NCBI GenBank assembly: GCA_014728215.1
Contig: WJLZ01000158.1
Location: 1-39,798, forward strand
From: Chitinivibrionales bacterium
GTDB lineage: Bacteria; Fibrobacterota; Chitinivibrionia; Chitinivibrionales; WJKA01
Direction: 5' to 3'
DNA: 39,798 nt
The position numbers and the translations under genes were made by a program. Position 1 is the stretch's first letter. Every line of letters starts with the position of its first letter. Shown piece after piece: positions 1-39,798 of the stretch. The notes beneath the pieces were generated by a model that was not told where the DNA came from, made no database searches, and saw only the letters and a program-made list of their open reading frames with translations.

Positions 1-97
1 ACGATTTGTGAACGGAATCCTCGATTCGATCTACAAAACATTATCTGAGAAAGGAAAGGAAGTTCTTTCACATGGAACAGATAGCCCTTCTTCATAG
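1..97 (+). CDS. nusB: Probable NusB, C-terminal end (partial)
   Basis: The window opens inside a reading frame (codons from base 2) that ends with TAG at 95-97. Its visible residues include FVNGILDSIYKTL. The FVNG-[IV]-LD element is the hallmark of the last helix of transcription antitermination factor NusB, which with NusE/S10 forms part of the rRNA antitermination complex. Only about 31 residues are visible, so the call rests on one motif. The stop lies 26 bases inside the next gene, which suggests translational coupling. A chance match is possible but the motif is quite specific. Confidence 0.6.
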   Translation, partial: RFVNGILDSIYKTLSEKGKEVLSHGTDSPSS

Positions 98-2897
98 GAA
101 AAACAACAGAATGTTCGCATTGCTGGTTTTTTTCCTAGCCTCCTTAACCTATATCATTACTGTAGCGCCGTCGGTATCATTCTGGGACTGTGGTGAATAT
201 ATCGGTGCGTCACACTCGCTGGCAATACCTCATCCTCCGGGCAACCCGCTCTTTGTGTTGCTGGGAAGGTTTGCATCGATGATTTTCTTCTTTTTCAGGC
301 AGGTTGCCTTTCGGGTCAATCTCCTCTCCGTTATCAGCGGTGGGGTCACGGCAATGCTGATTTATCTTATCGTCGTTCGGAGTATCCGTTCATGGATGGG
401 ATTCCCCGACACCACTTGGAAACGGATTACCATGTATCTCGGTGGTATTGTCGGTGGTCTCTTCGCCGCGTTCGGCTACACCTTCTGGTTCAGTGCGGTC
501 GAAGCGTCAGTGTATATCCCCTCCATGCTATTTGTGGCTTTAGGAACCTGGCTTTCCCTGGTCTGGTCCCAGAGCAGTCATCCGAACCGAGACCGGTTGC
601 TTGTTCTGATTGCCTATCTGGTCTTTATCGGTGTGGGCGTGCATATGATGGCCATGATATCGATGATGCCTGTTTTTCTTTTTGTTGTGTTGTCCGATCA
701 GGAAAAACTCAGGGACTGGCGGCTATGGCTCACCGGTATACTGCTGGCTTCGGTGCTGTATAATGTGTCGTGGTTTTTCTATATGGCCCCGATTTCACTG
801 GTACTGACTGGTGTTATGTCGCTTATGGAAGGCCCTAATCAGCGAAAATGGCGTTTCTGTTTCTGGCTTTCCTTTTTTGCTCTCCTGGGCTATTCGGTCC
901 ATCTCTATATTCCGATCAGATCTGCTCTGAATCCCATGATCGACGAGAATCATCCCGCCCGTTGGCAGGCATTTATCCATTTCCTGGAACGGCGGCAGTA
1001 TGGATCGGACAATTTCATTGTCCGTATGTTCCATCGTCGAGGGGCCTGGACAAAACAGTTCGGTATTGACGGCCACATGGGTTTCGGCGGATTCCATATT
1101 ACCCAGTTTTTTCATTTTGGTCCTGATATTTCAGTGGATCGCGAAACAGGTCTCTTTGCTACCTGGGGCGCTCTGGGCGGTTTTGTACGCCTTATAATTT
1201 ATCTCATTCCAACCTTTTTCATGATTTTCGGGTGGTTTTACCTGTATCAGAAGAAAAGAAATGTTGCCATTCTTTTAGGAACACTGGTTCTTCTGGGAAC
1301 AATTGGTCTTGTCTTTTACATGAATTTTGCCGACGGTACCCGGGCGGAGATGCGCGATTACAAGATGTGGGTACAACGCGGACGGCCCGGACCAATGCCC
1401 ACTGTTCACCGCGAGGTACGTATTCGTGACTATTTCTTTACCTCCGGTTTCATGTTTTTCGGCATGTGGATGGGGATTGCCGCAAGCTGTCTGCTCCATC
1501 TGCTTTTCACAAACAAAGACAAGTTCATGCGGACAACACTGGCGCCCATTTTCGTGGTTCTCTTTGCCGCCGCGCCGGCACTTCCCTTTGCCCAGAATTT
1601 TTCGGTTAACAACCGCGATGGCGACTGGGTCCCCTACGATTATGCCTATAATCTGCTCATGTCGTGCGATAAGGAGGGTATTTTGTTTACAAATGGAGAC
1701 AATGATACCTTTCCCCTCTGGTTTCTGCAGGAGGCTGAGGGTATCCGCCGGGATGTCCGGATTGTTAACTTGAGTCTGTTGAATACAAAATGGTATATAA
1801 AACAGCTTAAAAAGCTCGAACCCACGGTACCCATTACCTTTACCGACGACCAGATCGATGCGTTGAACCATGAACTCAATCCATTCGAGAAACCGTTTAA
1901 TTACAAGATGAGTAACGCTAAGATCACGGTCACGGTTCCCGGACGGGAACAGAAAAATGCCCTCAGGGTCCAGGATAAAATGGTGCTGCATATTCTTGAT
2001 GCCAACCGGTGGAAGAAACCGATCTATTTTGCAGTCACTGTCTCCAACGACAACAGGATGGGTGCTGATCCTTATTTGAAAATGGAAGGCCTTGTCTACC
2101 GGGTAATGCCTGAAGATGTTCCACAGGAAGAGCGGCTGGATATCGATAAGACAGTCTACTTCCTCGATCAGGTTTACAGTTTCAGGGGGCTTGGTGACGG
2201 CAGTGCGCTTATGAGTGAAACATCATTCAAACTCATGACCAACTACGCCGCCAGCTTTGTTCAGGTTGCCATGGCTCTTCGACGGCCTATTTTTCAGCTC
2301 AAAGATCAAGTTGACAAACTTGAACAGCAGGTTGCCGAATCACCCGAATCATCGGATTCATTGAAAACGGTTCTGGCTGATATCAAAGAGGATTATGATG
2401 CCAAGTTGAGTCTTGCCATCGATAAGCTTGATCAGTGTGTTGCGCTCATGCCTTGGGAATGGCGCTGGCGCATGCTGCGGCAGGAATTCCTTATGACCGC
2501 CGGCCTTACCGAAGAAGCCGAGAAACGGGCCCGTCAGGCGCTGATTATCGAGGAAAACAATCCCGAGTATCAGAAAATGCTCGCCCAGGCACTCCAAGCC
2601 AACGGAAAAGTCGAAGAAGCCAATCAGGTCTGGAAATCGGTGCTTGATGATGCCGATACCAATCCCTGGGAAGCCTACGTGATGCTGGCCAGAAACTTTC
2701 AGGAACGTGGCCTCTACGATAGTGCCATATCACTGATGCAGCAGTTCCAGGAATCCCATCCGGGCGACCGCCGCTCAGCCGCTATGATCTCCCAGTTCCA
2801 GGCGCTCAAAAAACAGGCGCAGCAGAAACCGGCTGATACCGCAACCGATACCGGTGAAGCCGTGGATTCGGGAGTCTTGCAGTTGAATGCAGGATAG
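72..2897 (+). CDS. DUF2723 / GT117-family membrane protein with C-terminal TPRs
   Basis: A 941-residue polytopic membrane protein. The N-terminal ~80 residues carry the family signature: an early transmembrane helix, then APSVSFWDCGEYI and HPPGNPLF, as in DUF2723 (glycosyltransferase family 117, resembling protein O-mannosyltransferases with an acidic residue in the first periplasmic loop). Around ten hydrophobic segments occupy residues ~15-520. A soluble part follows that includes NGDNDTFPLWF, and the last ~200 residues look like TPR-type helices. The ATG at 72 is preceded by a purine-rich AAAGGAAAGGAAG site. A strong terminator follows at 2926. A role in transferring sugar from a lipid carrier to envelope proteins or glycans is known only by family analogy; the substrate cannot be read here. 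Confidence 0.85.
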   Translation: MEQIALLHRKNNRMFALLVFFLASLTYIITVAPSVSFWDCGEYIGASHSLAIPHPPGNPLFVLLGRFASMIFFFFRQVAFRVNLLSVISGGVTAMLIYLIVVRSIRSWMGFPDTTWKRITMYLGGIVGGLFAAFGYTFWFSAVEASVYIPSMLFVALGTWLSLVWSQSSHPNRDRLLVLIAYLVFIGVGVHMMAMISMMPVFLFVVLSDQEKLRDWRLWLTGILLASVLYNVSWFFYMAPISLVLTGVMSLMEGPNQRKWRFCFWLSFFALLGYSVHLYIPIRSALNPMIDENHPARWQAFIHFLERRQYGSDNFIVRMFHRRGAWTKQFGIDGHMGFGGFHITQFFHFGPDISVDRETGLFATWGALGGFVRLIIYLIPTFFMIFGWFYLYQKKRNVAILLGTLVLLGTIGLVFYMNFADGTRAEMRDYKMWVQRGRPGPMPTVHREVRIRDYFFTSGFMFFGMWMGIAASCLLHLLFTNKDKFMRTTLAPIFVVLFAAAPALPFAQNFSVNNRDGDWVPYDYAYNLLMSCDKEGILFTNGDNDTFPLWFLQEAEGIRRDVRIVNLSLLNTKWYIKQLKKLEPTVPITFTDDQIDALNHELNPFEKPFNYKMSNAKITVTVPGREQKNALRVQDKMVLHILDANRWKKPIYFAVTVSNDNRMGADPYLKMEGLVYRVMPEDVPQEERLDIDKTVYFLDQVYSFRGLGDGSALMSETSFKLMTNYAASFVQVAMALRRPIFQLKDQVDKLEQQVAESPESSDSLKTVLADIKEDYDAKLSLAIDKLDQCVALMPWEWRWRMLRQEFLMTAGLTEEAEKRARQALIIEENNPEYQKMLAQALQANGKVEEANQVWKSVLDDADTNPWEAYVMLARNFQERGLYDSAISLMQQFQESHPGDRRSAAMISQFQALKKQAQQKPADTATDTGEAVDSGVLQLNAG

Positions 2898-2925
2898 TTT
2901 ATATTTCGAACAGAAGATAATAAAC

Positions 2926-2963
2926 AATGGCGGGGCCCGATGGTCCCGCCATTTATGTTTTTA
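2926..2963 (+). terminator. Rho-independent terminator after the DUF2723 gene
   Basis: The arms AATGGCGGG and CCCGCCATT pair over 9 bp. The stem extends inward through a G-T wobble and two G-C pairs to a CGAT loop, giving about 12 bp at 2926-2953. It is followed by the moderately T-rich TATGTTTTTA. It lies 28 bases after the DUF2723 stop and 40 bases before the photolyase start, so it separates the two units. Confidence 0.8.
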
Positions 2964-2992
2964 GCTCTTCTGAATAGAAATATATACCAGCC

Positions 2993-4348
2993 ATGATACA
3001 TCCGGCGCGCATTACCGGGCTTAATTCGAAACCCCTTGCAAAGGGCGACTATGTTCTTTACTGGATGCAGCAGTCGCAGCGGGCAGAATATAACCATGCC
3101 CTCGAGTATGCAATAGAAAAGGCAAACGAGCTGCAGATCCCCCCGGTTGTTTTCTTCGGCATTACAAATAACTTTCCCGATGCAAATCGCCGTCATTATC
3201 GTTTTATGCTCCAGGGCCTTCGGGACGTGCAGGCATCCCTCGAAAAAAGAGGCATCAGGTTTGTTGTTCAGGATATTTCTCCTGAAAAAGGCGCTGAAAC
3301 CCTGACCCAAAAGGCGTCACTGCTGGTAACCGACAGGGGATATCTGAAAATCCAGAAAAAATGGCGGAACAAGGTTGCCGGTAGTGTTCCTTGCAGCATG
3401 GTGCAGGTGGAGAGCGATGTTGTTGTGCCGCTAGAGACGGCTGTACAAAAAGAACAGTATAATGCCGCAGCCATCCGGTCGAAGATCACACCGCAGCTCC
3501 ATGAATTCATGAAACCACTGGGGGAAACAAAACCCCGAAATAGCTCCCGGAAACTGAAATTCAAACATTTCGATATCAGCGACATCGATAAGGCGCTAAA
3601 CCGGCTTTCGATAAATGATGATATTTCAGACATAACCTGGCTGACCGGCGGTACCGGGAATGCAAACAAAATCCTCGACACATTTATCAGCCACAAACTG
3701 GACCGCTTTGGTGATCTCAGAAATGATCCCTCCCGGGATTATCAGTCACATCTCAGCCCCTATCTCCATTTCGGTCAGATATCACCTCTTTACGTTGCAT
3801 TGAAAGTATCCGGGACAAAATCTCCCGGCAAGGATGCTTTTCTCGAAGAGCTTATCGTGCGAAGAGAGTTGAGCATGAATTTTGTCCATTACAATCCTCA
3901 CTACGATTCGCTGGACGCCATTCCCGAATGGGCCCGGGCAACAATGAAGAACCACAAAAAAGACAAACGGCCCGCGAGCTATTCGGTAAAAGAGCTGGAG
4001 CAGGCGGCAACGCATGATTCTTACTGGAACACCGCACAGAAAGAGATGATTGTTCGAGGCAAAATGCACGGATATATGCGCATGTACTGGGGAAAGAAAA
4101 TTATTGAATGGTCCAAATCCCCGGAAGAGGCTTATGAGTTTATGCTGTATCTCAACAACAAATACTTTCTTGACGGAAGAGATCCCAACAGCTATACCGG
4201 CGTGGCCTGGTGTTTCGGCAAACACGACCGGGCATGGAAAGAACGAAAAGTATTCGGCAAAGTCCGTTATATGAACGATAAAGGCCTTAAAAGGAAATTT
4301 GACATTGAGGCGTATGTCAAAAAGGTAGAGGCCTGGTTTGTTTCCTGA
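2993..4348 (+). CDS. phr: Class II CPD photolyase
   Basis: A 451-residue deoxyribodipyrimidine photolyase that uses blue light and FADH- to split cyclobutane pyrimidine dimers. The N-terminal Rossmann part begins at about residue 20 (YVLYWMQQSQRAEYNHAL) and the FAD-binding helical domain is C-terminal. Class II signatures near the end include MRMYWGKKIIEW, LNNKYFLDGRDPNSYTG and WCFGKHDRAW, and ELIVRRELSMNFV lies upstream. Length and motif order are typical of the class. It has no partner in an operon, but it lies beside the pigment locus, with uvsE and a DUF1722 protein at the far side. Confidence 0.95.
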   Translation: MIHPARITGLNSKPLAKGDYVLYWMQQSQRAEYNHALEYAIEKANELQIPPVVFFGITNNFPDANRRHYRFMLQGLRDVQASLEKRGIRFVVQDISPEKGAETLTQKASLLVTDRGYLKIQKKWRNKVAGSVPCSMVQVESDVVVPLETAVQKEQYNAAAIRSKITPQLHEFMKPLGETKPRNSSRKLKFKHFDISDIDKALNRLSINDDISDITWLTGGTGNANKILDTFISHKLDRFGDLRNDPSRDYQSHLSPYLHFGQISPLYVALKVSGTKSPGKDAFLEELIVRRELSMNFVHYNPHYDSLDAIPEWARATMKNHKKDKRPASYSVKELEQAATHDSYWNTAQKEMIVRGKMHGYMRMYWGKKIIEWSKSPEEAYEFMLYLNNKYFLDGRDPNSYTGVAWCFGKHDRAWKERKVFGKVRYMNDKGLKRKFDIEAYVKKVEAWFVS

Positions 4349-4402
4349 GAGATCGAATGCCGGAAAATATTCTTTCGATAATTTATATTCTCATTTATTA
4401 CC

Positions 4403-4449
4403 AAGGTGTGAAAATCTGTTTGAATCTGTGTGAATACACCTTTTCTGTT
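4403..4449 (+). terminator. Possible terminator hairpin after the photolyase
   Basis: AAGGTGT (4403-4409) pairs with ACACCTT (4436-4442) across a 26-base loop and is followed by TTCTGTTTG. The loop itself contains near-repeats of the form TGAAnATCTGT / TGAATCTGTG / TGAAT. The long loop makes this a weak terminator call; it may instead be a short dispersed intergenic repeat. Confidence 0.35.
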
Positions 4450-4479
4450 TGTTAGTACCAACATAAAGGCTTCGGAACT

Positions 4480-5697
4480 ATGGAACTCAGTGTCGGCTAT
4501 ACCTTCGAACCTGGTCTGATCCGTTCATTGGCGGCTTTTCCGAGTGTGCGCGAGGTTTACGGCAAACTCGATCGTGATATAATCGGTGGCGGACGATCGA
4601 CCTATACGCTCAGGAGGACATCGGAAACCATGGTGAAAGAGGCCGTCAAAGAAGCCCACCATTACGGGATGGAGTTCAACTACCTCATTAATGCGGCGTG
4701 GCTTGGAGGGCTGGAGCAGACACGATCGGGTCAGGAAAAAATACGGAAACTTCTCGATTTTATCGTGTCCTGCAATGCCGACAGCGTAACGGTCGCTTCA
4801 CCATATCTGGCCAGGCTTATCAAGGCGCAATACCCGCAGCTCAAGGTGCGGGTGAGCGTCTTTGCCGTTGTCGACAACCCGCTCAAAGCGCAACAGTGGG
4901 AAAAAATGGGTGTCGATACGATTTGTGTCAGCGGTATCGCCTGCAACCGGGATTTCAAGCGTCTGAGAGCGATCCGGAAAGCGGTTTCATGCCGGTTACA
5001 GCTTATTGTCAATGCGAGCTGCATTGCCGGATGCACCCACGAACTGACCCATATGCAGATGCTTTCCCAGAGTTCCCGAAAAGGGGATCCCCTCAAAGGT
5101 TTTGTCCTCGACTACTGCTTTCTAAACTGTTCTTCACAACGATTCAGAGATCCGGTCAATTTTATCCGGTCCATATGGATCCGGCCTGAAGATCTCCATT
5201 ATTATGAAGATATGGGGTACGATTCCTTTAAAATTGTCGAGCGAAGTTCCCCGAAAGAACTGGTAATAAAACGGGTCACGGCCTATGAAAAGCGCTCGTT
5301 TGCCGGTAATCTGTGGGAGCTCATTGCACCGGTTGCTCATATCTCATCGCAACAACGGGCTCCTCTGCAACAGCGGCTCAGGGTGATAACTCATCTGTTC
5401 AAACCACACCTTGTCAAACCTCGAAGTTTGGCGCTGTTAAAAAAGTATGCCGATAAACTAATGATTAATTCCTGGATGCTCCCTGATGCTCCGGTCTATA
5501 TCGATAACCGTGCCCTCAATGGTTTCATTGAGGGAATCAGAAAGCGGGATTGCTCGCATCTGGAATGTACTCAGTGCGGATTCTGCCGAAAATGGGCCGA
5601 AAAAACCGTCACCATCGAGCCCCGGTATCGGAGTGATGTCCTCGCAATGGCCGACAAGCTCGATTACGGTCTGGAACACAGTGCCCATTGGCTGTGA
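4480..5697 (+). CDS. Peptidase U32-family protein with two Cys clusters
   Basis: A 405-residue protein with a TIM-barrel-like fold pattern of the U32 family (UbiU/UbiV/YhbU/RlhA relatives). Examples are NADSVTVASPYLARLIK and KMGVDTICVSGIACNRDF, followed by LQLIVNASCIAGC. Two Cys pairs, C181/C185 and C213/C217, could bind an iron-sulfur cluster, as in UbiU/UbiV. A second group at C358, C363, C366 and C369 (CX4CX2CX2C) near the C-terminus resembles another metal or cluster site. Family members include O2-independent hydroxylation factors, rRNA hydroxylation proteins and annotated collagenase-like proteases; which applies here is unknown. It converges on the KAS II gene with only 4 bases between, so it may belong to the lipid locus. 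Confidence 0.75.
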   Translation: MELSVGYTFEPGLIRSLAAFPSVREVYGKLDRDIIGGGRSTYTLRRTSETMVKEAVKEAHHYGMEFNYLINAAWLGGLEQTRSGQEKIRKLLDFIVSCNADSVTVASPYLARLIKAQYPQLKVRVSVFAVVDNPLKAQQWEKMGVDTICVSGIACNRDFKRLRAIRKAVSCRLQLIVNASCIAGCTHELTHMQMLSQSSRKGDPLKGFVLDYCFLNCSSQRFRDPVNFIRSIWIRPEDLHYYEDMGYDSFKIVERSSPKELVIKRVTAYEKRSFAGNLWELIAPVAHISSQQRAPLQQRLRVITHLFKPHLVKPRSLALLKKYADKLMINSWMLPDAPVYIDNRALNGFIEGIRKRDCSHLECTQCGFCRKWAEKTVTIEPRYRSDVLAMADKLDYGLEHSAHWL

Positions 5698-5701
5698 ATT
5701 C

Positions 5702-7084
5702 TCAGATCCCGTATTTCTTCATGACAAGTGCAGCATTGTGCCCGCCGAAAGCGAATGACTGACTTAGTGCATGATTGATTTCGCAGTGTCCAGCCTCGGT
5801 AACAAAATTGAGGTCTCGCACCGGATTGCGGAGATTTTTGCAGATATGCGTGGTGTCGTCTTTACAACTCAGAGCGGTAACAATCGCTTCAATTGCACCG
5901 CTTGCTCCCAGGGTATGTCCGATCAGCGATTTGGTGGAATTAACACGTGGTTTTGCACCGAAAATCCTTTCGATAATCCCGGCTTCGATCTCATCGTTGA
6001 GCCGGGTACCGGTTGCATGGGCATTGATATAATCGATTTCGCTCGCCGGTAAGGAGGCATCATCGAGAGCATCGCTAATCATTCGAACAATGGCCTCACC
6101 GCCCTCCTCCATCATCATGATATTATGTGCATCAAAGGATTCGGCAAAACCGGTTATTTCGGCGATAATTTCTGCACCCCGGTCTTTCGCGTGATTCTCT
6201 TCTTCTAAGACAAGCATCGCAGCGCCACCCTGGCTGAAAAGGAAGCCGGAACGGTCGGTGTCGAAAGGACGGTTTGCTGTTGAGGGATCGTCGCAATTCG
6301 ATACAAGGGCCTTTGTCTGGTCGAATCCCCGGTAAAGGCCCCCGAATGGATCATAGAGGTTTTCGATGCCACCGGTAAGTACACAATCTGCTGTACCACG
6401 CTGAATGGCCTTGAATGCATTGCCCACGGCAATGGTCCCCGATGCACAGGCGCTGGTGAGTGTCTGGTTCGGTCCTTTTAGACCATATTTGATGCCCGGA
6501 ACACTCGAACAGGCGTTTGGCATGATGATCGATACGGCAAAGGGGTTAAACCGGAAAGGCCTGATCAAGAGTTCTGCAATCGAAGTGATACTTTTTTTTC
6601 TCTGTTCCTGCTGTTGAGCGCTTGCACCCGCAACCTCGGAAAGCTCAGTAAGTCTCTCTTTTACCGGTGTAAAGGTATGATAGGACTGGCTTTCTATAAG
6701 GGATGATATTCCGCCGATGCCGGTTCCAATAAATACACCGGAGCGGAGCGGATCCAGCGCCTCGACGGCATAGATGTTTTTTTTCCTGTCGACGAGTGTC
6801 CTCGCAAGGCCGGCATCGGTAAGTGCCTGATGAGTTGCTGCAAGAAGAAGCAGTGTTGTATCGCCCTGCTGCATTTTCTCTATCCGGCTGATCGAATAAT
6901 CTTCGTAGCGGATTTCAGGCAGGGGGGCCCAGAGGGTGGAGGTGTATTCGGAGTAGGAGCGCCACTGCTCGGGAATCCGGCTCACAGCCGCGTTGCCCTC
7001 ACAACAGTTGCGCCAGAATTCCTCTTTTCCAATGCCGTTGGGTGCTATAACCCCAAATCCTGTGACAACAACCCGTCGATTCAT
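5702..7084 (-). CDS. Beta-ketoacyl-ACP synthase II-like (FabF family)
   Basis: A 460-residue thiolase-fold ketosynthase of the KAS II type, which condenses malonyl-ACP with acyl-ACP. The catalytic triad is visible: C213 in TSACASGT, H356 in NAHATGT and H390 in SLIGHTLGASG, with K385 in the STKS element. At ~460 residues it is longer than housekeeping FabF (~410), with an insert around residues 100-170 that contains a QQQEQRKK stretch. Its start overlaps the ACP stop by 4 bases (ATGA), so both are translated together. The pairing with a private ACP, beside a type III PKS, points to a secondary lipid or polyketide role rather than bulk fatty acid synthesis. Confidence 0.93.
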   Translation of the reverse strand: MNRRVVVTGFGVIAPNGIGKEEFWRNCCEGNAAVSRIPEQWRSYSEYTSTLWAPLPEIRYEDYSISRIEKMQQGDTTLLLLAATHQALTDAGLARTLVDRKKNIYAVEALDPLRSGVFIGTGIGGISSLIESQSYHTFTPVKERLTELSEVAGASAQQQEQRKKSITSIAELLIRPFRFNPFAVSIIMPNACSSVPGIKYGLKGPNQTLTSACASGTIAVGNAFKAIQRGTADCVLTGGIENLYDPFGGLYRGFDQTKALVSNCDDPSTANRPFDTDRSGFLFSQGGAAMLVLEEENHAKDRGAEIIAEITGFAESFDAHNIMMMEEGGEAIVRMISDALDDASLPASEIDYINAHATGTRLNDEIEAGIIERIFGAKPRVNSTKSLIGHTLGASGAIEAIVTALSCKDDTTHICKNLRNPVRDLNFVTEAGHCEINHALSQSFAFGGHNAALVMKKYGI

Positions 7085-7362
7085 GATTGGGGTTGTTTTG
7101 ATGACGGCGAATCGATCTGGTTCATAATAAAATCAGCTGTAGCGCCGATAGTAATCAATGATTTTGCTTCTTCATCGGAAATCTGACGCTTGAATTCATC
7201 TTCCAGAGACATGAGCATGGTGACAATATCAAGTGAATCGGCTCCAAGATCTTCCTGAAAGTTACTGGATTCGGAGAGCTTGTTTTCTTCAACCCGGAGC
7301 ACTTCGACAACAACTTTTTTAATTCGACTGACAATATTTTCCCGTGAAATTTGATCCCCCAT
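7081..7362 (-). CDS. Acyl carrier protein
   Basis: A 93-residue carrier protein. The phosphopantetheine attachment serine is S43 in LGADSLDIVTM, the usual DSL motif. The acidic helix after it (LEDEFKRQISDEEA) is typical for ketosynthase docking. It is the first gene of an ACP-KAS II operon transcribed leftward and diverges from the type III PKS across a 155-base region. It probably shuttles acyl intermediates for the adjacent ketosynthase. No fabD, fabG or fabZ partners are in the window, so other steps would use enzymes encoded elsewhere. Confidence 0.95.
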   Translation of the reverse strand: MGDQISRENIVSRIKKVVVEVLRVEENKLSESSNFQEDLGADSLDIVTMLMSLEDEFKRQISDEEAKSLITIGATADFIMNQIDSPSSKQPQS

Positions 7363-7392
7363 AGCGCCCTTTCTGTTAATTTAGGTGCTCGT

Positions 7393-7459
7393 GTACTATA
7401 TTAATTCACTATTTATTATGGTGCCTGTCAGGAATGAACAGGATCTATTAAAATAGTAC
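7393..7459. promoter_or_regulatory. Inverted repeat in the divergent acp / type III PKS region
   Basis: GTACTAT (7393-7399) and ATAGTAC (7453-7459) form a 7-base inverted repeat with centres about 60 bases apart, placed between two divergent operons. A second smaller pair, CCTGT and ACAGG, lies between them around 7424-7442. They could be operator sites for a shared regulator, but repeats of this size can occur by chance in AT-rich DNA. Confidence 0.25.
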
Positions 7460-7484
7460 CTGGAGATCAAAAAGACAGGATATT

Positions 7485-7493
7485 TGGTATAAT
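7485..7493 (+). promoter_or_regulatory. Extended -10 promoter for the type III PKS operon
   Basis: TGGTATAAT at 7485-7493 is a perfect extended -10 element (TGn plus TATAAT). It predicts initiation near 7500 and a short leader of about 18 bases before the ATG at 7518. No good -35 hexamer lies 17 bases upstream, which is common for extended -10 promoters. Confidence 0.55.
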
Positions 7494-7517
7494 CAGTGTA
7501 AAAAAAGGAAAAATTAC

Positions 7518-8609
7518 ATGAGTACGAAACATGATATTGGACACAGCATCCCTCCTGAAATCAAGATCGCATCGATCGGTGCAGCGAATCCACCGGTAAA
7601 AATAGAACAGCCGCTTGCAGACCGTCTCTACACGCGATACTATAAAGACGAATTAACCCGGCGAAGTATGGATGTTCTTCACAAGGTACTCTTACACCCC
7701 AGCATTAAAACCAGATATGTTTCGGCAAAAAATCATACCGAGCTTCTTAAGTTCAAGAATGAAGACCCTGATAAGCGCATGGACCGTTTCGCCTACTGGG
7801 CGGTTGAACTAGGTAAAAATGCTGTGACCAGAGCGATAACAAAATGCGGCGCTGAAATCTCGGATATCGACGCGCTTATAACAAATACCTGTACCGGGTA
7901 TCTCTGTCCGGGTATCGGCACCTATCTTATCGACGCGCTTGGCTTGTCACCCGATACCTTTGTGTATGATCTTGCGGGTGCCGGATGTGGTGGAGCGATC
8001 CCGAATATCCAGCTGGCTCATAACTTTGTTAAAGGTTCTCCCGGAAGTATCGCGGTCAGTGTGGCGATCGAGATATGCAGTGCAACGTTCCAGATGGATA
8101 ATGATATCGCCTTAATCATATCCAACGCGATTTTCGGTGACGGTGCTGCCGCCGCAGTACTCTGGGACCGTCCGCAGGGATTTACACTGGTTGACACCAT
8201 GAGCAGATTCGATCCGAAGTACAGGGAAGATGTTCGTTATGTCTATAAAAAAGGACAGCTCCATAATCGTATCAGCTCCCGGCTGCCTAAAGTGCTCGGA
8301 GAAATAGTTCCTGCCTTAATTAACGAGTTGATCGAAAGAAATAACCTGAAAATATCCGACATTTCCCATTGGGCTATTCACCCCGGAGGGGATAAAATTA
8401 TCGAAATTCTTAAAGATGAGATGAATCTCTCAGAGGAACAGCTCGACCCGACCCGTTCGGTACTGTCGGAATATGGAAACATGTCCTCACCTACCGTGCT
8501 CTTCGAGATTGACAGGATCATGAACAATGGAACCAAATCGGGTGATTGGGGTGTTGTGGTCGGCTTTGGGGCGGGACTTTCGGTTTATGCATACCTTTTA
8601 AAAACCTGA
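7518..8609 (+). CDS. Type III polyketide synthase (chalcone/stilbene synthase family)
   Basis: A 363-residue homodimer-type ketosynthase that extends acyl-CoA (or ACP) starters with malonyl-CoA without a carrier domain. The Cys-His-Asn triad is visible: C157 in LAGAGCGGAIPN, H288 in WAIHPGGDKI and N321 in EYGNMSSPTVLF. The closing GFGAGLSVY loop is also typical. Bacterial relatives make alkylresorcinols, alkylpyrones or small phenolics; the product cannot be read from sequence. The start has a good AAAGGAAAAA site and an extended -10 promoter. It is followed after 17 bases by a YceI-like gene in the same operon, and a methyltransferase of the type III PKS-associated type lies at 19474. Confidence 0.93.
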   Translation: MSTKHDIGHSIPPEIKIASIGAANPPVKIEQPLADRLYTRYYKDELTRRSMDVLHKVLLHPSIKTRYVSAKNHTELLKFKNEDPDKRMDRFAYWAVELGKNAVTRAITKCGAEISDIDALITNTCTGYLCPGIGTYLIDALGLSPDTFVYDLAGAGCGGAIPNIQLAHNFVKGSPGSIAVSVAIEICSATFQMDNDIALIISNAIFGDGAAAAVLWDRPQGFTLVDTMSRFDPKYREDVRYVYKKGQLHNRISSRLPKVLGEIVPALINELIERNNLKISDISHWAIHPGGDKIIEILKDEMNLSEEQLDPTRSVLSEYGNMSSPTVLFEIDRIMNNGTKSGDWGVVVGFGAGLSVYAYLLKT

Positions 8610-8626
8610 TAAGGAAAGGGACAATC

Positions 8627-9244
8627 ATGAAACAGGGAGATTATTTTTTGCAATGCTGTAAATCGTTCCTGATTATCAGCATAGGCATAGGGAGCCTTTG
8701 GGCAGATGAAAATTCGGGAGAGAAGGTCTTTAGTTACCGAGGGATTGTTGAAGTTACTTTTCAGGGAGCTTCAACACTCCATGATTTTGAAGGCAATGGA
8801 ATAAGCGAGTCTTTTGTGCTGACCGGAAGGCATGATAGTGCAACCGGTGATACCGTAATCTTTGCAAAGATAACCGTCTATGCCGAAAGCCTGGCGACGC
8901 CTAATGAAGGTCTCAATAAGAACATGTATAAAACGCTCGAATCACAGCAGTATCCCACCATTACAGCAATAATCGACAGTGTGCCCCTCGACAACATACG
9001 GCCCGGGGGGGAGGGTGATGCCGGATTTTCATTTGTGCTGAGAGTTCGGGATGTAAAGAACCGGCTTGCCGCAACAGTCTCCAAATTCAAAATGGAAAAC
9101 GAAGCGCTTATATTTACTGCCAGTTTTGACTTTTCGATTTCAGAATTCAAGCTCGATCCACCGGCCCCGGCTTTCGGTCTCATAAAAATGAAAGACATTG
9201 TCAAGGTACAAGCGCGCTTTGTCATGAGCAGCGGGAAAGAATAG
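8627..9244 (+). CDS. YceI-like periplasmic lipid-binding protein
   Basis: About 205 residues, with an N-terminal hydrophobic signal (residues ~8-24, FLQCCKSFLIISIGIGSLWA). A YceI-type lipocalin-like beta-barrel follows, recognised by STLHDFEG near residue 47 and the late element FDFSISEFKLDPP. YceI relatives bind polyisoprenoids or other long-chain lipids. The ATG at 8627 is chosen over longer readings because AAGGAAAGGG lies 7-16 bases upstream and the signal peptide starts there. It lies directly after the type III PKS and ends 2 bases from the convergent RND exporter, which suggests a role in handling the lipid product in the periplasm. Confidence 0.85.
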   Translation: MKQGDYFLQCCKSFLIISIGIGSLWADENSGEKVFSYRGIVEVTFQGASTLHDFEGNGISESFVLTGRHDSATGDTVIFAKITVYAESLATPNEGLNKNMYKTLESQQYPTITAIIDSVPLDNIRPGGEGDAGFSFVLRVRDVKNRLAATVSKFKMENEALIFTASFDFSISEFKLDPPAPAFGLIKMKDIVKVQARFVMSSGKE

Positions 9245-9246
9245 CC

Positions 9247-11577
9247 TTACTGCTGGTCACATTCATCAATACTGCCATTTCCCGGCATTTTCCGATTATC
9301 TGCTGAGCATGGTAAAAACATGAGAATCGGCGTAAAAAGAAACAGGTCGGCCGCTGCAGCAAAAATGAGGATAATGGTGGTCAGAATTCCCATATGCGCG
9401 GTTGGACGAAATCCAGAGAAGGAGAGAATGCCGAAGCCTGCGGCGAGAATGAGGGAGGTAAAAACAATGGCATCTGCCGTGTGACGCATTGCATAGTGCA
9501 CGGCATCGGTCGGTTTCCGGCATTTGCCTGTGCACGCTGCCATGAATGCATACAGCAGATGGATCGTATCATCGACTATTATTCCCAGACTCATGGCTGC
9601 AACGATTGAGGTTGCAAGTCCGGCTTCACCGGTAATGATCCCCCACAGGCCGATCGCCATAAGCAATGTCACAATGTTGGGGAAAAGACCGATTATGCCC
9701 CAGTGCATTGCCCTGCCCAGAATACTCAGGAAAACAAAGATTGCTATAAGGGTAATCCCTATACCGCGGGCCATGCTCCTGATATTATGTTCGGAAATGT
9801 GGGCAAAGAGTAACGAAATACTTGAGATAACAGCGGTAATACCATCTGCATCGGTGTGATCGGTCCGGTTTTTGATTTTTTGTTCGAGCATTCGAAGTTC
9901 TTTGGCCGATATTTTGCCTACGGTAACGATAACCCGGGTAGCATTTTTTCCCCGTCCTACAAGGAGTGACATTCCGGCCTTTTGTGCTGAACTGCTGTGA
10001 CTCTGCTCAAGAATCGACTTTATCAATGAGGGGTCACCGAGGCGGTAGTAGGCCGTGTCACCTCCGTGGAGTTGCCGGTTTATCAGCTTGAGTACATCAC
10101 TGATCCCCGCAACATGCACGACACCGGGATAGGAGCGGGCCCATGAACAGAAATTGTCGATATAGTCAAGATAGGAGGTGTCGCTTATCGATGTTCCCGG
10201 TGGGGGAGTAAAAGAACATTCGATGTAATCGAGACCGGTCAGATTTTCCATCACTGCTTCGGTATGATTTTTGAAAGTAAAGCTCGAATCGAAATAATCG
10301 ATAAACATGTCGTTGAACTCGATCCGCCGGAGTCCGAGTATGCAGGTAAAAGCGATTGCTGCCGTAAAAAGCAAAAGCTTGTTGGAATGTGCGGTAATAA
10401 GGGTTCCAAGGTATGTTCCGATTAAATCATGACGACCCCATCGGGGGGGGCGGGCCTTGATGGGCATGGATATCAACATGAGCGGAAGAAGGGTCATGGT
10501 AAGCAGAAATGCCGCTACTATTCCGATGCCGACAATTGTCCCAAGATCACGAAAAGGTGGTACTTCACTGAAATTCAACCCTGCAAATCCGATAAGGGTC
10601 GTTGCGCTGGTAATGAAAACGGGCATGCTGTTTTTCCGCAATGCATGCAATACGGCATCTTTTTGGCTCGTGCCCGGACGATGAGCGTGAAAGAAGCTGA
10701 TTACAATATGAATACAGTCGGCAATACCGACGGTAAGTATGATGATTGGTGCTATCGATGATGGCGGTGTCAGAACAATGCCGAGCCATCCCGCAAAACC
10801 CATTGCCGTGAGTGAAGAGCCCAAAACAACGGCAATGACCGCAAGTAAAGTGCTTGTGTCGTGCAGAATAAACCAGAGTGCGATTATCATGATCAGATAC
10901 ATCAGGGGAAGAAGCAGGCGGATGTCTTTAAAACTCGCTTGAGCAAATGCTTCATCGAGCATATAACCACCGGTGACATAAAGCCGGATATCCGGATAAG
11001 TAGGCGATAAAGATTTTATTATGCCACGTGCCGAAGTTGCTATCTGCTTTGTGGGGGTAGGAATCGAATCGGGGATGTCGAAATAGACCACAATGCCGGC
11101 TGCGTGCCCGTTTGAGGATACAAGACGGTTTATTGCAAGGGGATCTGAAGTAATGGTTTTCTTTATTTTGTCGAGGTATCCGGTGGTGCTGGTATCGGAC
11201 AGGTCGATAAGATTTTTTGCCGTCAAACCGCCGAGGCCCATGACTGTTTTTTTGTAACTGGTAACCGACTGCACCAGTGATGCATAGGGAAGCTCCCGGA
11301 TCCGGGTCTCGAGGCGATCGATACATTGAAGGGTCCGGGGGGTAAAAATGTCGCCGGAATCGGGAACAACACAAAACAGAAGGTTGCCATTGTAGCGATA
11401 GGAACGCTGGAGCTTTTGCTGCTGTTTAAATCGTTTGTTCGATTGACTGAAGAATGAGGTGTGCTCGTGAGTGACGGTAAGCCGGAATATTCCCGAACCG
11501 GATACGATAACACATACAATCCAGAATACAAGGATCGTTTTTTTGTAGTTGAGATATTTTTTAAACAAACTGTTCAT
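9247..11577 (-). CDS. RND/MMPL-family lipid exporter
   Basis: A 776-residue two-fold repeated transporter with about 12 membrane helices. There is one N-terminal helix (residues ~13-32), then a periplasmic domain and a five-helix bundle, and the same plan repeats in the second half. The sterol-sensing-like/MMPL motifs GIADCIHIVISF and GIIVDDTIHLLYAF mark the two halves. Members of this group (HpnN, MmpL and relatives) move hydrophobic lipids such as hopanoids or mycolates using the proton gradient. It lies 44 bases after the aldehyde dehydrogenase on the same strand, so the two probably form an operon. The cargo is inferred to be the local pigment or polyketide lipid. Confidence 0.9.
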   Translation of the reverse strand: MNSLFKKYLNYKKTILVFWIVCVIVSGSGIFRLTVTHEHTSFFSQSNKRFKQQQKLQRSYRYNGNLLFCVVPDSGDIFTPRTLQCIDRLETRIRELPYASLVQSVTSYKKTVMGLGGLTAKNLIDLSDTSTTGYLDKIKKTITSDPLAINRLVSSNGHAAGIVVYFDIPDSIPTPTKQIATSARGIIKSLSPTYPDIRLYVTGGYMLDEAFAQASFKDIRLLLPLMYLIMIIALWFILHDTSTLLAVIAVVLGSSLTAMGFAGWLGIVLTPPSSIAPIIILTVGIADCIHIVISFFHAHRPGTSQKDAVLHALRKNSMPVFITSATTLIGFAGLNFSEVPPFRDLGTIVGIGIVAAFLLTMTLLPLMLISMPIKARPPRWGRHDLIGTYLGTLITAHSNKLLLFTAAIAFTCILGLRRIEFNDMFIDYFDSSFTFKNHTEAVMENLTGLDYIECSFTPPPGTSISDTSYLDYIDNFCSWARSYPGVVHVAGISDVLKLINRQLHGGDTAYYRLGDPSLIKSILEQSHSSSAQKAGMSLLVGRGKNATRVIVTVGKISAKELRMLEQKIKNRTDHTDADGITAVISSISLLFAHISEHNIRSMARGIGITLIAIFVFLSILGRAMHWGIIGLFPNIVTLLMAIGLWGIITGEAGLATSIVAAMSLGIIVDDTIHLLYAFMAACTGKCRKPTDAVHYAMRHTADAIVFTSLILAAGFGILSFSGFRPTAHMGILTTIILIFAAAADLFLFTPILMFLPCSADNRKMPGNGSIDECDQQ

Positions 11578-11621
11578 TTATTATAGCGAAAAAAATGCTG
11601 CCGGAGTTTTCCGGTTGATGT

Positions 11622-13007
11622 CTACATAATAAATTTTTGAATCTTTTGTACAAAACCGAGCGGTAGAGAATAAGGAGGATAAACTACGGGGACGCCCAGC
11701 CGGTGATGCTTATCCATGACACTCCGAATGTAGCTGAATGTATCGAAACCGGACTTGCCGTGATATCGGCCCATTCCGCTGTTACCTACACCCCCGAAGG
11801 GAAGTTCCTTAGACATAAGGGCATGGATCGTCCCGTTGAAACAGATCGTGCCCGACCGGGTACGCTGCCTGATTTTATCTTTAATTTTACTATCTGCCGT
11901 AAAGCAATACAAAGCAAGCGGCTCCGGTAGAGAATGCAGATGCTTTAAAAGGATGTCTACATCTTGATATGCGGTAACGGGAAGGATCGGTCCGAATATC
12001 TCTTCCTCCATAAGCGGGGTATCCCAGGTGTCAAATTTTACCACCGTAGGCTCGATATATCGTTCGGCATCTTTGACCGTACCGCCATACAAGGGAGTGC
12101 AGCTTTGAAGAAGCTTTGTGAGCCTTTGCACATGATGATCATTAACGATACGTCCGTAATTAGAGCTTTCGAAAGGGTTCTTGCCGAAAAAACGCCTGAT
12201 CGCATCGATGAGCGCCTGGTTTAAATCGTCAAGTATGCTTTCGTGGACACACACAAAGTCGGGCGCTATACAGGTTTGGCCTGCATTGAAAAACTTGCCC
12301 CAGACAATCCGCCGAGCAGATTCTTTGACCGATGCCGAGGAATCGACAATGCAGGGGTTTTTGCCTCCCAGTTCAAGCGCAACCGGTGTCAGATGTCTTG
12401 CCGCCGATTCCATGACCGCTTTGCCGATACTGCTGCTGCCCGTAAAGAAAATGAAATCGACATTCTGAGCGACAAGCGCCTTTGTTTCCGACGCCCCACC
12501 CGTGCAGACGGTCAAAATCGATGGATCAAATGCATCGGCTATCATTTTTTTAATACACGACGCCGTGGCCGGGGTATATTCCGACGGTTTTAAAACAGCA
12601 CAATTGCCTGCGGCAAGTGCCGCTGCAAGGGGGGCAAAAATCAGCCCGAAAGGATAATTCCAGGGAGCAATAATAAGCGCACACCCATAGGGGCGAGGAT
12701 AATAATAGCTGTGACCGGGCATGTTTATAAGCAACATCTTTGCCCGCTTTTTTTTCGACCATTTGGCTACGTTGCGAATTGCATAGTCGATCTGCGAAAG
12801 GGAATAGGCGATTTCACTTGTATACGATTCAAAGGCCGGTTTACCAAGGTCCTCTTTCAAAGCCCGAATGATCTCGTCTTCATACGACTCGATAGTTGCC
12901 TTTAGCCGACGCAAATAGCATTTTCGTTCTCTAATTTCTAATGTGGCGCCGGAGGCAAAGAATATTTTTTGCCTGTCAATTATATTTTGAGGATCGAATG
13001 AACTCAT
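11622..13007 (-). CDS. aldH: Aldehyde dehydrogenase, AldH-like (carotenoid aldehyde oxidation)
   Basis: A 461-residue class 3-type NAD(P)-dependent aldehyde dehydrogenase. General base E212 is in ALELGGKNP and catalytic C246 in NAGQTCIAPD; PWNYPF and EEIFGPILP are conserved family elements. The C-terminal region (LPFGGVGNSGMGRYHGKSG then a hydrophobic tail) resembles the staphylococcal 4,4'-diaponeurosporenal dehydrogenase AldH, which turns the terminal aldehyde into the acid before glycosylation. Location next to crtP, crtQ and crtO homologues supports that role. A general fatty-aldehyde dehydrogenase remains possible. The start has an AGGA site and faces the TPR gene across about 76 bases. 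Confidence 0.88.
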   Translation of the reverse strand: MSSFDPQNIIDRQKIFFASGATLEIRERKCYLRRLKATIESYEDEIIRALKEDLGKPAFESYTSEIAYSLSQIDYAIRNVAKWSKKKRAKMLLINMPGHSYYYPRPYGCALIIAPWNYPFGLIFAPLAAALAAGNCAVLKPSEYTPATASCIKKMIADAFDPSILTVCTGGASETKALVAQNVDFIFFTGSSSIGKAVMESAARHLTPVALELGGKNPCIVDSSASVKESARRIVWGKFFNAGQTCIAPDFVCVHESILDDLNQALIDAIRRFFGKNPFESSNYGRIVNDHHVQRLTKLLQSCTPLYGGTVKDAERYIEPTVVKFDTWDTPLMEEEIFGPILPVTAYQDVDILLKHLHSLPEPLALYCFTADSKIKDKIRQRTRSGTICFNGTIHALMSKELPFGGVGNSGMGRYHGKSGFDTFSYIRSVMDKHHRLGVPVVYPPYSLPLGFVQKIQKFIM

Positions 13008-13083
13008 GAATCCTACTCACAATTTCTGGCTGATAACGGGTAAATGTATTCTAAATATACTTAACCGCGACCGGGAAAATATC

Positions 13084-13890
13084 ATGAAACAAACCTCCAG
13101 GACCACTCGAGTGACAATCGGTCTGCTGCTCTGTTGCATGGCAATAATAAATGCGGAAAATGTTGAAAGAGAATTTGGTCCCCGGCTGAAAAAGGGGATA
13201 GCACTATTTGATTCGGCATATAATGCATGGAATGATAGCCTGTTTCTCGAGGCATATGCCCATTTTTCCAAAATGCAGCGTTCCTTTCCCGCACAATATT
13301 TTCCTCGGTACTGGCAGGGGGTAGTGAGTTTTTATCTGGTATCCTATACCTTATTCGGTCTGCCTGAAGACCGGGATCAAAAGGCCGCTGCCCTGTATGT
13401 CGCTCAGGCCCTGGATGCGCTGAATGAAGCATTGGAGTTGAAACCCGGTGATGCCGAAGCTTTAGCGCTGCTGGGAACACTCAAAGGAATAAAAATATAT
13501 CTCAATCCTCTGCTGGCACCGGTGCTGGGACCGCAGGTAATGAATGCAATAGAGCGTGCTCTGGAAGCTGGCCCTGATAACCCGCGAGTGTATTATCTTG
13601 TCGGAGTCAGCTATTATAACACACCGTCCTTTCTTGGCGGGGGAGCGGCTAAAGGGTTGGATTATCTGCTCAAGGCACATGAGCTTTTTGCTGGAGAGGC
13701 GAAGAGACCGGACAATCCGCTTTCGCCCGATTGGGGGTATAGTACCTGCCTGGCCTTTATCGGCAAAGTATATATGTCTGAAAAAGAGTATGAAAAAGCA
13801 CGTATCTGGTTTAATAACGCTCTGGTTGTAAATCCGCAGGATAAACTGGCAAAGCGGGGGATTCGTGAACTCGCTCGGATAGCACCTTAA
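13084..13890 (+). CDS. Secreted TPR-repeat protein of unknown role
   Basis: About 268 residues. It begins with a signal-like stretch (basic start, then VTIGLLLCCMAIINA) and continues with helical repeats of TPR character: YAHFSKMQRSFPAQYFP, ALDALNEALELKPGDAEAL, AIERALEAGPDNPRVYYLVG and ARIWFNNALVVNPQDKLAK. The ATG at 13084 is preferred to the one at 13006 because it exposes the signal peptide and avoids overlap with the divergent dehydrogenase. It is the first gene of the TPR-crtP-crtQ-crtO-crtN operon, 19 bases ahead of crtP. No known carotenoid cluster component matches it; it may be a periplasmic scaffold or adaptor for the pathway or exporter. Confidence 0.8.
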   Translation: MKQTSRTTRVTIGLLLCCMAIINAENVEREFGPRLKKGIALFDSAYNAWNDSLFLEAYAHFSKMQRSFPAQYFPRYWQGVVSFYLVSYTLFGLPEDRDQKAAALYVAQALDALNEALELKPGDAEALALLGTLKGIKIYLNPLLAPVLGPQVMNAIERALEAGPDNPRVYYLVGVSYYNTPSFLGGGAAKGLDYLLKAHELFAGEAKRPDNPLSPDWGYSTCLAFIGKVYMSEKEYEKARIWFNNALVVNPQDKLAKRGIRELARIAP

Positions 13891-13909
13891 CAGCAAAGGA
13901 AAAATACCA

Positions 13910-15397
13910 ATGCAAAATAGGAAAAAGGTTATTGTTATCGGCGCCGGGCTTGGTGGCATGTCCGCAGCAATCAGCTGTGCAATCCGTGGATATGATGTTA
14001 CCGTTTATGAAAAAAACGACAAAGTCGGCGGAAAACTCAATGTGATGAGCAAAGACGGATTCACCTTCGATCTGGGGCCATCGATTTTGACTCTGCCCCA
14101 TATTTTCGAACAGCTTTTTGCCATGTCCAACAAAAAAATGTCCGATTATGTCGATATCGAGACGCTCGATACGCACTGGCGGAATTTTTTTGAGGATGGT
14201 ACGGTTCTCAACCTGTATGCTGATAACAAAGCTACCGCCGAAGAACTCGAAAAGCATATTCCCGGAAGCGGTATTCAGTATAGAACATTTGTAAAATATT
14301 CGAAAAAGCAGTATGAAATTGTTGAAAAGAAATATTTCAAAAAAGGCCTGGATACATCCTGGGGTATTTTTACCAGCTACAACTGGTTTGAATTGTTCTT
14401 CAATCTCGACATATATCACACGATGAATTATTCGGTGGAGCGCTATTTCAGCGATCGACACTTGCGTGATATTTTCAATTATTTCATTAAATATGTGGGA
14501 TCATCCTCCTATAATGCTCCCGGTTTTATGAACCTCCTTCCCTGGGTGCAAATCGGCTACGGGCTCTGGTATGTCAAGGGTGGGATGTACAATCTGGCAA
14601 AGGGACTGGAAAGGTTAATGAAAGATCTCGGGATTACTATTCATATCGGCACCGAAGTTACGCAGATCATGCACGAGCGAAGCCGGGTAAAGGGTATTAT
14701 ACTGAAAAATGGAGAAGAACAATGTGCCGATGCGGTGATTTCCAACATGGAAGTGATTCCTGCTTACAAAAAGCTTTTAGGCGAACCGGACTCATTTATG
14801 CACAAACTTGACAAGTTTGAGCCGGCATGTTCAGGGCTCGTGCTTCACCTGGGCCTCGATACTATTTACCCACAGCTGGCGCACCATAATTTTGTTTACT
14901 CAAACAATCAGAAGGAGCATTTCGATCTGGTTTTCAACAAGAACGTTATTCCAAACGACCCGAGTATCTATCTTGTTGCACCCACCCGTACCGATCCATC
15001 TCAGGCTCCCAAGGGGTGCGACAATCTGAAAATATTACCCCATATTCCCTATATAAACGATGACCATCCTGTAACCGGAACCGATTATGAGGCGCTGGCC
15101 GAGCGGTGCATCGACAAACTCGAGGCGGTGGGGCTGAAAGATATCCGCAGACATATTATCGTAAGGGACATGTGGACGCCGGTAGATATCGAGGCACGGT
15201 ACTATTCCAATAAGGGGGCAATTTACGGTGTCGTATCGGATAAAAAGAAAAATTTTGCTCTCAAGGCGCCCAAGAAAAGTTCCCGGTATTCAAATCTTTA
15301 TTTTGCCGGCGGAAGTGTCAATCCTGGAGGAGGCATACCGATGGTGTGTCTGAGTGGACAGAATACAGCACAATTAGTGGCCCGGGATCTGGGGTAG
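13910..15397 (+). CDS. crtP: CrtP-like carotenoid terminal oxidase
   Basis: A 495-residue FAD-dependent member of the CrtI/CrtN superfamily. The N-terminal dinucleotide site is VIGAGLGGMSAA. Several stretches match what I recall of staphylococcal CrtP (4,4'-diaponeurosporene oxygenase) rather than CrtN: FIKYVGSSSYNAP, VISNMEVIPAYKKLL, YPQLAHHNF, SNKGAIYGVVSDKKKN and GGSVNPGGGIPMV. CrtP oxidises the terminal methyl of a C30 carotene toward the aldehyde. An AAAGGAAAAAT site precedes the ATG. It heads the crtP-crtQ-crtO-crtN gene run. In the staphylococcal enzyme the reaction uses O2. Confidence 0.9.
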   Translation: MQNRKKVIVIGAGLGGMSAAISCAIRGYDVTVYEKNDKVGGKLNVMSKDGFTFDLGPSILTLPHIFEQLFAMSNKKMSDYVDIETLDTHWRNFFEDGTVLNLYADNKATAEELEKHIPGSGIQYRTFVKYSKKQYEIVEKKYFKKGLDTSWGIFTSYNWFELFFNLDIYHTMNYSVERYFSDRHLRDIFNYFIKYVGSSSYNAPGFMNLLPWVQIGYGLWYVKGGMYNLAKGLERLMKDLGITIHIGTEVTQIMHERSRVKGIILKNGEEQCADAVISNMEVIPAYKKLLGEPDSFMHKLDKFEPACSGLVLHLGLDTIYPQLAHHNFVYSNNQKEHFDLVFNKNVIPNDPSIYLVAPTRTDPSQAPKGCDNLKILPHIPYINDDHPVTGTDYEALAERCIDKLEAVGLKDIRRHIIVRDMWTPVDIEARYYSNKGAIYGVVSDKKKNFALKAPKKSSRYSNLYFAGGSVNPGGGIPMVCLSGQNTAQLVARDLG

Positions 15398-15406
15398 CAG
15401 GAACCG

Positions 15407-16519
15407 ATGATTATATTTTCCCTTATCGCAGCATCCCTGGCGGCAGTTCTTTTCTGGATTCCCGGCCTGTATCTTTTGTGGCGGATCCCTTTTTGCAGCG
15501 GAGAACGAAATGGTCATGAAGGGTGTACAATTATTATTCCTGCGCGTGATGAAGCCGGCAATCTGCCGCCCCTTTTGGAATCTTTGCGCTCTCAGCTTCT
15601 GCCCCGTGATGAAATTCTGGTTGTCAATGATCATTCCCGGGATAATACCCCCGAAATTGCCCTGAACCATGGCGCCCGGGTGATGGGAAGCGGTAAACGG
15701 CCCGATGGTTGGACCGGAAAAACATGGGCATGCTGGCAGGGGGCTCAGGCCGCGAATAATGAGATGATGCTGTTTGTCGATGCCGATACCTGGTTTGCCC
15801 AGGGAGCGCTCACGAGAATGGTCGCAACCCTGCAACGTAAAAATGGACTGGTGTCGGTTCAACCCTTTCACTGCATGAAAAAGGCATACGAACGTCTCTC
15901 CGCCCTCTTTAACCTCATGGTTATGATCGGTGTGGATGCCTTTACGTTTGGGAAAACCAACAAGGGGCCGTCTGGAAGCTTCGGGCCATGCATACTCTGC
16001 AGCAAAAAAGACTACTTTACTGTTGGAGGACACAAAAGCGTCCGCAATCTGGTACTGGAAAACCTTGCGTTAGGGCCACTATTTAAAAAATCCGGATTTC
16101 AAATCAGTTGTTTCGGTGGTGCACATACAATCTTTTTCCGCATGTATTCCGATGGCCTGAAAGATTTGGTTGAAGGATGGACCAAAGGGTTTGCCACAGG
16201 GGCCGCTCGAACACCACCGCGTATTATGGCCCTCACTATTGCATGGATCAGCGGGGCTTTCATCGCCGCAATTGTTGTCGCTGTGGCAATTTTGGTACAT
16301 ACTCTCTCTGCCATGGCGGTTGCCGCCTTTATTTACCTGCTGTATGCAGGGCAATTCTACTGGATGCTTCGTCGAATCGGCAATTTTGGAATTCTCACCT
16401 GTCTGTTCTTTCCGCTCCACCTGCTTTTCTTTGTTTTAATTTATATTAGGTCCTTTATAGCAATTTTCATACGCAAAAGCGTCCGGTGGAAAGGGCGGAA
16501 CCTTTCGATGGGGAAATGA
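15407..16519 (+). CDS. crtQ: CrtQ-like carotenoid glycosyltransferase (GT2)
   Basis: A 370-residue membrane-anchored family 2 glycosyltransferase. It has one N-terminal helix, then a GT-A domain with TIIIPARDEAGNL and the metal-binding LFVDADTWF. The later elements SVQPFHCMKKAYERLSALFN, GGHKSV and FRMYSDGLKDLVEGWTKG are close to staphylococcal CrtQ, which glucosylates diaponeurosporenoate. About three C-terminal membrane helices end in VRWKGRNLS, as in CrtQ. AGGAACC lies just upstream of the start, 9 bases after crtP. The downstream crtO start overlaps or abuts its stop, so coupling is likely. Confidence 0.9.
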   Translation: MIIFSLIAASLAAVLFWIPGLYLLWRIPFCSGERNGHEGCTIIIPARDEAGNLPPLLESLRSQLLPRDEILVVNDHSRDNTPEIALNHGARVMGSGKRPDGWTGKTWACWQGAQAANNEMMLFVDADTWFAQGALTRMVATLQRKNGLVSVQPFHCMKKAYERLSALFNLMVMIGVDAFTFGKTNKGPSGSFGPCILCSKKDYFTVGGHKSVRNLVLENLALGPLFKKSGFQISCFGGAHTIFFRMYSDGLKDLVEGWTKGFATGAARTPPRIMALTIAWISGAFIAAIVVAVAILVHTLSAMAVAAFIYLLYAGQFYWMLRRIGNFGILTCLFFPLHLLFFVLIYIRSFIAIFIRKSVRWKGRNLSMGK

Positions 16520-16521
16520 TT

Positions 16522-17052
16522 ATGAGACTTTGGCATTTTAGTAATTTACTGACAGTAATAATCGATTTTGCAGCCTGGTTTGTACTGCATATGCTCATTG
16601 CGCTCGGTGGCACATTACTTCCACGGCGCCTTTTTCATGAAAAACAGTGGCTGTTTCGGAGTCGCGGATGGGAGAAAAAGGGAGATTTTTATCAACAGTT
16701 ATTCGGTGTGATTGGCTGGAAAGATAAATTGCCCGATGGTGCGAGCTGGTTTCGCGGCGGGTTTGCCAAAAAGCGGGTTGCGAGTACCAATGTTGAATAC
16801 CTTGATAATTTTGTTAAAGAGACCTGTCGGGGTGAGCTGGTCCATTGGATTGTGGTTGCTGTCTCTCCGGTCTTTTTTCTCTGGAATCCATGGTATGCGG
16901 GAATTATCATGATTGTCTATGCCCTGGCCTCTAATATTCCCTGCATTATTGTCCAGCGCTATAACCGGCCCCAGCTGATGCGCATTGTTAAGCGGCGGCG
17001 GGAATATATTCGAAAACAGCACCAGCCGGTCGAAACCGGGGAAAAGATATGA
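16522..17052 (+). CDS. crtO: CrtO-like glycosyl-carotenoid acyltransferase
   Basis: A roughly 176-residue membrane protein with two to four hydrophobic segments. It resembles staphylococcal CrtO (glycosyl-4,4'-diaponeurosporenoate acyltransferase). The shared elements are CRGELVHWIVV, followed by NIPCIIVQRYNRPQLMRIV and a basic tail. CrtO adds a fatty acyl chain to the sugar of the carotenoid glycosyl ester. The ATG at 16522 is favoured because GGGGA lies 7 bases upstream; an ATG at 16516 overlapping the crtQ stop is the alternative. Its stop overlaps the next crtN start by 4 bases. The nearby KAS II/ACP pair could supply its acyl donor, though this is inference. Confidence 0.88.
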   Translation: MRLWHFSNLLTVIIDFAAWFVLHMLIALGGTLLPRRLFHEKQWLFRSRGWEKKGDFYQQLFGVIGWKDKLPDGASWFRGGFAKKRVASTNVEYLDNFVKETCRGELVHWIVVAVSPVFFLWNPWYAGIIMIVYALASNIPCIIVQRYNRPQLMRIVKRRREYIRKQHQPVETGEKI

Positions 17053-18530
17053 AATCAAAGCATATTGCAGTAATCGGTGCCGGAGTAGGAGGACTTACCT
17101 GTGCACTGCTGCTTGCCTCCCGGGGCTATTCGGTTACCGTTTATGAGAAAAGGGACCGTGTAGGCGGACGCAATTCGCAGTTTACGCTGGGCTCCTATAC
17201 TTTTGACACAGGACCGACCTTCCTGACAATGAATACCATCCTGCGGGAGATATTTTCTGCTGCAGGAAAAAATCTGGAAGACTTTTGTGAGATTGTTCCA
17301 CTCGATCCGCTCTATCGGCTCTCATTTCCCGACTGCGCCCTCCGGGTACCAGCAGACAATACCGCTCTCCGGAGCGAAATAGGACGGCTTTACCCGGGAA
17401 ATGAAAAAGGATTCGATCGCTATCTTTCGTACGAGAAAAAACGTTTCGAGCGATTGTATTCCACCGTGCAGCGCGATTTTTCCAGTTTATGGGCATATAT
17501 TTCTCCGGATATGATAACCGGGATTCGGTATCTATCACCGGGAAAAAGCCTCTATGATGTCCTGAAAAGGTATTTCACTTCCGAGCAACTCCGCATCGCT
17601 TTTACTTTTCAGGCAAAGTACCTGGGAATGTCGGCCCGTGAAGCTCCTGCTTTATTTACCATGCTTTCCTATATGGAACATGCATTCGGTGTCGATCATG
17701 TCCGGGGCGGGCTTAGTATGCTGAGTGAAGGCATCGCTGAAGCTGCCGGTCGGGAAGGAGCCAAGATTTACTGTTCGACACCGGTAAAACGTATTATTAC
17801 TCAGCGAAAGCGAGCCATTGGTATCGAACTGGCTGATGGACAAAAGGTTCATTGTGACGCCGTAGTGGTTAATGCCGACTTCGGCCATGCCGCCACGACA
17901 CTTTTTGAACCCGGTCTGCTCCGGAAATATGCACCCCGGCGGATCGCCGGTAAAAAATTCTCCTGTTCTACTTTCATGCTCTATCTCGGCTTGGATAAAC
18001 AATACAACGAGCCGCACCATAATCTTATTTTTCCCGGCGATTACTGGAAGCATGTCGATGAAGTAATGCACCAGGGGGTGGCTTCCGATGACATGTCCAT
18101 TTACATCCGCAATGCATCGGCAATAGATACAAGCATGGCGCCTCCGGGACATTCATCTCTGTACATTTTGGTGCCTGTTCCCAACCTGCTCAAAGAGCCT
18201 TCCTGGGATAAGGAAAAAACCGGCTTCTATCGTCGCACCGTGCTCAATAAAATAAAAGAACGAACGTCAATGCAAGACCTGGAAAACCATATTGTTAATG
18301 AGCGGATTATCACCCCTGCAGATTGGGAGCGTGACTATTCAATTTACGGTGGGGCGACATTTAACCTTGCCCATACTTTCGACCAGTTACTTTATTTCAG
18401 GCCCCATAACCGTTTTGATGAAATTTCGGGTTGTTATCTTGTCGGTGGGGGCACTCATCCCGGGTCGGGACTTCCCACCATCTTCGAATCCTCACGAATT
18501 AGTGCGGGTTTGATTTGCAGAGATATTTAA
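17049..18530 (+). CDS. crtN: CrtN-like C30 carotenoid desaturase, copy A
   Basis: A 493-residue FAD-dependent desaturase. The nucleotide-binding start is VIGAGVGGLTCAL. Stretches such as FTFQAKYLGMS, FGVDHVRGGLSML, KKFSCSTFMLYLGLDK and GGGTHPGSGLPTIFESS follow the order seen in dehydrosqualene desaturase CrtN rather than CrtP. It would introduce conjugated double bonds into dehydrosqualene (C30) or possibly phytoene (C40). It is the last gene of the rightward operon, overlapping crtO by ATGA. A paralogue of identical length lies inverted at 20268. No phytoene or dehydrosqualene synthase is in the window, so the chain length is not settled. Confidence 0.88.
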   Translation: MKSKHIAVIGAGVGGLTCALLLASRGYSVTVYEKRDRVGGRNSQFTLGSYTFDTGPTFLTMNTILREIFSAAGKNLEDFCEIVPLDPLYRLSFPDCALRVPADNTALRSEIGRLYPGNEKGFDRYLSYEKKRFERLYSTVQRDFSSLWAYISPDMITGIRYLSPGKSLYDVLKRYFTSEQLRIAFTFQAKYLGMSAREAPALFTMLSYMEHAFGVDHVRGGLSMLSEGIAEAAGREGAKIYCSTPVKRIITQRKRAIGIELADGQKVHCDAVVVNADFGHAATTLFEPGLLRKYAPRRIAGKKFSCSTFMLYLGLDKQYNEPHHNLIFPGDYWKHVDEVMHQGVASDDMSIYIRNASAIDTSMAPPGHSSLYILVPVPNLLKEPSWDKEKTGFYRRTVLNKIKERTSMQDLENHIVNERIITPADWERDYSIYGGATFNLAHTFDQLLYFRPHNRFDEISGCYLVGGGTHPGSGLPTIFESSRISAGLICRDI

Positions 18531-18558
18531 TCGAATGCTTTTGTTGCATCAAATACAA

Positions 18559-19299
18559 TTATTTACTCACCTCTTTCTGAAAAACCAGGATATCCACATA
18601 CCCGAAAAAGAAACTTTCTGCTTTCTGCAGTTTCAGTTGTTCCTTTTCGGCCATGAGGGCCAGTTCTTTTCGGGGAGGGTAATGGCGGAGACTCCGGGCG
18701 ATATAGGCATAGACATGAGGGTTTTGATGAATAATAATTCCCCAGATACTTCCCCAGAATTCCAGAAGAGCCAGGTGGAATTGGGCATGGATTTGATTTG
18801 AAGGGCGGGCAAAATCCAGAAACAGGGCCAGGCCTCCGGGTTTGAGAACTCGTGATATCTCCCTGAATGTATCCGGCAATGACGGCGCGTTGCGCAGGGC
18901 ATAGCCGCCGGTTATTATATCGACCGATTCGCTGCGGAAAGCCAGTCGACTCATGTCATGGGCACAGTAGTGCAGGTTTGGGTGATAAAAAGAATTCCGG
19001 GCCAGATGAAGCATATCGAGTGTTATATCAATACCCATCACCGAGGCGTCGGGGTACCGCTTATGAAGGAGTTTTGTCAGATCACCGGTTCCACAGGCAA
19101 GATCAGCTATCCGGGGAGCTTGCATATTCGGAAGGAACCGAATCATCCGCCTTTTCCAGGTCTTATCCCGGTTAAACGAAAGGAGTCGGGTTATCTGATT
19201 ATATCGCGGCGCAACAATTTTAAAGAGACGGCGATTATACCGGTACTTTTCCTCTGAATCGGAAAAGTGAACAAACGTATCAAGTTTTGATTGTGTCAC
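18559..19299 (-). CDS. UbiE/MenG-type methyltransferase
   Basis: A 246-residue class I SAM-dependent methyltransferase. The pattern RYNQITRLLSFNRDKTWKRRMI with SAM motif I ADLACGTGDLTKLL, then ITGGYALRNAPSLPDTFREISRVLKPGG, is characteristic of UbiE/MenG, which C-methylates the ring in menaquinone or ubiquinone synthesis. It converges on crtN copy A with 28 bases between. It may be the housekeeping menaquinone enzyme, or a copy recruited to methylate the phenolic product of the type III PKS. No other men genes lie nearby, which leaves the question open. Confidence 0.85.
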   Translation of the reverse strand: MTQSKLDTFVHFSDSEEKYRYNRRLFKIVAPRYNQITRLLSFNRDKTWKRRMIRFLPNMQAPRIADLACGTGDLTKLLHKRYPDASVMGIDITLDMLHLARNSFYHPNLHYCAHDMSRLAFRSESVDIITGGYALRNAPSLPDTFREISRVLKPGGLALFLDFARPSNQIHAQFHLALLEFWGSIWGIIIHQNPHVYAYIARSLRHYPPRKELALMAEKEQLKLQKAESFFFGYVDILVFQKEVSK

Positions 19300-19473
19300 A
19301 GGTGATACCGCTGCAATGATTAGTGATAAATTATCCGTTCTTGTGATAAGCTTTGTTGCAATATCAGCCGCGTTCTATTTTAGACGAAACCGTTTTTATA
19401 AAATACAAAATACCTATATCCCTATACCATGTGCAGCTTCAAGGGCTGTTGTTATCGGAATATTTTCAGAAAC

Positions 19474-20217
19474 ATGATACTTGAAAAAGCAAAAAATTAC
19501 TGGTTGCCTGATCTTTCCGAGAGGTACTGCCAACCTGAACTTATGGATTTTCCGGAAAGCGATACAACATTGCTTTATCGAACACTCGATCAATTCGAGC
19601 ACATAAATGACTTGTTTTCTGCCTATAAAAGATTGACCCGGAAATATTTCCTTTCCGATATGATTACCCGCGGCAAAAAGGAGTACCGGGTAGCCGATAT
19701 CGGATCGGGCGGAGGAGATTATGCCCGATGGCTTGTTAAGGAATGCCGGAAAAGAGGCATAACGACAAAGGTTACCTGTATCGATTCCGATAAACGGGTA
19801 ATCGATTATGCCGTAAAGAAATGCAGTTCTTTTCCTGAGATAACCATTCTTCACCGGAATGTTACCGATCCCCAGGTATGGCGGGATCCCTATGATTATG
19901 CCTACGCAAATCATTTCCTTCACCATTTTGCCACCGAAAAAATTCCCGGACTTCTTTCCCTGATCGACCGGAATATACGGAATGCGTTTTTAATTAACGA
20001 TATTTACCGTTCTCCCGGTGCCTATGTCGGATTTACACTTATATGTGCCCTTTTGTTCAGGAAAAGTTTCGCATTCTATGATGGCCGCCTTTCGATTCGA
20101 AAAGGATTTCGGCTTTCCGAGCTTCAGTCGTATGTTGACAAAGCAAACCTGCCCCACCATACATATATCCGGAGAGAGTGGCCGGCGCGGTGTGTTGTTT
20201 TTGGAGGAAAGAGTTAA
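19474..20217 (+). CDS. SAM methyltransferase of the type III PKS-associated type
   Basis: About 247 residues with a Rossmann methyltransferase core: motif I VADIGSGGGDYARWL, then CIDSDKRVIDYA and NHFLHHFATEKI. The N-terminal MDFPESDTTLLYRTLDQFE and the late FLINDIYRSPGAYVGF and LSIRKGFRLSEL resemble methyltransferases that I recall next to type III PKS genes in actinobacteria and myxobacteria. A longer reading starts at 19429, but its first 15 residues are Cys-rich and unlike the family, so the ATG at 19474 is preferred; neither has a strong ribosome site. It probably methylates the polyketide product. It diverges from the UbiE gene and converges on crtN copy B. Confidence 0.8.
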   Translation: MILEKAKNYWLPDLSERYCQPELMDFPESDTTLLYRTLDQFEHINDLFSAYKRLTRKYFLSDMITRGKKEYRVADIGSGGGDYARWLVKECRKRGITTKVTCIDSDKRVIDYAVKKCSSFPEITILHRNVTDPQVWRDPYDYAYANHFLHHFATEKIPGLLSLIDRNIRNAFLINDIYRSPGAYVGFTLICALLFRKSFAFYDGRLSIRKGFRLSELQSYVDKANLPHHTYIRREWPARCVVFGGKS

Positions 20218-20267
20218 GAGATGAGGATGGTGGATCCGGCGACCGGTATCATTCTCAAATACAATCT

Positions 20268-21749
20268 TTAGTAAACACCCGATATCATATTTGCCGAAAT
20301 GCGTCCTGATTCATAGATTGTTGGAAGGCCCGAGCCGGGGTGGGTACCTCCGCCTACAAGATAACAATTGTCGACTTCTTCGAATTTGTTATGAGGACGG
20401 AAATAGAGCATCTGGGTGAGATTATGACCTAAATTAAAGGTCGCTCCGAGAAAAAGATTGTAGTCGTTTTCCCAGTCGGAAGGTGTTATGATTTTTTCTT
20501 CGATAATATGTTCCCGCAAATCATGCATGGAGGTTCTTTTGCAGATGCGGTCGAGTACCTTTTCCCGCTCCATTTGTATGGTTTCATCGTTCCACTGGAT
20601 TGAGCTTTTATTGTTGGGTACGGGGACCAGAACATAAACAGCCGAATGGCCGTCGGGAGCAATTGTCGTATCGACAGCGCCCGCGTTGCGCACATAAATC
20701 GACATGTCGTCGGACAATACTTTCCGTTGGGCAATATCGGTAATATTATTTTTGTAGTTTTCTGCAAAAATAATCTGATGATGGGGTTCATCATAGCGCT
20801 TATCGATACCCAGGTAAAGCATAAAGGTGGAGCAGGAAAATTTCTTTTTTCTCAATCGATGGGGTGCATATTTGCGGATGATTCCCGGTTCGAACAGGTG
20901 GGTCATTGCGTAGCCGAAATCGGCATTGATTATCACCTGGTCGGCTTCGATTTTCTCTCCATTTTCAAGTTCGACTCCTCGTGCCTTTCTGTTGGCGACA
21001 ATGATTTTTTTAACCGGCGCATTGAGTCGAATCTGGGCACCGTGATCCATGGCAACGGCAGCCATGGCATCGGAAATTCTACTGAGTCCCCCGATAATAT
21101 GATCGATGCCGAATGCGTGTTCGATATAGGGGATTATGGTAAATGCCGCAGGGCATTCCCAGGGCGACATGCCGAGATATTTTGCCTGAAAAGTAAAGGC
21201 AACTTTCAGTTCTTCATCGGTAAAATAGTCGCTGAGGTTCTGATAGAGCGTTTTATTGAGTGAAAGAAAGGGTATCGCTTTTAACAGGGCGGGAGAGAAA
21301 TTCGAGCGGAAATTGGAATAGGGCTTCTGCAGACAGGGATACATCATCTTATATCTGAATCCCTCTTTTTTCAAAAAAGCATCGTATCCATACTGATCGC
21401 CCGGAAATTGTTCGGCAATACGGTTTCGCATTTCCTCATGGTTTGAGGTGGGATATATTCCTCTGTCTGCAAAAGCAAGTTTATACATGGGGTCCAATGG
21501 AACGACTTCGCAATAGTCTTCCAGCTTTTTGCCCGCAAGCTCAAATACTTCTCTGAGAATAAAGGTCATCATAAGGAATGTCGGGCCGGTATCGAATGTG
21601 TAGGAACCGAGTTGAATAGCGGTATTCCGTCCACCCACGGTGTTTTCTTTTTCACAAAAGGTTACTTTATACCCTCGCTTCGCGAGAATCATTCCCGCAG
21701 TCAATCCGCCGGGACCTGCTCCGATAATCAGAATGTGTTGTGATGACAC
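20268..21749 (-). CDS. crtN: CrtN-like C30 carotenoid desaturase, copy B
   Basis: A 493-residue FAD-dependent desaturase, paralogous to copy A along its whole length: IIGAGPGGLTAGM, FTFQAKYLGMSPWECP, FGIDHIIGGLSRI, KKFSCSTFMLYLGID and GGGTHPGSGLPTIYESG. It starts with GTG at 21747-21749, supported by an AAGGAG site 6 bases upstream. Two CrtN-like enzymes may split the desaturation steps, act on the two halves of the carotene, or serve different substrates. It stands alone on the left-going strand, so it may have separate control from copy A. Confidence 0.88.
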   Translation of the reverse strand: MSSQHILIIGAGPGGLTAGMILAKRGYKVTFCEKENTVGGRNTAIQLGSYTFDTGPTFLMMTFILREVFELAGKKLEDYCEVVPLDPMYKLAFADRGIYPTSNHEEMRNRIAEQFPGDQYGYDAFLKKEGFRYKMMYPCLQKPYSNFRSNFSPALLKAIPFLSLNKTLYQNLSDYFTDEELKVAFTFQAKYLGMSPWECPAAFTIIPYIEHAFGIDHIIGGLSRISDAMAAVAMDHGAQIRLNAPVKKIIVANRKARGVELENGEKIEADQVIINADFGYAMTHLFEPGIIRKYAPHRLRKKKFSCSTFMLYLGIDKRYDEPHHQIIFAENYKNNITDIAQRKVLSDDMSIYVRNAGAVDTTIAPDGHSAVYVLVPVPNNKSSIQWNDETIQMEREKVLDRICKRTSMHDLREHIIEEKIITPSDWENDYNLFLGATFNLGHNLTQMLYFRPHNKFEEVDNCYLVGGGTHPGSGLPTIYESGRISANMISGVY

Positions 21750-21928
21750 GATATACTCCTTAATACATTAATTCTTCTGTTCCAAGCCATTTGCTCTGTT
21801 GGCCGATCAAATTTTGTAATTAAATCAAAATGTATCAAAGCCATAATATGGAAAAAACAGTAAAATAGGTAATATACTATCTTATTTACTACTGTCTGGC
21901 TAATTTTCATTTGAAAGGAAAGCGTACT

Positions 21929-22327
21929 ATGAATCCATACTTAAAATTCTGTACGGTTATTAACTGCATGGATGGCCGCACCCAATTACCGGTAATCGAT
22001 TTCCTTAAAGATCACTTTAAAGCCGATTTTGTCGATTCAATTACTGAGCCGGGGCCAATTAAAATCATATCCGAAAAGACCGATACGGCACTCATTGAGA
22101 GTATGAAAGCGAGATTGGCGATATCGATTGAACAGCATAACTCGGTAGGCATCGCCTGTGTGGCACATTATGATTGTGTGGGGAATCCTGTCGGAAAAGA
22201 TCGGCAGCTCGAACAACTTGGGGATTCTATTGAATATATCAAATCCCTCTATCCCGGCCATCCGGTTATCGGACTCTGGATCGGTGAAACAGGGAACGCG
22301 GAAATAGCACTGAACGATACAAAGTGA
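21929..22327 (+). CDS. Small beta-carbonic-anhydrase-like protein
   Basis: A 132-residue protein with the zinc-site signature of beta-carbonic anhydrases. C13-x-D15-x-R17 (CMDGR) and H80-x2-C83 (HYDC) supply the usual Cys/His/Cys ligands and the Asp-Arg dyad. It is much shorter than classical enzymes (~200 residues) and lacks the N-terminal helices, so activity is uncertain. A TTG at 21911 would add six residues, but AAAGGA sits about 9 bases before the ATG at 21929, which is preferred. It stands alone, convergent with the next gene. Confidence 0.72.
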   Translation: MNPYLKFCTVINCMDGRTQLPVIDFLKDHFKADFVDSITEPGPIKIISEKTDTALIESMKARLAISIEQHNSVGIACVAHYDCVGNPVGKDRQLEQLGDSIEYIKSLYPGHPVIGLWIGETGNAEIALNDTK

Positions 22328-22345
22328 TAGGTCAAATTATAGGGC

Positions 22346-23137
22346 TCACCTGATAAGTGCCTGAATTTCCTGTTTTTTTACCTTTTCGTCATTTTCCTCG
22401 TCAGGATCTTCCACCGGCCCCGCACTTCCAATGGTAAAAAGGAAATAGGCTCCGGTAAGGCGCGCATTCGGATCCCCGTTTATTTCACTTTTATCAAGCT
22501 CCCAGTTGTCGCTCATAAGATCGAATCGATAACCGGCCCTGATACCAAGGATATGGTGTCCTTCTCTGAGCCGCCGCTTGACTACAAAGTTGGTTCCCAC
22601 TCCTACACTGAGCAGAAAACTACTCTTTTTAAACTTAAGTGGCCGGAATATGCTGTCGGGCTCAGCCAGTATTTCTTCAAACCGGTACCCATCACTTTCA
22701 TTAATCTCAAATTTCATATTGCCGCCGCCGATCCCGAAAAGGGGATACAGCTCGATAACACCGGGCCGGAAAACATTTAATCCAAAATTGAACAGTGCCG
22801 AAAATCCCGATAATGCGGTCAGACCTTTGCTCGATTCACCGTCTTCCCACCTCAGCCAGTTAAGTTCACCGCCAATTACCGCACGCTCGGCAAGTATCTG
22901 CAAACCTCCGCCAATAGAAAATGGATAGGATTCAAAATCATCATAGCCGTTTCTTTCGAGCAGATCGTTGAAATCACCAAGATCATAATAACCGCTTCCT
23001 ATGGAGAAAAACGGTCCCGCAAATACCTTCGGCGAAAGACTTTCAGACGAATCTTCCTGAGCAAAAAGCTGTACTACAGCAAGAATAAAAATCATTGCCA
23101 CCGATTTACAGAGTGAAAAACTCTTGTTTTCTTTCAT
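22346..23137 (-). CDS. Predicted outer-membrane beta-barrel protein
   Basis: A 263-residue protein with a signal peptide (KSVAMIFILAVVQLFAQ, cleavage after AQ near residue 27). Alternating Gly/aromatic strands typical of small outer-membrane barrels follow: GPFFSIGSGYYDLG, FSIGGGLQIL, LYPLFGIGGGNMKF, FLLSVGVGTNF and ILGIRAGYRFDL. The C-terminal ~25 residues are acidic, then basic. GGAGG lies 9 bases before the ATG. I do not recognise a specific family. It is on the same strand as uvsE, which lies downstream after about 175 bases. Confidence 0.7.
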   Translation of the reverse strand: MKENKSFSLCKSVAMIFILAVVQLFAQEDSSESLSPKVFAGPFFSIGSGYYDLGDFNDLLERNGYDDFESYPFSIGGGLQILAERAVIGGELNWLRWEDGESSKGLTALSGFSALFNFGLNVFRPGVIELYPLFGIGGGNMKFEINESDGYRFEEILAEPDSIFRPLKFKKSSFLLSVGVGTNFVVKRRLREGHHILGIRAGYRFDLMSDNWELDKSEINGDPNARLTGAYFLFTIGSAGPVEDPDEENDEKVKKQEIQALIR

Positions 23138-23312
23138 TGTAATAACCTCCGTTGGCTGAAGACGCTCGCTTTATATGATCATGCCTGGTGTGCACATCCA
23201 AAAAGATAAGCATTGAACGGGTGGAGAGTAAAGAAAAGAGAAGCAAAAGTGCTGAAAAATGGCTACAGTAAAAAATCAGCCAGGCTCATGCAGAAAACAC
23301 GAATGCTCAGGC

Positions 23313-24230
23313 TTAACGGTGCTGCTGGGGTGGGGGAGAGGATACAAACCGGCTGTCTTTTGATGCTGCAGCGATGGCTTTTTGTGCACTGCGTTCTTTA
23401 TTTTTTATTTCGAGCATGCAATCAAAATTGACAGGTGACGACAATGCTAAAAAGCGTTTGAAATCTTTTATATCGATCGATTCTACATGCTTTCCCCGCC
23501 GTTCGTCCTTTTGCTGAGAGCTGTAATCGATCATGGGAATACCATCACCACGTGACCAGGTTTTTTCTGCATACAATAGAACCTCTTCTATGGGTTCACT
23601 GTTATTAAAAACCGCATGATGGAACACATCCAGGAGCACCGGAACTCTGGTCCGGCTGCTGATCTCAAGACAGTCTCTTATGGAATACTGACGGTCGTCG
23701 TTTTCAATCACCATCCGGTCTTTAATTGATTTCTCCAACTGACTGTACTGCTGAACAAAACGGTAAATACTTTTTTCTTTGTTCCCGTAAACGCCGCCTA
23801 TATGGATCTGTATCTTTGCAGATCTGTCGAGCCCAAGAGAATCCAGAACCGCTGCATGATACCGGAGTTCGTTAATACTCCGTTCCACGATACCGGCATC
23901 TTTGGCATTGATAATAACAAACTGATCGGGATGCATCGAGATGCGGATTTCATGTTTTTTGATAAATGAACCGAGAGCCGCAAATTCCTTTTTGAATCTG
24001 CTCTGCCAGTCAAAGGTGCATACGGGATGAGAGGCAAAGGGAATGATATCCGATGAAATCCTGAAAAAGAGCATCGAATGCTCTACATTGTACTCGAGAA
24101 TTTTCTGAAGGCAGTGGACATTATTCTCCACGATCTCCACAAGACGCTCTTCCGAATAGTTCCTCAGCCTGAATGTCCTGTTTGCAGTACATCCTACGGA
24201 ACGGTTTATACAGGGGTAGCCTATTTTCAT
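23313..24230 (-). CDS. uvsE: UV damage endonuclease UvsE/UvdE
   Basis: A 305-residue TIM-barrel endonuclease of the UVDE family, which nicks DNA 5' to UV photoproducts and other lesions. The opening IGYPCINRSVGC and the run FRISSDIIPFASHP are family signatures. Metal-ligand regions include ISMHPDQFVI, IQIHIGGVYGNKE, MVIENDDRQYS and VLLDVFHHAVFNN. Length and order fit the family. With the photolyase at 2993 and the DUF1722 protein upstream on the same strand, it forms a UV-repair set around the pigment genes. Confidence 0.95.
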   Translation of the reverse strand: MKIGYPCINRSVGCTANRTFRLRNYSEERLVEIVENNVHCLQKILEYNVEHSMLFFRISSDIIPFASHPVCTFDWQSRFKKEFAALGSFIKKHEIRISMHPDQFVIINAKDAGIVERSINELRYHAAVLDSLGLDRSAKIQIHIGGVYGNKEKSIYRFVQQYSQLEKSIKDRMVIENDDRQYSIRDCLEISSRTRVPVLLDVFHHAVFNNSEPIEEVLLYAEKTWSRGDGIPMIDYSSQQKDERRGKHVESIDIKDFKRFLALSSPVNFDCMLEIKNKERSAQKAIAAASKDSRFVSSPPPQQHR

Positions 24231-24270
24231 GGTAAAGGTCGAAAGTTTAAGGGTTTGACAGTAGCCCAGT

Positions 24271-24338
24271 ACGAGAGTCGAGAATCGAAGAAAAATCGTC
24301 GTTATCTTTTTCCTCTTCCTCCAGCCTCAACCTCAAAC
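24271..24338. repeat. Low-complexity intergenic sequence, candidate dispersed repeat
   Basis: Between uvsE and the DUF523-DUF1722 gene lies a strand-biased stretch containing ACGAGAGTCGAGAATCGAAG, then a pyrimidine run with CCTCTTCCTCC, then CCTCAACCTCAAAC. The internal periodicity (GAGTCGAGAATCGA; CCTCAACCTCAA) looks like dispersed intergenic repeats seen in some environmental genomes. Only one copy is visible here, so this is tentative. Confidence 0.3.
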
Positions 24339-25271
24339 ATGATTCCTCAATTTCAATTCGGCCGGATGCGGGTTAAGATAGTATTGTCGTTTCAGATATG
24401 ACTCATTGTATTTCCGGGCATAGTGTTTAATAAGGGTAACCGGAACAATAAGGGGTATGAGATTTGAATGATACTGTTCGATTACCTCGGCAAGTTCCTT
24501 TTTTTCATCAGGAGTGAGCTGTTTTTTGAAATAACCCATACAATGCATGAGCACATTAACATTTTTTTTGACTGTTGCAATGAGTTTCAGTGCCTCCATC
24601 ATGGTATGAAAATATTTGTCGGTTGATTTTTCCAGATGCTGCTTTGTTGCCTCAACAACAATTCTTCCCAGACTTCGAAGATGCCGGGGACTGTGTGCCA
24701 TAAAAAGCAGCTTATGATTGGTATGGAATGCGATTAACCCGCCCACCGTATGGTTGGTATACAGGAAATCTTTCCACCGTGAGAATACGAATATCCGTTC
24801 GATAAAATTTTCTCTGATATTATCATCATGCAACCGCCCTTCGTCTTCAACAGGGATTTCGAGAAACCTCTCCATGAAAAGCCGGGCGAAGATGCCTGAT
24901 CCCCGGTAGCTGGGCATGCCTTTCTCGGTATATACCTTGACTCCCCGCATCCCGCAGCTGGGCGATTTTGTTTTAAAAATGTAGCCGCACAAATCTTCCC
25001 GGGCAAGCTGTTCGAGTCGAATCGCAGCCCACTCGGTCATCTGAACCGTAATATCTTTTTGGGTTTTGAGGGTCACAAGCCGGTAGTGTTCCGGCGTCCC
25101 TACAAGCCGTATCGCTTCCCGGGGGATACTGAGGCCGCATTCCACCTCTGGACATACCGGCACCCATTCCACAAATTTTCCCAGTATATCCCGGAGATAA
25201 CGGTCGAGTTTATGGGCGCCGTCGTAGCGAACATTATCTCCCAAAAGACATCGGCTGATTCCTATTTTCAT
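24333..25271 (-). CDS. DUF523-DUF1722 protein (YbgA-like fusion)
   Basis: About 312 residues. The N-terminal DUF523 domain runs to ~residue 150: IGISRCLLGDNVRYDG, VPVCPEVECGLSIPRE and FKTKSPSCGMRGV, with conserved Cys. The C-terminal DUF1722 domain covers ~residues 180-300: FHTNHKLLFMAHSP and HCMGYFKKQLTPDEKKEL. DUF1722 is the YbgA family, encoded beside phr in Escherichia coli and often near photolyases. The biochemical role is unknown to me. The ATG at 25271 is chosen because GGTGAGG lies upstream and a longer frame would overlap the neighbouring hydrolase. Confidence 0.9.
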   Translation of the reverse strand: MKIGISRCLLGDNVRYDGAHKLDRYLRDILGKFVEWVPVCPEVECGLSIPREAIRLVGTPEHYRLVTLKTQKDITVQMTEWAAIRLEQLAREDLCGYIFKTKSPSCGMRGVKVYTEKGMPSYRGSGIFARLFMERFLEIPVEDEGRLHDDNIRENFIERIFVFSRWKDFLYTNHTVGGLIAFHTNHKLLFMAHSPRHLRSLGRIVVEATKQHLEKSTDKYFHTMMEALKLIATVKKNVNVLMHCMGYFKKQLTPDEKKELAEVIEQYHSNLIPLIVPVTLIKHYARKYNESYLKRQYYLNPHPAELKLRNHV

Positions 25272-25317
25272 AAGAAAAACCTCACCCGGTTGATAGGTAC
25301 AGGACCGATCAGTACTG

Positions 25318-26256
25318 CTATTTTGGGGAAGCCGTGGAACCATGGGAACTGCAGAATTCCCTGATTTCTCCGGCAACATTGTCACCCTGCCGAAAAACCA
25401 TCGCGTGCGTACCTCCCTCGATTATTTCAGATTGAGCCTGAGGAATGTACTTCTTTATCCGCTTTACCTGTTTATCCGAAAAGACATCTTCCTCACTGCC
25501 CGAAAGAAGAAGCACGGGGCAGGAAACTTTTTTTGCATACGCACCGGCATCATAGCCGTCCATTGCCTGCACTACCTGGCGGAAAAAGTCAACATCCTTT
25601 ACACGGAAGAGCTGTTTAATTCCGGTTGTATCATCCTCATATTCCTTTGCGGTTCTTTTATATACCTTTTCCATAAACCAATAGAGTTTATAATCGGGAA
25701 TGTCTTTTACCCATTCGGCCATGATATGTTGCCGTCGTTGCTCCCGTCGGGTGTTTCCCACGATACCGGTCGAGATAAGAACAAGATTTTTCACATCCAC
25801 TATTTTATCGGCGGCCAGACGAAGGGCAATGCCGCCTCCGAAGGAAACTCCACAGACGTTACACGATGTGAAATGCATTAATTCGACAAATTCGGAGGTG
25901 ATCTCTACAAAATCTTTCATGGAGCCCATGTACCGGGAGGTCGATTCGGGGATATCATAAGCGATGAGTCTCCAGGAGTCGGCCAGTGATGTCATATTGG
26001 TGAACGTTCTCCCGTCAAGAATAAGCCCATGAAAAAAGAGAAACACCGGCGCCGAATCATTCGGTGAGGGATATTCATAATAACGGTGAATAAAGTCACT
26101 GCCGGGCTTTGAAACAGATTTGTATTCCCATCCCTGAAAATTCCACCCGGCATGTTTTTGATCCATGTCTACAATCTGCGCGACCTTGCGCTCGTATTTT
26201 TCTCTGGGTACGAAAAGTGTAATGAATGACAATAATATTACAAGAAATCGAGACAT
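25318..26256 (-). CDS. Alpha/beta-fold hydrolase
   Basis: A 312-residue alpha/beta hydrolase with an N-terminal hydrophobic anchor or signal (FLVILLSFITLFV). The oxyanion region is FLFFHGLILDG, the nucleophile elbow is CGVSFGGGIAL with the Ser in GxSxG, an acid lies in LLLSGSEEDVF, and the catalytic His is in EGGTHAMV. The triad order is complete. Substrate unknown; it could be an esterase or lipase. It lies 46 bases upstream of the DUF523-DUF1722 gene on the same strand. Confidence 0.85.
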   Translation of the reverse strand: MSRFLVILLSFITLFVPREKYERKVAQIVDMDQKHAGWNFQGWEYKSVSKPGSDFIHRYYEYPSPNDSAPVFLFFHGLILDGRTFTNMTSLADSWRLIAYDIPESTSRYMGSMKDFVEITSEFVELMHFTSCNVCGVSFGGGIALRLAADKIVDVKNLVLISTGIVGNTRREQRRQHIMAEWVKDIPDYKLYWFMEKVYKRTAKEYEDDTTGIKQLFRVKDVDFFRQVVQAMDGYDAGAYAKKVSCPVLLLSGSEEDVFSDKQVKRIKKYIPQAQSEIIEGGTHAMVFRQGDNVAGEIREFCSSHGSTASPK

Positions 26257-26380
26257 CGTTGCATTACTCCATGGTTATTTGTCCGTAATGTTTTGAAACA
26301 TCCAGTACAAATATAAATCATCCACCCAAAAGTGTAATCCGGTCTCTTTTTCGGGCAGGGGAAACGTACCTGTGTGAAGA

Positions 26381-27253
26381 TTATGAAAGGCGTGTTTCAA
26401 TAAAGCGGGCTATATTCCGGAGTATCCGGGCATTATCATTGAGAAACTGCAACTCATTGCAGGCATTGTCAATCAATTCTTTTGCATACCTCTTGGATTC
26501 TTCCATGCCGCATACTGATGGAAATGTTGCCTTGCCCCGTGCCCGGTCACTGCCGGCGTCCTTTCCGAGCTGAGAGGTCGTTCCCTCTTCATCGAGAATG
26601 TCATCAACCACCTGAAATGCAAGGCCGATAAGATTACCGTAGGTGGTAAGGTGTTCGACGCCGGCCTGGGGCGCATCGGCAAGAAGAGCGCCTGTTTTTA
26701 CCGACGTGCGAATCAGTGCGGCAGTTTTGTTGTTGTGGATATATTCAACAGCTTCTTTATCCACTTCCTTTCCTTCCGATTCAATATCGACAACCTGGCC
26801 ACCGATCATTCCGCCGGTACCCAGAGCACGGGCAATTTCCTGGATAACATCTATCCGGTTAAGCATGGTCAGGCATTCGAATGCATAAATACAGAGCGCA
26901 TCACCGCCAAGAACCGCCAGCGCTTCGGTAAAGGCTTTATGCGCAGTCGGTTTTCCCCGGCGGAAATCATCATCATCCATACACGGAAGATCATCGTGCA
27001 TAAGCGAGAAGGTATGAAACATTTCAATGGCTGCACCGGCAATAACCGGACTGTCATCGCCGAATGCACCTCCGCAGGCTTCATAGGATGCCATCACCAG
27101 CGCCGGTCGAATCCGTTTGCCGCCGGCAAATATACTGTACCGCATGACCGAATGGATCGAGGAAGGATAACTCTCCTTTGATGGGAGCAGGGAATCCATC
27201 CGGGAATCGATACATTCGACGACCCTTCCAAGGTACTCTTTTACTTCATTCAT
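26381..27253 (-). CDS. ispA: Short-chain polyprenyl diphosphate synthase (IspA-like)
   Basis: About 290 residues of trans-isoprenyl diphosphate synthase, which makes farnesyl or geranylgeranyl diphosphate. The first Asp-rich motif is LMHDDLPCMDDDD and the second QVVDDILDEEGT, with GKDAGSDRARGKATFPS following as in bacterial FPP synthases. The ATG at 27253 is preferred to the one at 27259, because GGAG is then 9 bases upstream instead of 3. The start overlaps the xseB end, the usual xseB-ispA arrangement. It could supply FPP for C30 carotenoid synthesis by the nearby crt genes, but it is also a housekeeping gene. Confidence 0.92.
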   Translation of the reverse strand: MNEVKEYLGRVVECIDSRMDSLLPSKESYPSSIHSVMRYSIFAGGKRIRPALVMASYEACGGAFGDDSPVIAGAAIEMFHTFSLMHDDLPCMDDDDFRRGKPTAHKAFTEALAVLGGDALCIYAFECLTMLNRIDVIQEIARALGTGGMIGGQVVDIESEGKEVDKEAVEYIHNNKTAALIRTSVKTGALLADAPQAGVEHLTTYGNLIGLAFQVVDDILDEEGTTSQLGKDAGSDRARGKATFPSVCGMEESKRYAKELIDNACNELQFLNDNARILRNIARFIETRLS

Positions 27254-27512
27254 TATCATAATCTCCGGATATCAGAGAATCAGCCGTAATCCCCAGTGTC
27301 TTTTCGACAAATTCGCCATCTTCGCCCTTTAAAAGCTCTTTCAGTTTGCCTTCCGCACTTTTCAGATGACTTTCACAGGTGCGCATGAGCGAAATGCCTT
27401 TTTCAAAATACTCCAGAGCTTTGTCCAGTGTAAGATCGTCGCTTTCAAGCTTTTCAATTATTCCCTCGAGATTCTTAAGGGCCTTCTCAAATGTAACATC
27501 ACTTTTAGGCAT
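27246..27512 (-). CDS. xseB: Exodeoxyribonuclease VII small subunit
   Basis: An 88-residue helical protein: MPKSDVTFEKALKNLEGII, then LESDDLTLDKALEYFEKGI with MRTCESHLKSAEGKLKEL, the diagnostic XseB pattern. It partners XseA to degrade single-stranded DNA. The ATG at 27512 is chosen because GGAG lies ~10 bases upstream and the family begins there. It is cotranslated with ispA. The large subunit gene xseA is about 9 kb away at 36571. Confidence 0.93.
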   Translation of the reverse strand: MPKSDVTFEKALKNLEGIIEKLESDDLTLDKALEYFEKGISLMRTCESHLKSAEGKLKELLKGEDGEFVEKTLGITADSLISGDYDNE

Positions 27513-27671
27513 GAAATCTTTCTCCAGAACTAAACCAGTAAGCAATAATATACTATATTAACCCCTTGATTCCCCTAAGAAATGTGAATATGAAGGGTGC
27601 TTCGGAGTCAAAGGTATATACGATAAAAAGAGCGTTCTTACGGTAAACAGCATAAAAGATTGTGAAAAAAT

Positions 27672-29492
27672 ATGGTTTTTCCCCATCCGGCAAAAGCACG
27701 ATATTCCAGAAAAAAAACAGACATAACCGGTGTTACCGGAATCCGGCTCGATTCCTGTTTCTCGTTGCGTTGTAAGGCAACTGCCGAATCATTTGCCGAA
27801 GATTCCGTGAAATTTTTTGCAAAAAAGCTTGTGGTTCTTCCTCTGGATTCCAGGGCAAATCATCGAAATATCTCCTGTGTTCTCACGCCATCAATAGGAA
27901 AAAAAGAGTGGTATAAAATTAACGTAACCGATGATGATATTACCATCGAAGCCTCTGATGAAGCCGGAGCGTTTTACGGCTTTCAGACATTGCAGCAGGT
28001 AGTATGTACCTTTGGTAGTGCCGTACCGCTCTGTACCATTGAGGACCATCCCGATTTTCAGAACAGGGGAGTAATGCTTGATATCAGCAGGTGTAAGGTG
28101 CCCACCATGGCGACCCTGAAACAGGCGATCGATCTCTTTGCATCACTGAGAATTAACCAGCTCCAGTTGTATACCGAACACACCTTTGCCTTTACCGGCC
28201 ACGAGACTGTCTGGAAAGATGCGTCTCCCTTAACTGCAGGTGAAGTTCGCGAACTCGACCAGTATTGCCGGGACCGGTTTATCGAATTTGTCCCCAATTT
28301 TAATTCTTTCGGCCATTTCGAACGGTGGCTCAGTCACCCGGAATACAAACACCTGGCCGAATCACCGTACGGATTCGAACATCCATTGGGAGGGCGGTCC
28401 GATTATGGTTCCACACTCAAACCGAATCGGGCGACTCTGCAGTTTCTCGATCTGCTCTATGGAGAGTTTCTGCCTAATTTTACCAGCCGCCAGTTCAATG
28501 TGGGCTGTGATGAGACCTGGGAACTTGGTACCGGATGGAGCAGGAAATCCTGTGAGAAAAAGGGAACGACAAGGGTTTATCTCGAATTTCTGAAAAAGAT
28601 TCACAAGCTGGTAAAAAAGTATGGGCATCGGATGATGTTCTGGGGGGATATCATTCTGAAAGAACCAGCGCTCATACCTGAACTTCCTCAGGATCTTATT
28701 GCGCTGTGCTGGGGGTATGAAGGTAATCACCCGTTTAATCGCGAAGGTGCACGGTTTTCTAATGCCGGATTGGATTTTTATGTCTGCCCGGGAACATCGA
28801 GCTGGAACTCCTTAACCGGCCGGACAGCGAACTGTCTGAAAAACTGCGCCAATGCCGCTCGCAACGGTAAAAAACATGGGGCATCGGGGTATCTGATCAC
28901 CGACTGGGGCGATCACGGACACCACCAGTACTGGCCCATAAGCTTTATCGGCCTCTTTGCCGGCGCAGCCTATTCCTGGTGCTACAGATCGAATGCGAAG
29001 GCCGATATTGTAGCCGCGGTCAATGAAATCAAAGTCAGGGATACAACCGGCCGTACCGGAAAACTTCTCTACGATCTCGGCTCGGTTCTCGAGCTGCTTC
29101 CGGTGCGCATGAGAAACAAGACCGTGTTCAATACCCTCCTTTTTGCAAAGCCCGGTGATCTCGAGGCGATTCTCAGGCGTATCTCGAAAGGAGACCTGAA
29201 AAAAAGCATCAGAAAATTCGATACTCTCGAAAAGAAAATTCCCTCGATCAAACCGGAAATCCCCGATGCCTCTCTGATCAGGCAGGAGTTGACGAACGCA
29301 ATTCGCATGGCCCGGTTCGGGGCAAAACGGGGCCTTATCGCCCTTGGAGAGCCCGCCGATACAAAAGAGCTTCGAAGGGAACTCAAAAACATAATCGCTC
29401 AGCACAAAAAGCTCTGGCTTAAACGCAACAGGCCGGGGGGCCTTGAGGAGAGCGCCGGGAAGCTTGAGAAGGTGCTGGAATATCTGAACTGA
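27672..29492 (+). CDS. Glycoside hydrolase family 20 (beta-N-acetylhexosaminidase-like)
   Basis: A 606-residue protein with no signal peptide, so probably cytoplasmic. An N-terminal GH20b-like alpha/beta domain (to ~residue 120, ending EASDEAGAFYGFQTLQQV) precedes the TIM barrel, which starts DFQNRGVMLDISRCKVP. The catalytic Asp-Glu pair is D280-E281 in FNVGCDETWELG. Such enzymes remove terminal GlcNAc or GalNAc by substrate-assisted catalysis. The variant GCDET and the long helical C-terminal region (~residues 480-606) fit a subgroup of intracellular bacterial GH20s. It converges with an MFS transporter gene. Confidence 0.88.
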   Translation: MVFPHPAKARYSRKKTDITGVTGIRLDSCFSLRCKATAESFAEDSVKFFAKKLVVLPLDSRANHRNISCVLTPSIGKKEWYKINVTDDDITIEASDEAGAFYGFQTLQQVVCTFGSAVPLCTIEDHPDFQNRGVMLDISRCKVPTMATLKQAIDLFASLRINQLQLYTEHTFAFTGHETVWKDASPLTAGEVRELDQYCRDRFIEFVPNFNSFGHFERWLSHPEYKHLAESPYGFEHPLGGRSDYGSTLKPNRATLQFLDLLYGEFLPNFTSRQFNVGCDETWELGTGWSRKSCEKKGTTRVYLEFLKKIHKLVKKYGHRMMFWGDIILKEPALIPELPQDLIALCWGYEGNHPFNREGARFSNAGLDFYVCPGTSSWNSLTGRTANCLKNCANAARNGKKHGASGYLITDWGDHGHHQYWPISFIGLFAGAAYSWCYRSNAKADIVAAVNEIKVRDTTGRTGKLLYDLGSVLELLPVRMRNKTVFNTLLFAKPGDLEAILRRISKGDLKKSIRKFDTLEKKIPSIKPEIPDASLIRQELTNAIRMARFGAKRGLIALGEPADTKELRRELKNIIAQHKKLWLKRNRPGGLEESAGKLEKVLEYLN

Positions 29493-29555
29493 AAGAGGGG
29501 TATATGCAAAGAAACGGGTGCGAAACAAAGATGAATTTTATACTGCCGGGCTCGC

Positions 29556-30746
29556 TTACTGTTCCAGCCGATTCGCCATCTTGATAACCGGAACCAGCAT
29601 TGCACTGGCGATCAGGATCATACAAAAAGACGCAATACCGATTATTCTGAATGGAAAGTAGTCGGTTAAAAAAAAGCCGATGCGGGGGGCGATAATCCCC
29701 CGTACTCCCATAAGGAACACATGGATTGACATGTAAATATGAGCCTGACCCGCCGGGGCGAATTTTGTTATCCATAAATTCCATGCCAGAACACCCCCCG
29801 AGAGACAAATGCCGAAAAGAAAACTTCCCGCGCCGATAATTACCGGATTTTCGCTGATAAAGTAAATCAGCAGGCCAAAACCCAAAAAGAGATTGAGTGT
29901 GATACGAAGAACGATAAAGTTAATACGATCGAACAGGTGAGCCCAGAAACGGATGAAAATAAGTCGCGCCGCTTCGGGAATAACACCGGCGATTACCATG
30001 ACCATTAAGGGCGACAAATCGAGGCCCCCCTTTGATTCGGCCAAATACTCGATCCGCAGGGCACGGGTCCACAGGTTGGCAAAACCGGTAATAAACCAGG
30101 AAAAAAGAATATAGCCAAAGAGTTTGTTCTTCCATATCAGTGATAAGTTTTTAAGAGGATTACTCGCCGATTGCATATCAGGGGTTGACGACGGGATCAG
30201 GAAAACCGCAACCGTACTGACAGCACTTGCCACCGCAGCAATTCCGATAATTAGTCGATACAACGCAAGGTTAATATCCAATAACCGGCCAAAGGCATAG
30301 CTGCATGTTATGGTCACCGAAATCGTCGCAATCAGGCTCCAGGAGTAGAGAGTCCCCCGTTCCCGTGCACTGTAATTCTCTTGGTAAATGGCCGATAAAA
30401 AAGGAATCCTCATCCAGGCAAAGGACATGGCAATGGTGGCGATAATCGAAAAGATTATTCCATCACTGGTAAAAAGAAGCATGGTGGTAAACACACAGCA
30501 AAGTCCCATGGGCGCAGATGCCAGCAGGGATTTTCTCAAACTCGTATCTGCAAATCTGGCGCTGTAAACAAGAGAAAAGATGCACCCGATAAAAGGGGCG
30601 GAAGCAATCAATGCTTTCCACGAATCGGAAAGATTGAAAACTTCAATGGCAACCAGGAGAAGAATAGTATTGACAATCGCAGCCAGAACGCCGTCGGCTC
30701 CACCACGGATCGTATCGAGAATAAAAGTCTTTTTTCTTTTGTCCAT
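29556..30746 (-). CDS. MFS transporter
   Basis: A 396-residue protein with about 12 membrane helices arranged as two sixes, of the major facilitator type; for example IVNTILLLVAIEVF, LVYSARFADTSLRKSLL between helices 2 and 3, and FGICLSGGVLAWNLWI in the second half. No substrate can be named. It converges with the GH20 gene 64 bases away, and follows the TssBC gene on the same strand after 118 bases. It may import a sugar for the GH20 enzyme. Confidence 0.8.
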   Translation of the reverse strand: MDKRKKTFILDTIRGGADGVLAAIVNTILLLVAIEVFNLSDSWKALIASAPFIGCIFSLVYSARFADTSLRKSLLASAPMGLCCVFTTMLLFTSDGIIFSIIATIAMSFAWMRIPFLSAIYQENYSARERGTLYSWSLIATISVTITCSYAFGRLLDINLALYRLIIGIAAVASAVSTVAVFLIPSSTPDMQSASNPLKNLSLIWKNKLFGYILFSWFITGFANLWTRALRIEYLAESKGGLDLSPLMVMVIAGVIPEAARLIFIRFWAHLFDRINFIVLRITLNLFLGFGLLIYFISENPVIIGAGSFLFGICLSGGVLAWNLWITKFAPAGQAHIYMSIHVFLMGVRGIIAPRIGFFLTDYFPFRIIGIASFCMILIASAMLVPVIKMANRLEQ

Positions 30747-30864
30747 GCAAGAAACCGTATGTTCGGTGGAAATGAATATGACAAAAGCGGAATATTACCC
30801 GGATACGGACAGGCGGTGTCCGTCTTTGTACCGTTACAGACAAATATATCCGTAGCCCACAGGA

Positions 30865-32616
30865 TTACAAAGTAAAGGAAATGTCGAGTGTTATTTCTTC
30901 ACCAAAAACCGGATAGGGGAGCCGGACCGATAATGCAAAATCATGGGCATTGGTCTTTTCCCTGCTTACTTCGAATCCGACCCGTACTCCATTATCAGAT
31001 GGCCGAAGTGATTTGGGAATAAGAAGTGCTTTGATTCCTGCTTTAAGAATTTCTGCCAGCGTCTCAGGTGATTTATCACCGAATTTTTCCGCCAAGTGGA
31101 GCACGATATGAGAGATCCGCGCGCTCAGAAGCGCTTTGGTTATCGAAACACCGTCTTTTCGTATCGTTGTTATCGAACCGAATCTCAGTTCTGTTGTGTC
31201 CGGCGCACTGGAGAGGGGAATAAGGCCATTGGCTCCCATATCCCATTGCATATCCCCTGTCCAGACTTCAGGAGTACTTTGCATCGCACATTTTCCATGC
31301 CGGTCCTTAACCGGCACCGCCTCCATATTGTGCAGACGGGGATTCACTCGAATTTCATCCAGTTCCTCCGTACCCAGCATGGTCATGGTTTGCGACAGGA
31401 GCGCACCTAATGCAATAGAGCCGCTTCCCCAGGGAAGGTAATGGTGATTTTCGGCCTCTTTATAAGGAATTGCTTTAGTCGGCACTTCGGATTGGGAATA
31501 ATAGGTTCGAAGAGCGAATTCGCCTGCGGTAAAGGCAACCCAGTCCGATTCCGGACGATCCCTGAATGCCCGCCAGTTTTCATATCCCGCAGAATCAATA
31601 AGCGATGCAACGCTGGGGACTTCCGACGACAGCTGATCGTAATTCGATATACCGAAGAATTGCGGTCCTGCAGGTGCGCAAATCAGTGTTTGCGTACTCT
31701 GGGCCAACTCAGCCAGCTGCTCAACCATTTCCTGGTGTGGAGGAATCCTGCTGAATTCATGGGCAATGATTATCAGATCATAGGGAGGATGACCTTCTTT
31801 CCATACCGGATGGAACACTTTGTCATGCAGGGTTTTTTGAATGTCATCCCTGGAACAGGCAATGACATCGAGTTGAACACCTTTACGGAAATCGGTACAA
31901 TCAACCAGAAATTTTAGCTCTCTCCATGAAGATTCCAGATCGATAAATGCAGGGGCATGGAGTATCTCGTCAAGCTGAGCTGCAAGAAGAGCATTTGCAT
32001 CACGCAGTATGGAATCGATATCTTCCCCGGCAACAGCAGACTGTTCTCCGGCTGTAACCGCCTCCATGAATTTATTCAAAGCATCCGGTGATCCTTCTCC
32101 CGGATTATCGGTTTGAGACGAGCGGTCATCAATATCAAGCATGTTCAGAATATTATCTATTTTGCCTTCCTTTTTTTTCTGCCCGGCCTGTGACGGAGTC
32201 GATGAACTACTTGTGCGGGTTGCTTTTTCGATTGCAGTAACAAGCTCTGGCGGCAGGGATAAATTTTTCAGCGATGAGTTCAATTCGGTACCCGAAATTC
32301 GACCACTGCGGCAATCGTCAATCAATTTTTTGAATATAAGAATATTTGCACATGAATGCACCTGATAGATAACCGAATCGGGAGTGAAATCCTTGAGCGA
32401 TTCAAACGATAGATTGATATCTCTATGATCGAGTGGACCACCGAGCTTGTCGGGAACCGTCAGAAAGAGTGTGGGGAATAGTTTTTGTGCGAGTTCACTG
32501 AAAGTACTTCTATCTATGGAGTATGGTCCTGACGGTCCTTTGCCGGGGGTCAGGTTGGAAAGGACAAGAATCTTCCATGGTGGAAGCTTTGGAATGGGTA
32601 TGTTCTCTTTGGCCAT
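30865..32616 (-). CDS. Fused TssB-TssC type VI secretion sheath protein
   Basis: About 583 residues combining both contractile sheath subunits. Residues ~10-130 resemble TssB/VipA: PPWKILVLSNLTPGKG, IDRSTFSELAQKLFPTLFL and INLSFESLKDFTPDSV. A polar linker follows (~residues 140-200, rich in Ser, Lys and acidic residues). Residues ~210-583 resemble TssC/VipB: HAPAFIDLESSWRELKFLVD, PPYDLIIIAHEFSR, SLIDSAGYENWRAFRD, DWVAFTAGEFALRTYYS and YLPWGSGSIALG. The ATG at 32616 is preferred over GTG at 32619, with AAAGGAT upstream. No other T6SS gene (tssE, tssK, hcp, vgrG, clpV) is in the window. Confidence 0.82.
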   Translation of the reverse strand: MAKENIPIPKLPPWKILVLSNLTPGKGPSGPYSIDRSTFSELAQKLFPTLFLTVPDKLGGPLDHRDINLSFESLKDFTPDSVIYQVHSCANILIFKKLIDDCRSGRISGTELNSSLKNLSLPPELVTAIEKATRTSSSSTPSQAGQKKKEGKIDNILNMLDIDDRSSQTDNPGEGSPDALNKFMEAVTAGEQSAVAGEDIDSILRDANALLAAQLDEILHAPAFIDLESSWRELKFLVDCTDFRKGVQLDVIACSRDDIQKTLHDKVFHPVWKEGHPPYDLIIIAHEFSRIPPHQEMVEQLAELAQSTQTLICAPAGPQFFGISNYDQLSSEVPSVASLIDSAGYENWRAFRDRPESDWVAFTAGEFALRTYYSQSEVPTKAIPYKEAENHHYLPWGSGSIALGALLSQTMTMLGTEELDEIRVNPRLHNMEAVPVKDRHGKCAMQSTPEVWTGDMQWDMGANGLIPLSSAPDTTELRFGSITTIRKDGVSITKALLSARISHIVLHLAEKFGDKSPETLAEILKAGIKALLIPKSLRPSDNGVRVGFEVSREKTNAHDFALSVRLPYPVFGEEITLDISFTL

Positions 32617-32702
32617 CACGGAATCCTTTCACCTGTCGAATCTGAGACTGATCTACCTGTTCAAATCTAATTTATTACTGCATTTACCTTAAAGTTTCAG
32701 GG

Positions 32703-32730
32703 TTGATAATTATATTATACAGACTATTAC
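32703..32730 (+). promoter_or_regulatory. Weak candidate promoter for the beta-propeller gene
   Basis: TTGATA (32703-32708) and TATTAC (32725-32730) are spaced 16 bases apart, an imperfect sigma-70-like pair. On the other strand a TATAAT (32714-32719) faces the TssBC gene. The region is AT-rich, so chance matches are likely. Confidence 0.25.
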
Positions 32731-32788
32731 TCATTTCTCATTAATGGTACAAAATAATCATTTCTTACTCGACGGCGACACATTTATC

Positions 32789-34141
32789 ATGATTTATAGA
32801 GCATCCATCCTCACTGCATTCTTTTTTTGCTGCATATTTTTAGCGGTTCCGGGAACTGCATCAGGAGAGTGGTATCCCCAAAGCCTTTCATCTTCGGACA
32901 GCACCCAATTCAAAAACCTGCATACTGTTTTTTTTGTTGATACGCTTCGGGGATGGGTCGGTGGTGATTCCGGTATGTTGTATATGACTACCGACGGCGG
33001 TGCATCATGGCAAAAAAATGAACGTGACTCCACATGGAATTTCCGGAAAATACAATTCATTAATCATACCACCGGTTGGATTGCCGGACTCCAGGATACA
33101 ATACTCTATACCTCAAAGAGCGGTGAGGACTGGGAAATTCTGACAAGCGGCAATCACGGCGGGCATCGCGGCTTTGATGATATCTTTTTCCTTAATGAAC
33201 GCCAGGGATGGGCTGTTGGAGGTGCCCCCGGATATTATCGAAAAATAATGTATTCTTCCGATGCGGGAGTGAAGTGGGAATTTCAGGAAAGCTACGTGGT
33301 TTACCGGGTTAATGCGGTCTTTTTCATCGACAGCACTACAGGATGGATTGCGGGAGGAAATAAAAACACATCGGGTTTCCCCATCAATTCACCCCTGATC
33401 AAAAATACCACCGATGGTGGAATCGTATGGGACACCAGAATGCCGCTTCATTCATTGAGCGGTAAAGGACATCTCTATGATATCTTTTTTACGGATTCGT
33501 TACATGGGTGGGCGGTCGGCGACAGCGGCATGATTCTTTATTCCTCAAACGGCGGCATGTCTTGGGAACAACAGAATTCCTCGCTTGATAACACCTTGTT
33601 CAGCATCTTTTGTCCCGACACTGCCGTTGTGTACATTGTCGGTGAAGAGGGTGCGATACTTTATTCTACCGATGGTGGCGAGCTGTGGAGTGTAGATTCC
33701 AATACAACCGGTCATACGCTCCGTGATGTCTTTTTTGTCGATGAGGTTCATGGCTATGGCTGGATTGTCGGTGACAGCGGAACACTCCTGAGCAACTACA
33801 AGACCGGAGATTCTCCTATTTCCGGCAGAAAACCCTCTCGATTTGCTCCCGGAAATGACTTCACTTTAAAAGCAGAGGCAAATCCCCGATTTATCGTTTT
33901 GTATGGTGAAGCTCCTTCCGCGGGTTCGGTAACTGTACGGGTGGTAAATGCCGCAGGTCGTGAACTGTTACACAAAGAATTCTTGATCGAATCACCGGGA
34001 AGATTTACCAGAATGGTTGAGGGTTTCCGAAGCGTTCAATGGCCCTCCGGGATCTATTTTTGCTGCAGCCATTTCTGTAATGCCGGCGGCTCTACCCGAA
34101 AAATATCGCCCATTTTTCTTGGCGCTGCCAGTTCGGAATAA
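32789..34141 (+). CDS. Secreted YCF48-like beta-propeller protein
   Basis: About 450 residues. Starting at the ATG at 32789 gives a clear signal peptide (ASILTAFFFCCIFLAVPGTASG); an ATG 15 codons earlier would bury it. Seven repeats of the form GWxxGDSGxxxxxxDGGxxW follow, such as GWVGGDSGMLYMTTDGG, GWAVGDSGMILYSSNGG and GWIVGDSGTLLSNY. These are typical of YCF48/BNR-type propellers. The last ~90 residues form a small beta-sandwich-like module (VTVRVVNAAGRELLHKEF ... WPSGIYF) resembling C-terminal sorting or cell-surface domains in FCB-group bacteria. Function unknown; probably extracellular or surface-bound. Confidence 0.85.
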   Translation: MIYRASILTAFFFCCIFLAVPGTASGEWYPQSLSSSDSTQFKNLHTVFFVDTLRGWVGGDSGMLYMTTDGGASWQKNERDSTWNFRKIQFINHTTGWIAGLQDTILYTSKSGEDWEILTSGNHGGHRGFDDIFFLNERQGWAVGGAPGYYRKIMYSSDAGVKWEFQESYVVYRVNAVFFIDSTTGWIAGGNKNTSGFPINSPLIKNTTDGGIVWDTRMPLHSLSGKGHLYDIFFTDSLHGWAVGDSGMILYSSNGGMSWEQQNSSLDNTLFSIFCPDTAVVYIVGEEGAILYSTDGGELWSVDSNTTGHTLRDVFFVDEVHGYGWIVGDSGTLLSNYKTGDSPISGRKPSRFAPGNDFTLKAEANPRFIVLYGEAPSAGSVTVRVVNAAGRELLHKEFLIESPGRFTRMVEGFRSVQWPSGIYFCCSHFCNAGGSTRKISPIFLGAASSE

Positions 34142-34153
34142 AGCGTACCCTTT

Positions 34154-36397
34154 TTACCTTACCGTAATAAATCTTTTTGTTATGATCCCGCGGGTGGTTT
34201 TAACCTGTATTATATGGGGAGATGCAGTAAGTTTTGTCGTACCCGGTTCCAGGACAGAACTGCCGCCACAGGCAATCAGTGCACCGGAAAGGGTGTATAT
34301 TTTGATTGTTGCAATTTCTCTTTTGTCTATGCCGGGAAACAGAATGGTTCCGTTGATCCGTATACCTGAAGAAAATTCGGGATCAGGCGCATCGTTTATA
34401 TTCTCGAATGCATAGACTACCATTTCTGTATCCACCACGGGAAATTCTGAAATACGAAGACGGGCACACCCGTAGGGAACAAGCTCGACTTCAACGGTTG
34501 GATTATCGGAATAAACAGGACTCAAAGGCGGATTTTCTGCCGAATTCTCAAACATTGCTCCCCAGTTATCCACTATTCTGGCCTTTGCAGTAAGGACAAC
34601 CGGTTCGGGGGTCGTGCTTGCCCTTTTTTCCCAGGCAGGATCGGGATCTTCCGCAGTTTTAACAAACAATGATTCTCCGGAGCCGGCAAAGGGAAATTCA
34701 CCAACGGAATGGATGCTCGTTTGTATCTGCGAGTTAACATCAGAAGAATTGATGCAGAGGCCGTAGTTCCATGCGGTTGTTGGAAAAATTTCCCAGTCGT
34801 ATGAAGGATAAATTCCCCGTGGTCCGGCGTATGATCGATGGTCTTGGCCTATCCGTAAAGAAAAATAGAGCGGACCCCGGAGGATTCCCACGGCATTCCT
34901 GAATCTGGTCTCACTCCGTATTTTCATCGGGAAATGTAAATAGATACTATCGCCGTTACTCCATGTCCGGTTAACCACCGCAATTGTTGCAGCAGCAACA
35001 GGGGTAGTATCTCCATCAAGAACATAAAACGCTTCGCCGGCCCATGAAGGAATACGAAAATGAAGGGGAAATTCAACCGGCCCGGACGCCGGCAGTGCGA
35101 CAGTGAAAGCAATGGAACCCTTGAAGGGATATTCGGTTTCTTCGGAAATAACAACTTCTGTGCCCGCAGCGCCAACCCGGGCGGTTACCTCCGATGGTCC
35201 GTAGGCCACGGCAATAACACCGTTGTCATGAGTCGCCATCCACATATTCTCGACAAACCGGGGCCATCCCTGGTGCATATTCGATAAACAACAGGGGTAG
35301 TGAGGTGTCAGACCGTAACAGTTGGCGGTTTCGCTGTTGTCGAATACCCGTTTCGAGCGGTCGACCAGAACCTGATTTGCCTGCTGGTCGTACTGATGGG
35401 CCCACATATCAGGTGTAAAGGCTCCGGGTATGGAATTATAGACAATCGATTCCAGCCGGTCGGCAAGCGTGATATCACCGAAAATTTCGAAGAGCCGTTC
35501 CATCGAATAGGCAAATTCCATCACCGCACACAGCTCTGTTCCATTGGTTGGTTCCAGGCCCCGCTCGAGTGTCGGCAGGAGTTCGTGACCGGAAAACCGG
35601 CCTCCTACCTGTCCAAAGAACGTGTCGATATTTTCCAGTCCGGTAAAAACCGCATTTTTGTACTTATCCAGAGGATATTGTTGATAGTAAAGGCCGGGAA
35701 ATTTGATTTCCTGAGCTATGTCGACCGAATGGTCGGTTGGATGGGCCTGCGGGAATCCCGAAAAGCCGTCGGCAAGTGTGTCGATATTATCCTTGTACTG
35801 AGGGCCTGTTGCATTGATCAAGGCCGTATCGCCAGTGCGGTTGTAAAGCCAGTATAGAGCGATGAGATTTTCTCCGATACGGGAGCCGCTGTTGCAGCAA
35901 TATCCGAATGCCGCAGATGCAATTTCGTCTTTATTCAATTCGAAATACTCCTGCAGCCAGTCGAATGCCGGTTGATATCCGGTAGCCTCATAGTATTCGA
36001 TCAGACCCCGGACAGCATGCTGATAATGGTAATTGTTACGAATATTTATTGATGGTACGCTCCATGTGAGGATTTCATCAACATGGTCCTTCGCAAGGTC
36101 TTTCAATCGAGCATCATCAAGCACAAAGGCAAGGGCGATTATTCCTTCGTGATAATTGGTAATGCTCCACCTGCCGGCGTTAAAGGAACTGTAGGCATAT
36201 CCCGAGAGGCCATCGGCCTGTATCCGGAGCTGGTCATAGAGCCATCCTTTGGGCTTTACTGTACCGAGTGGAAGGTGAGCGTAGGCGGTTTGCTCAAGAG
36301 GGGGTTTATTGGTAATGTAATGACTGTTTTCTCCAAAAACAGCAAAAAGAAGCGAAACCCAGACGATAAACAAGAAAAATTTTTGGTAATGTCCCAT
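34154..36397 (-). CDS. Secreted GH127 (DUF1680) beta-L-arabinofuranosidase-like
   Basis: A 747-residue secreted protein with a signal peptide (FFLFIVWVSLLFAVFG). The GH127 (alpha/alpha)6 barrel begins LPLGTVKPKGWLYDQL. The zinc-thiolate catalytic set is visible: E288-x-C290 (GTELC) and the C369-C370 pair (HYPCCLSN), matching the Glu-Cys-Cys-Cys site in which one of the paired Cys is the nucleophile. The last ~80 residues form a beta-rich tail (TIKIYTLSGALIACGG) like the C-terminal surface or sorting modules of FCB bacteria. It would remove beta-L-arabinofuranose from plant glycans or glycoproteins. It converges with the propeller gene. Confidence 0.9.
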   Translation of the reverse strand: MGHYQKFFLFIVWVSLLFAVFGENSHYITNKPPLEQTAYAHLPLGTVKPKGWLYDQLRIQADGLSGYAYSSFNAGRWSITNYHEGIIALAFVLDDARLKDLAKDHVDEILTWSVPSINIRNNYHYQHAVRGLIEYYEATGYQPAFDWLQEYFELNKDEIASAAFGYCCNSGSRIGENLIALYWLYNRTGDTALINATGPQYKDNIDTLADGFSGFPQAHPTDHSVDIAQEIKFPGLYYQQYPLDKYKNAVFTGLENIDTFFGQVGGRFSGHELLPTLERGLEPTNGTELCAVMEFAYSMERLFEIFGDITLADRLESIVYNSIPGAFTPDMWAHQYDQQANQVLVDRSKRVFDNSETANCYGLTPHYPCCLSNMHQGWPRFVENMWMATHDNGVIAVAYGPSEVTARVGAAGTEVVISEETEYPFKGSIAFTVALPASGPVEFPLHFRIPSWAGEAFYVLDGDTTPVAAATIAVVNRTWSNGDSIYLHFPMKIRSETRFRNAVGILRGPLYFSLRIGQDHRSYAGPRGIYPSYDWEIFPTTAWNYGLCINSSDVNSQIQTSIHSVGEFPFAGSGESLFVKTAEDPDPAWEKRASTTPEPVVLTAKARIVDNWGAMFENSAENPPLSPVYSDNPTVEVELVPYGCARLRISEFPVVDTEMVVYAFENINDAPDPEFSSGIRINGTILFPGIDKREIATIKIYTLSGALIACGGSSVLEPGTTKLTASPHIIQVKTTRGIITKRFITVR

Positions 36398-36570
36398 TTT
36401 CCAGTCTGTACGGTTAGCGGCAATTTCCGTGGGATAGCGTGCAAAAATGAAAAAACAATATACCTATTTATTGAACTTATGGCAAGGAAAAGGGGAGGAT
36501 ATTTTAATCGGAAAAGCTCATTAAAGGAAGGAGTAAATCATCACTACCCGCAATAGGGATGTTTCTCTGC

Positions 36571-37791
36571 TTACCGAATCTTCGCCCGCGCTTCACTTTC
36601 TTTGAATCGAAGACGGACGTCTTCGCCTTGTGAGATCTGGGAGGCGTCTTTGACCGTGGTACCGTCTTCTTTGGTCACCACACTGTATCCCCGGCCGAGT
36701 ACGGCAAGGGGGCTGAGTGCCTGAAGCTGGGCCCCTGCGGTGGAAAAACGGTTTCTGAGGTGACGGAATGCGAGTGAGAGAGCGTGCGCCTGGCGGTAAC
36801 GGAGGTCATCCATGGTCTGGCGCGAATCGGTAATCATTCTGAGAGGAACGCGTAACGCTGACCTGCGGGACAGGCGGGTATAAGAATTTCTGCTTTCATT
36901 CAGAAAACCGGAAAAGCGCCAGGCAAAGCGCTGCGTAAGGTTTTTATAGTACCGCCGGTTTTCGAGGGTATCGGGCACCGCCATTTCACCTGCGGCCGAA
37001 GGCGTAGGGGCACGGAGATCGGCGACAAAGTCGGCGATGGTAAAATCAATTTCATGACCCACGGCAGAAATAATCGGAATGTCCGATGCAAAAATTGTTC
37101 GGGCTACTATCTCTTCGTTAAAGGCCCAGAGGTCTTCCAGAGAACCACCTCCTCGGCCTATGATGATACAGTCGACCTGGTTCCAGCGGTTCATGTCTTC
37201 GATAGCCTCGCCAATTTCTTTTGCGGCCTTGGCCCCCTGAACCGATACATCACGAATAACAATATCGGTCTGGGGCGCTCTGGCCCTGATTACCTTGATA
37301 ATATCCCGCACCGCCGCACCGTTCCGTGAGGTGATAACCCCAACACGGGAAACTGTTTCGGGCAATGCTTTTTTATGAGACTTATCAAAAAGCCCTTCCT
37401 TGTCGAGTTTCTTTTTAAGCTTTTCAAAGGCCGCAAACAAGGCCCCTAGTCCCGAGGGCTGCATGCGGTGAATCTCGAGTTGATACCGTCCGGCTTTCTG
37501 ATATACCCGGATCGATGCTATTGCCATAATCTCGATACCGTCCTCTGCATCGAATTTCAACTGCATCGAAGTAGACCGCCACATCACACAGGAAATCTGG
37601 CTGTTGGCGTCTTTCAGGGTAAAGTAGCAGTGGCCGGATGATGCCCGTTTTAAATTAGAAATTTCACCTTCCACCCATAGGAGCGTATTGCCACTGTCGA
37701 TTATCCGGGCAATACCGTTGTTGATTTCACTCACCGTGTAGGGACGGTCGCTCTGCTGAGGGGTAAGAAAGGTCGGAGGCAAAGAATTCAT
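36571..37791 (-). CDS. xseA: Exodeoxyribonuclease VII large subunit
   Basis: A 406-residue protein with an N-terminal OB-fold: YTVSEINNGIARII and LLWVEGEISNLKRASSGH. The catalytic core follows with VGVITSRNGAAVRDI, IIIGRGGGSLEDLWAFN and SAVGHEIDFTIADFVAD. With XseB it digests single-stranded DNA. Its start overlaps the ymdB stop by 4 bases, so it is the last gene of the rny-ymdB-xseA operon. The C-terminal helical region is shorter than in E. coli XseA (456 residues), within the normal range for the family. Confidence 0.95.
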   Translation of the reverse strand: MNSLPPTFLTPQQSDRPYTVSEINNGIARIIDSGNTLLWVEGEISNLKRASSGHCYFTLKDANSQISCVMWRSTSMQLKFDAEDGIEIMAIASIRVYQKAGRYQLEIHRMQPSGLGALFAAFEKLKKKLDKEGLFDKSHKKALPETVSRVGVITSRNGAAVRDIIKVIRARAPQTDIVIRDVSVQGAKAAKEIGEAIEDMNRWNQVDCIIIGRGGGSLEDLWAFNEEIVARTIFASDIPIISAVGHEIDFTIADFVADLRAPTPSAAGEMAVPDTLENRRYYKNLTQRFAWRFSGFLNESRNSYTRLSRRSALRVPLRMITDSRQTMDDLRYRQAHALSLAFRHLRNRFSTAGAQLQALSPLAVLGRGYSVVTKEDGTTVKDASQISQGEDVRLRFKESEARAKIR

Positions 37792-38579
37792 TTGAAAATG
37801 ATCCGTTCGGATATCCGGGAGATCGAGGTCGCCTTGCCGGTACTATCGTCGATATCCATCAGGACTGCATTCAGGGAAGGGCCGGCATTCGAGGGCTCAA
37901 ATCTTGCCGATGTCTGAAAAATAAACTTTTTGATAACAGGTTCGGGTTTCATACCGATACAGGAATCTGCCGGACCGGTCATACCGACATCGGTAAGATA
38001 CGCCGTGCCTTCAGGTGAAATGAACTCATCGGCAGTCTGAATATGGGTATGAGTTCCGATAAGGGCGCTTATTCTGCCGTCAAGATAATAGAACAGCGCT
38101 TTCTTTTCACTGCTCGCTTCAGCATGAAAATCGATAAAGATGCTTTTAGTGTCCTTTGCCAGAAAAGCTACCGCCTGGTCGGCAGTGCGAAAAGGGCAGT
38201 CGGTTATCTCGTGGAGAAATGTGCGGCCTTGAAGGTTTATTATCCCGATATTTCTGCTGTCTTTGAGAGTGTAAAGCGCGATCCCCTTTCCCACATTTCC
38301 CGGGGGGAAATTATGGGGCCGGAGCACAAAATCATCATTTTCGAGATTAGGATAGCAGTCCTGATTCGAAAAAATATGATTGCCGCCGGTTATGACCTGA
38401 ACACCATATTTCCGGAATTTTTTGATAATGTTATTGGTAAGTCCTCCGCCGCCGGCGGCGTTCTCTCCATTGGCAATACACAGTTCAACCGCCTTCTCCT
38501 CGACAAGAGAAGAAAGCCGCTCGGCTAGTACCCGGCGGCCTGTAGTCCCAAAGATATCACCAATAAAAAGAATTCTCAT
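37788..38579 (-). CDS. ymdB: YmdB-family metallophosphoesterase
   Basis: A 263-residue YmdB/TIGR00282-type metallophosphoesterase. Metal-binding motifs in order are ILFIGDIFG, ANGENAAGGGG, ITGGNHIFSN, DFHAEASSEK and IGTHTHIQTAD. Bacillus YmdB hydrolyses 2',3'-cyclic nucleotides and affects RNase Y-dependent mRNA levels. Here it lies 9 bases downstream of the RNase Y gene, the same pairing as in Bacillus, and overlaps xseA. Confidence 0.95.
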   Translation of the reverse strand: MRILFIGDIFGTTGRRVLAERLSSLVEEKAVELCIANGENAAGGGGLTNNIIKKFRKYGVQVITGGNHIFSNQDCYPNLENDDFVLRPHNFPPGNVGKGIALYTLKDSRNIGIINLQGRTFLHEITDCPFRTADQAVAFLAKDTKSIFIDFHAEASSEKKALFYYLDGRISALIGTHTHIQTADEFISPEGTAYLTDVGMTGPADSCIGMKPEPVIKKFIFQTSARFEPSNAGPSLNAVLMDIDDSTGKATSISRISERIIFK

Positions 38580-38588
38580 GCCAGGCTC

Positions 38589-39798
38589 TTATTTCGCATA
38601 TTCGGTGTACCGGTTTTCACGGATTACCGTGACTTTGATCTGACCGGGATATTCCATATCGTCATGGATTTTCTGCGAAATCTGACCAGCCATCTCTTCA
38701 GACTGAGCATCGGTAACATTCTGTGGCTCGACCATGACTCTGATTTCACGGCCAGCCTGAATAACATAGGATTTGCTCACACCCCTGAAAGAGTCGGCAA
38801 TCTCTTCGAGTTTGGTCAGGCGGTTGATATAATTGGTAAGCGTCTCTCTTCTGACTCCCGGACGAGTGCTGGAGATCGTATCGGCTGCCTGAGTAAGAAT
38901 CGGATAAAGAGAAATCGGTGGAACATCTTCATGATGCGCAGCAATGGCATTGCAGATAATCTCGTTTTCCCCATTTTTTGCGGCAATTTCGGCGCCTAAT
39001 TCGGAATGGGTTCCTTCAACTTCCCGGTCGATTGCCTTACCGATGTCATGAAGTAACCCGGCTCTGATAGCAATCTTTGTATCCATTTTTAATTCTCCGG
39101 CCATTAAACCCGCCAAAATCGCGACCTCTTTGGCATGCTGCAAAACATTCTGACCATAGGATGCCCTGTATTTAAGCCTTCCAAGGAGTTCGACGATCCG
39201 GGGTTTGATCCCGTGAACACCCAGATCGAAAATCACCTCTTCAGCAGCTTCCTTCATCTTTTTCTCAAGCTCTTTTTCGCTCTTCTTAATGAGTTCTTCG
39301 ATACGTCCCGGATGAATCCGGCCGTCAACGATGAGCTTCTCAAGGGCAATTCTCGCAACTTCACGCTTGATCGGATCGAATCCGGAAAGAATCACCGCTT
39401 CAGGGGTATCATCAACGATAACATCGATACCAGTGGCTTCTTCAAAGGACCGGATATTCCGTCCCTCTCTTCCGATAATCCTGCCCTTCATTTCATCGTT
39501 GGGAAGATGCACCACCGAGACGGTGGATTCGACTGTTGTATCCGCGGCCGAGCGCTGGATCGACTGAAGAATAATCTCCTTTGATTCCCGCTCGGCTTCT
39601 TCACGGGCCTTGTCTTTCATCTCTTTAATCATTTGAGCATTCTCATATCGCACCTGACCTTCGAGATTTTCCAGAAGCATCTTTTTCGCTTCGCTCATGG
39701 TGGTCTGAGAGATTTTCTCGAGTTTTTCGTTTTCCAGTGAGATAAGGCGGGTCAGCTCATTGTCTTTTGTGCGAAGCGTTGTTTCCTTGGAATTGAGA
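38589..39798 (-). CDS. rny: Ribonuclease Y (partial, N-terminus beyond window)
   Basis: The frame stays open to the last base of the window, so the start lies outside. About 403 residues are visible of a family usually ~520; the N-terminal membrane anchor is missing. The region before the internal Met at 39698 reads as coiled coil ([21 protein letters not shown]). A KH domain follows ([19 protein letters not shown]), then the HD domain with [26 protein letters not shown] and [11 protein letters not shown]. RNase Y starts mRNA decay at the inner membrane face. It is the first visible gene of the rny-ymdB-xseA operon. Confidence 0.95.

What the first reader, a model, noticed from the sequence alone, without database searches (positions are those of the whole stretch)
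30865..32616. Orphan TssB-TssC fusion sheath protein
Both contractile sheath subunits appear in one 583-residue chain with a disordered linker, and no other T6SS gene is nearby. In standard systems TssB and TssC are separate, co-operonic proteins. This could be the sheath of a divergent contractile machine encoded in pieces, or a repurposed cytoplasmic filament.
Basis: partly seen in the sequence, partly recalled or inferred. Interest (0 to 1): 0.65.

Follow-up and report, generated by a model that had tools for sequence, protein, structure and literature searches.

The report
Single-chain TssB-TssC sheath paralogue
One bacterial gene really does join both halves of a type VI secretion sheath subunit in a single protein; related bacteria share it, always beside a normal version of the machine, so it is probably a modified extra sheath part rather than a machine of its own.

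Summary
The fusion is real. It is on the MINUS strand (ATG 32616, stop 30865, 583 aa). Residues 12-127 are TssB-like and residues 164-579 TssC-like (profile-profile E 6e-19 and 5e-43). The linker holds a D-x-I-[LM]-x-M motif that is invariant in all 15 relatives found.

It is alone in the window but not in the genome. The same genome has separate tssB and tssC, plus hcp, vgrG, tssA, E, F, G, K, L, M and clpV, dispersed over several contigs. Fifteen of 168 Fibrobacterota genomes carry the fusion, in two clades. All 15 also carry separate tssB/tssC. None of the genomes without TssB/TssC has it. In clade II it heads an operon of LysM-FecR, CHASE2-Ser/Thr-kinase and FHA-transglycosylase genes; elsewhere that trio sits beside canonical tssABC-hcp.

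The fusion keeps the TssB-TssC core, but its tube-facing, protomer-lacing inner domain is degenerate: no PF18945 match, the RxAHY[LI]K helix lost, and the TssB N-terminal strand missing in clade I. It is under purifying selection but evolves much faster than TssC.

Best reading: an accessory sheath-like protomer of the resident T6SS (end-cap, nucleator or recycling regulator), not an independent machine. The role is inferred. No natural TssB-TssC fusion turned up in the open literature searched.

The parts
30865..32616 (-). TssB-TssC fusion gene, 583 aa, ATG at 32616, stop 30865-30867
32236..32583 (-). TssB-like domain (residues 12-127); lacks the N-terminal ~33 residues of TssB, including the beta1 'handshake' strand
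   Evidence: hhalign to TssB columns 34-156, 99.1%, E 6e-19; Pfam VipA residues 31-119; best fold match TssB of 5urw, E 1.4e-3
32131..32163 (-). conserved linker motif KIDNILNMLDI (residues 152-162)
   Evidence: D, I and M invariant in 15 of 15 fusions; aligns with the TssC N-terminal helix region
31162..32001 (-). TssC (VipB) N-terminal/middle domain (residues 206-485)
   Evidence: Pfam PF05943 E 3.4e-38
30868..31161 (-). degenerate TssC inner domain (gpW/gp25-like region, residues 486-583): helices plus three predicted terminal strands
   Evidence: PF18945 not matched in the fusion but 1.7e-40 in canonical TssC; weak colinear profile match, P 3e-4; strands in a low-confidence model
29556..30746 (-). 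MFS transporter downstream on the same strand (118-bp gap); same neighbour in G036 and G037; functional link unproven

Best explanation
The gene encodes a fast-evolving but functional paralogue of the T6SS sheath protomer in which TssB and TssC are one chain. Shown: the TssB/TssC homology, conservation across an order of Fibrobacterota, strict co-occurrence with a canonical T6SS, operon linkage of one clade to T6SS-associated kinase/FHA genes, retention of the TssB-TssC core, and degeneration of the inner domain that laces protomers and faces the Hcp tube. Inferred: because the core and outer docking surfaces are kept while the lacing parts are weakened or lost, it does not build a long contractile sheath alone. 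It acts as an accessory protomer of the resident T6SS, docking on the canonical TssBC sheath or its end as a cap, nucleator or regulator, and is probably bound through the linker motif by ClpV or an analogous partner, under Ser/Thr-kinase/FHA control at least in clade II.
For: Own genome has a full canonical T6SS. All 15 fusion genomes carry separate tssB/tssC; 0 of 117 phylum genomes without detectable TssB/TssC carry the fusion; within the order 15/30 vs 0/10, Fisher p 0.004, not phylogeny-corrected. Clade II fusions head an operon with LysM-FecR, CHASE2-kinase and FHA-SLT; the same trio, or its FHA-SLT member, sits beside canonical tssABC-hcp in G037, G004 and G019. Core retained: 40/42 cells of the canonical TssC invariants up to residue 120 conserved in clade I, against 11/84 for 381-445 and 7/49 for 446-506. 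Purifying selection: dN/dS 0.22 in a clade II pair. Precedent: Agrobacterium ImpD/TssC40, a second TssC homologue, is scored as required for Hcp secretion and is not redundant with TssC41 (PMC3702570).
Against: No physical evidence of contact with the sheath. Clade I, including the window copy, is not linked to T6SS genes. The identity of the linker motif with the ClpV-binding helix is only suggestive: a motif scan put the best hit in the N-terminus of only 6 of 25 canonical TssC, all from one family. Co-occurrence is confounded by shared ancestry. The structure model is poor (pLDDT 37.6). The kinase/FHA-SLT pair also occurs in G033, where no T6SS was detected.
Confidence: 0.5

Rival explanations
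1. It is an alternative full sheath: under some conditions the fusion replaces TssB/TssC on the same Hcp tube and baseplate, giving a second flavour of T6SS, as the single-chain sheaths of phages and pyocins do.
For: All protomer modules are present in one chain in operon order; a low-confidence model predicts three C-terminal strands where acceptor and donor strands lie; only one Hcp exists to be shared.
Against: The inner domain is not recognised by PF18945. The RxAHY[LI]K helix, kept in canonical TssC and even in the divergent TssC40 proteins tested, is lost. The TssB beta1 strand that laces neighbouring protomers is missing in clade I (strand role from PMC5807055).
Confidence: 0.2
2. It has left secretion altogether and is a cytoplasmic scaffold or filament used for another purpose, for example envelope or cell-wall signalling.
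For: Scattered neighbours in clade I: MFS, hisD, an LpoB/CsgG-like lipoprotein; 57% identity between two same-genus genomes whose TssC is 97% identical; linkage to CHASE2 kinase, LysM-FecR and transglycosylase in clade II.
Against: Never found without a canonical T6SS; the linked trio itself sits next to canonical T6SS genes in other genomes.
Confidence: 0.17
3. It is a relic of a second, lost T6SS, drifting towards loss.
For: Fast evolution and loss of many canonical invariant residues.
Against: An intact ORF in all 15 genomes found (the two-piece hit in G015 lies in one 544-codon open frame), dN/dS about 0.22 in a close pair, an invariant linker motif, and a conserved clade II operon.
Confidence: 0.06

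Closest known systems
Canonical T6SS sheath proteins TssB/VipA (PF05591) and TssC/VipB (PF05943)
   Same: Homologous over nearly the whole length, same order as the tssB-tssC operon, TssB-TssC core retained.
   Different: One chain; below both NCBIfam equivalog cut-offs; inner domain degenerate; TssB beta1 absent in clade I; not in a T6SS cluster in the window; outside all canonical TssC sampled in a tree, on long branches.
Agrobacterium ImpD/TssC40 and its tandem-TssC relatives
   Same: A divergent, non-redundant second sheath homologue inside one T6SS (PMC3702570).
   Different: The TssC40-type proteins tested (Phyllobacterium, Pseudoalteromonas) are TssC only, lie in the T6SS cluster, and keep the RFAHY[LI]K helix; the fusion profiles score them lower than canonical TssC.
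Single-chain contractile sheaths (phage gp18, R-type pyocin; PF04984)
   Same: Whole sheath protomer in one polypeptide (established knowledge; gp18/TssBC overlay discussed in PMC5807055).
   Different: The fusion matches no PHROG family and Pfam finds only the VipA/VipB models in it, not Phage_sheath_1; no Phage_sheath_1 protein occurs in the genome; it derives from the T6SS branch.

Membership tests
TssB (T6SS sheath small subunit) | Pfam T6SS_VipA above gathering score | tested here: met
   39.5 bits vs 24; profile-profile E 6e-19
TssB (T6SS sheath small subunit) | NCBIfam TIGR03358 equivalog cut-off | tested here: not met
   35.8 bits vs 97.25
TssB (T6SS sheath small subunit) | N-terminal beta1 strand donated to a neighbouring protomer | tested here: not met
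   Alignment to TssB starts at TssB column 34; clade I has 11-14 residues before the core. Clade II has an extension of similar length, but homology to beta1 is not shown
TssC (T6SS sheath large subunit) | Pfam VipB N-terminal domain above gathering score | tested here: met
   131.8 bits vs 27
TssC (T6SS sheath large subunit) | NCBIfam TIGR03355 equivalog cut-off | tested here: not met
   127.2 bits vs 271.5
TssC (T6SS sheath large subunit) | gpW/gp25-like inner domain (PF18945) and RxAHY[LI]K helix | tested here: not met
   No PF18945 match vs 1.7e-40 for the genome's own TssC; helix motif absent. A weak colinear profile match remains (P 3e-4)
TssC (T6SS sheath large subunit) | N-terminal ClpV-binding helix | tested here: inconclusive
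   Invariant linker motif aligns with this helix and resembles LVNEILEFMDI of some canonical TssC, but the motif scan is not conclusive
Core T6SS gene cluster member | encoded with other tss genes | tested here: not met
   No tss gene in the window; clade II linked only to T6SS-associated regulators
Functional contractile sheath | self-assembly around Hcp, contraction, ClpV recycling | not testable with these tools
   needs biochemistry or cryo-ET

The most novel reading that the evidence does not exclude
A new accessory component of the T6SS: a single-chain sheath-like protomer lacking full lacing capacity that sits at a sheath end or among sheath protomers and sets nucleation, length or recycling, coupled in one clade to a CHASE2 kinase/FHA-transglycosylase pathway.
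Probability: 0.35. Interest if true: 0.75.

Novelty: new variant of a known kind. Interest (0 to 1): 0.52.

Why it matters
In canonical T6SSs the sheath protomer is always described as two proteins; a conserved one-chain form kept alongside the normal pair would be a new accessory part. The composition of the sheath's distal end was reported as unclear (PMC5813253), so a protein that looks like a protomer with weakened lacing is a concrete candidate for capping, nucleating or length control. The fusion also shows which parts of TssBC can be lost while the core is kept.

Tried and rejected
(1) Assembly or frameshift artefact joining neighbouring tssB and tssC: rejected, because separate tssB/tssC exist elsewhere and 14 other genomes have intact single-ORF relatives. 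(2) Phage or eCIS sheath: rejected (viral contig scans found nothing). (3) Defence system: no PADLOC match. (4) Orthology to TssC40/ImpD: not supported. (5) Structure: only the window protein and its L004 relative fit the tool's stated input rule; the two-row models were poor (37.6 full length; 55.6 TssB part). The fold search on the latter still ranked TssB chains first (5urw E 1.4e-3, 4ps2 E 0.14). (6) ClpV-helix motif test: inconclusive. (7) Homology of the clade II N-terminal extension to TssB beta1: not demonstrated. (8) Literature search for natural TssB-TssC fusions: two hits on the search phrases, neither title concerning a natural fusion (titles and abstracts only); open-access library only. 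(9) Tree: fusions fall outside all canonical TssC sampled, but long branches make the exact position unsafe. (10) Plasmid search: P0001 matched separate tssB/tssC pairs in the listed rows and a clade II fusion matched nothing.

Full report
WHAT IS THERE. The gene runs on the minus strand from ATG 32616 to the stop at 30865. It encodes 583 residues. Pfam recognises T6SS_VipA (TssB) at 31-119 and VipB (TssC) at 206-485, both above the curated cut-offs. NCBIfam's TssB and TssC equivalog models hit the same regions but fall well below their cut-offs, so this is a divergent relative and not an ordinary TssB or TssC. Solved relatives are T6SS sheath proteins. With an alignment of seven clade I proteins, profile-profile comparison matches TssB at 12-127 (99.1%, E 6e-19) and TssC at 164-579 (100%, E 5e-43). 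A low-confidence model of residues 1-138 (pLDDT 55.6) still picks TssB chains as its best PDB fold matches (5urw E 1.4e-3, 4ps2 E 0.14). The full-length model from a two-row alignment is too poor to use beyond secondary structure (pLDDT 37.6).

IT IS NOT ALONE IN THE GENOME. The genome has a separate, canonical TssC (434 bits, against 133 for the fusion) next to TssB, TssA and Hcp. It also has TssE, TssF, TssG and ClpV on a second contig, TssK, TssL, TssM and a Ser/Thr kinase on a third, and VgrG on a fourth. There is one Hcp and no phage-type sheath. The canonical T6SS loci are flanked by unrelated genes, so it is the normal machine that is encoded in pieces here.

DISTRIBUTION. Searches of 168 Fibrobacterota genomes with the protein and with a family alignment give 15 genomes with a single-ORF fusion, all in the window's order of 40 genomes. 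There are two clades. Clade I has 7 members including the window (G000, G036, G035, G034, G005, G037, G004). Clade II has 8 (G015, G019, G020, G021, G022, G023, G031, G032). The two match each other over nearly their whole length by profile (99.8%). Every one of the 15 genomes also carries separate tssB/tssC, and none of the 117 genomes without detectable TssB/TssC carries the fusion. Within the order this is 15/30 against 0/10 (Fisher p 0.004; the phylum-wide figure is far smaller but more confounded by ancestry). Occurrence outside the phylum was not tested systematically: the single genome-collection scan only reaches close relatives and found the G036 orthologue. In plasmids the fusion protein hit T6SS tssB/tssC genes in the listed rows, and a clade II fusion hit nothing.

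NEIGHBOURS. In clade II the fusion is followed by a LysM-like/FecR protein, a CHASE2-domain Ser/Thr kinase and an FHA-domain lytic transglycosylase, with simpler versions in G015 (fusion then FHA-SLT) and G019 (fusion then a 451-aa kinase). Full-length FHA-transglycosylase orthologues occur widely in the order. In G037 the whole FecR-kinase-FHA/SLT trio lies divergently next to canonical tssA-tssB-tssC-hcp. In G004 and G019 the FHA-SLT gene lies in the canonical T6SS region. The trio is therefore T6SS-associated, and clade II fusions are tied to the T6SS through it. Kinase/FHA control of T6SS is established in other bacteria (PpkA/Fha; PMC3953482, in the list). In clade I the neighbours vary: MFS and GH20 in the window's genus, MFS in G037, and hisD upstream plus an LpoB/CsgG-like lipoprotein downstream in G034 and G035, with overlapping or abutting genes.

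WHAT IS KEPT AND WHAT IS LOST. A joint alignment with canonical TssB+TssC pairs shows a graded pattern. In clade I, canonical TssC invariants are kept in 40 of 42 cells up to TssC residue 120, but in only 11 of 84 cells for residues 381-445 and 7 of 49 for 446-506. The TssB helix that binds TssC (PMC3840085) is present. Lost or altered are the R-x-A-H-Y-[LI]-K helix, kept in canonical TssC and in the TssC40-type proteins tested, and a recognisable PF18945 inner domain (absent at E<=1; 1.7e-40 in canonical TssC; a weak colinear profile match remains, P 3e-4). In clade I the N-terminal TssB beta1 strand is also missing. In the Pseudomonas sheath that strand is donated to a neighbouring protomer and, with the TssC C-terminal strand, forms the 'handshake' of the inner layer (PMC5807055); the length of the adjoining linker controls contraction in Vibrio (PMC5797969). 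Clade II has an N-terminal extension of similar length with a conserved V-x-L-G, but its homology to beta1 could not be shown.

THE LINKER MOTIF. The otherwise variable linker contains D-x-I-[LM]-x-M, with D, I and M invariant in all 15 proteins. In the joint alignment it falls on the TssC N-terminal helix, which in other systems binds the ClpV N-domain (PMC5048182). Some canonical Fibrobacterota TssC have LVNEILEFMDI there. A motif scan, however, put the best hit in that helix for only 6 of 25 canonical TssC, all from one family. ClpV recognition is therefore a reasonable guess and not a result.

SELECTION AND ORIGIN. Between the window genome and G036, TssC is 96.9% and Hcp 95.7% identical, but the fusion only 56.7% (flanking MFS 72.7%, GH20 69.8%). 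In the closer clade II pair G021/G022, dN/dS is about 0.22. The protein is constrained but evolves fast. In a tree of TssC regions the fusions fall outside all canonical TssC sampled, on long branches: clade II is one group with full support, clade I with modest support. Whether the fusion arose from an old tssBC duplication in this phylum cannot be settled.

HOW IT MOST LIKELY WORKS. Shown: homology, core retention, inner-domain decay, co-occurrence with a T6SS, and clade II operon linkage. Inferred: a protomer that keeps its core and outer faces but has weakened lacing and tube contacts is poorly suited to build a long contractile sheath alone and well suited to dock on one. I favour an accessory role in the resident T6SS (cap, nucleator, or assembly/recycling regulator; about 0.5). 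Below it I rank an alternative full sheath (0.2), a repurposed scaffold (0.17) and a relic (0.06). Agrobacterium TssC40/ImpD is a precedent for a divergent, non-redundant second sheath homologue that is scored as required for Hcp secretion (PMC3702570). No natural TssB-TssC fusion was found in the open literature searched.

Noticed in passing
11622-18530 and 20268-21749: Cluster resembling a staphyloxanthin-type (4,4'-diaponeurosporenoate) carotenoid ester pathway: three amine-oxidase/desaturase-like FAD proteins, family 2 glycosyltransferase, CrtO acyltransferase and aldehyde dehydrogenase; a type III polyketide-synthase-like gene (7518-8609), a ketosynthase (5702-7084) and an MMPL transporter (9247-11577) lie next to it.
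   Followed up: partly
32744-34141: Divergently transcribed Ycf48/BNR-repeat protein beside the fusion evolves even faster than it (46% identity between the window genome and G036).
   Followed up: partly
L042:3639-8662 and L088:3014-8281: Conserved trio LysM-FecR / CHASE2-Ser/Thr kinase / FHA-domain lytic transglycosylase, sometimes beside canonical tssABC-hcp and sometimes beside the TssBC fusion; looks like a T6SS regulatory and peptidoglycan-opening module of this order. The joining of FHA and SLT domains in one protein is itself unusual.
   Followed up: partly
L046, L047, L087 (own genome): The canonical T6SS of this genome is split into at least three loci with unrelated genes between (tssA-B-C-hcp; tssE-F-G-clpV; tssK-L-M plus a PEGA-like protein and a kinase), whereas in G004 much of it is contiguous.
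   Followed up: partly
L036:2-4187 and L037:8014-12265: In G035 and G034 the fusion gene overlaps hisD at its start and is followed closely by an LpoB/CsgG-like lipoprotein gene, suggesting translational coupling of unrelated-looking genes.
   Followed up: no
24333-25385: Protein joining a 2-thiouracil desulfurase domain and DUF1722; not studied.
   Followed up: no
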